64,000 bases of DNA, from contig NZ_VAUV01000010.1 of NCBI RefSeq assembly GCF_005780165.1, positions 1-64,000 on the forward strand, given 5' to 3'. The translations under genes were made by a program, and so were the position numbers. The stretch is from Phragmitibacter flavus (GTDB lineage: Bacteria > Verrucomicrobiota > Verrucomicrobiia > Verrucomicrobiales > Verrucomicrobiaceae). The first letter of the stretch is position 1, and each line of letters begins with the position of its first letter. A model generated the notes under the pieces. The model was not told where the DNA came from. It ran no database searches and saw nothing but the letters and a program-made list of their open reading frames with translations. Shown here in pieces: positions 1 to 64,000 of the stretch.

Positions 1-284
1 ACGGGCTCCTTGCATTCCGAGCCCGCCGAAGCAATGATGACCCCCTAACCACGGTGTCACACCTAATGAGTCAACGACACCCTCTTTCCTACACCTCCCC
101 GGTGTCATTTACTTTTGAGGCAACAAGTGGGAATGGAAGAGGGGTGAATTCATAGAGCAAAAACCGCAGGCCAGATGCTCGGAATTAAAAAAACCAAGCC
201 GTGTTGAATGGATAAAATGAATTTCCTCTTGCATTTGTTGATGGTCCCTCCTAATTAACGGTCCGCATCGCGCAAGCGAGCAAT
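1..284. other. Non-coding leader upstream of tRNA-Tyr
   Basis: No reading frame of credible length or composition is seen on either strand. The last 100 bases are more A/T-rich and presumably hold the tRNA promoter, but I cannot fix -10 and -35 boxes with confidence. Confidence 0.4.
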
Positions 285-370
285 GGGTAGGTGCCCGAGT
301 GGCTAAAGGGGGCAGACTGTAAATCTGCTAGCTTACGCTTACGCTGGTTCGAATCCAGCCCTGCCCACCA
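285..370 (+). tRNA. tRNA-Tyr (anticodon GTA)
   Basis: The acceptor stem GGGTAGG pairs with CCTGCCC (one T-G wobble). The D arm, an anticodon stem-loop with loop CTGTAAA (anticodon GTA), a long variable arm of the class II type expected for bacterial tRNA-Tyr, and the TTCGAATCC T-loop region are all visible. CCA is genome-encoded at 368-370. Total 86 nt. The antisense frame that ends in GRAGFEPA is the familiar spurious translation of a tRNA and is not a gene. Confidence 0.97.
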
Positions 371-724
371 TTTCATCACGTTGGTTCAGACACGAGCTTA
401 AACGGCAGGCTGAGAAAGTCAGACTACGGATTTTCACAGGCCTGGCCGGGACAAATGAATAACCTGGCGGGATCGGTTCAATGTTTTGTCTATGGTCCAT
501 TTTGGGTTCCTGATCGAAGGTGTTAAACAGGAATTTGGTGATGTTCTTTTGGACATGCATGAGGGGATGCAAAAAATTCATCAATGGATTTAGTTGCGTA
601 ATCCTTATCATTGCGTAAATCTCTATAAGCGCCTCTGATCGTGGCGGTGATTCAAGCTTTCGGGGGTTTGCTTGAGTTGCCATGTCCATTGTCAGGGGCG
701 CGGTTTTTTGGTAGCATTGTTGTC
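371..724. other. Intergenic stretch after tRNA-Tyr
   Basis: About 350 bases without a convincing gene on either strand. I see no terminator with a T-run and no repeat. Confidence 0.35.
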
Positions 725-928
725 ATGGGGATCGACGAAGTTAACGCATGCGCCATCGTGACGATCAATCGTTTCTACGACAAGAATGGCAGGCGGCCAG
801 GGAGTCTTTTCATGGGACCGCAGGAGATCGAGGTCTTTCGGACACACAATTCTGGTGTTGAGTTGAATTTCTTTGGGATTCCCGTTGAGCCTATGGAACT
901 GCCAGGGGTGATGGCGAAGGACGAATGA
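725..928 (+). CDS. Small hypothetical protein (doubtful)
   Basis: A 67-residue frame starting MGIDEV. I do not recognise a family. The middle, roughly residues 20-60, looks protein-like rather than random: a charged NGRRPG turn, LFMGPQEIEVF, then FFGIPVEPMELPG. The frame stays open upstream to 641, but the first part (to residue 28 of the longer version) looks like noncoding translation. No clear Shine-Dalgarno sequence precedes the ATG at 725. It stands alone between tRNA-Tyr and the peptidase gene. It may be a remnant of a larger gene, since segments of the LFMGPQ type occur in some capsid-like proteins; that is only a guess from appearance. Confidence 0.35.
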   Translation: MGIDEVNACAIVTINRFYDKNGRRPGSLFMGPQEIEVFRTHNSGVELNFFGIPVEPMELPGVMAKDE

Positions 929-1282
929 CCCAAAAAACGCCATCGCCGCTTGATTGTCTCGGGGATGGCGCCTTCAAATGGCAAAGCTCGAATTGATGTT
1001 TCAAGCTCAGGCGTTTTTTGGACGCATCATGATCGCCGGATTAACGGCGATGAATTGGACAAGGTTCCTTGCGACATCAGTGCCAAAAAATTGGCTGACG
1101 TCTTTCTATGAGTTTTCACCAGCTTCAATGCTCACTCGGATCGACCAAGTTCAGTCCTGAAGGATCCAAACGAGCACGTCTGGTGAAGGGAGACGGTGGA
1201 TGCGATGCCGGCATAAGCAATGCGTTTGTGAAGTTTTCGGATTGGAGGTCGATGAGGGATTTTGCATTGCAAAGCTGAATGA
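929..1282. other. Intergenic stretch before the S10 peptidase
   Basis: About 350 bases with no supported gene. An imperfect stem (CGCCATC at about 934 with GATGGCG at about 964) follows the small ORF but lacks a T-tract, so I do not call it a terminator. Confidence 0.3.
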
Positions 1283-2884
1283 GTGCAGTCAGCGTTGGGG
1301 ATGCGCGCATGGATTTTGTCAGCAGTGATTTTTGTGATTGGGGATGCCACCGTCCTGGCAGAGGCTCCCAAACCAGTTCCGAATGAGGTGGCGGCTGAAG
1401 CCAAGGCCGAAGCGGAAGCCAAGGCCGAAGCGAAATCGGTGGAGGATGCGCCCGAAGAGAAGTCGGGATCAAAGTCGAAGCCGGTGGAGACCAAGCACTC
1501 GGTGACGATCAATGGTCAGCCGGTCAGTTACACCGTCAAAGCGGGCAAGATGCCGATCAAAGATGCAGAAGGCAAATCCACCGCAGAGATATTTTACATG
1601 GCCTACACGAAGGATGGAGTGGGGGACAAGGCCAGTCGTCCAGTAACCTTTTCGTTCAATGGTGGTCCGGGGGCTTCGTCGGTGTGGATGCATCTGGGGT
1701 TGTTGGGTCCGCGACGTGTGAAGCTGGAGGATGATGGCAGCGCACCTCCACCGCCTTATCAATTGGAGGACAATGAGCACTCATTGCTTGATGAGACGGA
1801 CCTGGTGTTCATTGATCCGGTGGGCACGGGATACAGTCGCGCAACGAAGCCGGAGGAAGCGAAGAAGTTCCATGGAGTGCAGGAGGATGCGCGCAGTGTA
1901 GGCGAGTTCATCCGCTTGTATGTGACGCAGAATTTGAGATGGCCATCGCCGAAGTTTTTGATTGGGGAGAGTTATGGGACGACGCGTGCGGCGGCGTTGA
2001 GCACTGAGTTGATGAACCGGCATCGGATGAATTTGAACGGGATCATGCTGGTGAGCACGGTGTTGGATTTTCAGACGATTGCGGCTGGCGGCAACAATGA
2101 TCTGGCGCACGTGTTGTTTTTGCCGAGCTTCACGGCAGCGGCGTGGCATCATGGGCGGCTTGATGCGGGATTGCAAAAGCTGCCTCTGGTCGATGTGCTG
2201 GCGGAATCGGAAAAATTTGCAGCGGGTGACTACCAGTTGGCTTTGTTTCAAGGGACATCGGTTGCACCTGAATTCAGAGCGAAGGTGGTCACCGAAATGG
2301 CGCGGTTGACGGGATTAAAAGCGGACTATGTGGAAGCAGCCAATCTTCGTCCGACGCTGGCAAGGTTCAGTGTGGAACTGTTGCGCGACAAGCATTTGCA
2401 GATTGGGAGGTTTGATGGTCGGTATACCGGGTTCGTGCAGGACCGGTTGACGGAAACTTATGAGCGGGATCCTAGTGCTGATGCGATTTTTCCGGTGTTT
2501 GCGGCGACCTTTAACCAGTATGTCCGTGAAGAGTTGAAGGTGGAGGAAGATGAGCCGTATGAGGTGTTGGCGAGGTTGGGACTGTGGAATTGGAATGCAG
2601 AGAACGAGTATCTCAACGTTGCGGATGAACTGGCAGGGACGATGATGCGCAATCCGTATTTGAAGGTGCATGTCTCGGCGGGATATTCGGATTTGGCGAC
2701 GCCTTATTTTGCGGCGGTGCATACGCTGAACCATTTGAAGATTGCGCCGGAATTGCGCAAAAATCTGGTGGTCGATTATTATGCGGCGGGGCACATGATG
2801 TTTCTGAACAAGGCGGATCTGATCAAGCAGAAGGCGGACCTGGCAGAGTTCATTCGTGGCGCGGTTGAGGTTCCGGCAAAGTAA
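1283..2884 (+). CDS. Secreted S10 family serine carboxypeptidase-like protein
   Basis: Peptidase family S10 (alpha/beta-hydrolase fold), which removes C-terminal residues from peptides. All landmarks are visible: NGGPGAS at about 126-132 (oxyanion region), the GESYG nucleophile elbow with Ser230, an SDLATP segment with the acid residue near 475, and AAGHM with the catalytic His near 508. A hydrophobic signal segment (AWILSAVIFVIG) is followed by an Ala/Glu/Lys-rich low-complexity spacer at about 35-65 before the catalytic domain, so the protein is probably exported. ATG at 1301 (MRAWIL) is an equally good start and gives a cleaner signal peptide. Length 533 aa is normal for bacterial S10 homologues. 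The next gene (OsmC) starts 12 bases downstream, suggesting co-transcription. I infer peptide scavenging; the substrate is unknown. Confidence 0.93.
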   Translation: MQSALGMRAWILSAVIFVIGDATVLAEAPKPVPNEVAAEAKAEAEAKAEAKSVEDAPEEKSGSKSKPVETKHSVTINGQPVSYTVKAGKMPIKDAEGKSTAEIFYMAYTKDGVGDKASRPVTFSFNGGPGASSVWMHLGLLGPRRVKLEDDGSAPPPPYQLEDNEHSLLDETDLVFIDPVGTGYSRATKPEEAKKFHGVQEDARSVGEFIRLYVTQNLRWPSPKFLIGESYGTTRAAALSTELMNRHRMNLNGIMLVSTVLDFQTIAAGGNNDLAHVLFLPSFTAAAWHHGRLDAGLQKLPLVDVLAESEKFAAGDYQLALFQGTSVAPEFRAKVVTEMARLTGLKADYVEAANLRPTLARFSVELLRDKHLQIGRFDGRYTGFVQDRLTETYERDPSADAIFPVFAATFNQYVREELKVEEDEPYEVLARLGLWNWNAENEYLNVADELAGTMMRNPYLKVHVSAGYSDLATPYFAAVHTLNHLKIAPELRKNLVVDYYAAGHMMFLNKADLIKQKADLAEFIRGAVEVPAK

Positions 2885-2896
2885 TAGCTGATCGGT

Positions 2897-3385
2897 ATGG
2901 CGCAGCATCGCGTTAGCATCAAATGGGTCAATGAAGGACCCGATTTTTTGAGGCGGCTGTATTCTCGGGAGCACACGTGGCATTTTGATGGGGGAGCAGT
3001 GGTGGCGGCTTCGCCTTCGCCGTTGGTGGTGCCTGCGCCGTGGTCGAACGCGGAAAATGTGGACCCTGAAGAAGCCTTTGTGGCTTCGGTGGCGAGTTGT
3101 CACATGTTATGGTTTTTGCACGTGGCCGTTGATGCGGGATGGTTGGTGACGAGTTATGAAGATGCGGCGATTGGGACCATGGTGAAGGATGCAAATGGCA
3201 AGTTGTGGATATCTCGGATTGTCTTGAGACCCAAGATTGTCTGGGGTGGGCCAAGGGTGCCTGATGCGGGTGAGGTGCATGCGCTTCATCACCGTGCGCA
3301 TAAAGAGTGTTTTATCGCCAACTCGATCAAGACCGAAGTGGTGGTGGAGCCATGGGGCGGTGGGACGTTTGATGAAGAAAAGTAG
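2897..3385 (+). CDS. OsmC family protein
   Basis: OsmC/Ohr family members reduce organic hydroperoxides using two cysteines. Here a PEEAFVASVASCHM segment at about 57-70 holds the conserved Glu and first Cys, and a second Cys lies in HKECFIANS near 137-145, as the family requires. The 162-residue length is typical. There is no signal peptide, so it is cytoplasmic. It follows the S10 gene by 12 bases. The coding end lies inside the inverted repeat that begins at about 3378. Which peroxide it uses cannot be read from sequence. Confidence 0.92.
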   Translation: MAQHRVSIKWVNEGPDFLRRLYSREHTWHFDGGAVVAASPSPLVVPAPWSNAENVDPEEAFVASVASCHMLWFLHVAVDAGWLVTSYEDAAIGTMVKDANGKLWISRIVLRPKIVWGGPRVPDAGEVHALHHRAHKECFIANSIKTEVVVEPWGGGTFDEEK

Positions 3386-3444
3386 AAGGGCCGTCCCGGC
3401 CCTTGGTTTCGATTGAAAGGCTCGGGACGAACCTTCTACTTTTT
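3378..3444. repeat. Inverted repeat pair, possible bidirectional terminator
   Basis: An arm AAAAGTAGAAGG...GTCCC at the OsmC stop is mirrored by GGGAC...CCTTCTACTTTT at 3424-3443, ending in a run of six T. The transcript could fold into a long hairpin between the convergent OsmC (+) and pseudopilin-like (-) genes. A third copy of the right arm, 27 of 29 bases identical by eye, lies at 26371-26399, so this is a dispersed repeat as well as a likely terminator. Confidence 0.6.
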
Positions 3445-3451
3445 TGGGAGC

Positions 3452-4003
3452 TTATTCCCAGCTTGTGATGTTGTCGTCCCAAGTGAGGGGGTCCTGGTCG
3501 GGGCCGGAGGAGTAGATGATGGTCTTTGAGTTTAGGACAGGCGATGATTTTTTGGGTGAAGGGTCGGGATTTGGGATCTGTTGATCGGCGTCGGAGTCCA
3601 CAAGGATGTAGTAGGGTTGTCCCCATGAATCGACGAATGATGCTGGTTGGTGATCGGGTATGAGACCTGATGAGTTACCTTTGCGGATGTTGGGTTCGAA
3701 GAATATGATGTTTCTTGGGTTGTCGATTTTGTTTTGGGCCATTAGTGACTGTATCAGCGGACCTTGACTGCGAGCTGGAGTGGTTTCGCTGGAGGGGGAT
3801 TGCAGTGCTCCGGGGGGAAGGTTGTATTCGACCTGGTAGCCGTTGATGGCGATTTCCAGGGCTTTCATTGAATTTCGATTTCGCAATTTTTGGTGCTCAA
3901 TCTTCGAGATGCGGCCTGTGCCGACCGGAACGAAGAGAGATATTAGAAACAGAAGAGAGAGAAGACCGCCTACGGCGAATATGATTTTGCTGTTCATGAG
4001 CAC
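3452..4003 (-). CDS. GspG-like pseudopilin-related protein
   Basis: A 183-residue protein with one N-terminal membrane helix (about residues 6-27) and a C-terminal region like those of Verrucomicrobial type II secretion GspG-like proteins: DSWGQPYYI, a D-D-A-D turn, IYSSGPDQD and WDDNITSW at the end. Such regions in major pseudopilins carry calcium-binding and packing residues. It lacks the classical prepilin processing motif (Gly before FTLIE), so it may be a membrane-anchored relative rather than a processed pseudopilin. It stands alone, convergent with the OsmC gene, and no other secretion gene is nearby. ATG at 3997 is an alternative start. Function inferred from the C-terminal pattern only. 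Confidence 0.7.
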   Translation of the reverse strand: MLMNSKIIFAVGGLLSLLFLISLFVPVGTGRISKIEHQKLRNRNSMKALEIAINGYQVEYNLPPGALQSPSSETTPARSQGPLIQSLMAQNKIDNPRNIIFFEPNIRKGNSSGLIPDHQPASFVDSWGQPYYILVDSDADQQIPNPDPSPKKSSPVLNSKTIIYSSGPDQDPLTWDDNITSWE

Positions 4004-4052
4004 GAATGTTTCTTGAATCTAATAAATCATGAGTTGGAGTTTCCTCACAAGC

Positions 4053-4796
4053 TCAATCTTTTGCGGCGATGTTGAGTCGATAATCCTTGGGACTGCACTT
4101 TAAAACTTTTCGGAACATGCGGTTGAAGGAGGAGAGATTGTTAAAACCGTTGGAGAAGGCGATGTTGGTGATGGTTTCGGTGGTGGTGGTGAGGTCGCGG
4201 CAGACGGATTCGAGTCGGACTTGGTTGACGAAGGCGGAGAAGGTTTTACCGGCGTGTTTGGGGAATTGACGGGCGAAGGTGGCGCGGCTCATGTTGGCGA
4301 GTTTGAGGACTTGTTTAAGGGGGATGGGGTCACGGAAGTTTTTTAAGACATGGCGGATGACGCGTTCGATGGCGGGTTGATGGATCTGGACGGAGGCGAG
4401 GTCGAAGGGTCGGGTGGAGAGGCGTTGCTGGTCGCGTTTGGGGGATTTGGCGAGATGATGGAGGAGTTGGATGAAATGGCTGAGGCGTTCGAGGGAACTG
4501 GAATGGGCGATGTTTTCGATGAGGGTGACGATGGTGGTGGCGGTTTTGCCGGTGAAACGAATGCCGTGGGCGGTTTGAGGCCAGAGGGGTTTTAGAGATT
4601 GGGATTCGGGGAACTGCCAGAAGGGATGATTGGCTTCGAAACGCCATTGCAGGGCGTAACCGGTGGAGTGATGCAGGCCGCGCCAGTAGTGGGGGACGTT
4701 GGCACCGATGAGGACGACATCGAGGGATTCGAAGGGAGCGATGTGGTCGCCAACAAAACGGGTGCCGCTGCCGCGTTGGACGAGGGTGAGTTCCAT
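4053..4796 (-). CDS. AraC family transcriptional regulator
   Basis: The C-terminal third carries two helix-turn-helix units of the AraC/XylS type (LKQVLKLANMSRATFARQF, then ITNIAFSNGFNNLSSFNRMF, followed by CSPKDYR). The N-terminal part is a cupin-like sensor. The first in-frame ATG is at 4796, but the frame stays open upstream and encodes residues that suit the family (DAQQSFRLLHWQDNL and RWHHHPE directly before the ATG) without any ATG, GTG or TTG as far as about 5000. The true start is therefore uncertain: a rare codon, or a frame problem. It is divergent from the isomerase cluster at 5159, whose likely regulator it is; the inducer is presumably a sugar. Confidence 0.85.
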   Translation of the reverse strand: MELTLVQRGSGTRFVGDHIAPFESLDVVLIGANVPHYWRGLHHSTGYALQWRFEANHPFWQFPESQSLKPLWPQTAHGIRFTGKTATTIVTLIENIAHSSSLERLSHFIQLLHHLAKSPKRDQQRLSTRPFDLASVQIHQPAIERVIRHVLKNFRDPIPLKQVLKLANMSRATFARQFPKHAGKTFSAFVNQVRLESVCRDLTTTTETITNIAFSNGFNNLSSFNRMFRKVLKCSPKDYRLNIAAKD

Positions 4797-5158
4797 CTCG
4801 GGGTGGTGATGCCAGCGGTCGCCAGTGCCGGTGACACGCTGGCGTTGGGTGGCGGAGATGAGGGAGTCGACTTCGCGCAGATTGTCCTGCCAGTGGAGAA
4901 GACGGAACGACTGCTGGGCGTCGAGGTGGATGGACTCTCGGGAAAGGATAAAGGATGAGGGCTGAAGGATGAAAAACTGACTTGGGTGATGCAGCCAGGC
5001 TGGAGCCTGGTGCTCCCAGGGGTGGGATTTTCTCAGGGGGATACGGGCTTAATGATGATGAATGAGATTATTTCATTGGTTTATGAGATTTTACCAGATG
5101 AATTTGAAGGGGGTGGGGGTGTTATGGTGGGTGAAGCATTTAATAATCTATTGATCGC
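4797..5158. promoter_or_regulatory. Divergent region between AraC gene and isomerase operon
   Basis: The left part (to about 4930) probably still codes for the N-terminus of the AraC protein. A palindrome lies at 4995-5010. From about 5045 to 5158 the sequence becomes A/T-rich (repeated ATGATGA, TTTATGAGATTTT, then AATAATCTATTGATC just before the isomerase ATG) and is the expected promoter and operator zone. No exact operator can be assigned by eye. Confidence 0.4.
4995..5010. repeat. Short palindrome CCAGGCT-GG-AGCCTGG
   Basis: Perfect 7-bp arms with a 2-bp loop, followed by TGCTCCCAGG. It is related in its AGGCT/AGCCT core to the two palindromes at 9120-9162, so it may belong to a dispersed small palindromic repeat family. 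Confidence 0.55.
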
Positions 5159-6202
5159 ATGAGCACTTCTACCATTTACCGTTTTTCGTTTGGGCCTTGG
5201 AACATTTCAGAGGGTGGAGATCCGTTTGGGCCGGAGGTGAGGTCGGCTTATGATCATGAGGCGAAGTATGCGCTGTTCAAACCAATGGGATTTGATGGGG
5301 TGCAGTTTCATGATGATGATGTGGTGCCCGGGATGGATGATCTTTCGCCGGAGCAGATCTCGCGCAAGGCAGGTGAGGTGAAGGGGATGTTGGGGAATCA
5401 GGGTCTGTTTGCAGAGTTTGTGGCACCGAGGTTGTGGTTTGCGCCGCAGACGGTGGATGGCGGGTATACTTCGAACAGTGCGAGTGATCGTCAGTATGCG
5501 TTGGATCGGACTTTGAAGACGGTGGACATTGCACGTGAGGTGGGGGCTCCGGCGGTGGTGCTGTGGCTGGCGCGGGAGGGGTCGTATATCCGCGAGAGCA
5601 AGAATGCGAAGCTGGCGTATGAGCGGATTTTGGAGACGATCAACAAGGTGCTGGATTACGACAAGGCGATTGAAATTTGGATTGAGCCGAAGCCGAATGA
5701 GCCGACGGATCAGGCTTATGTGCCGACGATTGGTCATGCGATTGCGCTGGCGTATGCGTCAAGCGATCCGAAGCGGGTGAAGGGGTTGATTGAGTCGGCG
5801 CATGCGATGCTGGCGGGACTGGATGCGTCGGATGAAATGGCGTTTGCGCTGGCTCATGACAAGCTGGGCAGTGTGCATTTGAATGATCAGAACGGGTTGA
5901 AGTATGATCAGGACAAAAATTTTGGGTCAGCGAATTTGCGGGCGGCGTTTAATCAGGTTCGGGTGCTGGAGGAGAGTGGTTATGGTAGCAAAGGGGAGTT
6001 CATTGGGCTTGATGTGAAGGCGATGCGGACGCAGCAGGGATCGCCGGTGACGGCGCATTTGACGAGCAGTCGGGAGTTGTTTTTGCATCTGGTGGAAAAG
6101 GTGCGGACTTATGATCGGGAGATCGAGCGTCAGTGTGTGGAGGCGCGGGATTATGAGGCGCTGGAACTATATGTGTTGAAGCATTTGATGGGGGTGGGTT
6201 AA
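5159..6202 (+). CDS. Xylose-isomerase-like sugar isomerase
   Basis: A TIM-barrel protein of 347 aa that aligns throughout with class I xylose isomerases of the Streptomyces type. Visible landmarks are FHDDD (His51 and Asp54), WLAREG, IEPKPNEP (Glu176, Lys178), an E-x-x-H segment (Glu212, His215), KYDQD (Asp250, Asp252) and LDVK (Asp285, Lys287). The exception is the segment read as HIDLNGQNG in Streptomyces: here it is SVHLNDQNG, so the metal-1 ligand Asp245 is replaced by His240 (codon CAT at 5876-5878). This argues against simple xylA function and for another ketose/aldose substrate or metal. It is the first gene of a plus-strand cluster with an aldolase, a PfkB kinase and GlcDF, and is divergent from an AraC gene. 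Cytoplasmic, without signal peptide. Confidence 0.88.
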   Translation: MSTSTIYRFSFGPWNISEGGDPFGPEVRSAYDHEAKYALFKPMGFDGVQFHDDDVVPGMDDLSPEQISRKAGEVKGMLGNQGLFAEFVAPRLWFAPQTVDGGYTSNSASDRQYALDRTLKTVDIAREVGAPAVVLWLAREGSYIRESKNAKLAYERILETINKVLDYDKAIEIWIEPKPNEPTDQAYVPTIGHAIALAYASSDPKRVKGLIESAHAMLAGLDASDEMAFALAHDKLGSVHLNDQNGLKYDQDKNFGSANLRAAFNQVRVLEESGYGSKGEFIGLDVKAMRTQQGSPVTAHLTSSRELFLHLVEKVRTYDREIERQCVEARDYEALELYVLKHLMGVG

Positions 6203-6212
6203 ATGGATTTTT

Positions 6213-6240
6213 GATTTACGATTTGAGATTTACGATTTGA
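6213..6240. repeat. Tandem 14-bp direct repeat
   Basis: Two perfect copies of GATTTACGATTTGA fill the gap between the isomerase stop and the aldolase ATG. The role is unknown; it may be a simple slippage product or a protein site. Confidence 0.8.
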
Positions 6241-6250
6241 GATTGCCTTT

Positions 6251-7081
6251 ATGAAAGATTTTAGAATTAAGCGGTTGTTCAATGCGAAGTCGGGTCGGTG
6301 TTTTGATGTGGCGGTGGATCATGGTTTTTTTAACCAGCCGGGGTTTTTGCAGGGGATTGAGTCGATGCCGAAGGTGATTGCGACCTTGGTGGAGGCGGCG
6401 CCGGATGCGATTCAGTTGACGCTGGGTCAGGCGCGGCATTTGCAGAGTTTGCCGGGTCGGGAAAAACCTTCATTGGTGTTGCGCACGGATGTGGCGAACA
6501 TTTATGGCAAGGAACTGCCGTCGGCGCGGTTCAGTTTGATGATTGAGGAGACGATGTTGCAGGCGGTGCGCGTGGATGCGGCTTGTGTGTGTGTGAATTT
6601 GTTTCAGATTCCGGGCGCTCCAGAGGTGCATGAGCAGTGTGTGGAGAACATTTTGAAATTGAAACCGCAGGCGGATTATTACGGCATGCCGATGATGATT
6701 GAGCCGCTGGTGTTTCAGCCGAACGAGAAGGCGGGCGGATACATGGTGGATGGGGATGTGGTGAAGATTTCCCATCTGGTAAGGCAGGCGGTGGAGTTGG
6801 GCGCGGACATCATCAAGGGGGATCCGACGGATGATGTATCGTTGTATCATCAGGTGGTGGAAGTGGCGGGTGGCATTCCGGTGTTGGTGCGTGGTGGCGG
6901 TCGGGTGAGTGACCGGGAGATTTTGGTGAGGACGCAGGGGCTGCTGGAACAGGGGGCGAGTGGGATTGTGTATGGAAGGAACATCATTCAGCATCCGAAT
7001 CCGAAGGGGATCACGCGGGCGTTGATGGCGATGGTGCATGATGGGGTGAGTGTGGATGAAGCGCTGGCGATGATTGGTTGA
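6251..7081 (+). CDS. DhnA-type class I aldolase (DeoC/LacD-like)
   Basis: 276 aa, a TIM barrel of the DhnA/LsrF/class I fructose-bisphosphate aldolase group, which cleave ketose phosphates through a Schiff-base lysine. The candidate lysine is Lys189 in ADIIKGDPTDD; the phosphate-binding loop is PVLVRGGGR near 210-218, and AVDHG at 21-25 is the usual first strand motif. ATG at 6251 fits; a weak purine stretch precedes it. It sits between the isomerase-like gene and a Gfo/Idh/MocA oxidoreductase, with a PfkB kinase further along, which suggests cleavage of a ketose phosphate made by those two enzymes. The actual substrate cannot be told from sequence. Confidence 0.87.
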   Translation: MKDFRIKRLFNAKSGRCFDVAVDHGFFNQPGFLQGIESMPKVIATLVEAAPDAIQLTLGQARHLQSLPGREKPSLVLRTDVANIYGKELPSARFSLMIEETMLQAVRVDAACVCVNLFQIPGAPEVHEQCVENILKLKPQADYYGMPMMIEPLVFQPNEKAGGYMVDGDVVKISHLVRQAVELGADIIKGDPTDDVSLYHQVVEVAGGIPVLVRGGGRVSDREILVRTQGLLEQGASGIVYGRNIIQHPNPKGITRALMAMVHDGVSVDEALAMIG

Positions 7082-7107
7082 TGGCTGATGGGATGACTTT
7101 TTGACCT

Positions 7108-8235
7108 ATGAAAACGATTGGTGTTGGCATTATTGGGGGTGGGTTGATGGGACGTGAGATGGCTTCGGCTTTTGCGCGTTGGTGCGCGTTGACGGATGTG
7201 GAGGTGAAGCCGGAATTGGTGGCGGTGGCGGATTTGGTGGAGGGAGTGCGCGATTGGTTTAAGGTGATCCCTTCGTGTCGGCAGTTGACGGCGGATTACA
7301 AGGAACTTTTGGCGAATCCGGAGGTGGAGGTGGTGTATGTGGCGGTGCCACATAACTTGCACGAAAAGCTTTATGTGGATGTGCTGGAGGCGGGGAAGGA
7401 TTTGTTTGCGGAGAAGCCTTTTGGGATGGATTTATCATCGGCCAGAAACATTGCGGCGGCGGTGGAGAAGTCGGGAAGGTTTACGCGATGCAGTTCGGAG
7501 TTTCCGTTTTTTCCAGGGGCGCAGCGGGTGGTGGATTATGTGAAGTCAGGCAGGCTGGGTCGGGTGCTGGAGGTGGTGTCGGGTTTTCACCATAGCAGTG
7601 ACCTGGATGCGACGAAGGCGGCGAACTGGAAACGGTTTAGCCGGACGTGTGGGGAGATTGGGGTGTTGGGGGATTTGGGGATGCATGCGTGTCATTTGCC
7701 GTTGCGGTTTGGGTGGCGGCCGAGTTCGGTTTATGCGCAGTTGCAAAAGGGGTATCCGCAGCGGCCGGATGGTCGCGGTGGGATGGCGGAGTGTGATACT
7801 TGGGACAATGCGATGTTGCATGCGTGGACTTCGATTGAAGGGCATGAGGTGCCGATGCGTTTGGAGATGAAAAGGCTGGCACCGGGGGAGACAAATTCGT
7901 GGTTTGTTGAGGTGCTGGGGACGGAGGGCGGGGTGCGCTATTCGACGAAGGAGCCGAAGACGTTGTGGGTTTTTGAGGGGGGCAAGGAACAGTTTTGGAA
8001 GAAGACGGACTTGGGGTTTGGGATGCCGTTCAAAGCGGTGACGGGGGGAATTTTTGAACCGGGGTTCCCTGATGTGATTCAGCAAATGTGGGCGGCGTTT
8101 TTGATGGAGCGTGAGGGGTTGCTGGGGGATCGGTTTGGGTGTGCGACGGTGGCGGAGGCGGTGGCGACGCAGGAGATTTTTGCAGCGGCGCTGGAGTCGC
8201 AGAAGGAGAAGAAGGTGGTGGTGATCCCGGCGTGA
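7108..8235 (+). CDS. Gfo/Idh/MocA family NAD(P)-dependent oxidoreductase
   Basis: 375 aa. The N-terminus forms a Rossmann fold with GVGIIGGGLMG at 4-14 for NAD(P). VYVAVPHNLH and AEKPFGMD (the EKP motif with the catalytic-site lysine) are at about 76-108. GDLGMHACHLPLRF near 189-202 carries the usual histidine of the second domain. These enzymes oxidise or reduce sugars, inositols and their derivatives. The gene is 26 bases after the aldolase, and its stop overlaps the ATG of the ABC ATPase (TGATG), so it is inside the same operon. Substrate unknown; a cyclitol or aldose of the cluster pathway is the reasonable inference. Confidence 0.92.
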   Translation: MKTIGVGIIGGGLMGREMASAFARWCALTDVEVKPELVAVADLVEGVRDWFKVIPSCRQLTADYKELLANPEVEVVYVAVPHNLHEKLYVDVLEAGKDLFAEKPFGMDLSSARNIAAAVEKSGRFTRCSSEFPFFPGAQRVVDYVKSGRLGRVLEVVSGFHHSSDLDATKAANWKRFSRTCGEIGVLGDLGMHACHLPLRFGWRPSSVYAQLQKGYPQRPDGRGGMAECDTWDNAMLHAWTSIEGHEVPMRLEMKRLAPGETNSWFVEVLGTEGGVRYSTKEPKTLWVFEGGKEQFWKKTDLGFGMPFKAVTGGIFEPGFPDVIQQMWAAFLMEREGLLGDRFGCATVAEAVATQEIFAAALESQKEKKVVVIPA

Positions 8236-9047
8236 TGTTATTGAACGAGATGAGTGATGTGCTGCGAGTTTCGGGGCTGCGGTATGTTCGCGATGATCGG
8301 GCGATTCTTGATGGGATCGACTGGTCGGTGCGGGCGGGGGAGCATTGGGTGGTGCTGGGGCCGAATGGGTGTGGGAAGACGTCGTTGATCAATTGCCTGA
8401 CAGGCTATGAGATGGCGACGGCGGGGTCGATCCAGGTGGGGGAGGCGCAGTTTGGTTTTGCGGACTGGCGGGAGGTGCGCAAGCATGTGGGACTGGTGAC
8501 GAGCACGCTGGTGTCTTATCTTGAGCCGTATGAGCCGGTGTTGGACGCGGTGGTGAGTGGTCGGGAGGCGATTCTGAATTTGGTGGGGGAGAGGGATGCG
8601 GCGTTGGAGGTTGAGGCGCGGGGGTTGCTGGAGCGGATGGGGTGCGGGCATTTGGTGGGGTCGCGCTGGGGGGTATTGTCGCAGGGGGAGAGGCAGAAGA
8701 TCTTGATTTGCCGGGCGTTTATGGCGGAGTTTGAGGTGCTGATTTTGGATGAACCTTGTGCGGGATTGGATCCGGTGGCGCGGGAGCATTTTTTGGGGTG
8801 GCTTGGTGAGATGGCGGAGAGGGAGGGGGCACCTTCACTGGTGATTGTGACGCATCATGTGGAGGAGATTTTGCCGTGTTTTTCGAAGGTGCTTTTGTTG
8901 AAGGAGGGGAAGGTGCTGGCGATGGGCGGGAAGAGTGAGGTGTTGAGGGATGAGTGGTTGGGGGAGGCTTATGGGGCGAGGGTGGAGGTGGGGGTGGATG
9001 AAATTGCGGGGAGATATGGATTGAGGATTTTGGAGGTTTTGAGGTGA
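8235..9047 (+). CDS. ABC transporter ATP-binding protein
   Basis: 270 aa with all ABC ATPase signatures: Walker A GPNGCGKTS, signature LSQGERQK, Walker B VLILDEP, D-loop and the switch His in VIVTHH. The start was taken at 8235 because it overlaps the previous stop in the TGATG arrangement; the frame is open further upstream (to 8139), but that part is Gly/Glu-rich shadow sequence inside the oxidoreductase gene. It resembles single-domain ModF/YheS-like or importer ATPases. No permease or binding-protein gene is adjacent, so it either serves a membrane partner elsewhere or has a non-transport role. Its place between sugar genes may mean uptake, but that is inference. Confidence 0.9.
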   Translation: MLLNEMSDVLRVSGLRYVRDDRAILDGIDWSVRAGEHWVVLGPNGCGKTSLINCLTGYEMATAGSIQVGEAQFGFADWREVRKHVGLVTSTLVSYLEPYEPVLDAVVSGREAILNLVGERDAALEVEARGLLERMGCGHLVGSRWGVLSQGERQKILICRAFMAEFEVLILDEPCAGLDPVAREHFLGWLGEMAEREGAPSLVIVTHHVEEILPCFSKVLLLKEGKVLAMGGKSEVLRDEWLGEAYGARVEVGVDEIAGRYGLRILEVLR

Positions 9048-9119
9048 ATGGCTGAGATACTGAGATACTGAATTATGAAGGGTGGACCTGCAATGATGCG
9101 ACGAGTTGGAGACGTTCGG

Positions 9120-9162
9120 GACAGGCAAAATGCCTGTCTCACCCACAGGCTGAAAGCCTGTG
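9120..9162. repeat. Two adjacent palindromes before the PfkB gene
   Basis: GACAGGCA-AAA-TGCCTGTC at 9120-9138 and CACAGGCT-GAA-AGCCTGTG at 9144-9162 each have perfect 8-bp arms and 3-base loops, separated by TCACC. The arms are close variants of each other and of the palindrome at 4995-5010. Neither is followed by T-runs, so they look like REP-type palindromes or transcript-processing or stabilising hairpins in the operon rather than terminators. Confidence 0.7.
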
Positions 9163-9177
9163 TCACGGGAGGAGATT

Positions 9178-10194
9178 ATGAGTGAAATGACACGCAATGG
9201 GATTTTGGCGGTCGGCAATTTTATTGTCGATGATGTGAAGTTGATCGATGCGTGGCCGGAGCAGGACATGCTGGCTTCGATTCGGTCGGAGAGGTCGAGC
9301 AATGGTGGGGGGCCTTATAATGTGCTGAAGGACTTGGCGGCAATGGGGGCGGGGTATCCGTTGCAGGCGGCGGGGTTGATTGGAGGGGATGCGCGGGGGG
9401 AGTGGATTTTACGCGATTGTGTTGGGGCGGGGGTTGGGGTGGAGCAGTTGCATATCACGGAGGAGGCTCCGACCTCGTATACCGATGCGATGACGGTGAT
9501 GGCGACGGGGCGGAGGACGTTTTTTCATCAGCGCGGGGCGAATGCGTTGCTGACGGAGAAGCATGTGGATTTTGCGCGGACTGAGGCGAAGCATTTGCAC
9601 CTGGGGTATCTGATGTTGCTGGATGCGATGGATGAGTTTGTGGAGGAGGAGGAAGGGCGGACGCGGGCTTCGATTTTGTTGGAGAGGGCGTTGGAGGCGG
9701 GGTTGACGACTTCGGTGGATATGGTGAGCACGGAGCATGGGCGGTTTCGGGAGATCGCGTTGAGTGCGTTGCCGTTTACGGATGTGCTGGTAATCAATGA
9801 GGTGGAAGCGGGGAAGGTGACGGGTCGGAATTTGCAGGGGGGGACCTTGGATGATTGTGTGGAGGCGGCGCGGGAGTTGATGGGGTGTGGAGTGCGGCGG
9901 CAGGTGGTGATTCATTTGCCACAAGGGGCGGTGGTGGTGGATGACAAGGGGTCGGTGGAGAGGGTGAAGTCGTTGAAGTTGCCGGAGGGGTTTGTGGCGG
10001 GGGCGACGGGGGGGGGGGATGCGTTTGCAGCGGGGTATCTGCATGGCTGGCATGAGGGATGGGATGTGGCACGGTCGTTGCAGTTGGCGGTTTGTGCGGC
10101 GGCGGCTTGTTTGTCGGATCCGACGCCGTCGGCAGGATTGTGTTCGGTGGCGGAATGTTTGAAACTGGGGGAATTGTATGGCGCTGATGTATGA
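9178..10194 (+). CDS. PfkB family carbohydrate kinase
   Basis: 338 aa of the ribokinase/PfkB fold, phosphorylating a sugar or sugar-derived alcohol with ATP. Visible: ILAVGNFIVDD at the start, the SSNGGGPYNVLKDLAAMGA glycine motif near 37-56, and the C-terminal signature GATGGGDAFAAGYLHG, where the catalytic Asp is that of GGGD (usually GAGD). The start at 9178 was chosen because GGAGGAG lies just upstream; a GTG at 9160 in the same frame would place the start inside a hairpin. The active-site Gly codons contain an 11-base G run (10008-10018), a slippage-prone tract. The end overlaps glcD by 17 bases. Probably the kinase of the cluster pathway; substrate not known. Confidence 0.9.
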   Translation: MSEMTRNGILAVGNFIVDDVKLIDAWPEQDMLASIRSERSSNGGGPYNVLKDLAAMGAGYPLQAAGLIGGDARGEWILRDCVGAGVGVEQLHITEEAPTSYTDAMTVMATGRRTFFHQRGANALLTEKHVDFARTEAKHLHLGYLMLLDAMDEFVEEEEGRTRASILLERALEAGLTTSVDMVSTEHGRFREIALSALPFTDVLVINEVEAGKVTGRNLQGGTLDDCVEAARELMGCGVRRQVVIHLPQGAVVVDDKGSVERVKSLKLPEGFVAGATGGGDAFAAGYLHGWHEGWDVARSLQLAVCAAAACLSDPTPSAGLCSVAECLKLGELYGADV

Positions 10195-11563
10195 AGATTT
10201 TTTGAGTTCGATTGCGGGGGTGGTGGGCGCTGATCAGGTGCTGACCGGGGATGAGGATTTGGTGCCGTATGGTTTTGATGGGACGGCGGTGTTGAAGCAG
10301 CGGCCCTTGTGTGTGGTGTTTCCGGCGGACAGTTTGCAAGTTTCGGGGTGTGTGAAGCTGGCGGCGTTGCATGCGGTGCCGGTGGTGGCGCGGGGGAGCG
10401 GGACGGGGTTGAGTGGGGGGAGTGTGCCGGTGGAGAAGTCGATGGTGTTGGTGTTGACGAGGCTGGACAAGATCCTTGAGGTGGATGAGCGGAATCTGAC
10501 GTTGCGGGCGCAGTGCGGGGTGATCACCAAGGAGGTGGATGATGCGGCGGGGAGGTTTGGGTTGTTTTATCCGCCGGATCCGGGGTCGATGAAGATCTCG
10601 ACGATTGGTGGCAATGTGGCGGAGAACAGCGGGGGTTTGAGGGGATTGAAGTATGGGGTGACGCGGGATTATGTGATGGGGTTGACGGTGGTGTTGCCGG
10701 ATGGGCGGCTGGTGGAGTTGGGCAACAAGTGTGTGAAGGATGTGGCGGGGTATTCGATGAAGGATTTGTTTATCGGGAGTGAAGGGACGCTGGGAATCAT
10801 TACAGAGGTGTTGTTGAAGTTGCTGCCGAAACCGCAGGCGCGACGGACGATGCTGGCGTTGTATGATTCGATGGAGGCGGCGGCGGAGACGGTGAGTGCG
10901 ATCATTGCGGCGAAGATCATTCCTTGCACGCTGGAGTTTCTCGATCGGATGACGGTGGGATGTGTGGAGGATTATGCGAAGATCGGGTTGCCGACGGATG
11001 TGGAGGCGTTGTTGTTGATTGAGACCGACGGGCATCCGGTGGCGGTGGAGGATGAGACGGTGCGGATGCGGGACATTGCGTTGAAGTTTGGGGCGCGTGA
11101 GGTAAAGGTGGCGGTGGATGAGGCGGAGGGGGCGAGGCTGGCTTCGGCGCGGCGGCAGGCGTTTTCGGCGCTGGCGCGGGTGAAACCGACGACGATTTTG
11201 GAGGATGTGACGGTGCCGAGGAGTGAACTGGCGCGGATGGTGAAGTTCATCCGGCTGACGGCGGAGCGGCATCGGTTGTTGATTGGCACATTTGGGCACA
11301 TGGGGGATGGGAATTTGCATCCGACGTTTTTGACGGATGAGCGGGACATTGAGGAGATGCACCGGGTGGAGCTGGCGTTGGAGGAGATCGTGGAGGAGAC
11401 GCTGGCGGTGGGGGGAACGGTGACGGGCGAGCATGGGGTGGGGCTGGCGAAGAAGGTGTTTTTGAAAAGGCAGTTTTCGGAGGCGAGTTATGAGTTGATG
11501 CGTGAGGTGAAGCGGGCCTTGGATCCGCGTGGCTTGTTGAATCCGGGGAAGATTTTTGACTGA
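10178..11563 (+). CDS. glcD: FAD-linked oxidase, glycolate oxidase subunit GlcD-like
   Basis: 461 aa of the FAD_binding_4 (VAO/PCMH) family with FAD-oxidase C-terminal domain. The FAD motif ARGSGTGLSGGSVP is at about 69-82. The segment GGNVAENSGGLRGLKYG and the C-terminal HMGDGNLHP and TGEHGVGLAKK are characteristic of glycolate oxidase GlcD and D-lactate dehydrogenases. It oxidises a 2-hydroxy acid, passing electrons to the Fe-S subunit encoded next. It overlaps the kinase gene by 17 bases; an ATG at 10187 is an alternative. The pairing with glcF 9 bases downstream is the standard GlcDF arrangement; no separate glcE is seen. Glycolate or D-lactate would be the expected product of an aldolase route upstream, which is inference. 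Confidence 0.92.
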   Translation: MALMYEDFLSSIAGVVGADQVLTGDEDLVPYGFDGTAVLKQRPLCVVFPADSLQVSGCVKLAALHAVPVVARGSGTGLSGGSVPVEKSMVLVLTRLDKILEVDERNLTLRAQCGVITKEVDDAAGRFGLFYPPDPGSMKISTIGGNVAENSGGLRGLKYGVTRDYVMGLTVVLPDGRLVELGNKCVKDVAGYSMKDLFIGSEGTLGIITEVLLKLLPKPQARRTMLALYDSMEAAAETVSAIIAAKIIPCTLEFLDRMTVGCVEDYAKIGLPTDVEALLLIETDGHPVAVEDETVRMRDIALKFGAREVKVAVDEAEGARLASARRQAFSALARVKPTTILEDVTVPRSELARMVKFIRLTAERHRLLIGTFGHMGDGNLHPTFLTDERDIEEMHRVELALEEIVEETLAVGGTVTGEHGVGLAKKVFLKRQFSEASYELMREVKRALDPRGLLNPGKIFD

Positions 11564-11572
11564 GACTGACTG

Positions 11573-12898
11573 ATGGCGACGACCTTAAAACAGTTGGATT
11601 ATTCGGTGCTGCAGCAGTGCATGCATTGCGGGATGTGTTTGCCGACGTGTCCGACTTATGTGGAGACGAAGCGGGAGCGGAACAGTCCGCGGGGGAGGAT
11701 TGCGTTGATGCGGTCGATTGCGGATGGGGAGACGCAGGTGACGAAGTCGTTTGGCGAGGAGATGTATTATTGTCTTGGCTGTCTGGCTTGTGTGACGGCG
11801 TGTCCGGCGGGAGTGAATTATGTGGAGTTGTTTGAGACGGCGCGGGCGGATGTGGAGCGCAAGGGGGTTTTGCACACCCCGCAGCGCGGGTTTTGGCGTT
11901 GGTTGACGCTTGAGGTGCTGTTCATGCGGCCGAGGTTGTTGCGGGCGGTGGGGATGGGGTTGAGGTGGTATCAACGGAGTGGGGTGGAGAAGGTGGTGAG
12001 GGGCTCGGGTTTGTTGAGGTTGTTGCCGGAAGGGTTGAGGAGGTTGGAGCCGCAGACGCCGGTGATGTCCGCGGTGTTTTCGAACGGATTGATTGAGGAG
12101 GTGGAAGAGCCGGTGGGGGTGAGGAAATATCGGGTGGCGTTGTTGACGGGGTGTGTGCAGGATCTGGCTTTTGCGGAGGTGAACCGGGATACGGCGGATG
12201 TGCTTTTGGCGAATGGTTGTGAGGTGGTGACGCCATCGGTGCAGCCTTGTTGTGGGTCGTTGCATGGTCACAATGGAGCACCGGAACTGGCGATGGAACT
12301 GGCTCGGCGGCAGTTGGATTTGTTTGAGGTGGAATCGTTGGATGCGATCATCAGCAACGCGGGGGGATGTGGGTCTCATTTGAAACATTATGGGCCGCTG
12401 TTGAAGGAGGATGCGCGGTATGCGGAGCGGGCGAGATTGTGGGATTCGAAGGTGCGCGATGTGCATGAGTGGCTGGCGGAGATCGGTTTTCGGGTGCCAA
12501 GTGCAGGGTGTGGGGTGGAGGAGGTGACGTATCATGAGTCGTGTCATTTGACGCATGGACAGAAGGTGGTGGCGGCTCCGAGGCTGGTGCTGGGGTCGAT
12601 TCCGGGATTGAAGGTGGTGGAGTTGCCGGAGAGCAACTGGTGCTGCGGGAGTGCGGGGATTTACAACATCACGCAGCCGGAGCAGTCGGCGAAGTTGTTG
12701 AAGAGGAAGGTGGAGAAGATTGCGGAGACGGGTGTGCCTGTGGTGGCGACTTCGAATCCGGGGTGTCATTTGCAGATTGCGGCCGAGTTGAAGGCGGACT
12801 TGGGAAATAAGTGCAAGTCGGTGACGCAGCCGGTGACCTTGTTGGCGCAGGCTTATCGGAATGAGAGGAGCGGAGGTGTGGTCAATGGCGAAGCTTAA
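11573..12898 (+). CDS. glcF: Fe-S subunit of glycolate/lactate oxidase, GlcF-like
   Basis: 441 aa. Two ferredoxin-type [4Fe-4S] sites are visible at the N-terminus: CMHCGMCLPTCP (about 16-27) and CLGCLACVTACP (about 67-78). Two cysteine-rich CCG domains follow (PCCGSLHGHNG near 223-233, NWCCGSAGIYN near 358-368, each with upstream Cys partners such as ESCHLTHGQ). This is the GlcF/heterodisulfide-reductase-like architecture that passes electrons from the flavoprotein to the quinone pool; menaquinone genes (menF-menD) occur at 41.6 kb. It starts 9 bases after glcD and overlaps the following methyltransferase gene by 14 bases, so transcription and possibly translation are coupled. Confidence 0.93.
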   Translation: MATTLKQLDYSVLQQCMHCGMCLPTCPTYVETKRERNSPRGRIALMRSIADGETQVTKSFGEEMYYCLGCLACVTACPAGVNYVELFETARADVERKGVLHTPQRGFWRWLTLEVLFMRPRLLRAVGMGLRWYQRSGVEKVVRGSGLLRLLPEGLRRLEPQTPVMSAVFSNGLIEEVEEPVGVRKYRVALLTGCVQDLAFAEVNRDTADVLLANGCEVVTPSVQPCCGSLHGHNGAPELAMELARRQLDLFEVESLDAIISNAGGCGSHLKHYGPLLKEDARYAERARLWDSKVRDVHEWLAEIGFRVPSAGCGVEEVTYHESCHLTHGQKVVAAPRLVLGSIPGLKVVELPESNWCCGSAGIYNITQPEQSAKLLKRKVEKIAETGVPVVATSNPGCHLQIAAELKADLGNKCKSVTQPVTLLAQAYRNERSGGVVNGEA

Positions 12899-13370
12899 GC
12901 AACAGTATGAGGCGGAGGGGTTTTACGGGATCGGCGTGCACTACGCGGAGAATGAAACGAACATAGGGACGCTGTGGCGGAGTGCCTATGTGTTGGGGGC
13001 GGCGTTTATTTTTACGATTGGACGGAAGTATAAAAAGGAGTCGAGCGATGTGACGAAGGCTTGGAGCAAGATCCCTCTTTATCATTATGAAACGTTCGAT
13101 GAATTTCGGGCTCAGTTGCCGTTTGCAACGGTGATGGTGGGGGTGGAAATGGCGGAGGGGGCGATTCCGATTCAGGAGTTCGATCATCCGCCGCGGGCGG
13201 TTTATGTGTTGGGCTGTGAGAGTCGGGGACTGCCGGAGAGTGTGTTGTCGGCGTGTCAGTTTGTGGTGTCGTTGCCGGGGAGTTTCAGTTTAAATGTGGC
13301 GGTGGCGGGCAGCCTGGTGGCGTATGATCGGGTGGCAGGAAAGGGCGGGCGATTGCCCAAACGAAGATAG
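12885..13370 (+). CDS. TrmH/SpoU family RNA 2'-O-methyltransferase
   Basis: 161 aa, a minimal SpoU methyltransferase (SPOUT fold with a trefoil knot). Motif 1 is NETNIGTLWRSA (about 19-30), motif 2 YVLGCESRGLP near 110-120, and motif 3 LPGSFSLNVAVAGSLVAYD near the C-terminus. It uses SAM to methylate a ribose 2'-OH of tRNA or rRNA; the short length without an N-terminal substrate domain is like TrmL or similar single-domain members. Start chosen at 12885 because GGAGG lies 10 bases upstream; the longer frame from 12861 would include the RBS. The gene overlaps glcF by 14 bases although its function is unrelated. Target RNA unknown. Confidence 0.9.
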   Translation: MAKLKQQYEAEGFYGIGVHYAENETNIGTLWRSAYVLGAAFIFTIGRKYKKESSDVTKAWSKIPLYHYETFDEFRAQLPFATVMVGVEMAEGAIPIQEFDHPPRAVYVLGCESRGLPESVLSACQFVVSLPGSFSLNVAVAGSLVAYDRVAGKGGRLPKRR

Positions 13371-13429
13371 GGACGCTGGTGTTTGAGAAACGTCTTGTTT
13401 GGAGGCGGTGTTTGCCTTGAAATAGGTGG

Positions 13430-14863
13430 ATGTTGAAGTGTCGAAAAGTGAAGTTGGTGGAGCGGTCACAGATCGAGGGATTTTGCCGGTGCCGGGGACT
13501 GATTTTTGCGCTGATTTGTTGGAGCGCATCGATAACCTGGATGTTTGGCGCGAATCCGGTGATGGCGCCTCCGCATCTGGTGGTGTTTCTTGCGGATGAT
13601 TACAGTTTCCTGGATTCGAAGGTGGAGGGGGCGGCAGACATGCGCACGCCGAACCTGTCGAAGCTGGCGGCAGCGGGGATGACTTTTACGCATGCGTTTG
13701 TGGCTTCACCGAGTTGTGCGCCGAGCCGGGCGGCGCTGTTGACGGGATTGATGCCGGCTCGCAATGGCGCGGAGGTGAATCACAGCAAACCACGGGCGGA
13801 AATCAAGAAGCTGCCTGCGTATTTGCAGGAGCTGGGATACGAGGTGGTGGCGTTTGGCAAGGTGGCGCATTACCGGCATACGGGCGACTATGGCTTTGAT
13901 CATTTTGCACATGACAAGTTTCATGATCATGACGGGGTTCCGGCGGCGTTGAAGTGGTTGAGGGAGCGGAAGAGTTCCAAGCCGTTGTGCATCTTCATCG
14001 GATCGAACTGGCCCCATGTGCCGTGGCCCGAGCGGGCTTCATGGGCTGAACCGTCAGCAATGCGGCTGCCACCTTCGCAGGCGGACACCCCAGAAACGCG
14101 GGATGCCCGCGCGGCCTACGCGACTGCCGTGACACGGATGGATGATGAACTGGGAAAGGTGATGGCAGCGGTGAATGAGACGTTGGGCACCAATGTGGCG
14201 TTGATGATGACGAGCGATCATGGGGCGCAGTTTCCCTTCGCCAAATGGAACTGTTATGATGCGGGGATTCGGGTTCCATTGATGGTGTCGTGGCCGGGAG
14301 TGGTGGAGGCGGGGACTCGCAGCGAAGCGATGGTGAGTTGGGTGGACATCCTGCCGACTTTGGCGGAAATGGGTGGAGGGAAGGTTGCGGCGAAAATCGA
14401 CGGACAATCATTTGCTCCGGTTCTGAGGAGGCAGAAGCAGGAGCACCGCGAACGCATCTTCACCACGCACAGCGCTGATGGGAAGATCAATGTTTACCCG
14501 ATGCGGAGCGTGCGGACGAAGGATTGGAAGTTGATCGTGAATCTCACTCCAGAAGCGAAGTTCACCACACACATTGATCTGGTTCCCCACGGCAAGTTGC
14601 CGGGTTATTGGGGAGGTTTCTGGGAGTCCTGGGTCAGAATGGCGGAGTCCAGTCCGGACATCGCGGCGAAGGTGCAGCGTTATCGTCATCGCCCTGAAAT
14701 GGAGCTTTACGATTTGGTCAACGATCCTCATGAGATGAGCAATCTTGCCGCCGATCCCGCGCAATTCGACCGCGTGCGGGAACTGCGGTCGGAACTGGAG
14801 ACCTGGATGACGGCGCAGGGAGATCAACGAGTAGAAAAGGGGCCAGGACCCGAGGTGAAATGA
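13430..14863 (+). CDS. Exported sulfatase (formylglycine type)
   Basis: 477 aa, sulfatase family S1 (alkaline-phosphatase fold). LADDYSF near 54-60 gives the metal-binding Asp pair, and CAPSR at 96-100 is the C-x-P-S-R signature whose Cys is converted to formylglycine. HYRHTGDYGFDHF, SNWPHVPWP and TSDHGAQF supply further metal and active-site residues (Asp-His of the DHG motif). A basic N-terminal segment and a hydrophobic helix (about 22-40) form a signal peptide. The C-terminal part contains the usual YDLVNDPHEMSNLA segment. It removes sulfate from an ester, probably on a polysaccharide; the nearby lyase locus makes that likely. No formylglycine-generating enzyme is encoded in the window. 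Confidence 0.94.
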   Translation: MLKCRKVKLVERSQIEGFCRCRGLIFALICWSASITWMFGANPVMAPPHLVVFLADDYSFLDSKVEGAADMRTPNLSKLAAAGMTFTHAFVASPSCAPSRAALLTGLMPARNGAEVNHSKPRAEIKKLPAYLQELGYEVVAFGKVAHYRHTGDYGFDHFAHDKFHDHDGVPAALKWLRERKSSKPLCIFIGSNWPHVPWPERASWAEPSAMRLPPSQADTPETRDARAAYATAVTRMDDELGKVMAAVNETLGTNVALMMTSDHGAQFPFAKWNCYDAGIRVPLMVSWPGVVEAGTRSEAMVSWVDILPTLAEMGGGKVAAKIDGQSFAPVLRRQKQEHRERIFTTHSADGKINVYPMRSVRTKDWKLIVNLTPEAKFTTHIDLVPHGKLPGYWGGFWESWVRMAESSPDIAAKVQRYRHRPEMELYDLVNDPHEMSNLAADPAQFDRVRELRSELETWMTAQGDQRVEKGPGPEVK

Positions 14864-14963
14864 ACTTGCCAACCAGTTTCGTTGCCGCATAATTATGGGT
14901 GTTCGATGGGCGGGGGGGATTTTCAATTTGAGTTTCTCCAGGTCGCGAGTCGGACAATATTTT

Positions 14964-15039
<76 letters not shown>

Positions 15040-15158
15040 TTTAGAGATGAGAGGTTAATCAACAATTTTGACAGAAAGAGTTGAGCGCGGAATGGAGTTT
15101 TCGGTCGAAGTATTAGTGGAAGGCCGCAACAGGGCGGAGAATTTAACTCATCAATACC

Positions 15159-15578
15159 ATGTTTGAGATCGTCAAAAAAAGTGTTTATACCGGACTTGGT
15201 CTCGCCAGTTTGACCAAGGACAAGATCGCCAAGTTCGCAGCGGACATGAGCCGTGAGGCGCAGTTGTCGGAGGAAGAGGGGCGTCGTTTGCGCGAGGAAC
15301 TGGAGGTGAAGGCGGAGGAGTCCAAGGAGCAGTTGGGCGAACAGATCGATCAGCGCATCGACCAGGCGTTGGTGCAGGTGGGGTTGGTGAAGGCAGGGGT
15401 AAAAAGGGTGGCTGACCGGACGTCAGATACGTTCCAGCAGTTTGTCGACAAACGGGTGGATGCGGCGCTGGAGCGACTGGGTGTGGCGAGGAAAGAGGAC
15501 ATCGCATCCTTGTTGCAGCGCATTGAGTTGCTGGAGAGCAAGGTCAGTGTGCCGACGGTGGTCGAGCAGGTGGGTTGA
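15159..15578 (+). CDS. Phasin-like coiled-coil protein
   Basis: 139 aa. It begins MFEIVKKSVYTGLGLASLTKDKI, the pattern of small phasin/PhaF-related proteins: an amphipathic N-terminal helix followed by an acidic, heptad-rich coiled coil (about 35-70), then a second helical half ending in SLLQRIELLESKV. Such proteins bind polyester granules or act as small cytoplasmic helical scaffolds. It lies 24 bases before the UbiB kinase gene, a pairing I have seen described in several bacteria, so a joint role is plausible. No PHA synthase is seen in the window, so granule function is not proven. Confidence 0.75.
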   Translation: MFEIVKKSVYTGLGLASLTKDKIAKFAADMSREAQLSEEEGRRLREELEVKAEESKEQLGEQIDQRIDQALVQVGLVKAGVKRVADRTSDTFQQFVDKRVDAALERLGVARKEDIASLLQRIELLESKVSVPTVVEQVG

Positions 15579-15602
15579 GGTCTGAGGTCTTAACAATACC
15601 CT

Positions 15603-17282
15603 ATGCAGTTCAATCCGCTGGCACGGCAGCAGCGTGATCTCGGTCGGCTGACTGAGATTGTGAAATCGTTGGTGCGCTACGGGTTGGCGGACTGGATGAG
15701 GCCGTTGCCGTTCTCGTGGATTCAGGAATTTTTCAGGAGCAGGGAGGGCGACAAGATTGCGGATGCGCCGATGGTGGTGCGGTTACGGATGGTGATGGCG
15801 GAACTGGGGCCGACGTTTACCAAGTTGGGTCAGTTGTTGAGCACGCGACCGGATCTGGTTGGTGCGGAGGTAGCGTTTGAACTGGCGAAATTGCAGTCGA
15901 GTGCCCCGGCAGATTCGGTGGAGGAAATTCGGCAGATCATCTTTGAGGATTTGGGGGCGGAACCGGAGTTGCTGTTTGCGGAGTTTGATCCGGTGGCTTT
16001 CGCTTCGGCGTCGATTGCGCAAGTGCATGGGGCACGGTTAATGAGTGGGGAGGCGGTGGTGCTGAAGGTGCAGAAGCCGGGGATTCGCAAGAAGATCGAG
16101 GCGGATTTGTCGATCCTGGCCTGGCTGGCGGAGCAGGCGGAAAAACATTCGCCGCAGTTGCGGGTTTATCAGCCGTTGGAGGTGGTGCGGCAGTTTGAGC
16201 GTTCGCTGAAACATGAGTTGGATTTTGATCATGAACGGCGCAACATGGAGGAGTTTGCGCATCGGTTTCGGAATGATCCGACGGTGAGGTTCCCGAAAGC
16301 ATGGGCGGCTTATTCGAGCAAGCGGGTGCTGACGATGGAGCGATTTGAGGGGGTGTTTGGCAATGATCACGCGCAGCTGCAGGCGTCGGGATCGGACTTA
16401 AACACCTTCGCATTGCGGGGGGCCAACATGTATCTGGAGATGATTTTCAGGGATTCGTTTTATCATGCGGATCCTCATCCGGGGAACTTGATGCTGTTGC
16501 CGGGCGGCGTGGTGGGGGTGTTGGATTGCGGAATGACGGGGCGGCTGGATGAGCGGGTGAGAACGGAGATTGAGAATCTGGTGATGGCCGTCGGCCAGTC
16601 GGATCCCTTGGCATTGGCGGGGGCGGTGGTCAGGCTGGCGGTGCATCCGCCGGAAGGAGATCGCGAGCAATTGGTGGCGGAGCTTTCGGAGTTTGTGGCG
16701 GATCACACCGCGCGGCCGATTGGCGAGCTGGAGTTGAGTCCGGCGTTGCAGAGTTTGACGGGAATTATACGGCGGCATCATCTGATGTTGCCGCCATCCG
16801 TGTCGTTGTTGTTGAGGACACTGGTGTTGCTGGAGGGGACGTCGCAGTTGTTGAGTCCGCAGTTCAGTCTGGCGGCGGTGATCCGGCCGTTTTATCGAAG
16901 GGCAATTCGTCGGAGGTTGACGCCGAGTCGTTGGATCAATCGTTTCCAGCGCACGGTCGGCGACTGGGATGCGTTATTGCAAACGTTGCCGAATGATTTG
17001 AGCGAGATGGTGCAGCGGGTGCGAACAGGCAAATTTCAGGTGCACCTGGATCACCGTCATCTTGATCCGGTGATCAACCGGCTGGTGTTGGGCATTGTGG
17101 TGGCGTCACTGTTTTTGGGATCGTCGTTGTTGTGGAGCATGAAGGCACCGCCGGTGCTGGGTGGGGTGTCGATTTTCGGAGCGGCGGGTTATGCGATGGC
17201 GGTGTATCTTGGTTGGAAGTTGTTCAGGGCGATCCGGAGGTCGGGGGATATTGGGTCCGATGACGAGGAGGGGAGAGGTTGA
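15603..17282 (+). CDS. ubiB: UbiB/ABC1 (AarF) family atypical kinase
   Basis: 559 aa. The N-terminal KxGQ motif is present (FTKLGQLLSTRPDL, about 71-84), as are the Ala-rich loop SASIAQVHGA, the lysine in VVLKVQKPG, a catalytic-loop-like DPHPGNLML and the DFG-equivalent VLDCGMTGRL. Two hydrophobic segments at the C-terminus (about 500-545) anchor it in the membrane. UbiB/Coq8 proteins are ATPases that support biosynthesis of membrane quinones or handling of polyprenyl lipids. In an organism with menF-menD the function may concern menaquinone or another lipid rather than ubiquinone. It follows the phasin-like gene at 24 bases and is probably co-transcribed with it. Confidence 0.92.
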   Translation: MQFNPLARQQRDLGRLTEIVKSLVRYGLADWMRPLPFSWIQEFFRSREGDKIADAPMVVRLRMVMAELGPTFTKLGQLLSTRPDLVGAEVAFELAKLQSSAPADSVEEIRQIIFEDLGAEPELLFAEFDPVAFASASIAQVHGARLMSGEAVVLKVQKPGIRKKIEADLSILAWLAEQAEKHSPQLRVYQPLEVVRQFERSLKHELDFDHERRNMEEFAHRFRNDPTVRFPKAWAAYSSKRVLTMERFEGVFGNDHAQLQASGSDLNTFALRGANMYLEMIFRDSFYHADPHPGNLMLLPGGVVGVLDCGMTGRLDERVRTEIENLVMAVGQSDPLALAGAVVRLAVHPPEGDREQLVAELSEFVADHTARPIGELELSPALQSLTGIIRRHHLMLPPSVSLLLRTLVLLEGTSQLLSPQFSLAAVIRPFYRRAIRRRLTPSRWINRFQRTVGDWDALLQTLPNDLSEMVQRVRTGKFQVHLDHRHLDPVINRLVLGIVVASLFLGSSLLWSMKAPPVLGGVSIFGAAGYAMAVYLGWKLFRAIRRSGDIGSDDEEGRG

Positions 17283-17284
17283 AA

Positions 17285-17333
17285 GGCTAAAGGCTAACGG
17301 CTAACGGCTAACGGCTAACGGCTAAAGGCTTCA
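17285..17333. repeat. Seven-bp tandem repeat (GGCTAAC)
   Basis: Units start at 17285 (GGCTAAA), then four perfect GGCTAAC at 17292-17319, then GGCTAAA and a diverged GGCTTCA. It is located right after the ubiB stop and upstream of the sigma-factor gene. Such short tandem arrays expand by slippage; here it may alter spacing in the promoter region, but no function is shown. Confidence 0.85.
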
Positions 17334-17451
17334 CGGCGTAGGGATGTGAAGTCCAACGATATGATGTCCAGATGAGTCGAGCGGAGCCGGTCAGATGAAG
17401 AAATTTCTCAGGGGAGGATTAAAGCCATGGTTGATAATTTGATTATCCTCT

Positions 17452-18030
17452 ATGAATGAGGCGGCGTGCATGGGCAATGATCGATCCAATCCGCCGGGAG
17501 AGCTCGGAGCGACTGCACGGTCGTTTGGGGGTTTTGATCGTCTGTTGGCGGAGCATTCTTCTTCGATCCGCCTTTATGTCCGGTCGTTGATGCCGGGTTA
17601 TGAGGGGGCGGATGATTTGGCGCAAGAGACGTTGATCAAGCTTTGGGAAAAGCGCGATTCGTTTGAAGAGGGGACGAACTTTAAGGCTTGGGCGTTTCAA
17701 GTCGGCAAATTTATGGTGATGAATCAACGCCGGAAATTGTCGCGCTCGCCGGTGGTGATGTTGGATGACGAATTGATCGAGAAGATTGACCAGCGTTGGA
17801 TGGAGAAGGAAGAGAGCCTGACAGATGAGCATCATCGAGCTTTGAAGGCGTGTTTGAATTTGCTAAAACCAGAGGATCAAAATCTTTTGCACGCCCGTTA
17901 TGCAACCGCTATTTCGCTGGAGACATATGCTGAGCAGGAGGGCACCCGGTCGGGCACCCTCAAGGCAAGGTTGTTCCGTTTGAGAGACGCTTTGCGGGAC
18001 TGCATCGACCGCCGACTAGGACATTCATGA
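17452..18030 (+). CDS. ECF-type RNA polymerase sigma factor
   Basis: 192 aa, a sigma-70 family ECF-type factor of the kind common in Rhodopirellula and Verrucomicrobium. Region 2 contains SSIRLYVRSLMPGYEGADDLAQETLIKLWEK (about 37-67; the DDLAQET core is diagnostic) and FKAWAFQVGKFMVMNQRRK. Region 4 is at about 130-185, with ETYAEQEGTRSGTLKARLFRLRDALRDC as the helix-turn-helix. It directs RNA polymerase to its target promoters. Its stop overlaps the start of the FecR-like gene in an ATGA arrangement (18027-18030), so the two proteins are probably made in fixed ratio as a sigma/anti-sigma pair. Confidence 0.93.
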   Translation: MNEAACMGNDRSNPPGELGATARSFGGFDRLLAEHSSSIRLYVRSLMPGYEGADDLAQETLIKLWEKRDSFEEGTNFKAWAFQVGKFMVMNQRRKLSRSPVVMLDDELIEKIDQRWMEKEESLTDEHHRALKACLNLLKPEDQNLLHARYATAISLETYAEQEGTRSGTLKARLFRLRDALRDCIDRRLGHS

Positions 18031-19475
18031 ATCCCATTCCTCCAGAAGACTCCGCTAAAATCAATCGTGCGCTCGATCATTTGATCGATGGCAGTTTGTC
18101 GGCTGAGGAGCTTTTGGAAGTTCAGGAATGGATGAAGGCGGATGCGAAGGTGCTCAATCTGTATCTCGAGAAGATGTCCATGGAGTCTTTGTTGAAGGAT
18201 CATGTGTGGATTCGGAAGGAGCCTGAGGTTTTCACGGCACCGATCAAGTTGCGGAGGGTGGATCGACGACGGTTGGTGATGCTGGCTGCGGCGGCATGTT
18301 TGGCATTGTTGCTGGTGTTGACGTTGTGGATGAAACCGAGGCAGGATGCCGGGGCGGGACTCGTTTCTGGCGAAAGGTTGCCAAGTGTGCAATTTTCGGC
18401 GGCATCGGTTTTTGAAGGGGTGTCGTCCAAGACGTCAGATGATGGAGCGTTGCCTTTCGGTGATGGCGTGGTGATGCAGGACGGTTCGGTGTCGATTCGA
18501 CTGCCAAGTGGGGTCGAGGCGTTGTTGAAAAGCCCTTCGCGGTTTTCGATCACGGGTGCGAACCGCTTGAAGTTGGATCAGGGATCGGGATGGTTTCGAG
18601 TGCCTCCGGAGGCCAAGGGGTTTGCGGTGGATTTGCCGGAGATGGAGGTCATTGATTTAGGCACAGTGTTTACGGTGCGGGTGGATGAGCTCGAACATCA
18701 GGTGCAAGTCGAGCAAGGGTTGGTTGAGGTGAGGCAACGGACGGTCGGACTTGGAACCCAGCGGTTAAAGGCGGGGGAGATGCTGGTGCGGCGCGCCAAC
18801 CACGAGACGGTTCAACTGGTATCGGGAGCGTCTTTGGTTGACCCGGATTCCTTGAAGGATGACGCAGAGGTCGTATTCCGAGAGTCGTTAACGGGTGTGT
18901 CGGACCAGCCATTTTCGGAACGGATACCGTTGAAGGGTAGTTGGACTGTTTTGGAAGGTATTCCGCAGATCAGTCATGGGCGGTTTGTGGCCAGGTCGAA
19001 CTTCACGCATTTGATGGGCCGGTTTTCCCGTCCCATTGAGCCTTCGGAAAATGCGGTAGTTATGGTGAGCTTCAAATCGGTGTCTCCGATGTCGCTGTTT
19101 CACTCCGAAGGATTTGCCGGCATCAGTTTGTTTGACCGGGATGGGGAACTGATGTTTTTTGGCGACAAAGGGGAAGATTCTTACTCTTGGGAACTGTTGA
19201 CTTTTGGTAAAAATTATCGGGGTCCGGCGGAGAAACGGAGGGCTTATGATCTTGCGATTCAAGGCAGTGCGGAAACCTTTACGCTGCGATACCGTCAGCG
19301 CACCGGTGCTTTTGAAGTGTTTCGCGGATGGGGGGCACAGGGTTTGCCGTTGATTCGCGGAACGACGGATGCTGGCTTGCGATTTGACGGAGTGAGAATC
19401 GCCAATGGTGAAGGCGGGGATTTCTCTTTTGAGGATATTGAGGTGTCGGTGGTGAAGGAGACGAAGGGCCAATGA
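18027..19475 (+). CDS. FecR-like anti-sigma/transmembrane sensor with C-terminal lectin-like region
   Basis: 482 aa. The cytoplasmic N-terminus (about 1-75) is of the type found in anti-sigma domains; one transmembrane helix follows (about 79-98, LAAAACLALLLVLTL). A FecR-type domain lies in the periplasm (VSIRLPSGVEALLKSPSRFSI, EVIDLGTVFTVRV, VEQGLVEVRQ, about 145-245), then about 220 residues that look like a concanavalin/LamG-type beta fold. It would hold the upstream sigma factor and release it on a periplasmic signal, possibly an oligosaccharide. It starts inside the sigma stop codon (ATGA). The lyase and sulfatase genes immediately downstream are the obvious targets, which is inference. 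Confidence 0.85.
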   Translation: MNPIPPEDSAKINRALDHLIDGSLSAEELLEVQEWMKADAKVLNLYLEKMSMESLLKDHVWIRKEPEVFTAPIKLRRVDRRRLVMLAAAACLALLLVLTLWMKPRQDAGAGLVSGERLPSVQFSAASVFEGVSSKTSDDGALPFGDGVVMQDGSVSIRLPSGVEALLKSPSRFSITGANRLKLDQGSGWFRVPPEAKGFAVDLPEMEVIDLGTVFTVRVDELEHQVQVEQGLVEVRQRTVGLGTQRLKAGEMLVRRANHETVQLVSGASLVDPDSLKDDAEVVFRESLTGVSDQPFSERIPLKGSWTVLEGIPQISHGRFVARSNFTHLMGRFSRPIEPSENAVVMVSFKSVSPMSLFHSEGFAGISLFDRDGELMFFGDKGEDSYSWELLTFGKNYRGPAEKRRAYDLAIQGSAETFTLRYRQRTGAFEVFRGWGAQGLPLIRGTTDAGLRFDGVRIANGEGGDFSFEDIEVSVVKETKGQ

Positions 19476-19601
19476 GGGCGTTTTTTATCCGCGCTGGATA
19501 GATTCCGTGATTTTTTTGGCAACCGAATGGCGGAAGGAAACATTTGGAGATTGGCGGGCGCATTGAAGGGCCCGCGTGTTCATTCTACTCGACTCAATTT
19601 C

Positions 19602-21620
19602 ATGGTTCGCCAATCTGCTTTACTCGTCTGTCTGCATCTGGTTTTTTTGCCAATAGGGGTGAATGGTCAGGAAGCAGCTTCTGGGGCAAAAATGGTGGTG
19701 CAACAGGATCGTGAGCGCATCTTAACTGCGGCTGAAGCGGTGCTCGCCAAGATGCCATTCAGCATTACTTTTGACCGATCTCCCCTAAGCGAAGGTGGGC
19801 CGGACGAGTTCTTCTCGATGAGCGATCATTACTGGCCTGATCCTGCCAAGGCGGACGGCAAACCATACATCATGAGGGATGGTCAGTCGAACCCGGGGAA
19901 TTTTAATCAACACCGGGAAACCCTGATGGCGATGCGGGATGCCACGTCTGTTTTGGCGGCAGCGTATTGGCTGACAAAAGATGAACGTTATGCCGCCAAG
20001 GCAGTGGAGATGCTGAAGGTGTTTTTTCTTGATGAGGGGACTCGAATGCATCCCAGTCTGGATCATGCTCAGGCAATCATAGGCAAGCCGACGCCGGACC
20101 GGGGGACCGGACTGATTGATACCTTGCATTTGGTGGAAGTGCCGTTGTCGGTGCTGACGCTGCGTAATTCCAAGGCGATGAAGGTGGAAGTTTTTGATGG
20201 CTTGCGGCAGTGGTTCGCCGATTACACTTCCTGGCTTGTTAGCAGTTCCAAGGGGAAGAATGAGGCGAAAGCGATAAACAATCACGCCGTGGCCTACTGG
20301 CTTCAAGTGGCGTCATTCGCGACGCTTACGGAAAATGAAGCGTTGTTGGTCGAATGCCGACGTCAATTTAAGGAGGTTTTCATCGGTGTGCAGATGGCTG
20401 TGGATGGTGGCTTTCCATTGGAGTTGGGGCGAACAAAACCGTATGCCTATTCGATTTTCCAACTGGATAACATGACGGCGCTTTGCCAGCTGTTATCCAG
20501 TTCGTCGGACAATCTTTGGACGTTTACGACGAGCGACGGCAAATGCATGCGAAGAGCCATGGCCTTTTTGTATCCTTTTCTTGCCGATAAATCCTCCTGG
20601 CCTTTGAAACCCGATGTTCATGCTTGGGAGGGATGGCCAGTTCGTCAATCGGCGTTGTTGTTTGGAGGCATCGCCTTTCACGAGGACAAATATTTGCGGT
20701 TGTGGCGCAGTTTGAATGCCGATCCAGAAGCATTCGAAATTCGGCGAAATAACGCCATCACGCAGCCTTTTTTGTGGACTGCGCTGTTTGATCATTCGAC
20801 CGCGACCGCTGCGCCAAAGAAACTGCGTGCCAAGGATGTTTTTGAGCCAAACCAAAGGATCATGTTCGCAGACATTTTCAAGGGTTTGCCTTTTGAAAGG
20901 TGGAACATTTCGGAAGATGATCGATATTCACTTCCGGTTGCTAGTTCGGAACGCATTCAGGTGGTGGATGCGCCGGGACCATGTGAAGATGGCAAGGCCG
21001 TGAAGTTTGTGGTGAGAAGGGCACCCAACTCATTTAGGTCGGAAATTTCACTGCCTCATGAAGAGGGGTTTCAGGAGCGATGGTATGCGGCCAAAATTTT
21101 CATTCCTGAAGATTGGGTATTTGATCCATTAAAGGCGCAGGATATCGTTTTGCAGTGGCATGGCATACCTGGCAATTGGAAACCTACGCATCCCAACCTG
21201 GCTATCTCCATCAGCAATGACCGATGGTATATACGGCAGAGTTTTGGTTCGCCACAAGAGGGGGTGTCTCGAAACAGTGAACGGCTTGAAGAGTCTGTGC
21301 AGAGGGGGCAATGGGTCTCTTGGATCATTCATGCCAAGTGGCATCCTGGTGCCGAGGGATTGTTGCAGATTTGGAAGGACGGTAAATTGGTGTTTAATCA
21401 AGCCGGGCCAAATGTGTATGGCACCATCGGCGTGGAATATACCCCTTACTTCAAGACTGGAATCTACCGGCCTGAGTGGCATGTCAATACTGAGCGCAAG
21501 TTGGAAAATTTTAGGACCGAAGTGGCGGAATCCAAGATAAAGACGGTGTTCGTCAGTGATGTGAAAGTCGGTAGTGAACGGGCACGATTGGAAGACTTCA
21601 TCGGCAACGCCTCAAAGTAA
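19602..21620 (+). CDS. Two-domain polysaccharide lyase (alginate-lyase-like plus PL20-like)
   Basis: 672 aa from ATG 19602, chosen because MVRQSALLVCLHLVFLPIGVNG forms a good signal peptide; the frame continues upstream to 19527 without one. Residues about 35-400 match the alginate lyase superfamily (alpha/alpha toroid): MSDHYWPDP, NFNQHRE, AINNHAVAY (catalytic Asn-Asn-His about 226-228) and a GRTKPYAYS segment with Arg and Tyr near 277-283. From about 430 to the end a second domain follows, of the beta-jelly-roll polysaccharide lyase type: FRSEIS, ERWYAAKIFIPEDW, IVLQWHGIPG, GQWVSWIIHAKW, KTGIYRPEWH. Both types cleave uronic-acid polymers by beta-elimination; families of both folds include glucuronan lyases. 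Exported, downstream of the sigma/FecR pair. Substrate (glucuronan, alginate or a sulfated polyuronate) is inference. Confidence 0.87.
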   Translation: MVRQSALLVCLHLVFLPIGVNGQEAASGAKMVVQQDRERILTAAEAVLAKMPFSITFDRSPLSEGGPDEFFSMSDHYWPDPAKADGKPYIMRDGQSNPGNFNQHRETLMAMRDATSVLAAAYWLTKDERYAAKAVEMLKVFFLDEGTRMHPSLDHAQAIIGKPTPDRGTGLIDTLHLVEVPLSVLTLRNSKAMKVEVFDGLRQWFADYTSWLVSSSKGKNEAKAINNHAVAYWLQVASFATLTENEALLVECRRQFKEVFIGVQMAVDGGFPLELGRTKPYAYSIFQLDNMTALCQLLSSSSDNLWTFTTSDGKCMRRAMAFLYPFLADKSSWPLKPDVHAWEGWPVRQSALLFGGIAFHEDKYLRLWRSLNADPEAFEIRRNNAITQPFLWTALFDHSTATAAPKKLRAKDVFEPNQRIMFADIFKGLPFERWNISEDDRYSLPVASSERIQVVDAPGPCEDGKAVKFVVRRAPNSFRSEISLPHEEGFQERWYAAKIFIPEDWVFDPLKAQDIVLQWHGIPGNWKPTHPNLAISISNDRWYIRQSFGSPQEGVSRNSERLEESVQRGQWVSWIIHAKWHPGAEGLLQIWKDGKLVFNQAGPNVYGTIGVEYTPYFKTGIYRPEWHVNTERKLENFRTEVAESKIKTVFVSDVKVGSERARLEDFIGNASK

Positions 21621-21630
21621 TGACTACGCG

Positions 21631-23163
21631 ATGCGTTCCTACCAGGGTTTTCAAGTTATGACATTCAACATGATGATTTTGATAGGGTGGAGCTTGCTTT
21701 TTACTGGCCTGGTTCAAGCTGAAGATCGACGAAATCATCCGAATGTTTTGTTGATCGCGGTGGACGATCTCAACGATTGGATCGGGTGCATGAAGGGGCA
21801 TCCACAGGCGAGGACACCGCACATGGACAAGCTTGCAGCACGCGGGGTGTTGTTCACCAATGCTTATTGTGCTGCACCGGTTTGTCTGGCTTCGCGCACG
21901 GCAATCTTTTGTGGTCGATATCCTGATCAGACAGGTGTTTTTAGTAACTGGGGGAAGACGCGTGGAAAGATGCCTGCAAAGTCATTGCAGATGCCGCTTC
22001 ACTTTTCAGCAACGGGATATGAGACACTTGGTGCTGGCAAACTTTATCACGCAGCCTCGCCGCAATTTTTTGATGACTATTTCGATACCGAGCAGCGCTG
22101 GAGTCCATTCACTCAAGAGCAGGCGCAATATACGGAAGCGGAATTGCCGAGTAAAGGGAGTGACTCGCCGGAGCATTTGGTGGTTGATGGCCCCGGTGGG
22201 AAAGACTGGATTTTGCCCCTAAACGGACTACCCAGTGAACGCAATGCTGATGGTAAAGAAGGGGAGTCGTTTGATTGGGGGGCTGTCGATGTTGCGGATG
22301 TTGAGATGGGAGACACGCGCATCACTAACTGGGCGATGGAAAAACTGGGTGGGCAAAGGACCAAACCGTTTTTTCTCGGAGTAGGATATTACCGGCCACA
22401 CATTCCGCTTTTTGCGCCGCAACAAGATTTTGATGTCCTGCCGCCGGTGGAGGCGATTCAACTGCCGTTATGCATCCCTGATGATTTGGACGACTTAGGG
22501 GAGGCAGGCAGACGGTTTGCACTAGATCCAATTACGGCAGGCACCCATCAGTTGGTGACTGATCACGCGCAATGGAAACAGGCGGTGCGGGCCTATCTGG
22601 CGTGCATTGGTTATGTGGATCGTCAGATCGGGAGGTTGATTACCAAGCTGGATGACAGCGAGCACGCGGGGAATACGTGGATCATTTTGTTTAGCGATCA
22701 TGGCTGGCAGTTGGGGGAAAAGCAGCATTGGGGCAAGTGGACAGGTTGGAGGACATCGTCACGTATGCCTTTGATCATTGTTCCACCTGCCAATTTACAA
22801 TTGCCGCGAGGGAAGGTTTGTGCTGAACCGGTGAGTCTAATGGACTTGTATCCGACGCTGATTGAAGTGTGTGGTTTGGCAGAAAAGAAAGAGGTGGCTG
22901 GCAGGTCTTTGATGCCATTGTTGAAGAATCCGGAGCAGGACAATGGACGTGCAGTTGTGACGGCTTTTGATCCGGGTAATCATGCCTTGTCTACCCGGGA
23001 ATGGCGTTATCTTCGTTATGAAAATGGGGAGGAGGAGCTTTACCATGTTCATGCTGATCCGCATGAATGGCACAACCTTGTTAACGTAGCGCAACACCGT
23101 TCCATCTTGACAGAAATGCGTCACAGGCTTGAAAGTGAACTGCTCGACATTCGGGAGCAGTAG
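21631..23163 (+). CDS. Exported sulfatase, iduronate-2-sulfatase-like
   Basis: 510 aa from ATG 21631; the longer frame overlaps the lyase gene, and an ATG at 21658 (MTFNMM) gives the tightest signal peptide. Family S1 sulfatase: LIAVDDLNDW supplies the metal Asp residues, and VCLASRTAIFCGRYP holds the modified Cys (Cys85 of C-L-A-S-R, the C-x-A-S-R variant). The layout resembles iduronate sulfatases: AKSLQMPLHFSATGYETLGAGKLYH, GYYRPHIPLFAPQ, and FSDHGWQLGEKQHWGKW. It follows the lyase by 10 bases, so lyase and sulfatase are probably co-expressed and act on the same sulfated uronate-containing glycan, as inference. Confidence 0.93.
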   Translation: MRSYQGFQVMTFNMMILIGWSLLFTGLVQAEDRRNHPNVLLIAVDDLNDWIGCMKGHPQARTPHMDKLAARGVLFTNAYCAAPVCLASRTAIFCGRYPDQTGVFSNWGKTRGKMPAKSLQMPLHFSATGYETLGAGKLYHAASPQFFDDYFDTEQRWSPFTQEQAQYTEAELPSKGSDSPEHLVVDGPGGKDWILPLNGLPSERNADGKEGESFDWGAVDVADVEMGDTRITNWAMEKLGGQRTKPFFLGVGYYRPHIPLFAPQQDFDVLPPVEAIQLPLCIPDDLDDLGEAGRRFALDPITAGTHQLVTDHAQWKQAVRAYLACIGYVDRQIGRLITKLDDSEHAGNTWIILFSDHGWQLGEKQHWGKWTGWRTSSRMPLIIVPPANLQLPRGKVCAEPVSLMDLYPTLIEVCGLAEKKEVAGRSLMPLLKNPEQDNGRAVVTAFDPGNHALSTREWRYLRYENGEEELYHVHADPHEWHNLVNVAQHRSILTEMRHRLESELLDIREQ

Positions 23164-23401
23164 TGTCACTTGATCCTAAATTATAGGCAGATCATGCTTC
23201 AGAGTGAACTTGTGATTTTGATTGTCGCTACGTGATCATGTGACCAGTGAGGGAACGAATTGGATTTCGCAGTAGAGAAATATTTGGTTTTTTTGCAACC
23301 GAAGTTGGCGGTCGAACATCCGCCCTCTGAATTCCTTCAGCCGCACTTCGCGGGATTCGAAGGAAACCCTCGTTCCCGTAATCTCCAAAATCTCATCTTC
23401 T

Positions 23402-25177
23402 ATGGAATATCCTGATGTGCCTATCCCGCGTTTCCAAAAAACTACGAGGTCCATTTTTTTGTGTGGGGGGTGCTTGTTGACCATGGCCGCAATGCAAACT
23501 CCACTAGGTGCGGCCACTTTGTTCTGGGATTTTACGCCAGCGACTGCCAATGGAGTTTCCAATGGAGGAGGCACGAGCGTTGCCCCGGGCAATTGGTTGG
23601 GTGGTGCAAGTTGGGACAGGGGCACGGGTAGTGGCTATCAAATATGGGCTGATGGAAATGATGCATCGATTGCAGGTAATTCGGCCGTGGCGGTAAGTGG
23701 CCCTGTCACGATGAACTCTTTGAACATCACTGGTGGGACTGTGAGAATTCAGTCGGACGCTGCCGCCAATGATCATGTGCTTACTCTCACCAATGGTGGA
23801 ACGATTGCGTCTGGTGGCGTGGTGTTGTTTGGTGGAGATCAAGCCAATGTGTCTGGCAATGAGCGGTCGCTTGATGTGAGGCTTGGCGGCGACATCAATA
23901 CCAGTGGCACGAGTGGGGGCAACATTGATCTTTTTGGGGGCACCATGCTGTCGTCCACTTCTACCGCGGGAAGGAATATTTACGCCAATGTGCGGATCGG
24001 TTTTGGCCAGGGAGCAAGCACCTCAGCAATTTTTGGGAGCAGCACAAACACCGGTTCACTGTTCATCAGCGGCAACCTTTCCACCTTTGGTGGTTCGCGC
24101 CGCATTGATGTGGTGTCAGGGATGACGGTTGAAGCTTCGGGCAACTATTTGAATGCCAACTCGGGTAGTGCAGCGTCGTTGACGACGGCTGGTGGAGGGG
24201 TTTTGAAGGTTGGCGGAGTCGCGTCGAATAGTGCCATCAACACGTTTGTCGTTGGTGCCGGCACGGATACAACAACGCTGGAACTGACTGGAAGTGGAGT
24301 GATGTCGTCTACTGGGTCTGCGACAGGAACCATGGGCAATAATTTTTCAATAAACTCGGTCAATGCGGTGTTGAAGTTCAACTCCTCTTTTGCACAGTCG
24401 GCCACGGCGGGGGTGCAAAACTTTGCGGGTGTTATTTCTGGAGGAGGACGTCTTGTTCAGGAAGGTAATGGAGTTTTGGCGTTGACCAACAACAACACTT
24501 ACACCGGCACAACGACGGTAAGTGGTGGGGTTTTGCAGGTAGGCAGTGGAGGCGTTGGGTCTACCGGAACCGGTGGAGTTACCATTCAGAATGGTGGAAC
24601 ATTGCGCGGCACGGGAACGATTCGCAGCAGTCTGTTTGCGGCGCAACTGGGAGCGGTGATCCAAGCGGGGGACGATGGCGCAGCGACAAGTTTTGGAACG
24701 CTGAAGTTCACTCCGGCTTCGGGCAGCGGCATTTTTGATTTTCAAAGCGGCAGCAGTGTCAGTTTGGGCCTCAATCCCAGCGGCTCAGGTGATTTGCTTA
24801 GTTTCGATGGTTTGTCTGCTGGCACGTTAGTGTTTGATGGGGACCTGCTGGTGTCGGCGGCAGGTTTTGTGCCGACATCAGTGCAGGTTTTTAACCTGCT
24901 TGATTGGATCAATGTCGATACCGTCACGTTTAACAGCCGTTACAATGCGGCTTCTTATGCGGGGCTGCTGCTTGGCAACGGCGATGATAACTTGGGTTTT
25001 GATTTGCCGGATATTTCGGGATCGGGTTATGGATGGGATATTGGCCAGTTTCAGACCAACGGGACGATTGCGACTGCTTTGCTGGTGCCGGAGCCTTCCG
25101 CATTGTGGTTGGGCGCGGTTGGATTGGCAGCGATGATGTTTAGACGCAAACGCCGGATGGGGACGGAGTTGAGTTGA
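23402..25177 (+). CDS. PEP-CTERM protein with autotransporter-type beta-strand repeats
   Basis: 591 aa, Gly/Ser/Thr/Asn-rich. A signal peptide (CGGCLLTMAAMQ...LGAA) leads into a long beta-solenoid-like region with recurrent NITGGTV, NGGTIASGG, VNGVLKVGG-type strands, and a recognisable autotransporter-associated repeat near 340-400 (LTNNNTYTGTTTVSGGVLQVG). The C-terminus is a PEP-CTERM sorting signal: VPEPSALWLG, a hydrophobic helix, then RRKRR. Exosortase would cleave and attach or release it at the surface; no exosortase gene is seen here. It is the last gene of the sigma/FecR-lyase-sulfatase run, 238 bases after the sulfatase, and may be a surface glycan-binding or matrix protein. Confidence 0.87.
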   Translation: MEYPDVPIPRFQKTTRSIFLCGGCLLTMAAMQTPLGAATLFWDFTPATANGVSNGGGTSVAPGNWLGGASWDRGTGSGYQIWADGNDASIAGNSAVAVSGPVTMNSLNITGGTVRIQSDAAANDHVLTLTNGGTIASGGVVLFGGDQANVSGNERSLDVRLGGDINTSGTSGGNIDLFGGTMLSSTSTAGRNIYANVRIGFGQGASTSAIFGSSTNTGSLFISGNLSTFGGSRRIDVVSGMTVEASGNYLNANSGSAASLTTAGGGVLKVGGVASNSAINTFVVGAGTDTTTLELTGSGVMSSTGSATGTMGNNFSINSVNAVLKFNSSFAQSATAGVQNFAGVISGGGRLVQEGNGVLALTNNNTYTGTTTVSGGVLQVGSGGVGSTGTGGVTIQNGGTLRGTGTIRSSLFAAQLGAVIQAGDDGAATSFGTLKFTPASGSGIFDFQSGSSVSLGLNPSGSGDLLSFDGLSAGTLVFDGDLLVSAAGFVPTSVQVFNLLDWINVDTVTFNSRYNAASYAGLLLGNGDDNLGFDLPDISGSGYGWDIGQFQTNGTIATALLVPEPSALWLGAVGLAAMMFRRKRRMGTELS

Positions 25178-25220
25178 GGTGTCCGTCGATTGTGGGGTCG
25201 CTGGGCGTCGGTGTTGGGGC

Positions 25221-25256
25221 AAAAAGAATGGCTGGTTGACGAATCAACCAGCCATT
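25221..25256 (-). terminator. Rho-independent terminator for the ThuA gene
   Basis: A perfect 13-bp inverted repeat (AATGGCTGGTTGA / TCAACCAGCCATT, loop CGAA) at 25227-25256. On the minus strand it is followed by CTTTTT, as needed for termination of the minus-strand gene that ends at 25284. Confidence 0.85.
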
Positions 25257-25283
25257 GAAAAGGTCTCGATCGAGCTTTGTGAG

Positions 25284-26237
25284 TTACTTCACATTGCCCA
25301 GGGTGGCGTCGCCTTCTTTGAGGCCGAGGGCCCAAAGAATCCCGCCGAGGATGTGGTCTTGATAGACCTGGGCGATTTCAGGGGCGTTTTTGCGCTCGTT
25401 GGTGCCGGCTTTCCAAGTGGGATCCCAAACGTCTTCGCGGTGGCCGAGGCTGGTGTAGAAGACTTTGCCTTTGCCGAATTCCTTGTTCCAGCTGATGGGG
25501 TAATAGCCAGGGGTGCCGTCGTTTGGATGGGCATTCAGGCCGAGGAGACCATGGACGGTCGCGGGGTCGTAGGATTTGAAGATGTAGATTTCGTCGAAGA
25601 CTTTGTAGCCGCCGGGGAAGGGTTGGGTGGCGGGATGGGCTTTGTCGTGGATGATGGGCTCGACTTCCACTTGGGCTTTGTGGGTTTGGAATTCGCCGCC
25701 GAGCATGTCAACATAGGGACGGAATTTGTGGAAGGTGTCGGAACCGGAGTGCATCGCGATGAAAGCTTTGCCGCCTTTGATCAGGTCAATGAAAGCCTGG
25801 GGGTCGGGGAAGGGGAGTTCGCCGGTGGTGTTGCAGAAGACGAAGCCGTCGTATTGCTGAATGTTTTCAGTCGCCAGCTTGCCGTGGGCGTAGGCAGTGA
25901 TTTTGTCTTCCCAAGCTTTGCGGAGGGGAAGAAATTCGGCCATGGCGGCGGCGTAGGCTTCTTCTTTGGCCTTGAAGGTTTCGTCGGTATCTTTGGCTTC
26001 GCGTTTGGGTTTGTTGGGGTTTTTTGGTGCGGGTTCGGGCTGTTGAACGAAGTCGACGGTGAAGGCTCCGCTTTTGGTGGCCAATTCGGCGAGGACTTTT
26101 TCGCCGGTCTCGATGGAGGAGTGGCGGAAGCCTGTGGTGATGGAGACAACGAGCAGCTTTTTGGGGGCGGCTTCGGCGAAGGTGGTGAAGGCAAAGATGC
26201 CCGCGAGGATGAAGGTGGGAAGACGAAGGATTCGCAT
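25284..26237 (-). CDS. Secreted ThuA domain protein
   Basis: 317 aa. Signal peptide at 1-23 (LPTFILAGIFAFTTFAEA). The ThuA fold (class I glutamine amidotransferase-like, first described in trehalose utilisation) is recognised by LLVVSITTGFRHSSIETGEKVL, YDGFVFCNTTGELPFPDPQAF, GGKAFIAMHSGSDT, MLGGEF, DEIYIFKSYDP and YYPISWNKEFGKGKVFYTSLGHRED. Between the first and second strands (about residues 65-105) is a Lys/Glu/Pro-rich insertion that is unusual. In PVC bacteria ThuA-like proteins are found with sugar catabolism and Gfo/Idh/MocA oxidoreductases; biochemical role not established. Own terminators at both ends (25221-25256 and 26330-26358) indicate a single-gene transcript. Confidence 0.9.
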   Translation of the reverse strand: MRILRLPTFILAGIFAFTTFAEAAPKKLLVVSITTGFRHSSIETGEKVLAELATKSGAFTVDFVQQPEPAPKNPNKPKREAKDTDETFKAKEEAYAAAMAEFLPLRKAWEDKITAYAHGKLATENIQQYDGFVFCNTTGELPFPDPQAFIDLIKGGKAFIAMHSGSDTFHKFRPYVDMLGGEFQTHKAQVEVEPIIHDKAHPATQPFPGGYKVFDEIYIFKSYDPATVHGLLGLNAHPNDGTPGYYPISWNKEFGKGKVFYTSLGHREDVWDPTWKAGTNERKNAPEIAQVYQDHILGGILWALGLKEGDATLGNVK

Positions 26238-26329
26238 AAGAAGAAGGTTACATTACGCGATGGGTGCGTTGATGTCTTTCCTGGAATTGTGTTTTGGCGG
26301 GAAAGTTGGCGTGGTTGGGAATGGGTATG

Positions 26330-26358
26330 AAAAAAGCACCGGAGTGCGGTGCTTTTTT
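26330..26358 (-). terminator. Bidirectional terminator after lysC
   Basis: AAAAAAGCACCG, a 5-base loop, then CGGTGCTTTTTT: a 12-bp perfect stem including A/T tracts on both sides, so it can end transcription on either strand. It lies between the lysC stop (26412) and the start of the ThuA gene, both on the minus strand, and insulates them. Confidence 0.88.
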
Positions 26359-26370
26359 ACGAAGAAGAGA

Positions 26371-26399
26371 TGAAAGGCCCGGGACGGACCTTCTACTTT
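26371..26399. repeat. Copy of the dispersed 29-bp element
   Basis: TGAAAGGCCCGGGACGGACC followed by TTCTACTTT matches the segment at 3414-3442 at 27 of 29 positions. Both copies lie just past the end of a coding region. Confidence 0.75.
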
Positions 26400-26411
26400 G
26401 GAAGATGACTA

Positions 26412-27632
26412 TTATTCGGCGTCTAGTCCAAAGGCGGTGTGGACGGCTTGGGCGGCTTTTTCGATGTCGGCTTCGCTGACGGTCACGGCGGTTTTGATCT
26501 CACTGGTGGAGATCATCTGAATGTTGACCTCGGCGGCGGAAAGTGCGGCGAACATACGAGCGGCGACGCCACTGTGGCTGCGCATGCCGATGCCGACGAT
26601 GCTGAGTTTGGCGATGCCGCTTTCGCTGCGGACATCGGTGTTGGGGCCGATGTCGGCGAGGACTTTGCGGACTTCGGCTTCGGCTCTAGGGAGATCGGCG
26701 GCGCTGAGAGTGAAGCTGACATCCGTTTCGCCGTCATAACTGACGTTCTGCACGATGATGTCGATGACGATGTTGGCTTTGGCGATGGCACCGAAAATCA
26801 GGGCGGCGACACCGGGCTGGTCGGGGACGTCATCGATGGTGATTTTTGCCTGATTGCGTTCGATGCTGATGCCGCGGACGACGACGGATTCCATGCCTGG
26901 AGTTTCTTCTTTCACAAGGGTGCCGGGGTTGGTGTTCATGCTGTTGCGGACTTCGAATCGGACTCCGAATTTTTTGGCGAATTCGACGCTGCGGCTTTGC
27001 ATCACCTTGCTGCCGCTGCTGGCCATTTCCAGCATTTCGTCGTAACTGATGGTTTCGATTTTTTGAGCTTTCTTAACGACCCGCGGGTCGCAAGTGTAGA
27101 CGCCGTCGACGTCGGTAAAGATCTGGCAGAGGTCGGCCTTCACGGCGGCGGCCATGGCGATCGCGGTGAGGTCGGAACCCCCGCGGCCGAGGGTGGTGAT
27201 AAGGCCGTCGCTGGTTTTGCCCTGGAATCCGGCGAGGATGACGATGTTGCCTTCATCAAGCATTTCGTGGACTTCGGTGGGCGTGATGTTGGCGATGCGG
27301 GCCTTGGTGTGGACGCCGTCGGTTTCAATGCCGGCCTGCGCGCCGGTGAGGGAAACGGCCTTGCCGCCGAGGGCGTTGATGGCCATGGCGGTGAGCGCGA
27401 TGGTTTGTTGTTCGCCGGTGGAAAGGAGGACGTCGAGTTCACGCTCGGTAGGAGCTGGGGAAACGGCGTTGGCGAGTTTGAGGAGGTTGTCGGTCACCCC
27501 GGACATGGCGGAGACGACGGCGATGATCTGGTTGCCGGCTTGCTGGCTTTCGAGGATGCGGCGGGCGACGTTGCAGATACGTTCGGGATTGCCGACCGAG
27601 GTGCCACCGTATTTTTGGACGATCAATGACAT
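26412..27632 (-). CDS. lysC: Aspartate kinase
   Basis: 406 aa, the usual length of the monofunctional LysC alpha form. KYGGTSVG at 7-14 is the ATP/aspartate signature; further motifs are TLGRGGSDLTA (substrate site), FTDVDGVYTCDPR and the FEVRNSMNTNPGT segment. Two ACT domains at the C-terminus (about 265-400: ITIDDVPDQPGVAALIF, IVGIGMRSHSGVAARMF) bind Lys/Thr for feedback control. It makes aspartyl phosphate at the head of the lysine, threonine and methionine pathway. No asd or thr gene is adjacent; a terminator follows. An internal start producing a beta subunit is possible, as in other LysC proteins, but I cannot prove it. Confidence 0.96.
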   Translation of the reverse strand: MSLIVQKYGGTSVGNPERICNVARRILESQQAGNQIIAVVSAMSGVTDNLLKLANAVSPAPTERELDVLLSTGEQQTIALTAMAINALGGKAVSLTGAQAGIETDGVHTKARIANITPTEVHEMLDEGNIVILAGFQGKTSDGLITTLGRGGSDLTAIAMAAAVKADLCQIFTDVDGVYTCDPRVVKKAQKIETISYDEMLEMASSGSKVMQSRSVEFAKKFGVRFEVRNSMNTNPGTLVKEETPGMESVVVRGISIERNQAKITIDDVPDQPGVAALIFGAIAKANIVIDIIVQNVSYDGETDVSFTLSAADLPRAEAEVRKVLADIGPNTDVRSESGIAKLSIVGIGMRSHSGVAARMFAALSAAEVNIQMISTSEIKTAVTVSEADIEKAAQAVHTAFGLDAE

Positions 27633-27786
27633 GGAAGAGGAGTGCGGGAAAGGGGGGCGGAAGTTGGCACGGTTCGCAGTGGGTGCAAGGAGGAAACGAT
27701 GAAGGCTCGGCCAAACGAATTTTTACAAAAAGATTGGCTTTGTATGGAAATTATGGATAATGTGTATTATTGTATAATTAAGCTTT

Positions 27787-28314
27787 ATGAAACGGTCGTC
27801 TTCAAGTTCTCCGATTCGCTGGATTTTGGCGAGTGTGGTGGTGTGGTTTCTTTTGCAAAGCTTGTGGCTGACCAAGGCGCAGGCGTCGGGAGCTTATCCT
27901 TTTCTGAGTTACAATGGGAAAGTGGCGAAGGCTCCGGTCGGGGTGCCGCCAGCAGTGCATCATGCGGTGAAGGCGGCGAACAGTTTGCAGGGAAAACCTT
28001 ACGTGTTTGGGGGCGGTCATCGGAAGTTGTATGACCGGGGGTATGATTGTTCGGGATCAGTTTCTTATGTGCTGTATCACGCGGGCCTGCTGCGTGGACC
28101 GATGCACAGCAAGGCGTTTAAGGACTACGGGCGTCCGGGGCCAGGGAAGTTCATCACGCTGTTTGTGACGGATGGACATGTATTCATGTCGATCTGCGGA
28201 CTGCGTTTTGACACGAGCGATTGGGGAGCAGGACGAGGTGAGGGGCCGAGATGGAGGCCAAAATCGCGCAAGCTGGCGTCGGGTTACCAGATGCGGCATC
28301 CGCCGGGGTTGTGA
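27787..28314 (+). CDS. NlpC/P60-like cell-wall peptidase
   Basis: 175 aa. An N-terminal hydrophobic helix (about 11-30) serves as signal peptide or anchor. The core reads AANSLQGKPYVFGGGH followed by DRGYDCSGSVSYVLYHAGLL, with catalytic Cys88, and GHVFMSICGLRFDTS with the catalytic His, which is the NlpC/P60 layout (Cys, His, then a polar residue). Such enzymes cut D-gamma-Glu-diaminopimelate bonds in peptidoglycan stem peptides. The protein is short and lacks SH3 or LysM domains, so targeting is by the N-terminus only. The region just upstream (27740-27786) is very A/T-rich and probably holds the promoter. It is convergent with the heme protein gene, whose stop is 4 bases away. Confidence 0.85.
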   Translation: MKRSSSSSPIRWILASVVVWFLLQSLWLTKAQASGAYPFLSYNGKVAKAPVGVPPAVHHAVKAANSLQGKPYVFGGGHRKLYDRGYDCSGSVSYVLYHAGLLRGPMHSKAFKDYGRPGPGKFITLFVTDGHVFMSICGLRFDTSDWGAGRGEGPRWRPKSRKLASGYQMRHPPGL

Positions 28315-28317
28315 TGT

Positions 28318-29610
28318 TTAGGGAGTTTGAATCTTCCAGGCTTTGGCGATTTCGGGATGGGTCTCGGTGAGGATGTTGCGAAGATGTTCGCGTTCGGAAG
28401 CGGAGAGATGCATGCCGCCTTCGGATGGTGTGGGATCGAGGGCGGATTCGAGTTGCTGGTAAATGGCTTGTTTGAGGGCAGGTGGAAGAGCGAGAAATGA
28501 TTCGCTGTGGATCATGTAGCTGCAGCGGTGTTTGAATAGGCGGGTGTGGAGCTGGAAGTCTTTTAAGGAACGGCCATCGCTGGTTTCCTTGCGGTTTTTG
28601 CGGAAGGCGTCCTGAAAGGCCGGATTGCCTTCGATTCCGCCTTCGGGGAGGGGATGTTCGTCGGCGAACAGGAGGGATTTGACGATGGATTGGGCGTGAT
28701 GCTGAATGAGGCTGAGGGCGGAGCCTTGGGGTTCGTCGGAGATGGGATCACCAAAGGCGTCTTGCATGGCGCGTTGACGTTCAAGGGCTTCCAACGTAAA
28801 TCGGGTGGCGGCGGTGAAGAGGTTTTGAATGGCGCATTGGTGTTCGAGCACCATGAGGGCAACGATGTCACTGGTGGTGGTGAGATAGGGGTCGGTGTCG
28901 AAGAGGTGGGCGATGGATTCGAGATTGGCACCTTTGTTGCGAGGAAGATGGACGCTGTCACCCGCAGGGTTTTCGCTGGCGGTGACGTTGCCCATGTGGA
29001 GTTCACTGCCGTGTTTGCCGGTGACATACCATCCGCCCCAGCGTTCGGAAATCGGACTGTCGGGAGTGGTGAGAAAGCTGCCGTGACGGAGCAATGGTTG
29101 GCCGGAATCGGCGGTGAAGACGGAGCGCACGAGCAGGCCTTTGACGCGTTGGGTGCGGGTGGTTTCGTGACAGGAGAAGCACTGCTCGCTGGGGGCGAGA
29201 TTGGGGGGTTGACGGGAGTTGACGGGAATGTCGAGGGAGTAGAATTGAGGTTCCTGACCGGGATCGATGGCGATGATTTCAATGACACCGCCCTGCACCC
29301 AGCCGATGTAGAGGTGATCGTTGAAGTAAAGAGCGCGGGGGCGTTGGGGGTGAATGAGGTTGTTTTGCAGACTGGTTTTTGAGAAGACAAGGGTCTGCGA
29401 TTCGATGGGAACTTCCAGGGCGGCGAGGAGACTGCGCAGGAAGGCTTTTTCGCTGCTGGAATCGAGTGTGACCTGGCCCTGGCTGATGCGCTGCCAGAGT
29501 TTGGCGACGGCATCATTCGAATGCGCCCAAGGTTGATAGGTGCTGACCTGGGCGCTGAGGTTGAGCGCGAGCGCGTTGAAGAGGATCGTCAGGAGGAAGA
29601 TCAACCGCAT
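28318..29610 (-). CDS. Exported heme-binding (CXXCH) protein of unknown function
   Basis: 430 aa with a signal peptide (MRLIFLLTILFNALALNLSA). A single covalent heme site CFSCH is at 144-148; there is no second one. The rest shows no enzyme signature I recognise. His- and Met-containing stretches (GKHGSELHMGNV, MVLEHQCAIQNLF, LIQHHAQSIVKS) could give the distal heme ligand. Homologues are, as far as I recall, hypothetical proteins of Planctomycetes and Verrucomicrobia. The gene overlaps the end of the KDPG aldolase gene by 10 bases, suggesting translational coupling in a minus-strand operon with the phosphodiesterase; what links these functions is not evident. Confidence 0.8.
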   Translation of the reverse strand: MRLIFLLTILFNALALNLSAQVSTYQPWAHSNDAVAKLWQRISQGQVTLDSSSEKAFLRSLLAALEVPIESQTLVFSKTSLQNNLIHPQRPRALYFNDHLYIGWVQGGVIEIIAIDPGQEPQFYSLDIPVNSRQPPNLAPSEQCFSCHETTRTQRVKGLLVRSVFTADSGQPLLRHGSFLTTPDSPISERWGGWYVTGKHGSELHMGNVTASENPAGDSVHLPRNKGANLESIAHLFDTDPYLTTTSDIVALMVLEHQCAIQNLFTAATRFTLEALERQRAMQDAFGDPISDEPQGSALSLIQHHAQSIVKSLLFADEHPLPEGGIEGNPAFQDAFRKNRKETSDGRSLKDFQLHTRLFKHRCSYMIHSESFLALPPALKQAIYQQLESALDPTPSEGGMHLSASEREHLRNILTETHPEIAKAWKIQTP

Positions 29611-30287
29611 GAAGTGAATTCGGGTTCAGGTTGCCGCCGCGATTTTTGGATGAGCTGCCCCGCCTCGCGGGCGAGTTTGGTGATGCCCGACCAGTCTTGT
29701 TCGGCGACCAAGGCACGCGGGGCAAGCCAGGAGCCGCCGATGGCGTGGATGAGCGGTTCGCGAAGGAAGGTTTCAGCGTTGGTAGGGTTGATGCCGCCGA
29801 GCGGGAGGAATTTCACCCCGAGGTGGGAAAAGGGGGCGGCGATTTGGCGGAGATAGGGGAGTCCGCCGCTGGCTTCGCAGGGGAAAAACTTCATCAACTG
29901 GCAGTCGGATTCGAGGGCGATTTCGATGTCGGTGGGGGTGCAGATGCCGGGCGCAAAAGGAAGGCCGAGATCGCGCGCGGCAGCGATGGTTCGTGGGTTG
30001 GTGCCAGGGGCGACGGCGAAGTCGGCTCCAGCGCGATGAACATCTTCGACTTGGGATGGAGTAAGGACGGTTCCAGCTCCGATGGTCATGTCGGGCAGGT
30101 AGGCGTTGATCAGTTCAATAGCTTTCAGTGCGCCGGGGGTTCGCAAGGTAAGTTCGATGCAGTTGATGCCGCCTTCGAGCAGGGCAGTGGCAAGAGGGAC
30201 GGCATCGGGAAGATGATCGAGGACAACAACGGCAATGATGCGGGATTGACGAAGTTTGCTAAAGGCGGGTTCAGGGAAAGTTGGCAT
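29601..30287 (-). CDS. eda: 2-dehydro-3-deoxy-phosphogluconate (KDPG/KHG) aldolase
   Basis: 228 aa class I aldolase of the Entner-Doudoroff pathway, splitting KDPG to pyruvate and glyceraldehyde 3-phosphate. The catalytic Glu is in INCIELTLRTP (about 40-50), TIGAGTVLT and DFAVAPGTNP are conserved barrel strands, and LMKFFPCEASGG near 134-145 holds the Schiff-base Lys. PLGGINP is the phosphate-binding strand. KDPG is the common endpoint of hexuronate and deoxyketogluconate degradation, which suits the uronate-related loci in this window. It is 10 bases downstream of the glycerophosphodiester phosphodiesterase stop and overlaps the heme protein gene. Confidence 0.93.
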   Translation of the reverse strand: MPTFPEPAFSKLRQSRIIAVVVLDHLPDAVPLATALLEGGINCIELTLRTPGALKAIELINAYLPDMTIGAGTVLTPSQVEDVHRAGADFAVAPGTNPRTIAAARDLGLPFAPGICTPTDIEIALESDCQLMKFFPCEASGGLPYLRQIAAPFSHLGVKFLPLGGINPTNAETFLREPLIHAIGGSWLAPRALVAEQDWSGITKLAREAGQLIQKSRRQPEPEFTSCG

Positions 30288-30296
30288 CGAGCGGGG

Positions 30297-31193
30297 TTAG
30301 GGGGACGGGGATGTTGTTGTGGTGGTAGTGGTAGTGGTTTGGTGACGGCGCATGATGGGGATGACGACATCGGGGTGATCGGTGGCGAACGATTGGACTC
30401 CGAGATTGAGTAATCGTTCGTAGATGGCGGGTTCTGAGGCGGCCCAGGGAAGGGCTTGGAAAAGGATGCCCCGTGGCTTGAGTTCGGCGGCGAGTTCGCG
30501 AATGAAAGCCTCGGAGGGTTGAAGAGTGCGCATGCCGTTGGCGTCTTTGGGTTCGCGGATATGAATCTGGAGTTGAGTGATGCCGCCGAAGTTTTCGGTT
30601 TTGAGCTGATCGATGCGGGTCCGGAGTTTCTCCTCTTTGCCACCCATCCAGTGCAAGGTTTGGGCATCGGGCAGGAGGGCTTTCCATGCGCGGATTTCGT
30701 CAATGATGGTGGAAGCAAAAATGACCTGACTCCCGACCTGTTGTTTCTTCACCAGATTGGCGAGATCTTTGAGGTCGACTTCCTTGATGTCGAGATAGAG
30801 ACGCCGGTGCGGTTCTCCGCGCATGAAGTCGAAGATCTCGTCGAGGGTATGGATGTGTTCTGTGCGGTTGGGATCGCCGGTTTCGGCTCCGATCTTGAGT
30901 TTGCGGATGGCGCTGAGCGGGAGGTCGCGCACGCCCTGTTTTTTCAATTCCGGCGAGGGATCATGAACGACGCGGGCGAAGTTCTTGTCGTGAAACACGA
31001 CGATGTGTCCGTCAGAAGTGGTGCGGATGTCGGCTTCGGGAATGGCGCCGAGTTCCCAGCCAAGCTCGAAGGCTTTTACGCTATTTTCCGGGGCGAGCAC
31101 TCCGGCGCCGCGATGGCTTTGGACGATGAAAGGGACGGGCTCGGTGGCATGCGCCGAGGTCAGCAGCAGACAACAGAGAAGTCGGGTGATCAC
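30297..31193 (-). CDS. Secreted glycerophosphodiester phosphodiesterase
   Basis: 298 aa with a signal peptide (LLCCLLLTSAHA). GDPD signatures are clear: SHRGAGVLAPENSVKAF (about 26-42, catalytic His), EADIRTTSDGHIVVFHD (metal Glu/Asp and second His, about 53-69), LYLDIKE near 143, and a barrel closing with LLNLGVQSFATDHP. The enzyme hydrolyses deacylated phospholipids to glycerol 3-phosphate and an alcohol. After the domain ends the protein carries a tail of nine threonines (RRHQ, then the Thr run, then SPSP), encoded by an ACC/ACT run at about 30312-30345, a length-variable low-complexity sequence. It is the first gene of the operon with eda. Confidence 0.9.
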   Translation of the reverse strand: MITRLLCCLLLTSAHATEPVPFIVQSHRGAGVLAPENSVKAFELGWELGAIPEADIRTTSDGHIVVFHDKNFARVVHDPSPELKKQGVRDLPLSAIRKLKIGAETGDPNRTEHIHTLDEIFDFMRGEPHRRLYLDIKEVDLKDLANLVKKQQVGSQVIFASTIIDEIRAWKALLPDAQTLHWMGGKEEKLRTRIDQLKTENFGGITQLQIHIREPKDANGMRTLQPSEAFIRELAAELKPRGILFQALPWAASEPAIYERLLNLGVQSFATDHPDVVIPIMRRHQTTTTTTTTTSPSP

Positions 31194-31363
31194 GAGGGGT
31201 CAGGAGGGTTGGGGGTGGTGACGGTGTTGCAGGCTCAGTGTTGGGGCAATTGGCGGGATTGCAACGAATGGATTCGAGTCACTGAATGTGGTGAGCAGGG
31301 CCCACGTTGAGGCGATGGGAGTTTTTGATTGACCTGAGGCTGAGGGGTGGGACATCATTGATC

Positions 31364-32170
31364 ATGTTGATGATGAGGCGTTTCGGTTTGATCTGGATTC
31401 TAACTCTCGTGTGGGGCGCGGTGCAGATGCCATCGGTTCATGCGGTGGTGCTGGTTCAGCAGACTTCTGGTCAGTTCGCTTTCGAAGCGGAGTCATACAC
31501 AACTCTGACCGGCACTGGTTGGGAGAGAATCACTACCACCACCGGCACCAAGACGTTGCCAGGCGGATCGAATGCGGTGGGAGATGCTTTGTATTCGAGG
31601 AATGGTGGATCGCCAAGTTCGTTTGCGACTTACAGTCTGCAGTTCATTGCTGATGGAACTTACTACGTCTATTCCCGCTATTCGATGTATGACATCGTAT
31701 CCGGCGCTCCTTCGCCTCCTGGTTATGGTAATGAAGATTCGTTTCATATCGCACGCGATCTTGGATTGGCTCCGGCGATCGGTGGAGGAGCAGATGTGGA
31801 CTGGTATGCCCAGCATCTTTCTCCTCAGGGGCATTTACCGGCGGATTCGCCAACTCCCAATCCCAACGATGGGCGGTTTTTTTACTGGGATGAGGCGCAG
31901 CTGTCGGGCACTTCGACCAATCCGCTGACCTTTACGATTACGGGAGCGAGTGCAACAACGCCGGTGGATGTAACCTTTTCCATTGGCAACCGGGAAGGTG
32001 GGGTGACGCTTGACCGGTTCGTGTTCAGCACCACGAGGCTCAACACCTCGATTTCTGCTGGGAACAGCGCGACCTTGGATGGGATCGCGTCGGTGCCTGA
32101 GCCTTCAAGAGCGGTTTTTTCGATGGTGGCGTTGGTGCTGGCGGTGGGGATCAGGCGCCGGGATGTTTGA
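31364..32170 (+). CDS. PEP-CTERM protein, possible carbohydrate-binding
   Basis: 268 aa from ATG 31364, taken because MLMMRRFGLIWILTLVWG gives a proper signal peptide; the frame runs upstream to 31307. After the signal, FAFEAESYTTLTGTGWERI and ATYSLQFIADGTYYVYSRYSMYD resemble the opening strands of CBM6/CBM35-like beta-sandwiches, which bind glycans. The C-terminus is a PEP-CTERM signal (VPEPSRAVF, hydrophobic helix, IRRRDV). No catalytic motif is seen. It is transcribed convergently with the first Tat FAD oxidoreductase, and probably belongs to the secreted glycan-handling set. The binding-domain assignment is from overall look only. Confidence 0.8.
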   Translation: MLMMRRFGLIWILTLVWGAVQMPSVHAVVLVQQTSGQFAFEAESYTTLTGTGWERITTTTGTKTLPGGSNAVGDALYSRNGGSPSSFATYSLQFIADGTYYVYSRYSMYDIVSGAPSPPGYGNEDSFHIARDLGLAPAIGGGADVDWYAQHLSPQGHLPADSPTPNPNDGRFFYWDEAQLSGTSTNPLTFTITGASATTPVDVTFSIGNREGGVTLDRFVFSTTRLNTSISAGNSATLDGIASVPEPSRAVFSMVALVLAVGIRRRDV

Positions 32171-32197
32171 GGGGGGAGGGGTTGGATGGCCGGAGGA

Positions 32198-33625
32198 TTA
32201 CGCTTGCGCGATTTTGGCGAGCTGGCCCTTAGATTCGGACCAGTCGACTTCATGGGGTTGACGTTTGCTTTGCGCGGCAATGGCGGAGGTGACTCCTGCG
32301 GCTTCGCCCATGGCAACGGCGTTCCCGGTAACGCGATAACTGGCGTGCGAGATGAAGTCGCCGCTGATGCAACGTCCGGCCATCATGAGGCCGTCGACGT
32401 CTTTGGCGATGAGGGCGCGGAGGGGGATGTGATACGGTTTGGTTTTGACCCCGGCGTTGTGATAGGGCTTGGTTTCGTTGTCCTTTTTGGTGACGGCGTG
32501 AATGTCGACGTTGAAGGTGACGGTGACGACGCCGTCGTCCTGTTGGCGGCCTTCGATGAGGTCTTCCTTGGTCATGAAGTAGCGGCCTTTGATGCGGCGT
32601 CCATCGCGAACCCCGATTTGCTCGGCGGTGGCGACAAGCAGCAGTCCATCCCATGGCCCGCCAAGTTTGCGCAGGCCTCGGGTGATGGTGTGGATCTCCG
32701 CCCGGGCACGCAAAGTGGCGGCGGTGATGGCATCGGCATCATCGGCGCGCACGGCGTATTCGTGATTGATCATCAGGTTGAACAGGCCGTCGCGAACGTG
32801 GAACAATGAAGGCGTGCCGTAAGTGGGATTGTGGCCAAAGCGGGCCATTTCGGCGCGGAGATTTTCGACCGGTTCCTTGCGCCAGGAGGGGCTACCGTAG
32901 TGGGAGGCGAAGGGCTGCAAGGCTTCGGGGTTGGGAACGGTGACCATGGCCATCATGGTCATGGGCTGGCAGGGACAGGCCTGATTTTCGCCTAGTTCCC
33001 ATTCGCATCCGGCAAGGTGACCGAGGTCGCCGTCACCGGTGGTGTCGATGAAGACACGGGCCTTCCATGCCTGACGTCCGGATTTGGATTCGGTGACGAT
33101 GGTGCTGAGACGCTTGTTGTCGTCTTTATAAGCAGCGACAACGCGGCTGAAAAGCTGGATCTTAACTCCGGCGGCGACACACATTTCTTCGAGGAGGAGT
33201 TTCATTTCCTCGGGATCGTAGAAGTAGGCGCTCTTCGTGTTTGCCTTAAAGCCGGAGCGTGCGGTGAGTTCGTTGACGATTTCCTGATTGAGTCCGGTGT
33301 TTTTGGCATCGAGCACGTAGCTGAGCAGACCCGCGGTCCACACGCCGCCGAGGCATCCGTGAACTTCGAAGAGGCGGACTTTGGCTCCACTGCGGGCGGC
33401 GGTGATGGCGGCTCCGATGCCAGCAGGACCTGAACCGCAGACGATGACATCGACGTCGTCCGTGATGGGGAGATTGCGCGTGGGTTCGTTCAGGCCGGAG
33501 TTGATTGGCGTCGTGGATGCCGTCGCGTTAGAGAGTAGCAAAGGGGTGCCGGTGATGCCTGCGAGGGCGCTGCCGAGGAAGTGGCGGCGGTTGGGGGAGG
33601 CCGATGAAGGTGACTGAATTGGCAT
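32198..33625 (-). CDS. Tat-exported FAD-dependent oxidoreductase (paralogue 1)
   Basis: 475 aa from ATG 33625; the longer frame from 33685 places residues before the Tat signal that look noncoding. NRRHFLGSALAG is a twin-arginine signal. DVIVCGSGPAGIGAAITAARSGAKVRLFE is the FAD Rossmann motif; FIDTTGDGDLGHLAG and the C-terminal GLMMAGRCISGDFISHASYRVTGNAVAMGEAAG close the FAD site, as in the FAD_oxidored (PF12831-type) family widespread in PVC bacteria, where substrates are mostly unknown but sugar or amino-acid derivatives are suspected. Two paralogues occur at 34827 and 37343 on the same strand. The prefolded export route agrees with a cofactor-bearing protein. Confidence 0.9.
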   Translation of the reverse strand: MPIQSPSSASPNRRHFLGSALAGITGTPLLLSNATASTTPINSGLNEPTRNLPITDDVDVIVCGSGPAGIGAAITAARSGAKVRLFEVHGCLGGVWTAGLLSYVLDAKNTGLNQEIVNELTARSGFKANTKSAYFYDPEEMKLLLEEMCVAAGVKIQLFSRVVAAYKDDNKRLSTIVTESKSGRQAWKARVFIDTTGDGDLGHLAGCEWELGENQACPCQPMTMMAMVTVPNPEALQPFASHYGSPSWRKEPVENLRAEMARFGHNPTYGTPSLFHVRDGLFNLMINHEYAVRADDADAITAATLRARAEIHTITRGLRKLGGPWDGLLLVATAEQIGVRDGRRIKGRYFMTKEDLIEGRQQDDGVVTVTFNVDIHAVTKKDNETKPYHNAGVKTKPYHIPLRALIAKDVDGLMMAGRCISGDFISHASYRVTGNAVAMGEAAGVTSAIAAQSKRQPHEVDWSESKGQLAKIAQA

Positions 33626-33728
33626 GAAAGGATAACCGCAATCGATGGTTGATTCTTGCAGATGAGAAAATTGATAGTTGATCAAAAAATAGATTGCGCT
33701 CTAATTCGTCAATGGATAGAAAAAAGAG

Positions 33729-34736
33729 ATGAAGTCCCAAGTTCTCCTGCCGGTCGCCTGTGGTGTTGCCATGCTGTTTTCCGCTTGTTCGACCGAAATC
33801 AGGGTTCACCGGGAGGAATTGAGCCGACAGGTCCAATGGTCACAAGCGGTTGCACCCTATGCGATGTTGTCGTTGCTTGCTTACGAAGGGCCGGGCAATG
33901 GGAACATTGCCAGCATGAAAGGCGGCAGGGTCAGCACGAAGCTGTCGGAGCTGCCAGACGACCGCAGCGGGTTTGTGACCGAGAGCAGGGTGAGGCTGGC
34001 AAAAGACGGCTGGCGTCGAATTTACGCTTTCGATGAGGAGGAGGAAGGCACGCGTGCGGCTGAGGAATTGTATTTCGAGGTGTGGGAGAAGAGGGTTGGT
34101 GGTGAGATCAAGGAGATTGTGTTTGCTTTTGAAGGGACCGACAGCTTTGCGGACATGAGGACAAACATGCGCTGGTTCAGACTGTGGCGGGCGCGTGGTG
34201 ATCGGGGGGATCAATATGACGCCGTCAACAAAGTGGGCTTGGAGCTTCACCGGAAGCTTTGGGCGCAAACCGGAGGGAAGGCGCGTTTCACGGCCACTGG
34301 TCACTCATTGGGAGGTGGTTTGGCCCAGCATTTTTATTATTCGGCATTGCCGCACATGGATCGTGCCGTGGTTTTTGATACGACGCCGGTGACGGGCTAC
34401 CAGGATCTTAGCAAAGAACAGCGCGGCAAGTTTCTTCGCGAGGTGTATCGTGATGAGTTCCCGACCTACCGGGTGCTGCGTGTTCACGAAGATGGCGAAT
34501 TGCTTGAGTATTTGCGCGATTTTACCCAAAAATTCTTCCCTCAGGACAGTGTCATCCGTGCGGTGGAATTCAAATCGCATACCCGTGGTGGGGCGCTGAT
34601 CAAACACGGCATGGCCAGGCTGGTGAGCAAGATTTTTGAAACCGAACTTGCTGCCAAAGAAGAGATTGAAGAGGAAAACCAATCTGGTGGACCGGCCAAG
34701 TCGAAGAGGTTTCGCTTCTTTCTTGTTCCTCGTTAA
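33729..34736 (+). CDS. Class 3 lipase, lipoprotein
   Basis: 335 aa. Signal peptide ending in a lipobox-like LFSAC (Cys20), so probably a lipoprotein. Lipase_3 fold: IVFAFEGTDSFADMRTNMRWF (oxyanion side), FTATGHSLGGGLAQHFYYSA with nucleophile Ser193 in GHSLGG, then DTTPVTGY with the likely acid and a late His (for example LRVHEDGE). It hydrolyses lipid esters at the cell envelope. The C-terminal 30 residues are charged and Lys/Glu/Arg-rich. The gene lies between two FAD oxidoreductase genes but on the opposite strand, so it is a separate transcription unit. Confidence 0.88.
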   Translation: MKSQVLLPVACGVAMLFSACSTEIRVHREELSRQVQWSQAVAPYAMLSLLAYEGPGNGNIASMKGGRVSTKLSELPDDRSGFVTESRVRLAKDGWRRIYAFDEEEEGTRAAEELYFEVWEKRVGGEIKEIVFAFEGTDSFADMRTNMRWFRLWRARGDRGDQYDAVNKVGLELHRKLWAQTGGKARFTATGHSLGGGLAQHFYYSALPHMDRAVVFDTTPVTGYQDLSKEQRGKFLREVYRDEFPTYRVLRVHEDGELLEYLRDFTQKFFPQDSVIRAVEFKSHTRGGALIKHGMARLVSKIFETELAAKEEIEEENQSGGPAKSKRFRFFLVPR

Positions 34737-34826
34737 AAACAGGCTGTGAGGCGGGACTCACTTTGAATTTTTAGTTCATGGTGAGGGCGAGAGGCAGAGG
34801 TGAACCGGCAGAGCGCGATTCTTCGG

Positions 34827-36281
34827 TTAACCTGCTGCGATTTTGGTGAGCTGCTCTTTGCCTTCGCTCCAGGGGACTTCGTGGGGCTGGCGTTTGGTTT
34901 TGGCGGCGATGGCGGCGGTGGCACCGGCGGCCTCGCCCATGGCCACGGCATTGCCCGTGACGCGATAGCTGGAGTGTGAGATGAAGTCGCCAGAGATGCA
35001 GCGTCCGGCCATCATAAGTCCGTCGACGTCGCGGGCGATGAGGGCGCGCAGGGGGATGTCGTAAGGTTTGACCTTGATGCCGGTGGCGTGGGTGGCGGAT
35101 TTTTGGTTGTGCTCGGCGGTGGTGGCGTGAATGTCGACGCTGAAAGTGGCGCGGGTAACGCCGTCGTCATAACGTGAACCATTGATGACGTCATCTTTGG
35201 TGACGGTGTAGCGTCCTGCGATGCGACGTCCATCGCGCACACCGATTTGTTCGGCGGTGGCGACGAGTTGAATGCCCTCCCAAGGTCCGCCGAGCTGGCG
35301 CAGTCCGTCGACCATCTTGTTCATTTCCTTGCGGGCGTTGACGGTGGCTTGCGTGACAGCGGCGGCATCGAAGGGTTTGACGCCGTATTCGTGGTTGAGC
35401 ATGGCGAACACAAGGTTTTCTTTGACGTGCCAGAGGGTGGGTTTGCTGTAGGAGGGGAAGTGACCGGTGGTCTCGATGATTTCGCGGATGCGGTTTTTCT
35501 TCTGGTCGTTGGTGTTTTCGCCTTCCAGCGGATTGCCGAAGCGGATGAATTCGCGAAGGGCTTCGGGGTTGCGAACCGTGAGCAGGGCATTGAGCGACAT
35601 GGGCTGGCAGGGGCAGGTGACAGTGCTGTTGCCATCGCCGTAAGCGGGATCGCCGAGATCGAAGGAGCAACCTGCCTGGGCAGCGAGGTCGCCGTCGCCG
35701 GTGGTATCGATGAAAACGCTGGCGCGCCAGGCTTCACGTCCGGCTTTGGAATCGGTGATGATGGTGGTGAGCTGGCGGCCTTCTTTAAAGGCGGCGGCGA
35801 CACGGGTGTGGTATTGAAATTGTATGCCAGCTTCCACGCAGAGTTCTTCGAGGAGCAGCTTGAGTGCTTCGGGATCGTAGCTGAACGAACCGGGACGATG
35901 GCCGGTGTAGGCCCCGCGTTGGTCGAGTTTGGTGCGTAGTTCTTTTGACAGGCCGGGTTTGTCGAAGTCGAGAAAATAACCTAGCAGTCCGGCGGTCCAG
36001 ATGCCGCCGAGGCAGCCGCGCCATTCGAAGAGGCGGACTTTGGCACCGGCACGGGCGGCGGTGATGGCGGCGGCGATCCCTGCGGGACCGGCGCCGCAGA
36101 CGATGACATCGGCGTCGTTGGTGAGCGGGACGTTTTCAGAGGGGATGGTGAAGCCGTCGGATGGCGTGGAGGTGCGGGAGGGTTCTGCGGAATGGGTTTT
36201 GAGGAGAGGGGCGGTGGCAAGGCCTACGATGGCGCTGCCCAAAAAGCGGCGGCGGTTGGATGCGGAAGGGGAGGAAGGCAT
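34827..36281 (-). CDS. Tat-exported FAD-dependent oxidoreductase (paralogue 2)
   Basis: 484 aa. NRRRFLGSAIVG Tat signal at 9-20. Same organisation as the copy at 32198: DVIVCGAGPAGIAAAITAARAGAKVRLFE, a RGCLGGIWTAGLLGYFLDFDKPG segment, FIDTTGDGDLAAQAG, and the closing GLMMAGRCISGDFISHSSYRVTGNAVAMGEAAG. The three paralogues differ mainly in the middle region, residues about 190-330 here (an added stretch reading FGNPLEGENTNDQKKNRIREI), which is where substrate selection would be expected. The RAYT element lies between this gene and paralogue 3, so they are not in one transcript unless it is read through. Confidence 0.9.
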   Translation of the reverse strand: MPSSPSASNRRRFLGSAIVGLATAPLLKTHSAEPSRTSTPSDGFTIPSENVPLTNDADVIVCGAGPAGIAAAITAARAGAKVRLFEWRGCLGGIWTAGLLGYFLDFDKPGLSKELRTKLDQRGAYTGHRPGSFSYDPEALKLLLEELCVEAGIQFQYHTRVAAAFKEGRQLTTIITDSKAGREAWRASVFIDTTGDGDLAAQAGCSFDLGDPAYGDGNSTVTCPCQPMSLNALLTVRNPEALREFIRFGNPLEGENTNDQKKNRIREIIETTGHFPSYSKPTLWHVKENLVFAMLNHEYGVKPFDAAAVTQATVNARKEMNKMVDGLRQLGGPWEGIQLVATAEQIGVRDGRRIAGRYTVTKDDVINGSRYDDGVTRATFSVDIHATTAEHNQKSATHATGIKVKPYDIPLRALIARDVDGLMMAGRCISGDFISHSSYRVTGNAVAMGEAAGATAAIAAKTKRQPHEVPWSEGKEQLTKIAAG

Positions 36282-36377
36282 GGGGACAATAAACAGTAGA
36301 GATAGGTTTTCTTGCAGAGGAGCGGGGTGTCGCTGTGCATAACTCCGCGTTCCGCCGCATGATTGACAACGAATTTA

Positions 36378-36422
36378 AGCCCCAAAGGGGCGACCTACGA
36401 CAGCCCGGGGCAACGCCCTGGG
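36378..36422 (+). repeat. REP-like repeat, left copy
   Basis: 45-bp palindromic unit with GCCCC/GGGGC and GGGC-AAC-GCCC arms; partner of 36969-37013. Confidence 0.85.
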
Positions 36423-36470
36423 GAGGGCGTCCAGAAATTATTCGAGCCCCAACGGGGCGACCTGAAGTCT

Positions 36471-36923
36471 TCAATCCCACACATATCGTTCATCATAGGC
36501 CACCCGATGCTTGTTCAGAAACGCGTGATATTCCTCTTGAAACGTTTTTGTTCGGTGGTGCTCCTTCTGGTTGGCGATGTAATTTCGGACGGCGGCGACA
36601 TTGGATTGGCTCACGGCAAATGCGCCATATCCGGCCTGCCAGGCGAAAAGGGATAATTCAGGTCCCTGCGTTTTGATCCACTTGGATGAATGTTTTTTGA
36701 TGTCTTCAACCACACTGCTGATCGTCACGGTGCGGGCGAGTTCAAAGAGAAGGTGAATGTGGTCGTTGACTGAATTGATGAGCACGGGGTGGCAACCGAG
36801 GTTTTGTAACACGGTGGCCATGTAGGCGTGGAGCGCCGGGCGGACGCCATCGTGGAGGAGAGGTTCGCGGTTTTTGGTGCTGAAAATGAGGTGGATGTGG
36901 AGACGGGCGAGGGATTGGGGCAT
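36471..36923 (-). CDS. REP-associated tyrosine transposase (IS200/Y1 type)
   Basis: 150 aa from ATG 36923. The longer frame to 37175 only translates the 10-bp tandem array and REP sequence, and is rejected. HLIFSTKNREPLL opens the fold, NDHIHLLF carries the HUH metal site (His55 and His57), and WQAGYGAFAVSQS carries the catalytic Tyr (Tyr99). The length and one-domain layout equal those of RAYT proteins, single-copy relatives of IS200/IS605 transposases that handle REP hairpins. No signs of damage are seen, so it could be active. It separates two paralogous oxidoreductase genes. Confidence 0.93.
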   Translation of the reverse strand: MPQSLARLHIHLIFSTKNREPLLHDGVRPALHAYMATVLQNLGCHPVLINSVNDHIHLLFELARTVTISSVVEDIKKHSSKWIKTQGPELSLFAWQAGYGAFAVSQSNVAAVRNYIANQKEHHRTKTFQEEYHAFLNKHRVAYDERYVWD

Positions 36924-36968
36924 TTTGGGGCGCCCTTTCAGGGCTCGGGGGTTTGGTGGGGGATAGGT

Positions 36969-37013
36969 CCCAAGGCGTTGCCCTGGGCTGTCGTAGGTCG
37001 CCCCGTTGGGGCT
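36969..37013 (-). repeat. REP-like repeat, right copy (inverted)
   Basis: Reverse complement of the left copy with three differences by eye; lies just upstream of the transposase start. Confidence 0.85.
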
Positions 37014-37342
37014 GGATTCATTGACGGATCGATGGTTTTGATTTAGGGGGGGTGCTTGAGGTCGGTTGAGGTCGGTTGAGGTCGGTTGAGGTCGATTGAG
37101 GTCGATTGAGGTCGATTGAGGTCGATTGAGGTCGGTTGAGGTCGATTGAGGTCGGTTAAAGGTGGTTAGATACAATAATGTTCAATGGCAACCTGCGCGT
37201 GCAAATGATTTGGTGTCGAAAAACTCTGCTGGGGATGATTTTTCGGCGGGATAGTGAAATGAATATCCCGATGGAGTGACTCAGCGCGCCGATTTCGATG
37301 CGCGAGGTGCTGGGTGAAGGAAATGGAGTGGTCGCTTTGGGG
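37014..37342. other. Intergenic stretch holding the tandem array
   Basis: Besides the 10-bp array (37056-37157) it contains an A/T-rich piece (ATACAATAATG near 37170) and nothing that I recognise as a gene. Confidence 0.5.
37056..37157. repeat. Ten copies of a 10-bp tandem repeat
   Basis: Units of TTGAGGTCGG or TTGAGGTCGA start every 10 bases from 37056 to 37146. The only variable base in most units is G/A at position 10. The period equals about one DNA helical turn, so identical faces of the sequence would align, as in iteron-like protein sites. Confidence 0.92.
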
Positions 37343-38785
37343 CTACACGCGGGTGATTTTTGCGAGCAGTTCTTTGGCTTCGGCCCAATTGACTTGGTGC
37401 GGTTGGCGTTTGCTTTGGGCGGCGAGGGCGGCAGTAACTCCGGCGGCTTCGCCGGTGGCGACGGAGTTGCCGGTGACGCGGTAACTGGCGTGGGAGATGA
37501 AGTCGCCGCTGATGCAGCGTCCGGCCATCATGAGTCCGTCGACGTCTTTGGCGATGAGGGCGCGGAGGGGGATGTCGTAGGGGGTGAATTTGGTGACGCC
37601 GCCGCGTTCGATGGTGAGTTTGTCGTTGTCGGTTTTGGTTTTGGCGTGGATGTCGACGGGGAAGGTGACGCGGGCGACGGCGTCGTCGTGTCGGGCGTGG
37701 GTGCTGAGGTCTTGTTTGGTGACCATGTAGCGGCCATGGATGCGTTTCCCGTCGCGGATGCCGATTTGTTCGGCGGTGGCGACAATTTGTAATCCTTCCC
37801 AGACGCCGCCGAGTTTGCGAAGGGCGCGGGTGATGGTGTGGATTTCTTTGCGGGCGCGGACGGTGGCGGCGGTCATGGCGTCGGCGTCATCGGGACGGAT
37901 GCCGTATTCGTGGTTGGCCATGATGAGGACGATGTTGTCGCGAACGTGGAAGATGGTGGGCATGCCGTAGGAGGGGTCGATGCCGGCGCGGCGGATTTCG
38001 GCTTTGAAGTTTTCAGTGGCCTTGACGTGCCAGTTAAGGTCGCCTTGGTAAAAGGAGATGTAGGGTTGCATCTGGGTGACGTCCTTGACTGCGGCGAGGG
38101 CGTTCATGGTGAGGGGCTGGCAGAGACATTCGCGGGCGGCATCGTTGCCCATGTCGCCGAGGTCCCATGCGCAACCGGCGAGGGCACCGAGGATGCCATC
38201 GCCGGTGCAGTCGATAAAGACGGGCGCGCGCCAGGCTTCGCGGCCGCTGCGTGATTCGGTGATGATGGTGGTGAGCTGGCGTCCGTCACGATAGGCAGCG
38301 ACGACGCGGGTTTGGAGACGGAATTTGACGCCGGATTCGGTGCAGAGGTCCTCGAGAAGGAGTTTCATTTCGTCGGGTTCGTAGACGAAGACTTTGGGGC
38401 TGGTGCCGCGGCGGGCGTCGCGGGCGTCGAGGTGTTGGCGGATTTCATTGGTGAGGCCCGGTTTGTCGAAGTCGAAGATCCAGGTGAGCAGTCCGGCGGT
38501 CCACACGCCGCCAAGGCAGCCGTGGGTATCGAAGAGTCGGACGTTGGCTCCGGTGCGGGCGGCGGCGATGGCGGCGGAGACTCCGGCGGGGCCGGCACCG
38601 CAAACGATGACGTCGGTGTCATTGATGAGGGCGAGGTCGCGAGCGGGTTCGTGGAAGGCGGGGGAGTTTGCAGAGGATAATTTTGGGGGCTCGGTGGCGC
38701 GGGTGGAAATGGGGGCGAGAAGGGAGCCAGCGATGGCGGATTGAAGGAAGTCCCGGCGGGAAAATGGGTGGCTTGGATGGTTCAT
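37343..38785 (-). CDS. Tat-exported FAD-dependent oxidoreductase (paralogue 3)
   Basis: 480 aa from ATG 38785; the frame continues to 38836, but only from 38785 does the protein begin with a compact Tat signal (FSRRDFLQSAIAG). Motifs parallel the other two copies: DVIVCGAGPAGVSAAIAAARTGANVRLFD, HGCLGGVWTAGLLTWIFDF, FIDCTGDGILGALAG, and the closing GLMMAGRCISGDFISHASYRVTGNSVATGEAAG. It is divergent from an AraC-type regulator gene (38916), with about 130 bp between the two starts, so that regulator probably controls this gene, and possibly the MFS transporter downstream of itself. Confidence 0.9.
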   Translation of the reverse strand: MNHPSHPFSRRDFLQSAIAGSLLAPISTRATEPPKLSSANSPAFHEPARDLALINDTDVIVCGAGPAGVSAAIAAARTGANVRLFDTHGCLGGVWTAGLLTWIFDFDKPGLTNEIRQHLDARDARRGTSPKVFVYEPDEMKLLLEDLCTESGVKFRLQTRVVAAYRDGRQLTTIITESRSGREAWRAPVFIDCTGDGILGALAGCAWDLGDMGNDAARECLCQPLTMNALAAVKDVTQMQPYISFYQGDLNWHVKATENFKAEIRRAGIDPSYGMPTIFHVRDNIVLIMANHEYGIRPDDADAMTAATVRARKEIHTITRALRKLGGVWEGLQIVATAEQIGIRDGKRIHGRYMVTKQDLSTHARHDDAVARVTFPVDIHAKTKTDNDKLTIERGGVTKFTPYDIPLRALIAKDVDGLMMAGRCISGDFISHASYRVTGNSVATGEAAGVTAALAAQSKRQPHQVNWAEAKELLAKITRV

Positions 38786-38915
38786 GGTGGCGTGTAGAAG
38801 TGAGTGGCGAAAATGAGAAGAATGGAATATTTGCAACTTGTCGGGAACGACTTTAGAGAGGTGTTACTGAGTAAAATAGAAGAAAAAGCTAACAAAAGTA
38901 GCACAAAAGAAACGT

Positions 38916-39800
38916 ATGCAGAATGCTAACGGCGTCCGTAGACTCGCTGGGATCATGGATTCGGTGATCGAGCGGGGATTTCCGGGCGCGGTGTATCTGG
39001 TGTCGGAGCGGGCGGTGCCGGAAGAGGGTGAAATTATGGGAATTCTGGATTGTCCGAGATTTAGTCTGTGTCTGGCGGGGGAGGCGAAGTATCAGGTGAT
39101 GCGTGATGGGGTGCTATCGGTGGTAACGTTGAGGCGCGGGGAGGCGATTGTGGTGGCGCCGAATTGCGTGATGGAGCCGCATGCGGATGGCAATTATCTG
39201 GCTTTGGGCGTGGTGTTCTCCGGTGAGTTGACGAGGTTTTTATTAGCGCGGAAGAAGCGGGGCGAGGGGAAGGTGGCGCATCGGTTTTTGCTGGCGCATC
39301 ATAGTCGGGCAACGATGGATGAGGAGTTGCGTTTCTTTTTTGAGGCGCTTGAGCGGGGTGGGAGTCGGAACGTGGATGACCGCTATTTGTGCCGGTTGCT
39401 GCAGTTGGTTTTGATCAAGGCACGGGAGTTGATGGATCAGGAGCCGGCGGCGGGGACGGGCGTGAGGCGGGCGCATTTCACCTGGCGTGCCGCCTGTCAT
39501 TATGTGCAGGAGCATCTGGCGCAGGGAATTGGACGGGCGGATGTGGCGGCATTTTTGCGGCTGCATCCGAATCATGTGTCGCGGTTGTTTTCGGAGTTTA
39601 GCGGCGGATCGTTCAATGCGTATTTGCTGAAGGCCAGGTTGCAGCGGGCGCAGGGGTTGTTGCGGGATCCGTCGATGAATGTGGGTCAGGTGGCGCGGGC
39701 GTGCGGGTTTGCGGAGGCGAATTATTTTATTCGTTGTTACCGCAAGGTGTTTGGGGTGACGCCGGGGAGGGGGCGGGGGCGGGTGATTGAAGTGAAGTGA
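38916..39800 (+). CDS. AraC family transcriptional regulator
   Basis: 294 aa. The N-terminal half is a cupin-type sensor (FSLCLAGEAKYQVMRDG, RRGEAIVVAPNCVMEPHADG). The C-terminal half is the AraC DNA-binding domain with two HTH units: RADVAAFLRLHPNHVSRLFSEFSG followed by VGQVARACGFAEANYFIRCYRKVFGVTPGRGR. The usual PxxYR end is altered to TPGRGR. The A-rich intergenic piece (about 38870-38915) between this gene and the oxidoreductase is the likely operator and promoter site, and the MFS gene follows after 80 bases. Effector unknown; the divergent enzyme suggests its substrate. Confidence 0.9.
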   Translation: MQNANGVRRLAGIMDSVIERGFPGAVYLVSERAVPEEGEIMGILDCPRFSLCLAGEAKYQVMRDGVLSVVTLRRGEAIVVAPNCVMEPHADGNYLALGVVFSGELTRFLLARKKRGEGKVAHRFLLAHHSRATMDEELRFFFEALERGGSRNVDDRYLCRLLQLVLIKARELMDQEPAAGTGVRRAHFTWRAACHYVQEHLAQGIGRADVAAFLRLHPNHVSRLFSEFSGGSFNAYLLKARLQRAQGLLRDPSMNVGQVARACGFAEANYFIRCYRKVFGVTPGRGRGRVIEVK

Positions 39801-39880
39801 AACTTCGTGGTCCAGCCTTTTGATATTGCGTCTACTTATTCGATTGCGCTTGAGGGAACTGCGGCCAAAGTCGCGCTCCC

Positions 39881-41257
39881 ATGCATTCCAGCTCAGCGCC
39901 TTCCTCATCCACGGGACCTTGGTGGACACAGCTCTCGAAATATCACTGGTTTGTCTTTATTGTGGCCTCGCTGGCATGGATGTTTGACTGCCTTGATCAG
40001 CAGCTTTTCATTCTGGCGCGTGGTGCGGCGATGAAGAGTTTGTTGCCTCCTGACATGGACGCGAATGCCTATGGCACGTATGCGACGGCAATTTTTGTGG
40101 CAGGGTGGGCGACGGGCGGATTGATTTTCGGATCGGTGGGAGATCGGATCGGTCGGGCGAAGACGCTGACGATCACGGTGTTGATGTATTCGGTGTTCAC
40201 CGGATTGTCGGCGTTGTCGAAAGGGTGGGTGGATTTTGCAGTTTATCGCTTTTTGACCGGTCTTGGAGTCGGTGGGGTGTTTGGGCTGGCGGTGGCGCTG
40301 ACGGCGGATGCGCTGCCAGATTCGGCTCGTGCGGGAGCATTGGGGACTTTACAGGCGCTCTCGGCAGTGGGCAACGTGACGGCGGGATTGATCAGCATGT
40401 GGGTCGGGGGCATGGTTTCGAGGGGAGAGATTTCGGCGGACTGGTCGTGGAAGTTGATGTTTATCGTGGGGGCGGCTCCTGCGTTTTTGTGCGTGTTTAT
40501 TCAGATGCGTTTGAAGGAACCGGAGAAGTGGGTGAAGGCGCGTGAGGCGGGCAGGATCAGTGGGGCAAAGTTTGGTTCGTATGCTTCGTTGTTTGGAGAC
40601 AAGCGCTGGAGGGGACCGGCGTTGTTTGGGATGATGCTTTCGGTGGCCGGGGTGATCGGGCTGTGGGGAATCGGGTTTTTCTCGCCTGAGCTGGTGGGAC
40701 CGGTGATTGAGGAGTCGTTGAAGGCGCAGAATTTGCCGGCGTCGGAAATTGCCGGGGCGAAGGCCCACTACATTGGGCTGAATTCGATTGTGCAGAATGT
40801 CGGTGCGTTCATCGGGATGTTGTTGATGACGAAACTGGCGCAGGTGATCGGTCGGAAAAAGGCGTTTGCAGTGGCGTTTGTGGCGGCTTTGCTGGCGACG
40901 GTGGGTTTCTTCCAATTCTTTAATGGTCCCGGTGACATCTGGATGAGCGCGGTGATGGGCGGTTGCCAGTTGGCGATTTTTGCGGGGTTTGCGATTTATC
41001 TGCCGGAGTTGTTCCCGACGCGTTTGCGCAGCACGGGCACGAGTTTTTGCTACAATGTGGGCCGGTTTGTGGCGGCTTTGGGCATTCTGCAGACGGCGTC
41101 GATCAAGACCTGGGCGAGCACGGGGGCGGTGACGGCGACGGAGAAGATTGATTCGTTCCGTGATGCGGCGAGCTACATGAGCGTGATCTTCTTGATCGGT
41201 TTGGTGGCGCTGATGTTTCTTCCGGAAACCAAGGGGCGTCCAATGCCTGAAGATTAA
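39881..41257 (+). CDS. MFS transporter (sugar/organic-acid type)
   Basis: 458 aa, with about 12 hydrophobic segments. The loop 2-3 motif reads GSVGDRIGRAKTL (residues about 86-98), the classical G-x-x-x-D-R-x-G-R-[RK] MFS signature, and the second half has a related GRKKAFAVAF. FDCLDQQLFILARGAAMKSLL early on and PELFPTRLRSTGTSFCYNVGRF late are typical of the sugar-porter/metabolite-H+ symporter group. It lies 80 bases after the AraC gene and may be co-regulated with the FAD oxidoreductases. Substrate not determinable; an organic acid or monosaccharide is likely. Confidence 0.9.
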   Translation: MHSSSAPSSSTGPWWTQLSKYHWFVFIVASLAWMFDCLDQQLFILARGAAMKSLLPPDMDANAYGTYATAIFVAGWATGGLIFGSVGDRIGRAKTLTITVLMYSVFTGLSALSKGWVDFAVYRFLTGLGVGGVFGLAVALTADALPDSARAGALGTLQALSAVGNVTAGLISMWVGGMVSRGEISADWSWKLMFIVGAAPAFLCVFIQMRLKEPEKWVKAREAGRISGAKFGSYASLFGDKRWRGPALFGMMLSVAGVIGLWGIGFFSPELVGPVIEESLKAQNLPASEIAGAKAHYIGLNSIVQNVGAFIGMLLMTKLAQVIGRKKAFAVAFVAALLATVGFFQFFNGPGDIWMSAVMGGCQLAIFAGFAIYLPELFPTRLRSTGTSFCYNVGRFVAALGILQTASIKTWASTGAVTATEKIDSFRDAASYMSVIFLIGLVALMFLPETKGRPMPED

Positions 41258-41308
41258 GAATGAGATTTTGAGGTGGAAGGTTGCATGGTTTGATTGGAGA
41301 GTGATCTG

Positions 41309-41605
41309 ATGACTGTAGAAGAATTGCTTGAATCGGTGTTGCGCGATGATGCGCCGCCGGATGACGTGAGCGCTGAGGCGCGGGCGCTCTGGCATGCGAA
41401 GAAGGGCAACTGGGATGAGTCGCATGAGATTGCGCAGGATATTCATTCGAGAATGGGCTCTTGGATTCATGCGTTGCTGCATTTGATCGAAGGCGATCAG
41501 GGCAATGCGAACTACTGGTTTCACAAAGCGCAGAAGCCGGTGCGCAAACCGGCGGACATTGAATCGGAGTGGCGGGTGATTGCGGCTGAGGTGCTGGGGG
41601 CTTGA
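41309..41605 (+). CDS. Small conserved protein of unknown function
   Basis: 98 aa, starting at ATG 41309 with GGAGAG 8 bases upstream. The sequence is acidic and helical: DDAPPDDVSAEARALWHAKKGNWDESHEIAQDI and HALLHLIEGDQGNANYWFHKAQKPV, rather like a single TPR-like repeat pair. I recall similar proteins in many Proteobacteria, where they are also uncharacterised. No signal peptide and no metal motif. It lies between the MFS gene and menF. Possibly co-transcribed with menF (19 bases apart), but no link to menaquinone is shown. Confidence 0.75.
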   Translation: MTVEELLESVLRDDAPPDDVSAEARALWHAKKGNWDESHEIAQDIHSRMGSWIHALLHLIEGDQGNANYWFHKAQKPVRKPADIESEWRVIAAEVLGA

Positions 41606-41623
41606 GGTTTTTTTGATGCATTC

Positions 41624-42679
41624 ATGTCTGAGTTGAATCATGTTGTCCCGCGAGTCTCCGCTGACGTATTGGAAGAGGTGGACATTGCGTGTTTGAGACT
41701 GCCGGATGGCAAGGTGTGGGTGGGATACGGGCCGTTTACGGAAGTGGCGGATGCCCCTGATGGACCCGCGTTTTACGTGAATGATTTTGAGCTTGGCGAC
41801 GGGCGGCCATGGAAGATTCCGGCGAGGATGGAGGTGCTGGAGAAGGGCGATGAATTTTTGGTGCAGTCGGAGGAGGAACTGAACGTGGTTTGGCGGGCGC
41901 TGGAGCCGGAGTGGTTTGAGATGGTTTTCCGGCGCATTCGCAAAGAGGTGGTGGCGAGGCGATTGAAGAAGATGGTTCCAGTATTGACGGAATTGGGGGT
42001 TCGGCAGTCGGGGCGGATGAGTGATCTACTGGGGCGTGCGCTGCGTGCGCCTGAGGGATTGTGGGCTTACGGCAGGGTGCAGGGAGATGAGGGGTTTGCG
42101 GGAGCGACACCGGAGTTGTTGTTAAAGGTGGAGGGTGGGCAACTCGAGACAATGGCGCTGGCGGGCACGGCGAGTCCGGTGGATGGCGGGGGATTTGTTT
42201 CGGACACGAAGGAGATCGAGGAGCACGAACTGGTGGCGGGATTTATTGAGTCGGCTTTGAGCGGACTGGGTTTGGGAGTGGTGGAGCGTGGGCCGCGGGA
42301 GGTGAGTGATGCATCGGGGCTTACCCATTTTCGAACGCAATTGCGGGTGACATTGGAGGAGAGGCCGGATTTGGGCGCGTTGGTGAGGTTGTTGCATCCG
42401 ACGCCGGCCGTGGGGTGTTTGCCGCGTGATGAAGGGAATCTGACGCAGTTGATGGAGTATCGGAAGCAGTTGCATGCGCCGGGATTTTTTGGGGCACCGT
42501 TTGGTTTGAAAACGCCGGATGGTTTTTATGCGGTGGTGGCGATTCGTGGATTGGGGTGGAGGGGCGATGAGGTATCGATGCCGAGCGGATGTGGGATCGT
42601 TGGAGGAAGTGTGTTTGATCACGAGTGGCGTGAGCTGAGGCAGAAGCGGGAAACGGTGTCGAGGATGCTGGGGGTCTAG
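41624..42679 (+). CDS. menF: Isochorismate synthase (chorismate-binding enzyme)
   Basis: 351 aa, the chorismate-utilising fold. The C-terminal two-thirds carry ELLLKVEGGQLETMALAGTASP (active-site strand), KEIEEHELVAGFIESAL, THFRTQLRV, LLHPTPAVGCLPR, GFFGAPFG and GCGIVGGSVFDHEWRELRQKR. AGTA in the first motif, rather than the AGTRPRG type of TrpE/PabB, favours isochorismate synthase. The menD gene starts just 2 bases after its stop, so the pair forms the head of the o-succinylbenzoate menaquinone pathway: chorismate to isochorismate, then to SEPHCHC. The N-terminal region is short compared with E. coli MenF (about 430 aa). Confidence 0.9.
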   Translation: MSELNHVVPRVSADVLEEVDIACLRLPDGKVWVGYGPFTEVADAPDGPAFYVNDFELGDGRPWKIPARMEVLEKGDEFLVQSEEELNVVWRALEPEWFEMVFRRIRKEVVARRLKKMVPVLTELGVRQSGRMSDLLGRALRAPEGLWAYGRVQGDEGFAGATPELLLKVEGGQLETMALAGTASPVDGGGFVSDTKEIEEHELVAGFIESALSGLGLGVVERGPREVSDASGLTHFRTQLRVTLEERPDLGALVRLLHPTPAVGCLPRDEGNLTQLMEYRKQLHAPGFFGAPFGLKTPDGFYAVVAIRGLGWRGDEVSMPSGCGIVGGSVFDHEWRELRQKRETVSRMLGV

Positions 42680-42680
42680 C

Positions 42681-44219
42681 ATGAAAAATGGCACGGACAA
42701 TGAGCGGGAGATTCGGTCGTTGTTTGACCGGCTTGATGGTCTTGGAGTGCGGGAATATGTGGTGTGTGCGGGGGCACGAAATGCGGCTTTGATCGCGGTG
42801 GTGACGGCACGGGCGGAAAGGGATGAGCGTTTTGTGGTCCGCCATTTTTTTGACGAGCGGTCGGCGGGTTTTTTTGCTTTGGGTCGGGTGATGGTGACGC
42901 GCAAGCCAGTGGCGGTTTTGACAACTTCCGGGACGGCGGTGGCGGAATTGTTGCCGGCGATGATGGAAGCGCATTACCAGGCGTTGCCACTGGTTGCGGT
43001 GACGGCGGACCGTCCGGCGCACTATGCTGGCAGCGGGGCTCCGCAGGCGGTGGAGCAGGAGGGGATTTTTGGAGTCTATGCGAACGGGACGATGGGCGGT
43101 CCGCTGCATTTCAATGTGCGGCTTGAGGAGGAGGCACTCGATGGGGGGGCACTGGAACGGTGTGTGATCGCGGGGGAAGTGACGTTTGATGGTGGTCCTG
43201 AACTGACGGATACGGGAATTTGGGAAGATTTTTGGTCGAGCGATGCGCCTCTGGTGGTTTTGGTGGCAGGTCTGCATCCAGACGATGTGAAAATGGTGTC
43301 GGCGTTTTTGGCGAAGCTGGGGGCGACAGTGGTGGCGGAGGCAACGGCGAATCTTGATAGGGTGCCGGAGTTGCAGGAGCTGATAATTCGCGGTGATGAG
43401 AAGTTGTTGCGGTCGCTTGAAGTGGGGCGTGTGTTGCGAATTGGGGCGGTGCCTTCGTGGCGCTGGTGGAGGGATCTGGAGGATCGGGAAGACGTGATGG
43501 TGTTGAGCATCTCAAAAACGTCGTTTCGCGGGTTGGCTCGAAAGGAGCGGGTCGTGTGTTCGCCTTGGTCAGCTTTGACTCGCGATGTGGGGGCGGTGGA
43601 GGCCCGATTGGCGGTGGAAAATGATGATGGCGGGTTGGGGGGATTGATTGAGCAATTTCCGAATTCCGAGGTGGCCTGGATGCGGCATTTGTCTAACGTC
43701 GTGGGGGCGGACGCGCGATTGTTCCTGGGGAATAGCCTGCCGATTCGAGAGTGGAATCTGGCAGCAGCTCGGCGCAGTGAAGCCGGGCTGGAAGTTTTTG
43801 CGAATCGCGGGGCGAATGGGATCGATGGTCTGGTGTCGACGTGGCTGGGGGTGGGGGATGGGGCGGATGAGTCGTGGTTGGTGGTGGGGGATTTGAGTGC
43901 GCTCTATGACATGAATGCGTTGTGGATTTTGCCGCAGTTGAGGGAGGGAAAACGACGCTTGGTGGTGATCAACAACTCAGGCGGGCAGATCTTTTCGCAG
44001 GTGCGGTGGTTGTCGGATCTGGCCCCCCCGGCTCGCAAGGTGATGACCAATGCGCACGGGCTTGGGTTTGAATCCTGGGCGTCGATGTGGGGAGTGGGCT
44101 ACCGCTGTTTTTCTGACTGGCGGGATTTGAGCGATGATGGCGATGGCTCCGGGACGGTGATCTGGGAGATCAGGCCGGACGCGGATGAAAGCGCAGCGTT
44201 CTGGCGTGCGTGGTCATGA
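42681..44219 (+). CDS. menD: SEPHCHC synthase (MenD)
   Basis: 512 aa, ThDP-dependent enzyme joining isochorismate and 2-oxoglutarate. The N-terminus has VREYVVCAGARNAALIAVV and RSAGFFALG-type sequence (read as DERSAGFFALGRVM), followed by VAVLTTSGTAVAELLPAMMEAHYQALPLVAVTADRP, which is diagnostic for MenD. The ThDP/Mg site is the C-terminal GDLSALYDMNALWILPQLREGKRRLVVINNSGGQIF. It is somewhat shorter than the E. coli protein (556 aa), mainly in the middle domain. It starts 2 bases after menF; its end overlaps by 6 bases the convergent CNNM/CBS gene on the other strand. The other men genes are not in this window. Confidence 0.93.
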   Translation: MKNGTDNEREIRSLFDRLDGLGVREYVVCAGARNAALIAVVTARAERDERFVVRHFFDERSAGFFALGRVMVTRKPVAVLTTSGTAVAELLPAMMEAHYQALPLVAVTADRPAHYAGSGAPQAVEQEGIFGVYANGTMGGPLHFNVRLEEEALDGGALERCVIAGEVTFDGGPELTDTGIWEDFWSSDAPLVVLVAGLHPDDVKMVSAFLAKLGATVVAEATANLDRVPELQELIIRGDEKLLRSLEVGRVLRIGAVPSWRWWRDLEDREDVMVLSISKTSFRGLARKERVVCSPWSALTRDVGAVEARLAVENDDGGLGGLIEQFPNSEVAWMRHLSNVVGADARLFLGNSLPIREWNLAAARRSEAGLEVFANRGANGIDGLVSTWLGVGDGADESWLVVGDLSALYDMNALWILPQLREGKRRLVVINNSGGQIFSQVRWLSDLAPPARKVMTNAHGLGFESWASMWGVGYRCFSDWRDLSDDGDGSGTVIWEIRPDADESAAFWRAWS

Positions 44220-45155
44220 GGCGGGCCGGTGGAAGATGGCGGCGAGCAGGGATTGCTGGGTGATGACGCCGACGACGTGTCGATTTTCATCATGGACGGC
44301 GGTGAGAGGTTCGCCGCGTTTCCGCAGGTATTGCAGGCAGTGGAGGGCGGTGTCGGTGGATCGAACGTGGTTAAGGGGGCGCAGATACTGGCGGACCATG
44401 CGATCGGGCTGGGGATTGGTGGGGAGTGCGGTGGTGTCGAGCCAGCCGAGAAGATTGCCGTTCTCGGCGAGGACGATGTGCCAGGGACGGAGTTGTTGTT
44501 TGTTCGCGCTGATGAATTGCGCGAGGGGGAGTTCTGGGGGAATGGCGGTTAACTGGCGCAAGGGAAGCATGAAGCGGCTGACGGGCGACTTTTGGAAATC
44601 GGCGTAATGGTCGATCAGTTGCAGGCAGGGTGGGGGGAGAAGCTGGTTGGTCTTGATGGACTTGGTGAGGTCGTCCAGGCCGGTGTTGTCGGAGACTTCG
44701 ACCGGCAGCAGGTCGAGGGCGCGGGATTTGAGTCGGGAAGAAAGAGCGAGCCAGGGGAGGGCGAGATGCTGCATCAACGTGAGAAGGCCGGTGCAGGCGC
44801 GAAGCGATCGGAAAGGTTTTTGTGCAAAAAGGTGTTTGGGGATTTGTTCGAGGATGATGAGGAACAGGGGGAGGGTGATGAGGAGGTTGATGGCCCAGCC
44901 CCAGGGGCCGACGGCACGCACGGTGAGCAGGGCGGCAGCGGCGAAGGCGAGCAGTCCGCAGATGTGATTGGTGGCTGCAACAACATGCAGCAACTCGTCG
45001 CGACGTTGGAGCAACTGGCTGAGCTTGGCGGCTTTTTTGTCGCCTTCCTCGGCGGCATGGCGGACACGGACGCGGCTAACTACAAGCAGGGCGCTTTCGG
45101 TGCCGGCGAGCATGAAACAGAGAGGGATGCAGAAGATGAGCAGCAGCCAGATCAT
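44214..45155 (-). CDS. CNNM/CBS-domain membrane protein (CorC-like, no C-terminal CorC domain)
   Basis: 313 aa. The N-terminal half is a DUF21/CNNM transmembrane domain (three to four helices; MIWLLLIFCIPLCFMLAGTESALLVVSR is the first, with the E-S-A-L segment typical of these proteins). A CBS pair follows at about 190-300 (ending HVVGVITQQSLLAAIF). The HlyC/CorC C-terminal domain found in the upstream gene is absent, so this looks like a truncated paralogue. CNNM/CorC proteins take part in Mg2+ or Co2+ transport or resistance. Its start is shared with the stop of the upstream gene (TGATG), so the two are probably co-translated and may form a heteromer. Convergent with menD. Confidence 0.87.
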   Translation of the reverse strand: MIWLLLIFCIPLCFMLAGTESALLVVSRVRVRHAAEEGDKKAAKLSQLLQRRDELLHVVAATNHICGLLAFAAAALLTVRAVGPWGWAINLLITLPLFLIILEQIPKHLFAQKPFRSLRACTGLLTLMQHLALPWLALSSRLKSRALDLLPVEVSDNTGLDDLTKSIKTNQLLPPPCLQLIDHYADFQKSPVSRFMLPLRQLTAIPPELPLAQFISANKQQLRPWHIVLAENGNLLGWLDTTALPTNPQPDRMVRQYLRPLNHVRSTDTALHCLQYLRKRGEPLTAVHDENRHVVGVITQQSLLAAIFHRPAS

Positions 45156-46411
45156 CAGCGGTGGTCGGGTGCGGGTGGGAGTTGAAGTTCGACTTGTTGC
45201 ACGCGTGAGCGGTTGGTGCGTTTGATCTTTATCTCAATGCCTTTGTAAGTGATTTGTTGACCGGGCTTTGGAGGTCCGCCGAAGAGACTGGTGGCAAGGC
45301 CGCCGATGGTGTCGAGGTCGTCTTCGTCAAAATTGACGTCAAGTTCGTGTTCGATCTCATCCAATCGGGCCTGGCCGTTGATGAGGTAGCGGTTGGCACC
45401 GATGGATTGGATGTTGGGCTGCGTGTCGGAGGTGGGAGCGGTTTTTGAAAGGATGTAATTGACGACGTTTTTATGAGTGAGGAGGCCCTGAAAACTACCG
45501 AATTCATCGACGATCACGGCCACGGCGGCGGGATCTGATTGAAGGCAGTCGGTCCACACCCGGATGAGCGGAATAGATTCGGGAACGAAGATGGGGGGCT
45601 GACTGACGCTGCGCCACTGGGGTCGGCCCTTCAGCTTCCATTGCTGAATGTTGATGAGGTCAGACACGCCGTCCTGTTTGCGGTCATACACCGCGACGAA
45701 TGGATGGCGGGCACTTTCGAGAGTGGCGGCGGCCTCCTGGTCCTCGGCATCATGCGTCATCAGCGGGAGATCGACCCGCGGCGTCATGAGATCGTGGGCG
45801 GCGAGGCGGTGAAGGTTGGTGACGTGGTGAAGCAGTCCGGCTTCTTGTTTGTCGATGCTGCCCTGTTCCTCCTTCATGTCGATGAAGGTGACGAGCTCGT
45901 CGGTGCTGAGCAAATTCGGCGGACGCGATCGGGGTGGGGTAAGTCGTGCGGCGATGCTGCGGCTGAAACCGAGCAGTGGTCGGATGGCCGGGAGAAAAAA
46001 TCGCTGGCTGATGCCGAGCAGGGGAAGGGTGAAGCGTGCGACGGTGGAAGGTGCGCGCAGGGCGCAGGTGCGTGGCAGAATTTCGACGATGATCAGACTG
46101 GCACTGAGGATGACCAGGGTGCTGATCCAGGGTTGAAAGCCGGCTTCAGTGAGGGGATGGAGAATGAGGTAAAGCGCAGTGGCGGTGAGGGTGAGGTTGC
46201 TGATGCTGCCAAGCAACATGGCCTCTTGCAACGTGGTCGAGGTGTTGAGGAGAAGCTTTTTGCTCTTCTCACTGCGTGGGAGCACATCGTCGTGTAGAAG
46301 GTCCTTTTCCCGCAGCACGAAGAGGGCGGTCTCAAGGGCCGAAAAGTTGGCGGCAAAGATCAAGAGTCCTGTGAAAAGCAGGAGGATAAGCAGAAGCAAC
46401 GGCAGTGTCAT
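45155..46411 (-). CDS. CNNM/CorC family transporter-associated protein
   Basis: 418 aa. DUF21/CNNM domain (about 1-180; LLLILLLFTGLLIFAANFSALETALFVL carries the S-A-x-E-T-A motif), a CBS pair at about 190-320 (HDLMTPRVDLPLM ... AVIVDEFGSFQGLLTHKN) and a C-terminal CorC_HlyC domain at about 340-418 (IGANRYLINGQARLDEIEHELDVNF...TIGGLATSLF). Formerly called hemolysin C-like, now associated with Mg2+/Co2+ handling. The first gene of the two-gene unit; the gene ends with overlap to the second. No promoter is identified on its upstream side. Confidence 0.92.
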   Translation of the reverse strand: MTLPLLLLILLLFTGLLIFAANFSALETALFVLREKDLLHDDVLPRSEKSKKLLLNTSTTLQEAMLLGSISNLTLTATALYLILHPLTEAGFQPWISTLVILSASLIIVEILPRTCALRAPSTVARFTLPLLGISQRFFLPAIRPLLGFSRSIAARLTPPRSRPPNLLSTDELVTFIDMKEEQGSIDKQEAGLLHHVTNLHRLAAHDLMTPRVDLPLMTHDAEDQEAAATLESARHPFVAVYDRKQDGVSDLINIQQWKLKGRPQWRSVSQPPIFVPESIPLIRVWTDCLQSDPAAVAVIVDEFGSFQGLLTHKNVVNYILSKTAPTSDTQPNIQSIGANRYLINGQARLDEIEHELDVNFDEDDLDTIGGLATSLFGGPPKPGQQITYKGIEIKIKRTNRSRVQQVELQLPPAPDHR

Positions 46412-46761
46412 ACTGGGGGGTGTGACAACGAGTCGTTGAGGTCCGCTTCGGAGAGAGCGGTTGGTGCTTCTTGATGAACTTCAGAGGTGGGGTTCAGATT
46501 CCTGGATCTGCAGCGAAACATGGGCATGGGAGAGTCGACGTTGTTCTCTAGCCAAGTCTTTCGGTCAACGCAAGTAGATGAACGCGATGGTTTGTGCCTG
46601 TGGGGTGCTGCAACTGATACACCGGTAGTTTTGAACAGGTGTCTACCGGATCAATTCCAGCTCGCGATCATTTTTTTCAAAGAATCTGATAGGCAGGAAA
46701 AGGCGGAAACGTTTATGATGGAATCCCACTGGTATACCAGCAAGAATTTCGCTTCAGTTCC
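46412..46761. promoter_or_regulatory. Upstream region of the GntR operon
   Basis: 350 bases between the divergent CorC-like (-) and GntR (+) genes. It contains the palindromic operator candidate at 46729-46740. I see no other gene; the small plus-strand frame around 46487 has no supporting features. Confidence 0.5.
46729..46740. promoter_or_regulatory. Candidate GntR operator CTGGTATACCAG
   Basis: A perfect 12-bp palindrome, 22 bp upstream of the GntR-family start codon. The core TTGGTATACCAA-like sequence (TGGTATACCA here) matches the published consensus of the FadR-type hexuronate regulators ExuR/UxuR of enterobacteria, which are also GntR/FCD proteins. An autoregulatory site is the straightforward inference. 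Confidence 0.7.
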
Positions 46762-47550
46762 ATGTCGTTTGCCAATAGTCTCAGCTCCCAAGCTTACCAG
46801 CACATTCAGCGCAAGCTGTTGTCCGGGGCGTGGAATGCGGGTGACGTGATTTCCGAGCAAAGTGTGGCCCAAGAGATGGGCATCAGTCGAACGCCGGTGC
46901 GCGAGGCCATTCGTCATTTGGAACAGGAGGGGGTGTTGGAACAGGTGCCGCGATTCGGCACGCGGGTGAAGGCACTGGACCGGCGTGATCTGGTTGAGCT
47001 CTACGAACTGCGCGATGCGTTGGAACCGTATGCAGTGGCGCAGGTGGCCGGCAAGTTGGAAGATGAGGATGTCAAGACGTTGGGTCGTCTGTGCGATGAA
47101 TTGAAGAATGTGGCGAAGGAGTTGCGACGAAAGGGCCATACGAAGCCGGATGCCGAAATGATGAAACGCTTGATGTCAGCGGACATGGCCTTTCACCATT
47201 TGTTGATTCGTGCCGCAGGCAACGGTCGTTTGATGAAGATCGTGGCCGAGGGGAGAGTGCTGGCTCGAATTTTTTCCACTTCAAGACAGGAGCATGATTT
47301 GGAGGTGATCGAACAAACGCTGCGCTATCACCTGGAGATTGTGGAAGCGGTGGTGGCCGGAGATGGCGAGGCGGCACGTCGATTGATGTCGCAACACATT
47401 CGGGCCAGCATGGGGGAGGCATTGGAGCATTTTGATCGTCAACAAGCCTTGGCTCAACGGGAGGCCATGTCGGTGGGGTTGCCGGAGGCGTTTACTACCG
47501 AGCTCGAGGTGCTGGACAAGACTTTAAGACCACCCAAAACACGAACTTAG
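46762..47550 (+). CDS. GntR family transcriptional regulator, FadR/FCD type
   Basis: 262 aa. The N-terminal winged helix is at about 8-72: QAYQHIQRKLLSGAWNAGDVISEQSVAQEMGISRTPVREAIRHLEQEGVLEQVP. An FCD ligand-binding domain follows at about 80-225 (ELRDALEPYAV, then helices with His residues in FHHLLIRAAG and RYHLEIVEAV that can coordinate a metal with the ligand). Such regulators usually repress hexuronate, gluconate or fatty-acid catabolic genes and are released by a pathway acid. The gene heads a run of same-strand genes to 55977 and carries a palindromic operator upstream. The stop at 47548-47550 adjoins the next gene. Confidence 0.92.
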   Translation: MSFANSLSSQAYQHIQRKLLSGAWNAGDVISEQSVAQEMGISRTPVREAIRHLEQEGVLEQVPRFGTRVKALDRRDLVELYELRDALEPYAVAQVAGKLEDEDVKTLGRLCDELKNVAKELRRKGHTKPDAEMMKRLMSADMAFHHLLIRAAGNGRLMKIVAEGRVLARIFSTSRQEHDLEVIEQTLRYHLEIVEAVVAGDGEAARRLMSQHIRASMGEALEHFDRQQALAQREAMSVGLPEAFTTELEVLDKTLRPPKTRT

Positions 47551-47567
47551 TGACTTTGCCACTTATC

Positions 47568-49553
47568 ATGATGAAAACACGCACACTGCTTGCCTCACTG
47601 CTGCTCCTTGCTCTCGGCACCCACGCCGAAAGTGCCGAGTTGCAACGTCTCAAATACAACCATCCCGGTCTTGAAGTGGATCTTGGAGTGGGACTTTGGG
47701 CGTGGCCGTTGCCCATGGATTTTGATGGGGATGGTGACCTTGACCTGGTGGTGAATTGTCCCGACAAGCCTTACAATGGGGTGTATTTTTTTGAGAATGT
47801 CACTGGAGATACCGCGAAGAATGCAATGCCGGTGTTCAAGCCAGGCCGACGCATCAGCAAAGGCATGCAGAATGTTCAGGTGAGTTATGTCGATGGAAAA
47901 CCCGTGGTGATGAGCCCGGCCATGACTTATCCCGATTTTCTGAGCACTGGCATTGATAAAGGCCAGAAGATAGAACTGCCGAACAACATCCACCCCAACA
48001 AGGTGCGGGCCAACATGTGGAGGATGGTGGACTATGATGGTGATGGAAACAACGATATCATTGTGGGAGTCGGCGACTGGACCGAGTATGGGTGGGACAA
48101 TGCGTATGATGAGAATGGCCGTTGGATGAATGGTCCCATTCGAGGTTATGTTTATTGGCTTCGCAACACCGCCAGCAACGAGAAGCCTGAGTATGCAAAG
48201 CCCGTCAAGGTGATGTCCGGTGATCGTCCGGTGGAGGTGTTTGGATGGCCATCGCCCAATTTCATCGATTTTGATGGAGACGGAGATCTTGACCTTCTTT
48301 GCGGAGAGTTTGTTGATGGGTTTACTTACTTCCAGAATACCGGAACGCGGAACAAGCCGAAGTATGCCCTGGGCAAGCGACTCAAAGCTGCGGATGGGAC
48401 TTATCTGACCATGGACTTGCAAATGATCACCCCAACCGCCATCGACTGGAACAAGGATGGCAAGGTGGACCTGATTGTCGGGGATGAGGATGGACGTGTA
48501 GCGTTTGTCGAGAACACGGGCGAGTTTAAGGATGGAGCGCCGCTGTTCAAGGAGCCGGTGTATTTCAAGCAGGAGGCCGACGAGGTGAAATTTGGGGCAC
48601 TGGCAACGCCGGTGGGTTATGATTGGGATGGTGACGGGGACATGGACATCATTTGTGGCAACACCGCCGGGCATATCGCCTTCATCGAGAACTTGAGCAG
48701 TGCGAAAGTGGAATCACCGAAGTGGGCGGCACCCAAACTTCTTGAGGCGGATGGAAAAGTGATTCGCCCGATGGCGGGGGCAAATGGATCAATCCAGGGG
48801 CCGTGTGAAGCGAAGTGGGGATACACCACGCAGTCGGTGGCGGACTGGGATGGCGATGGATTACCCGATTTGATGGTCAACTCCATTCTGGGGAAAGTGC
48901 ATTGGTATCAGAACATCGGCACCCGCACGGAACCGAAGCTGGCTGCAGCTCAGTCCGTTGAAGTGGAGTGGGATGGTGAGCAGCCCGTGCTGGCTTATGG
49001 CTGGTTGCGGCCGGAAGGAAAGGCGCTGCTAACTCAATGGCGCACCACGCCGGTTGCGGTGGATTGGAACAAGGACGGTCTGGTGGATTTGGTGATGCTC
49101 GACCAGCAAGGCTATCTCGCATTCTTTGAACGGTTCAAAGATGGGAAGGGGACTCTGAAGTTGAAACATCCGCAGAGGGTCTTCGTGGCAGACGCAACCG
49201 TGGAGGGGGATCCTCCCACCAAATACTTTCAGGCCGCAGCTGGCGAGCCACTTTGGATGAATAAGAAAATCGCAGGAGGCAGCGGTCGGCGCAAGCTGTG
49301 TGCAGTGGATTGGGATCAGGATGGCCAGATGGATTTGTTGGTGAATGCCGCCAACGCCAGCTTTGTTCGACAAACTCGCAGTGCCGATGGCAAGTGGTTC
49401 TTCAAGGACATGGGATTGGTTTCTCCGACCAATATTGAGGGGCACGATGTGAGTCCGACGGTGGTGGACTTTAATGGCGACGGAGTTCCAGACTTTCTTG
49501 GAGGAGCTGAAGATGGCTATCTTTATTATCTCCGTAACCCGAGCGCCAAATAA
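47568..49553 (+). CDS. Secreted VCBS/FG-GAP repeat protein
   Basis: 661 aa from ATG 47568 (MMKTRTLLASLLLLALGTHAES, a signal peptide); a GTG at 47550 in the same frame would prefix six residues. About nine calcium-binding repeats of the D-x-[DN]-x-D-G-x-x-D type are spread through the protein (for example DFDGDGDLDL, DYDGDGNNDI, DWNKDGKVDL, DWDGDGDMDI, DWDQDGQMDL, DFNGDGVPDF), forming a beta-propeller. Its function may be surface or periplasmic binding of carbohydrate; no catalytic motif is evident. It is the second gene of the GntR operon and likely helps capture or hold the polymer whose sugars the operon degrades. Confidence 0.9.
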   Translation: MMKTRTLLASLLLLALGTHAESAELQRLKYNHPGLEVDLGVGLWAWPLPMDFDGDGDLDLVVNCPDKPYNGVYFFENVTGDTAKNAMPVFKPGRRISKGMQNVQVSYVDGKPVVMSPAMTYPDFLSTGIDKGQKIELPNNIHPNKVRANMWRMVDYDGDGNNDIIVGVGDWTEYGWDNAYDENGRWMNGPIRGYVYWLRNTASNEKPEYAKPVKVMSGDRPVEVFGWPSPNFIDFDGDGDLDLLCGEFVDGFTYFQNTGTRNKPKYALGKRLKAADGTYLTMDLQMITPTAIDWNKDGKVDLIVGDEDGRVAFVENTGEFKDGAPLFKEPVYFKQEADEVKFGALATPVGYDWDGDGDMDIICGNTAGHIAFIENLSSAKVESPKWAAPKLLEADGKVIRPMAGANGSIQGPCEAKWGYTTQSVADWDGDGLPDLMVNSILGKVHWYQNIGTRTEPKLAAAQSVEVEWDGEQPVLAYGWLRPEGKALLTQWRTTPVAVDWNKDGLVDLVMLDQQGYLAFFERFKDGKGTLKLKHPQRVFVADATVEGDPPTKYFQAAAGEPLWMNKKIAGGSGRRKLCAVDWDQDGQMDLLVNAANASFVRQTRSADGKWFFKDMGLVSPTNIEGHDVSPTVVDFNGDGVPDFLGGAEDGYLYYLRNPSAK

Positions 49554-49582
49554 GAGACTCGCTTCAATATCTTGCGCCTACC

Positions 49583-50692
49583 ATGAAACGAATTTTTCTT
49601 GCCGTGAGTCTGGCATCGTTGGCATTAACTCCAGTGCTGAAATCGATCCCTGACCAACCTGCCATTCTCCAAAGTGAGTTCATCTACGAACCAGGCCTCT
49701 ATCCGCAAATTCACGCGTCGACCATTGAGGAAACGCCCCATGGTTTAGTGGCGGCATGGTTTGGCGGGACGCATGAGAAGAATCCTGATGTGGGCATCTG
49801 GGTGTCCCGTCTGGTGGATGGCAAATGGACCGAGAGTGTGGAAGTGGCCAACGGGGTGCAGCATCGAAATGCAGATGGAACGGTGCACCGGCATCCGACC
49901 TGGAACCCGGTGTTGTTCCAACCAAAAGAAGGGCCATTGATGTTGTTCTACAAGGCCGGACCCAATCCGGATGCCTGGTGGGGCATGTTGACCACGTCGG
50001 CCGACGGTGGAAAGAATTGGTCGCATCCGCAACGTCTTCCAGAGGGCATTCTCGGACCGATTAAGAACCGTCCGATTCAACTAGCCAACGGAGATATTCT
50101 TTGCCCGACCAGCAATGAATCGGCCGAGAAGGTGACCAAATGGAATGTGCATTTCGAACGCACGACCGATTTGGGAAAGACTTGGGAGAAAATTGGTCCG
50201 CTGCACGATGGGATTGCCATACAGGCCATTCAGCCGAGCATTCTTGTTCTGGGCGGCGGGAAGTTGCTCGCCATCGGGCGCTCGCGTCAGGACCGGGTGT
50301 TCGAAGTCCAATCCAACGACAACGGCAAAACTTGGGGAGAAATGGGCTTGGGTTCATTGCCAAACAACAATTCCGGCACGGACGCGACCACCTTGAAGGA
50401 TGGGCGGCATGTGATTGTCTACAATCACATTGGTGGAACTCCGGGCAAATGGGGCGGCAAACGGACTCCGCTCAATGTGGCGGTTTCCAAGGACGGCAAA
50501 GTCTGGCAGGCTGCATTGGTGCTGGAGGATGAGCCGGGTGAATACAGCTATCCCACAGTGATTCAAACATCAGACGGAATGATCCACATCACCTACACTT
50601 GGAAACGTCAGAAGGTGAAGCATGTGGTGGTCGATCCGGCAACATTGGTCGGACGAGATTTTGTGGATGGCAACTGGCCAACTGCAAACTGA
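49583..50692 (+). CDS. Exported neuraminidase-like (BNR-repeat) protein
   Basis: 369 aa with signal peptide (MKRIFLAVSLASLALTPVLK). Sialidase-superfamily six-bladed propeller: Asp-box-type motifs S-x-D-x-G-x-x-W occur as SADGGKNW, TTDLGKTW, SNDNGKTW and a worn SKDGKVW. FGGTHEKNPDVGIWVSR near the start and the RRP-like IKNRPIQLANGD segment suit the predicted neuraminidase group COG4692. That group includes enzymes active on sialic acid as well as others on uronate- or rhamnose-containing glycans, and a neuraminidase function here is not proven. It lies 30 bases after the VCBS gene in the GntR operon, so a role in releasing the operon sugar is likely. Confidence 0.86.
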   Translation: MKRIFLAVSLASLALTPVLKSIPDQPAILQSEFIYEPGLYPQIHASTIEETPHGLVAAWFGGTHEKNPDVGIWVSRLVDGKWTESVEVANGVQHRNADGTVHRHPTWNPVLFQPKEGPLMLFYKAGPNPDAWWGMLTTSADGGKNWSHPQRLPEGILGPIKNRPIQLANGDILCPTSNESAEKVTKWNVHFERTTDLGKTWEKIGPLHDGIAIQAIQPSILVLGGGKLLAIGRSRQDRVFEVQSNDNGKTWGEMGLGSLPNNNSGTDATTLKDGRHVIVYNHIGGTPGKWGGKRTPLNVAVSKDGKVWQAALVLEDEPGEYSYPTVIQTSDGMIHITYTWKRQKVKHVVVDPATLVGRDFVDGNWPTAN

Positions 50693-50732
50693 ATTTCGGC
50701 GTGATTCTTCTACAAACCATTGATAAAACTGA

Positions 50733-51224
50733 ATGTCCATGAAACTGAACTCATTTATTTACACCGCACCTCTGTTGAGTTTGATTTGTTGGTTTGGCTT
50801 GGTAACGCTGCATGCAGAGTCCGAACCGATTGTCGACGAATTAACCAGTGCTTTGCTGACAGCTGACAAGGAGAGAGTGGATGCGACGTTGACGGCTGAT
50901 GAAGCTCGATTGAATGCGATCCTTTCTGACGATTTGCATTATGCCCATTCATCCGGCGTGGTGGACGACAAGAAAGTCTTTGTTGAAGCATTGGCATCCA
51001 AGAAGAGTCAATATGTAACCTATGCCTACAGGACGCAGAATTTTAGTTATCCCGCTCCAGGCATCGCATTGATGACGGGACAGGTGGATCTAAAAGTCAA
51101 GAATGCCAAGGGCCTTAATGACATGACATTGAGTTACCTTGCTGTTTGGAGGCTTGAGAATGGACAGTGGCGATTTTTAGCGTGGCAGTCATGCAAGTTG
51201 CCTGGGCTAGAAGCAAAGCCATAG
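50733..51224 (+). CDS. Exported NTF2-like (DUF4440/SnoaL-type) protein
   Basis: 163 aa. Signal peptide (about 1-28, TAPLLSLICWFGLVTLHA), then a DUF4440/SnoaL-like alpha+beta domain: ALLTADKERVDATLTADEARLNAILSDDLHYAHSSGVVDDKKVFVEAL, then YAYRTQNFSY and LSYLAVWRLENGQWRFLAWQSCKLP, which is the characteristic ending WRF-x-x-WQS. Family members are small ligand-binding or isomerase-like folds. The gene is embedded in the GntR operon between the neuraminidase-like and LamG genes. No catalytic assignment is possible. Confidence 0.83.
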   Translation: MSMKLNSFIYTAPLLSLICWFGLVTLHAESEPIVDELTSALLTADKERVDATLTADEARLNAILSDDLHYAHSSGVVDDKKVFVEALASKKSQYVTYAYRTQNFSYPAPGIALMTGQVDLKVKNAKGLNDMTLSYLAVWRLENGQWRFLAWQSCKLPGLEAKP

Positions 51225-51251
51225 TTTCATTTAAGCGTCCCCTGATCAATT

Positions 51252-52112
51252 ATGAAAAGCGTTCAATATTTTGTCGTGCTGCTGGCCGGTTGGCTGGTGA
51301 CTCCAGTCCATTCAAGCAATCCAGGAGCTGTCGTGCTGGATACGCCCAATCTGGTGGCATTCTGGGATTTCCAGGAGGAGGGAGGCAAGGCGCGCGTGTC
51401 CAAAGGGGGGGCACAATCTTATGGGTTGAAGGAGCAAAGAGGAAAGGTGGATCGTGTGGAAGGCGGATTGTTTGGCGAGTTCTCTGCGAAGATCCGTCGT
51501 GGGCAATGGTTGATGGTGCCACGAGCAGAGCTTGGGGAGTTGGACATTCACGGCAAGGAGGCACAGGTGACCGTGGTTGCCTGGATCAAGCGCGGGGACA
51601 AGCAGGCATGGCAGGCGCTGGCAGGAGTCTGGGACGAGACACGAAAAAAGCGGCAGTATTGTCTGTTTTTGTATGGAACCACGGCGACCAGGGCGGATGA
51701 AATGAAACGATATCCAGTGAAGGACCGCATTCATGGGCATGTATCGGCGGTAGGCGGTCCAACCCCAGGAGAGAAGTTTTGTATTACTTACTCAAGTGGA
51801 GCTACGGAGATTGGTTTTGAAGACTGGTATTGCGTGGCGATGACTTACGATGGCAAAGCATCCAGGGTTTATGTGAATGGCAAATTGGACACATGGGAGC
51901 AGCGCAACCCGTTCGCATACGAGGACGGCCTGTTTGATGGAGGAGATGATGGAGCGGATTTTACCGTGGGCGCGGTGCACCGGGGTGGGGAGTGGGGAAA
52001 TTTTTTTGATGGCAAGATGGCAGGCGTGGCAGTGTTTAACCGGGCATTGAGTGCGGAGGAGTTGCTGCAAATTTCCGAGAAAACCCTGCAATCGATTCAA
52101 AAAGAAAAATGA
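51252..52112 (+). CDS. Exported LamG/concanavalin-like domain protein
   Basis: 286 aa, signal peptide MKSVQYFVVLLAGWLVTPVHS. The rest is one LamG/concanavalin A-like jelly roll: LVAFWDFQEEGGKAR near the start, VTVVAWIKRGDK, DWYCVAMTYDGKASRVYVNGKLDTW and the closing GKMAGVAVFNRALSAEELLQI, the usual LamG ending. Such domains bind carbohydrate. A Ca-binding-like acidic stretch (EDGLFDGGDDGADF) sits near 235. Encoded 28 bases after the DUF4440 gene; its function is probably binding of the operon substrate at the cell surface. Confidence 0.88.
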   Translation: MKSVQYFVVLLAGWLVTPVHSSNPGAVVLDTPNLVAFWDFQEEGGKARVSKGGAQSYGLKEQRGKVDRVEGGLFGEFSAKIRRGQWLMVPRAELGELDIHGKEAQVTVVAWIKRGDKQAWQALAGVWDETRKKRQYCLFLYGTTATRADEMKRYPVKDRIHGHVSAVGGPTPGEKFCITYSSGATEIGFEDWYCVAMTYDGKASRVYVNGKLDTWEQRNPFAYEDGLFDGGDDGADFTVGAVHRGGEWGNFFDGKMAGVAVFNRALSAEELLQISEKTLQSIQKEK

Positions 52113-52180
52113 TCTGGTGAGCAGGGATGACCAGCGGGCCGGTCTTTCCAATTTACCGACTTTCCTGTCTTCTCATTCCC

Positions 52181-53416
52181 ATGACTCTGATCCAACCGCC
52201 GATTTCTGTTTCACGCTATGCCTGGTTCGTTCTGGCTCTGCTCTGGCCGGTGGCGTTGTTGAACTACATGGATCGTCAGATGATGGCGGCGATGAAGGAA
52301 TCATTGATGGGGGACATCGCCGGGCTGGACTCCGAAGCAAAATGGGGATTGTTGCCAGCTGTGTTTAAATGGGTTTATGCGGGGTTGAGTCCGTTTGGCG
52401 GATACCTGGCGGACCGTTTCAGCAAGAAAGTGGTGATTACCGTGAGTTTGTTTGTGTGGTCAGCGATCACCTGGGCGACGGGGCACGCGGTCACTTATGA
52501 CCAGTTGATTTGGAGCCGGGCAATCATGGGGGTGAGCGAGGCATGTTATATCCCGGCGGCGCTGGCGTTGATTGCTGACTATCATGTGGGACCGACGCGA
52601 TCGAGGGCCATTGGGATTCATCAGATGGCGATTTATGTGGGAGTGATGATTGGAGGCTTTAGTGGCTACGCGGCGGATGCACCGAGTCTCGGGTGGCGCT
52701 GGGCGTTTGATGCGGTCGGATTCGTTGGAGTGGTTTATGCGATTCCACTCTTCTTTCTTTTGAAGGACAAACCATTGGTCGCTGGAGAGACCACGGCGAA
52801 ACCTTCGGTGGGTAGTGCGGTGACGGAGTTGCTGACCAACAAGTATTTCATCATGCTGGTGCTTTATTTTACTCTGCCGGCGCTGGCTGGATGGGTGATC
52901 AAAGATTGGATGCCCGCGATTTTGAAAAGTCAGTTCAATATCGGTCAGGGGAAGGCGGGGGTTTCGGCGACCTTGTATGTCAACATTGCCTCGCTCGCGG
53001 GTGCTGTAATTGGTGGGATACTAGCGGATCGGTGGATGAAAAAGACGATTCGCGGTCGGATATATATCAGCGCCATCGGGATGTGCTTTCTCGTGCCGGC
53101 CTTGTTCGGCGTCGGCAATGCCAACACCTTGTTGGTCGCGATTTGTTTCCTGGCATTGTTTGGCCTGGGCTGGGGATTTTTTGACTGCAACAACATGCCG
53201 ATTCTCTGTCAGATCGTGCGGCCAGAGTTGAGGGCGACGGGATATGGCATCATGAACCTGGTGAGCATCAGTTGTGGAGGGTTCGCGGACTGGGGCTTTG
53301 GCGTGATGCGTGATGGCGGGGTGGCTCTCAATGTGATCTTCGGTGCGTTCGCCAGTGTGTGTGTCTTGTCGGCGGTGCTGGTGTTGCTGATCAAACCGAA
53401 GGCCAATCTAAATTAA
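52181..53416 (+). CDS. MFS transporter, hexuronate (ACS family) type
   Basis: 411 aa from ATG 52181, chosen since the frame to 52127 lies in shadow sequence. About 12 membrane segments. The first half reads YMDRQMMAAMKESL and FGGYLADRFSKKVVITVSLFVWSAITWATG, the D-R-x-x-[KR] loop and the S-x-x-T-x-x-T-G sequence typical of the anion:cation symporter (ACS) family that includes ExuT and the galactarate/glucarate transporters. YIPAALALIADY lies in TM4-5. Its place in a GntR operon with a hexuronate-like operator fits uptake of a uronate or aldonate. Substrate is inferred, not shown. Confidence 0.9.
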   Translation: MTLIQPPISVSRYAWFVLALLWPVALLNYMDRQMMAAMKESLMGDIAGLDSEAKWGLLPAVFKWVYAGLSPFGGYLADRFSKKVVITVSLFVWSAITWATGHAVTYDQLIWSRAIMGVSEACYIPAALALIADYHVGPTRSRAIGIHQMAIYVGVMIGGFSGYAADAPSLGWRWAFDAVGFVGVVYAIPLFFLLKDKPLVAGETTAKPSVGSAVTELLTNKYFIMLVLYFTLPALAGWVIKDWMPAILKSQFNIGQGKAGVSATLYVNIASLAGAVIGGILADRWMKKTIRGRIYISAIGMCFLVPALFGVGNANTLLVAICFLALFGLGWGFFDCNNMPILCQIVRPELRATGYGIMNLVSISCGGFADWGFGVMRDGGVALNVIFGAFASVCVLSAVLVLLIKPKANLN

Positions 53417-53418
53417 GG

Positions 53419-54360
53419 ATGTCTATGCAAACATCATTACTGAAGGGCATTGTTCCGCCGGTCATTACGCCGTTAAAATCGCGTGACGAGCTGGATGTGG
53501 GGGGACTGGAGAAGGTCATTGAACATCTCTTGTCGGGTGGTGTGCATGGGGTGTTTGCGTTGGGCACGACGGGAGAGTTTGCCAGCTTGAGCGAGGAGAT
53601 GAAGCGGGATGTGGTCACGCATGTATGCCGCGAAATTAAAGGAAGAGTTACAGTTCTGGTGGGGATCACCCACACCTCTCCAGCAGACAGCTTAAAGCTT
53701 GCGAGATATGCTGCGGATCAGGGAGCACATGCACTGGTGCTATCAACGCCCTATTACTTTGCATTGAGTCAGGTGGAACTGCTGGAATATTTCGAGAAGA
53801 TGGTTCCGCAACTGCCTTTGCCGGTCTATCTGTATAACATTCCCGCCTGCACCAAAGTGAGCATCGAGATTGACACGGCACGCAGGGCTCTTGAGCTGCC
53901 GAATGTGGTGGGATTCAAAGACAGCTCAGGGAACATGGGGTATTTCCAGCAACTGCTGCAGTTGCAAAACGAAAGCAACGCGTGGTCGTTATTGATGGGC
54001 CCGGAGGAACTGGTTGGCGAGGCGGTGTTGATGGGTGCCCAGGGTGGGGTGTGCGGAGGAGCGAATCTGTTTCCACGTTTGTTCGTGAACTTGTATGAAG
54101 CGGCTGAGCGCGGTGATGTAGCCGAAGTGAAGCGGTTGCAGCAGGTGGTGATGAATCTGGCGTCAACGCTGTATAGGACGGGCTCTTACGGATCCAGTTT
54201 CGTGAAAAGTTTGAAGTGTGCGATGAGCCTGTTGGGTCTTTGTGAAGACGCGATGGCGGGTCCATTTGAGAAGTTTGATGGCGAACATCGTCAGAGGGTG
54301 GCGAAGGTGCTCGATGAATTGGATATCAATTTAATCAGAGCGACGTCGGGACCGGTTTAA
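53419..54360 (+). CDS. DapA/dihydrodipicolinate-synthase family aldolase
   Basis: 313 aa. The class I aldolase fold of the DHDPS/NAL superfamily: GVHGVFALGTTGEFASLS (about 37-54), ITHTSPADSLKLARYAAD, PVYLYNIPACT (the tyrosine of the catalytic triad near 138) and VVGFKDSSGNM with the Schiff-base Lys near 166. It starts 2 bases after the MFS stop; ATG at 53425 is an alternative with AAGGA in better position for ribosome binding. Members act on dihydrodipicolinate, N-acetylneuraminate, 5-keto-4-deoxyglucarate or 2-keto-3-deoxy acids; the operon suggests one of the sugar acids rather than lysine synthesis. It is followed by the fucose-isomerase-like gene. Confidence 0.88.
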   Translation: MSMQTSLLKGIVPPVITPLKSRDELDVGGLEKVIEHLLSGGVHGVFALGTTGEFASLSEEMKRDVVTHVCREIKGRVTVLVGITHTSPADSLKLARYAADQGAHALVLSTPYYFALSQVELLEYFEKMVPQLPLPVYLYNIPACTKVSIEIDTARRALELPNVVGFKDSSGNMGYFQQLLQLQNESNAWSLLMGPEELVGEAVLMGAQGGVCGGANLFPRLFVNLYEAAERGDVAEVKRLQQVVMNLASTLYRTGSYGSSFVKSLKCAMSLLGLCEDAMAGPFEKFDGEHRQRVAKVLDELDINLIRATSGPV

Positions 54361-54378
54361 TTTTCGAGGGGGAACGTC

Positions 54379-55977
54379 ATGAAATCAAAGAAGACCATCC
54401 AACTAATCGCCAGCGGTGACCTGCGGCTTTCTGCCAATCAAACCTGTTGGGCTGCCCAGGAGGCAATGGAGGCGCTATTGGTCGAAGCGGTTGAGTCAGA
54501 AGGTTATCAAGTGGTTCGCGGCCATGCCTATGACAAGAAGTTGAAGCACGGGTTTATTGCAAGTCAGCGGGAAGGGATGGAAGTCTTTCGGAGGCTAGAT
54601 CCGAAAGCGCCCTTGATCGTGGCCGAGGCAGTGTGGCAATACTCCCATCATGTTCTTGCGGGCTTAACGACCCACAGAGGTCCCATTCTGACGGTGGCCA
54701 ACTGGAGTGGCCAATGGCCGGGGTTGGTGGGCATGTTGAATCTAAATGGTTCATTGACCAAGGCCGGGGTGAAGTATTCGACTTTGTGGAGTGAGGATTT
54801 CACTGACGACTTTTTCAAGAGGAAACTTAAGGCATGGTTGAAGGAGGGCAGGGTGCAGCATGATTTGAGTCATGTGCGAGCCTTGAACGAATGCACCGCC
54901 CCAATCAGGGCGCGTTCTCTGGGCAGATCGCTGGCGAAGCAGTTGCGCGAGGACAAGGCGATCATGGGTGTGTTTGATGAGGGTTGCATGGGCATGTTTA
55001 ACGCGATCATTCCAGATCAGGTTTTGCATTCGACTGGGGTGTTCAAGGAGAGGATGAGCCAGTCATCGCTGTATCATGAAGTCACGCAGACCCGTCATGA
55101 AGAGGCGGAAGTGGTGTTGTCATGGTTGATGAAGAAGGGGATGAAGTTCCATTTTGGAGACGATCATACGACGCTGTTGACGCGGGCTCAGGTGCTTTTG
55201 CAGTGCAAGATGTATGTGGCGGCATTGCGACTGGCGGATGATTTTGGATGCGACACCATTGGCATTCAATATCAGCAAGGATTGAAGGATCTTTTGCCGG
55301 CCAGTGACTTGGTGGAGGGCATGCTGAACAATGCGGATCGTCCTCCGGTAAGGAGTCGCGATGGCAAGCGGGTGTTGTTCAAAGGGGAGCCACTGGTGCA
55401 TTTTAATGAAGTGGATGAGTGCGCTGGATTGGATGGATTGATGACCTTGCGGGTGCATCGTGCGTTGGGTCAACCTGTGGAGTCCACGTTGCATGACATT
55501 CGCTGGGGTGAGGTTTATGGGGATGAGTATGTGTGGGTGTTGTTGATTAGTGGTGCGGCACCACCAGCCCATTTTGTGGATGGCTGGAAAGGGGCGGATG
55601 GGCATCGACAACCTGCGATGTATTTCCCCAACGGCGGCAGCACCTTGCGCGGAGTTTCAAAACCGGGCGAGATCGTCTGGTCGAGGGTGTATGTGCAGGA
55701 CGAAGGCTTGCATTTGGACATTGGACGTGGACACGTCGTGGAGTTGCCAAACGAGGAGACCGAGCGTCGCTGGCAGATGACGACACCACAATGGCCGATC
55801 ATGCACGCGGTGCTGAACGGTGTGAGCAGGGATCAGTTGATGGCAAAGCATCAGGCCAATCATATTCAGGTGGCCTATGCGACGGATGCAAACGCGGCGA
55901 ATCATTGCCTTTACACCAAGGCGTCTTTTGCCCAGGCGTTGGGGATGAAGGTGAATGTGTGCGGTGATCTCGGGTAA
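54379..55977 (+). CDS. L-fucose/arabinose isomerase-like protein
   Basis: 532 aa, no signal peptide. It matches the L-fucose isomerase family in the long N-terminal domain and the metal site, with [14 protein letters not shown] (about 209-222), [13 protein letters not shown] carrying Glu/Asp ligands (about 344-356) and a late [15 protein letters not shown] with a histidine pair. These enzymes interconvert aldose and ketose; FucI and AraA use Mn. The operon partners (DHDPS-like aldolase, hexuronate-like transporter, neuraminidase-like) do not include a kinase, so the isomerase may act on a sugar acid or on an intermediate used directly by the aldolase. It is the last gene of the GntR operon and is convergent with the O-antigen ligase gene. 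Confidence 0.85.
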
Positions 55978-56001
55978 TTACCGTCGGTCGGAAATTGGCA
56001 C

Positions 56002-56037
56002 AAAAAAAGCAATGACAGCCCTGATGGCGGTCATTGC
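56002..56037 (-). terminator. Rho-independent terminator of the polysaccharide operon
   Basis: The arms GCAATGAC-GCC and GGC-GTCATTGC (56009-56037, loop CTGAT, one mismatch) form a strong stem. On the minus strand it is followed by a run of seven T, so it ends transcription of the minus-strand operon whose last gene stops at 56063. It lies between convergent genes. Confidence 0.85.
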
Positions 56038-56062
56038 CTTGATGATTTCCCTGGTGTGGCGG

Positions 56063-58516
56063 CTAGGACGCGCTGATTTTGTTCATGTAGGTCTGCAGCG
56101 TCTCCCAAGATTTTGCATATTCCTTCTTCTGATTCAGAATCAGAGCCTTTTCATAAATGACCTTGTTGGGAACCGAGGGAAGCAGGGCCAACTCTTCAAG
56201 AACTTGGAGGGCCTCATCAATTCGATCATGGAGCTTGAGGGTTTCATAGAGCTGCAGTCCGCGAGCGATGTCGGTTGGATTCCCCAGATAGAGACGGTTC
56301 AATTCATCCACACTCAAGTTACCGGGCGGGGAGGTGGCAAATGGCGGATCCAGATGGTCGAAGGCAATCTTGCAGGCCGACTGGAAGTCGCCTTGCAATG
56401 CATGATCCGTGGCGAGCACGCTCCATCCATCGGCGAGCCATGCGGGTTTGTCCTGCAGAGCACGAACCAGCTTAGATCGATCCGCCTTGGCATGCCAGGC
56501 CTGAAACAGACTAAGTCGTTCTGCCTTGTTGTAAATGGCCAGTTCTGGATGTTCGGTCAGCAAGGCCTGCAGCTCGCGGGAGAACTCTTCTCCATCAGAG
56601 AGGAGCGTGAAGATGAGATGCAACTTGGGATCTTTCAGCGCCATGGCACGCGCATCCGATCGAAGTTCAGGATGGAGCCTGGCAATCTCCATCGCGGAGT
56701 AGAAGTAGTTTTGGGATGATGACCTGTCGCGGCGAATCGCTTCGCCATAAGCGGCCATGGCAAAGGGAGGATGATGAATTGCCCAAATCTGGGCTTCCGC
56801 TGCGACAAAGCGGGTCAAATATTTTTCCAAGGCCCGGCTCCGGGCAAAGTCGGGCAATGCCTCTTGTGGAGAGTAACCGAGGGCAAGTTTGATTGAGGCC
56901 CTTTGAAAATAGATTTCCCAATGCAACGGGCGGATGATCGCAGCGCCGTTGATGAGCTCCAACGCTTCGGCGTTACGATTCTCAATCATCATTTGAGTTG
57001 AACCGCGATACAACTGCCTGGCATAAGTATCTGTCGGCATGAGTGGTGTTAGGCGGGCGACACTGATCCATAGGATGGCTGCGGCAAAACAAAACAAAGC
57101 CGCCGGGACATGAAGCCATCGTCGGCTTGAAGGCTGGGGTAACAACGAGTGCGGGTTGTATCCCAGCCCGGCCAGAGTGGCAAAGAGCACGGCCAATCCG
57201 AGCATGTGTAGCGGAATGTCGACGAGACTCTGGGCAACGATTGCCAATGCCGAGATGGCAGCGGCGTTGCGCAGTCGACGATCACGGCGGTTGTGTTTTT
57301 CATTTCTAGGCCGCCATGGGCCGAATTGAATGGCAAGGACGATGATCCCAAGCACCATGCAGAGTGCGGCTGGAACTCCACTTTCAGCGGCGAACCACAG
57401 CAGGTCGTTCTCAGGGTGGGAGGCGCGATAGATGGTATTGGGGGCACCATCAAGCATGTTGAAGATGGGATCAAAGTTTCCAATCCCCCAACCCATCCAG
57501 GGTGCCTCGGGAATGAGTTTGAGCACTCTTCCAAACAGAGAAAGGCGTCCGTCTGAGGCAAGGGTAGCCACGACATCACCTTCTCCGATAAATCGTTGAA
57601 TGATTCGCTGGCCAAAGATCAGAAGAAAAGTGGTGCCGATCAGGAACAACGAGGAAAAAAGGGCCATCTTGTGAGCTGACTGACTACGCAAAGTGGCAGT
57701 GAGCATCCAACCACCGCATCCGGCAAAAAACATGACCACCCCAAACCGCGAGGTGTTGAGCATCAGGGCGGCAAAACATATGGCAAGACAGATGGCAAAC
57801 AATACCCACCCGAAGTGTCTGCGTCGAAACGAATCGTAGGTGCAGACAAACGCGAGAATGCCTGTCACCGCACACATGCCTGAAAAGTGATTTCTGTTGG
57901 GGAAGGGTCCATATTGAAAGGGCTCAAGGTTGTCCCGAGCCCAGAACGATGGCCCAGCAACATTGCGCAACTTGATCCAGACTGCCAACGCAGCGATGGC
58001 CGTTAGACCCACGACCATGGCCCTTAGAATGATGCGGCGCTCGCCATCAGCAAACCCCCGACTGATGACAAATGCCATCCAGACCAAAACCAGGGTCACC
58101 AATATCCATTTTTCCGAGCTAGTCCATGGTTGGGGAGAATGGAGGTTTCCTGTATCAATCTGAAAATCCCGTTGCAACGCTTGTCGCCAATCTGGCAGTT
58201 CTCCGACCACCGGCAGGGCGAAAGTGAGGCTCAACAGCAGCGCCAGAGCCGGCAGGACCCATACCTTTAGCGGGATTCGCCCTATTGGAGGCATGAGCAA
58301 AATGCACGTTCCCACCAGCAGCGCCAACGTTGCCAGCGCCCAAGGAGCTCTGGCTCCACAGGTCAATACCGTGACCACCGGCACGGCAGCCACCAGCAGC
58401 AGCTTCCATACTGAAGTCGTGCCGGAAAGCGACTCACTTGAAAGGGCGTCGGTGTCAGCAGCAACGATGTCGCGATCTTTTTTTGGAAGAGAGCTGGAGA
58501 TGGATTCTGAATTCAC
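56063..58516 (-). CDS. O-antigen ligase/polymerase family membrane protein
   Basis: 817 aa. The N-terminal 450 residues contain about 11-12 hydrophobic segments; the periplasmic loop motif PFPNRNHFSGMCAVTGIL (about 203-220), NTSRFGVVMFF and SHPENDLLWFAAESGVPAALC (about 365-385, with His and Glu) are hallmarks of the Wzy_C/WaaL family, which joins or polymerises lipid-linked glycans. The C-terminal 350 residues are soluble and helical with repeats that look like TPR units (RASIKLALGYSPQEALPDFARSRAL, LQLYETLKLHDRIDEALQVLEELA), presumably periplasmic. It is the last gene of the surface-polysaccharide operon. Whether it polymerises or ligates is undecided. Confidence 0.85.
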   Translation of the reverse strand: MNSESISSSLPKKDRDIVAADTDALSSESLSGTTSVWKLLLVAAVPVVTVLTCGARAPWALATLALLVGTCILLMPPIGRIPLKVWVLPALALLLSLTFALPVVGELPDWRQALQRDFQIDTGNLHSPQPWTSSEKWILVTLVLVWMAFVISRGFADGERRIILRAMVVGLTAIAALAVWIKLRNVAGPSFWARDNLEPFQYGPFPNRNHFSGMCAVTGILAFVCTYDSFRRRHFGWVLFAICLAICFAALMLNTSRFGVVMFFAGCGGWMLTATLRSQSAHKMALFSSLFLIGTTFLLIFGQRIIQRFIGEGDVVATLASDGRLSLFGRVLKLIPEAPWMGWGIGNFDPIFNMLDGAPNTIYRASHPENDLLWFAAESGVPAALCMVLGIIVLAIQFGPWRPRNEKHNRRDRRLRNAAAISALAIVAQSLVDIPLHMLGLAVLFATLAGLGYNPHSLLPQPSSRRWLHVPAALFCFAAAILWISVARLTPLMPTDTYARQLYRGSTQMMIENRNAEALELINGAAIIRPLHWEIYFQRASIKLALGYSPQEALPDFARSRALEKYLTRFVAAEAQIWAIHHPPFAMAAYGEAIRRDRSSSQNYFYSAMEIARLHPELRSDARAMALKDPKLHLIFTLLSDGEEFSRELQALLTEHPELAIYNKAERLSLFQAWHAKADRSKLVRALQDKPAWLADGWSVLATDHALQGDFQSACKIAFDHLDPPFATSPPGNLSVDELNRLYLGNPTDIARGLQLYETLKLHDRIDEALQVLEELALLPSVPNKVIYEKALILNQKKEYAKSWETLQTYMNKISAS

Positions 58517-58527
58517 AAAGAGGTATT

Positions 58528-59952
58528 TTAATGAAGTGCATTGATCGGCTGTATGGCCGCTTCAGTCGGGATTGCATGAAGGCGGCTTGTGCAGCTTTCG
58601 CCCCATTTTTCCTGAGCCAGGCTCAAGACAATGGTGAACAAGTCGGTGCGCGCCCTCCAAAGAGGTTCTGCATCCTCGGGTCCCGGAAAATATAGCGTCA
58701 CCATGCGGTCGTTGGAAAGCGTCAACACCGACGGTTTGAATCCAGGCCGGGGATCAGGGCTGAGTCCAACCCGGTCAATCGTATGCATCAGCAAGGTTTC
58801 AAACTCATCACCACTTTTGCAGCGTTCGATTTCCCACTCCAAGACTCTTGTATAAGCATTGGTGAAAAGCATCTGCTGGCGCCTCACCATGGCTTCCTGA
58901 AACTGCGCCTTCAGGGTCCTCCAACTACGCACATAGCCGAGATATCGTGCCGCGCTCAAGGCGAGGAGGAACACCACCGCTCCGACAATGGGAAGAGAAA
59001 TCCCGCGACTCCACAGGACGGAGATGCCCATCAGACTAAGCACCAGGCACACACTGTAGAGAGCCACCAATGCTTTGGCCTTGCTAAACCCGAGCACCAT
59101 CAGGCGATGATGAATGTGCTCAGCATCGGCCCGAAAAATTGGCACCCCGCGAACCGCGCGTCTGATGATGGCAAATAGCGTGTCAAGAATGGGCACCCCC
59201 AAGGCGATCAGCATGACCAGAAGACCCGCCATCACCGCCCCTTTGTTGGAGCTGACCAGCGACACGGAAGCGACAAAAAATCCTATCAGATAGGCTCCCC
59301 CATCTCCTAGAAAGATCCGCGCCGGAGGAAAATTGAAGATGAGAAAACCTGCAAGGGCACCCGCCATGACCGTCGACATCAACACCACATCAGCCATGTT
59401 CGCAAAATGGCCAATGAACGCCAGGGTCACGCAGAGGAACATTCCGAATCCCGTGGCCAACCCGTCCATCCCATCAATGAGGTTGATGATGTTGGGGATC
59501 GACACCAGCCATATCACGGTCAATGGCAGGCTCCACCAACCCAGCGAAAAATTTCCGGCACCAAGAGGGTTGGACAACATGTCGATCGAGATGCCCAATG
59601 AGTAAAGCACCATGGCCACCCCGATCTGTCCCACCAGCTTAATTCTTGCTCCGAGCGGATGCAGGTCGTCCAGAAAACCCACGATAAAGATCAACACATT
59701 GGTGGCGATGATCGGCAGCCACTTATGGGCAAACTCTGGCTGCCGATAAGCGAGGACCACGAACCCTGCCGCGAGCGCGAGCACGATGGGCAGTCCACCC
59801 AGTCGTGAAATAGGTTTTTCATGCTGTTTGCGGTAGCTGTCCGGTTTGTCCATCCCAAACTTTCCACCATTACGCAGCAGCAGCCAGGTGGTGGCCGCCG
59901 ATAAAATCAGTGCGCCGACAAAGAGGAGGGAAATGGTATCAAGTTGCCACAT
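58528..59952 (-). CDS. UDP-sugar:undecaprenyl-phosphate sugar-1-phosphate transferase (WecA/TagO/MraY family)
   Basis: 474 aa, a polytopic protein of about 10-11 helices. Diagnostic motifs: KPISRLGGLPIVLALAAGF (substrate loop 1), FIVGFLDDLHPLG (Asp-Asp Mg site), NIINLIDGMDGLATGFG, IFLGDGGAYLIGF and DAEHIHHRLMVLG, where HIHHRL is the WecA/TagO-type histidine motif. It starts glycan assembly by attaching a sugar-1-phosphate to undecaprenyl phosphate. A cytoplasmic C-terminal extension of about 100 residues (after about 345) has no recognised domain and is longer than in E. coli WecA (367 aa). Gap of 11 bases to the Wzy-like gene. Confidence 0.92.
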   Translation of the reverse strand: MWQLDTISLLFVGALILSAATTWLLLRNGGKFGMDKPDSYRKQHEKPISRLGGLPIVLALAAGFVVLAYRQPEFAHKWLPIIATNVLIFIVGFLDDLHPLGARIKLVGQIGVAMVLYSLGISIDMLSNPLGAGNFSLGWWSLPLTVIWLVSIPNIINLIDGMDGLATGFGMFLCVTLAFIGHFANMADVVLMSTVMAGALAGFLIFNFPPARIFLGDGGAYLIGFFVASVSLVSSNKGAVMAGLLVMLIALGVPILDTLFAIIRRAVRGVPIFRADAEHIHHRLMVLGFSKAKALVALYSVCLVLSLMGISVLWSRGISLPIVGAVVFLLALSAARYLGYVRSWRTLKAQFQEAMVRRQQMLFTNAYTRVLEWEIERCKSGDEFETLLMHTIDRVGLSPDPRPGFKPSVLTLSNDRMVTLYFPGPEDAEPLWRARTDLFTIVLSLAQEKWGESCTSRLHAIPTEAAIQPINALH

Positions 59953-60007
59953 TGGCTTTGGAAAAGGGGTTATCTAAGCAAGCGGTTGATCAGGCATACA
60001 AGCGAAA

Positions 60008-61225
60008 TTACAGCTTCATAGCCATAGCTTCGATTTCAGCAACCAGCCGGGGGCACAAATTCTTGAATGCAAACTGACTGGAGTAGTGTTGCAACTCCAC
60101 GGATGGCGGGCAGGGACCCAATACCAAGGCTTTTTCGAGACACTTCACCATGTTGTCGATGTCCCCATGTCCAGTCCGACGGGCATATTTCGGAAGGTTC
60201 AGGGCATCGACCATGTCGCTCCCATGGCTCGGACTTGGACCGACGAACAAAAAGGGAAGGCCCAGCGATAAAATGTTGTAGATTTTGCAGGGGTGAACGA
60301 TGCCAACATAAAGATCACCCATGACCACCAGATGCAAATCAGCGGCAGAAAGAGAGGCCGACAGCCGCTCCAATGGCTGATAGGGGAGGCACAGGATGTT
60401 TCGCAGCTGATGTTGTTCGGCAAAAAGCTTCACCTTTCGATGTTCACTTCCATCACCAACAAACAGAAAGCAGAGTTCGGAACGTTCGCGCAGTCTTAAT
60501 GTTGCCTCAAGGAGGGTGTCCAGAGGATGACAGGGGCTGTGATTGCCAGAATACATCACCACAAACTTGTCGGGCAATCCATGTTCACTTCTGAATTCTG
60601 CCCGACCGGTTTCGTCAATCCGGAGTTCATGGTCGTTCGCCCACGGTGGCTCCACTCGGATCGCCTCATCAGCCACACCCTTGTCGCGAAGACGCTGCGC
60701 CATGAATCGATCCAATACCACGATCCTCGTAGCCTGGTGAAAACTCCAGTTGAGCAGCGTGGACAAACTGCGCTCAATCCAGCTCCCTTGACGGAAAACT
60801 CCATTGGCAACGGCCTGATCGGGATTCATGTCCATCAACCAGATCATCGACCGACAGCCGTGCCATCGGGCTGCAAGTGCGCCCAGAACCGAGATCAGGG
60901 GAGGCGAAGTCAGACTTACTATGACATCGGGCTTCGATGCAAACACCAGCATCCTCGCGGCATTCAACCAGAACACTCCCGAGTCAACCACACGACGCCA
61001 GATCGATCGTTTGCCCAAGCCCGGCGTCCAGATTCGACGGATCTCTATTCCCATCCAGTTCTCTCTGGATGGATAGTGAACCTCGGGGTGGTTGTATCCC
61101 CGGTTGGATGCAATCACCGTGACCTCATGACCCTTTCTCACCAACTCTGTTGCCAGTTGTTTGAGATAGACTGCCGTGGCCACTTCGTCAGGATGGAAAC
61201 ACTGATTTAGAAACAAGATTCGCAT
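60008..61225 (-). CDS. Glycosyltransferase family 4, WbuB-like
   Basis: 405 aa, GT-B fold. The N-terminal domain begins RILFLNQCFHPDEVATAVYLKQLATELVRKGHEVTVIASN, the opening of WbuB/WcaI-type GT4 enzymes, with DVIVSLTSPPLISVLGA and MIWLMDMNPDQAV following. The C-terminal domain has VMYSGNHSPCHPLDTLLEA, ELCFLFVGDGSEHRKV and SAADLHLVVMGDLYVGIVHPCKIYNILSLGLPFLFVGP, the retaining sugar-nucleotide site (E-x7-E replaced here by K-I-Y-N, as in WbuB). It adds a sugar to the lipid-linked chain. No signal peptide. It lies between the transferase gene and the GT2 pair. Confidence 0.9.
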   Translation of the reverse strand: MRILFLNQCFHPDEVATAVYLKQLATELVRKGHEVTVIASNRGYNHPEVHYPSRENWMGIEIRRIWTPGLGKRSIWRRVVDSGVFWLNAARMLVFASKPDVIVSLTSPPLISVLGALAARWHGCRSMIWLMDMNPDQAVANGVFRQGSWIERSLSTLLNWSFHQATRIVVLDRFMAQRLRDKGVADEAIRVEPPWANDHELRIDETGRAEFRSEHGLPDKFVVMYSGNHSPCHPLDTLLEATLRLRERSELCFLFVGDGSEHRKVKLFAEQHQLRNILCLPYQPLERLSASLSAADLHLVVMGDLYVGIVHPCKIYNILSLGLPFLFVGPSPSHGSDMVDALNLPKYARRTGHGDIDNMVKCLEKALVLGPCPPSVELQHYSSQFAFKNLCPRLVAEIEAMAMKL

Positions 61226-61270
61226 GGCACAAAATTCGGCACGTCAAAGCAGGCACTCGACAAGGCAAGG

Positions 61271-62023
61271 CTACACAGACGCCACCCGACCGCGGCGTTT
61301 TTTTATCGCCAAAATTTCGAGGAGCATGCCCCAGGAGTCGACCAACAATCGCACCTTTCCACCTGGCGTTTCATGCCAATCAATCGGGAATTCTTCAATA
61401 GAACCTCCTGAATCCAACACCGACACCATCAACTCCACATCGAAAGCAAAGCCCCTTGTCTGCAACTGGGGTTGAACCCGACTAAAGAGGTTTCGCTCCA
61501 CCATTTTGAGGCCACACTGACTGTCATAAACGGCCACGTCTAGCATTTCCGAAACCAACGTTGCGAAGATTCTTCCCATCAGGTGACGCTGCAGAAGACG
61601 GTCAACCTTTCGCCCCAGCATCTTCACCCGCGAACCAAAAAAAGCCTGCGCAGTAGTGTTGTTTGATCTTACATGCGCGATCAGACGCGAGACCTCCGAT
61701 GCCGTGACCGAACCGTCGGCATCGACAAACATCAACCAATCCTGCATCTCATGAGCCGCCCAGCTCGCATACACGGCACCTCCTTTACCGACATTCTCAG
61801 GCAATGCCAGGAGTGGCCGCAAACACAGGAACTTCGGCCGCAATTCATCCACCACAGCCTTCATCCGGGTTACTTCAGTGGCACCACTGCCGTCATCAAC
61901 GACCAGCACCGCCACCCCTCCCAGGCGATCCATTTCCCGCACCAACTCGGCCAGAAAACTTGGGATGCGCTGGCTTTCGCGAAAGCAGGGGACTACCAGA
62001 TGAACGGTGTGAGCAGATGTCAT
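61271..62023 (-). CDS. Family 2 glycosyltransferase, dolichol-phosphate-glucose-synthase-like
   Basis: 250 aa. GT-A fold: VHLVVPCFRESQRIPSFLAELVREM, VLVVDDGSGATEV (the Asp-x-Asp region), GKGGAVYASWAAHEMQDWLMFVDADGSVTA, and a downstream VYDSQCGLKMVERNLFSRV with RGFAFDVELMVS, the pattern of the Alg5/dolichyl-phosphate glucose synthase branch (FRDTQCGFK-type motif). It makes polyprenyl-phosphate-linked sugar as donor for later transfer on the outer face of the membrane. It overlaps nothing, with 6 bases to the next gene upstream. Cytoplasmic, probably membrane-associated. Confidence 0.9.
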   Translation of the reverse strand: MTSAHTVHLVVPCFRESQRIPSFLAELVREMDRLGGVAVLVVDDGSGATEVTRMKAVVDELRPKFLCLRPLLALPENVGKGGAVYASWAAHEMQDWLMFVDADGSVTASEVSRLIAHVRSNNTTAQAFFGSRVKMLGRKVDRLLQRHLMGRIFATLVSEMLDVAVYDSQCGLKMVERNLFSRVQPQLQTRGFAFDVELMVSVLDSGGSIEEFPIDWHETPGGKVRLLVDSWGMLLEILAIKKRRGRVASV

Positions 62024-62028
62024 TGAGA

Positions 62029-62868
62029 CTAGTTTGAGCTTTTTCCGCTTTCCATCTCCAGGATCTTAAGTCGGATGTCAGCAAAATAGCGCTGTTTAAG
62101 CCGGTTAAAAATCCAGCCTCGATAACCATCCAAAAATCCTTTTTTGGCGAGGTAAGCCATAAGGAAGTAAAAGGTCCCCAGCCACCATTTGTCGAGATGG
62201 CGATATTTGAATCGCTGACGGGTATTGAGTTTTGCCCAGTCTTCCGCTGAAGCTTGCCTTTTGAACCACTGGTAGCGATTGGCCTCCCAAGTGGAATACT
62301 CATTGTGTCGGGCAAAGTAATTCTCCAAACCTCGGTAGTCGTAGTGTTCGAGTCGTGTGCGGAGTTCTCCAACGGAACCCTGCAACACCGGGTGTTCATG
62401 AATTTCCATGTCCAAACGGCTCCAAAACTCTTCTGGAAACCGCTCGTATTCTCCATGTCCCACCCGGAAGAGCGACAGCTTGTGAAACACATCACCATGA
62501 TGGAGCGGACGTCCCATGAACCAATTGGTAAAAGAAATCCAGAATCCTGAATGAGTGGTATTCGGCAGCGTCTTCCCAAGCTCATTCACCATGGCGGTGT
62601 TCATCCTTTCATCCGCATCCAGAAACAGCACCCATGGATGTTTGAAAACATGGTTTCGAAGCGCCCAGTTACGTTTTTTCGGAAACCCTCCGTCCCATTC
62701 AAAGCGCAACACCGTAGCACCCGCCGCCCGCGCAATTTCGACCGTCCTGTCAGAACTTCCCGAGTCCACCACCACCACCTCATCAAACTCTCCCAAACTC
62801 GCCAGGCAATCAGGCAAGTTCTTTTCCTCATTGCGCACAGGGATGCAGATGGAAACAGGCAATGACAT
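62029..62868 (-). CDS. Family 2 glycosyltransferase, WaaE/KdtX-like
   Basis: 279 aa. SLPVSICIPVRNEEKNLPDCLASL and EVVVVDSGSSDRTVEIARAAGATVLRFEWDGGFPKKRNWALRN are the N-terminal GT-A signature of beta-1,4-glucosyltransferases of the LPS core (WaaE/KdtX type). HPWVLFLDADERM holds the DxD motif (Asp-Ala-Asp). The C-terminal third is basic and aromatic (YRWFKRQAS..FKYRHLDKWW..FYFLMAYLAKKGFLDGYRG) and probably sits at the membrane. The gene is in the operon between GT2 and acetyltransferase genes; the sugar and acceptor are not known. Confidence 0.92.
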   Translation of the reverse strand: MSLPVSICIPVRNEEKNLPDCLASLGEFDEVVVVDSGSSDRTVEIARAAGATVLRFEWDGGFPKKRNWALRNHVFKHPWVLFLDADERMNTAMVNELGKTLPNTTHSGFWISFTNWFMGRPLHHGDVFHKLSLFRVGHGEYERFPEEFWSRLDMEIHEHPVLQGSVGELRTRLEHYDYRGLENYFARHNEYSTWEANRYQWFKRQASAEDWAKLNTRQRFKYRHLDKWWLGTFYFLMAYLAKKGFLDGYRGWIFNRLKQRYFADIRLKILEMESGKSSN

Positions 62869-62932
62869 GCGAGTGCGAATCCGTTAAACTAACATTTCCA
62901 ACTTTGACCGTGTTCCCCGAACATCGGAAGGT

Positions 62933-63478
62933 CTATCTATGACCTATTTCTTTGGCCGGGTTTCCAGCGACGATGATCGAATCTGACACGTTTTTGACGA
63001 CCACTGAACGAGCGCCAACGACCGCCCGCTCTCCAATAATTACTCCAGGTCCGATGAAAGCGTCAGCACAGATCCAGACATCATTTTGCACCGTGATGGG
63101 GGCTTTGATCAAGGGCATTGATGCATCCGTGAAGTCATGCGAACCGCCACAAAGATGGGCCCGTTGGGAAATGGTCACATTTTGTCCTATTTTGAGAGGC
63201 CCCAGATTGTAAACACAAACATCAAACCCAATTGCGCTCCAATCCCCAATCTCCAAGTTCCAGGGAATGAACACCTTTGCCGTCGGATGGATATGCACCT
63301 GATCGCCAACTTTGGCCCCAAAACAACGGAGCATGAAGCGTCGCCACCCCCATAGAAGACGGGGGCTGAATCGATACAAAGGATGCACAAAGCTCCATAG
63401 AGCTCGGGCCAGCAATTCATTCCTGGTCCACTTGCGACTGGACCGATTCGATTGAATACCCGATGAAGACGTGTTCAT
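62933..63478 (-). CDS. WcaF-like hexapeptide-repeat acetyltransferase
   Basis: 181 aa, left-handed beta-helix: hexapeptide turns such as VHIHPTAKVFIPWNLEIGDWSAIG, VCVYNLGPLKIGQNVTISQRAHLCGGSHDFTD, ICADAFIGPGVIIGERAVVGARSVVVKNV and the closing VAGNPAKEIGHR. It is of the WcaF (colanic acid) acetyltransferase type, which uses acetyl-CoA to O-acetylate the growing polysaccharide; the catalytic His is likely that in GSHDFTD. The start codon shares four bases with the stop of the DUF218 gene (TCAT on the plus strand), indicating coupling. Nothing is seen in the 64-base gap to the GT2 gene. Confidence 0.92.
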   Translation of the reverse strand: MNTSSSGIQSNRSSRKWTRNELLARALWSFVHPLYRFSPRLLWGWRRFMLRCFGAKVGDQVHIHPTAKVFIPWNLEIGDWSAIGFDVCVYNLGPLKIGQNVTISQRAHLCGGSHDFTDASMPLIKAPITVQNDVWICADAFIGPGVIIGERAVVGARSVVVKNVSDSIIVAGNPAKEIGHR

Positions 63479-64000
63479 GGTGAAAACGGATTGACGCCAT
63501 ATCTAAAAAGATAGAAAAGCGCCGCCAATCGCTCGCGCCTTTGACTTTTCACTTCCCAGGGATTCGGCACCTGTGATGCAGTCTCGAAAGCCACTGCGAA
63601 CTCGCGTTCGGGCTGCCGTTTACGAAACACCGCAAGTGATCGGGCAGCATGGAACCAGTTCGTTATCAAAAGCACCCGTCGCACCTCCGGCATCGCATCA
63701 ATGATTGGGTCGGTGAAATCAGCATTCTCATGGGTGCTTGTCGCGTTTTGTTCATGGAGAATAAGACCGTTTGGAACTCCAGCCTCAGTCAACTCGCGTA
63801 GAATGGTCCCTCCATCCCCGGTTACCACGATAGGCAAACCTGGAAAGCGCGAGTGCCAGCGCAACGCTTCCCTCGACCTGGCTTCGTCTCCGCCTCCAAG
63901 CACCAGAACAAGGTCAGGTTTCCAGGATGGGTCTATAGGGACGGCATTGGGCCAGTTTCCCCACTGAATCCAACTTAGGGCAGCAACGATGATTGAAACA
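63475..64000 (-). CDS. DUF218 (YdcF/SanA-like) membrane protein, cut by window edge
   Basis: The shortest start is the GTG at 63903, but codons upstream continue in frame to the window edge (translated segment includes VSIIVAALSWIQWGNWPN and PSWKPDLVLVLGGG), so the gene extends beyond base 64000 and its 5' end is missing here. Core: VLVLGGGDEARSREALRW (the conserved strand with Arg), IVVTGDGGT, NATSTHENADF, VLLITNWFHAARSLAVF, ending LFYLFRYGVNPF. The DUF218 family includes YdcF and SanA, thought to act on cell-envelope carbohydrates or lipids. A membrane segment before the domain is likely. It is the most upstream visible member of the polysaccharide operon. Confidence 0.88.
   Translation of the reverse strand, partial: VSIIVAALSWIQWGNWPNAVPIDPSWKPDLVLVLGGGDEARSREALRWHSRFPGLPIVVTGDGGTILRELTEAGVPNGLILHEQNATSTHENADFTDPIIDAMPEVRRVLLITNWFHAARSLAVFRKRQPEREFAVAFETASQVPNPWEVKSQRRERLAALFYLFRYGVNPFSP

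Follow-up and report, generated by a model that had tools for sequence, protein, structure and literature searches.

Within the window (the whole 64,000-nucleotide stretch of the Phragmitibacter flavus contig that was analysed), five open reading frames lie on the forward strand between positions 17452 and 25177, and encode in order an ECF sigma factor, a FecR-type protein, a PL38-PL20 lyase, an S1 sulfatase, and a PATR-repeat protein with a PEP-CTERM sorting signal. An earlier, sequence-only reading had described this same five-gene, one-strand arrangement, and every frame is found where it was placed. The sigma frame (17452-18030) scores 156 bits with TIGR02989, a Rhodopirellula/Verrucomicrobium family of ECF sigma factors whose cut-off is 124.6. 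Given that the start context GCATGGGCAATGA at the ATG at 17479 is common to two related loci (L091 and L092) and recognisable in two more (L093 and L095), the gene probably begins at that ATG rather than at the opening of the frame, and would thus occupy 17479-18030. The FecR-type anti-sigma factor or sensor (18027-19475, forward strand; PF04773 at residues 151-234) opens in an ATGA overlap with the sigma stop codon, a geometry that is the same in relatives. An AlphaFold2 model of low confidence places N-terminal helices within residues 9-56 and a transmembrane helix at about residues 81-100; at a pLDDT of 49 the full-length model was left out of the fold search, and a PDB profile search with the protein returned nothing beyond weak FecR-domain matches (4m0h and 4m0n). 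Upstream of the sigma gene, and a member of the locus by position only, is a tandem repeat of the heptamer GGCTAAC (17285-17330, forward strand, 6.6 copies); no other place in the 5.9 Mb genome has three exact copies in succession. Among the upstream regions of eight sigma genes, no common promoter motif rose above shuffled controls.

The lyase frame (19527-21620) encodes two domains, PF05426 at residues 100-358 and PF14099 at residues 473-654. The first, of PL38 type and preceded by an N-terminal signal peptide whose start is probably 19602 (19602-20800, forward strand), matches PDB entries 3nfv (E 3e-59) and 8bdq (E 3e-40); its residues NNH 251-253 and Tyr308, in the numbering of the 697-residue protein, align with PL38 structures, and the Asn-His and Tyr, for which catalytic roles can be inferred from PMC12088678, are conserved. 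The second (20801-21620, forward strand; PF14099 E 1e-31) would belong to PL20 by its match to glucuronan lyase A (2zzj, E 6e-8), and is missing from the lyase homologues of L093, L094, L042, and L102. The sulfatase frame (21574-23163; PF00884 and PF16347) probably starts at 21631 or later (21631-23163, forward strand) and carries at residue 104 (nucleotide 21883) a formylglycine-type CLASR motif that fits the C-x-[PA]-x-R signature; its closest PDB chains are 7oz8, named a choline-sulfatase, the arylsulfatase 6hhm, and human iduronate-2-sulfatase. After a gap of 238 nucleotides comes the secreted PATR-repeat protein (23402-25177, forward strand; PF12951 and PF07589), which has both its sorting motif and, elsewhere in the genome, encoded exosortases, as expected of PEP-CTERM/exosortase cargo. 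Its gene is the least conserved member of the locus and may be transcribed on its own.

The sequence-only reading had made its case depend on the gene order being conserved, and in a survey of 68 Verrucomicrobiaceae genomes the order of sigma factor, FecR, PL38, and sulfatase, with an oxidoreductase between the last two, recurs in three relatives (L091, L092, and L093) and is rearranged in a fourth (L094). FecR orthologues are found in 8 of the 68 genomes, the window's own included, at 51-68% identity in the relatives; relatives of the lyase are found in 26, and nine genomes hold close PL38 homologues (those with an E-value under 1e-180, a limit chosen after inspection of the data). An FecR orthologue and a close PL38 occur together in seven genomes, not always adjacent, with a hypergeometric P of about 3e-7 that ignores phylogeny and inherits the post hoc E line. 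In L091-L093 the sigma and FecR genes are followed by PL38 (with PL20 in L091 and L092), a GFO/IDH/MocA oxidoreductase that the window's locus does not have at that position, a sulfatase, and a second sulfatase, and L091 further holds a 3-keto-disaccharide hydrolase, a glucosamine-isomerase/PIG-L protein, and an orthologue of the PEP-CTERM protein. In L094, the contig of DLGZ01000016 (Verrucomicrobiaceae bacterium UBA7681), the PEP-CTERM orthologue is divergent from the sigma gene, with PL38 farther downstream; that contig has a single long match to the window's sulfatase, and at about 29% identity this is not taken as an orthologue. Across these four loci the conserved proteins are 65-78% identical, the sigma factors 69-76%, and the sulfatase orthologues of L091-L093 75-78%; two of the loci, L091 (53% identity) and L094 (61%), also keep the PEP-CTERM gene in linkage. 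Since the same linkage turns up in further genomes, chance neighbourhood is ruled out as the full explanation of the gene set, which is real and in part conserved among relatives. The earlier proposal of a coupled sigma/FecR pair associated with a lyase and a sulfatase is borne out.

That the pair regulates its own operon is quite likely; that it is a mere neighbour directing other genes in trans, as orthologous pairs with no adjoining lyase (L095, L096, and L097) might suggest, is improbable in light of linkage kept in five genomes and the co-occurrence of PL38 and FecR across the family. The pair and the lyase also lie apart in genus g11, and in genome G065 the pair is present with no lyase match in that genome.

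What the pair would respond to may depend in part on the last 200 or so residues of the FecR protein (18864-19472, forward strand), which are 61-75% identical among close relatives and represent an un-named family. Their AlphaFold2 model, built from a two-sequence input (mean pLDDT 53, pTM 0.58), finds by Foldseek mostly ConA-like lectins and LNS domains in the PDB (E about 1e-4), and a ConA-like beta-sandwich is therefore predicted with low confidence, as a fold class that does not imply a ligand. The domain has no credible match in Pfam, Laminin_G_3 (PF13385) included, and hhalign comparisons using small profiles detected no relation to LamG, CBM96, 3-keto-disaccharide hydrolase, or PL20. 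The earlier description of the domain as lectin-like thus holds to the extent of a low-confidence model. Its description as a special extra does not hold, as at least four FecR paralogues encoded by this genome end in LamG (three) or CBM96 (one); a binding-type C-terminus is a habit of the family rather than an addition peculiar to the locus. The neighbours of these paralogues, part of which were profiled, include pseudopilin-like and DUF genes and do not resemble genes for glycan use. If the single transmembrane helix is correctly placed, the domain would lie on the periplasmic side, where it would detect fragments (imported or periplasmic) rather than the intact polymer outside the cell.

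The domain has matches in 35 of the order's 387 genomes. Homologues with 24-36% identity come from Akkermansiaceae-type genomes (family f2) and from a single genome outside that family, and lie mostly within FecR proteins. The next co-directional genes there are DUF1549/1553 with DUF1501 in L151, L155, L156, L157, L164, and L167; GH57 in L159, L160, and L162; GH13 in L165; TamB/Omp85 in L161; and in L149 and L150 a weakly TSP3-like protein followed by GH97. Several further loci have no recognisable partner gene. In G067 a co-orthologous pair, with a second FecR copy, directly precedes genes for a chondroitinase-ABC-like PL8 lyase, which finds a chondroitinase as its top PDB match, and for an HGSNAT-type protein. 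The domain tree groups mostly by type of neighbour, which fits co-evolution and also the plain inheritance of gene order. Given that the family also sits beside DUF1549/1553/1501 and TamB/Omp85, and that the neighbours of the LamG paralogues do not resemble glycan genes, the domain need not bind glycan, and direct glycan sensing by it is a tentative proposal, somewhat short of an even chance.

SusC and SusD constitute the system of Bacteroides for glycan use. The statement that the locus has no SusC/D is right, and extends further, since SusD (PF07980) has no match anywhere in the genome. All ten TonB receptors of the genome are on contigs other than that of the locus, and a genome-wide search for the FecA-type STN signalling domain gave none above threshold, with one sub-threshold match on another contig that has no TonB receptor match. 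As in FecI-FecR signalling (the Fec system of E. coli) and in Bacteroidetes polysaccharide utilisation loci (PULs) under ECF/anti-sigma control, an ECF sigma gene stands beside target-like genes and a gene for a FecR-domain protein, here of predicted membrane location; unlike these, the locus has neither a FecA-type receptor nor SusC/D, and its FecR protein instead ends in a probably ConA-like domain. Set against the definition of a Bacteroidetes PUL, the locus has clustered CAZymes and, linked to them, a regulator gene, but does not have the SusC/SusD pair. The same sigma family and partner architecture are found in the TIGR02989 sigma factors with FecR-LamG partners of the same genome, whereas the C-terminal domain of the locus has no detectable LamG sequence similarity and its neighbours are glycan-degrading. 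Loci of this kind that lack SusCD are not new, as Orellana et al. (2021; PMC8857213) report marine Verrucomicrobiota with no SusCD that nevertheless possess PUL-like loci. These share with the present locus the clustering of CAZymes and sulfatases, but centre on fucose and rhamnose, and a sigma/anti-sigma factor is absent from the main text of that paper. A literature search on sigma/FecR-controlled glycan loci in Verrucomicrobia found no relevant paper, which is not proof of absence.

The substrate is constrained by the lyase family and by the genes that relatives add. Characterised PL38 enzymes include CUL-I and TpPL38A, which act on glucuronan, and Aly38A, which acts on alginate (PMC9029943), while the PL38 of Akkermansia acts on every glycosaminoglycan (GAG) tested but heparin sulfate (PMC11790493). 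The locus enzyme belongs to the same sequence family as these and Amuc_0778, the GAG lyase, and keeps the Asn-His/Tyr positions, but differs in carrying a fused PL20-like domain and in sitting within a sigma/FecR operon. The operons of relatives bring PIG-L deacetylase, glucosamine-isomerase-type, and more sulfatase genes, a set that suggests amino sugars. Taken with the Akkermansia PL38 and the PL8 lyase of G067, these genes give a GAG-like polymer a likelihood no lower than that of glucuronan, alginate, or ulvan, the candidates first proposed. A GAG-like substrate is itself a possibility that approaches even odds, and the fused PL20 domain, as judged from its family match, keeps glucuronan in play.

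In light of these observations, a small substrate-induced operon, in which breakdown products act through FecR and the sigma factor on enzymes for a uronate polysaccharide, is the reading that we favour, if by a modest degree of belief. The lyase and the sulfatase, presumably exported, would cleave a uronic-acid polysaccharide and remove its sulfate groups, the likeliest substrate being GAG-like or a sulfated glucuronan. Oligosaccharides in the periplasm would then be sensed, directly or indirectly, by the FecR domain together with the ConA-like C-terminal domain, and the FecR protein, in the inner membrane, would free or activate the co-translated ECF sigma factor. This in turn would boost transcription of its own operon, the lyase, the sulfatase, and possibly the PEP-CTERM surface protein, which may keep substrate or enzymes on the cell surface. 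The pair might instead control its operon in response to a signal other than a glycan, with the ConA-like domain serving as a generic binder of proteins or envelope components and the input the state of the envelope or of secretion. The ties of the same domain family to DUF1549/1553/1501 and TamB/Omp85 in Akkermansiaceae and the pseudopilin-like and DUF genes near the LamG and CBM96 paralogues speak for such a signal, yet several separate branches of the family stand beside PL38, PL8, GH57, GH97, and GH13, and we consider it unlikely. Less probable again is a role for the lyase, sulfatase, and PEP-CTERM protein in reshaping material that the cell itself makes, either exopolysaccharide or a stalk or holdfast, as opposed to the use of glycan from outside as food. 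In its favour, an association between PEP-CTERM systems and the production of exopolysaccharide is reported (PMC1569441), L091 and L094 keep the PEP-CTERM gene in linkage with the pair, and the locus, which had been called self-contained, has no gene for a transporter, an unsaturated-uronyl hydrolase, or the catabolism of uronate. However, the sulfatases, 3-keto-disaccharide hydrolase, PIG-L, and aminosugar-isomerase-type genes added in relatives resemble a degradation pathway, and the locus is patchily distributed among close relatives. With no transporter in place and the only confident GH88/105 match of the genome on another contig (C11), the locus is not self-contained.

The locus hints at control of sugar-degradation genes that dispenses with SusC and SusD, and bears on how Verrucomicrobiota that lack SusCD sense polysaccharides and induce their degradation. 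Orellana et al. have urged work on outer-membrane transport other than by SusCD in this phylum (PMC8857213). More broadly, and as a speculation to which we give rather less than even weight, Verrucomicrobiota may possess a receptor-free family of ECF/FecR sensors whose periplasmic ConA-like domain diversifies with the adjoining enzyme (PL38, PL8, GH57, GH97, or GH13), each reading its own glycan directly. If true, this would represent a modular form of control over glycan use, alternative to those linked to SusCD and to FecA. Further, if the putative ligand-binding domain does change with the neighbouring enzyme, glycan specificity would be predictable from sequence and testable domain by domain.

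A sister arrangement of the window locus, with a lyase of the GAG type, lies in genome G067 at L098 (4964-11385, minus strand), where sigma and FecR are encoded consecutively with a chondroitinase-like PL8 lyase and a protein of HGSNAT type. The same sigma/FecR family also has TamB and Omp85 genes directly downstream at locus L161 (7444-14966), and, in the Akkermansiaceae-type genomes of family f2 of the order, DUF1549/DUF1553 and DUF1501 genes downstream at L151, L155, L156, L157, L164 and L167.

In the window, the locus is flanked upstream by a second S1 sulfatase (13430-14863), which shares only 26-28% identity with the second sulfatases of the Verrucomicrobiaceae loci L091 and L094, and downstream by a ThuA protein on the minus strand (25284-26237). 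Positions 5159-12898 hold a sugar-metabolism-type run (xylose-isomerase-like, DeoC/LacD aldolase, GFO/IDH/MocA and PfkB kinase members), after which come FAD and Fe-S proteins that resemble glycolate oxidase. The heptamer GGCTAAC is repeated in 6.6 copies (17285-17330) on the upstream side of sigma, directly past the ABC1 kinase gene, and three exact consecutive copies occur at this one site only in the whole genome. The copy number of this repeat could be variable, with an effect on sigma expression.
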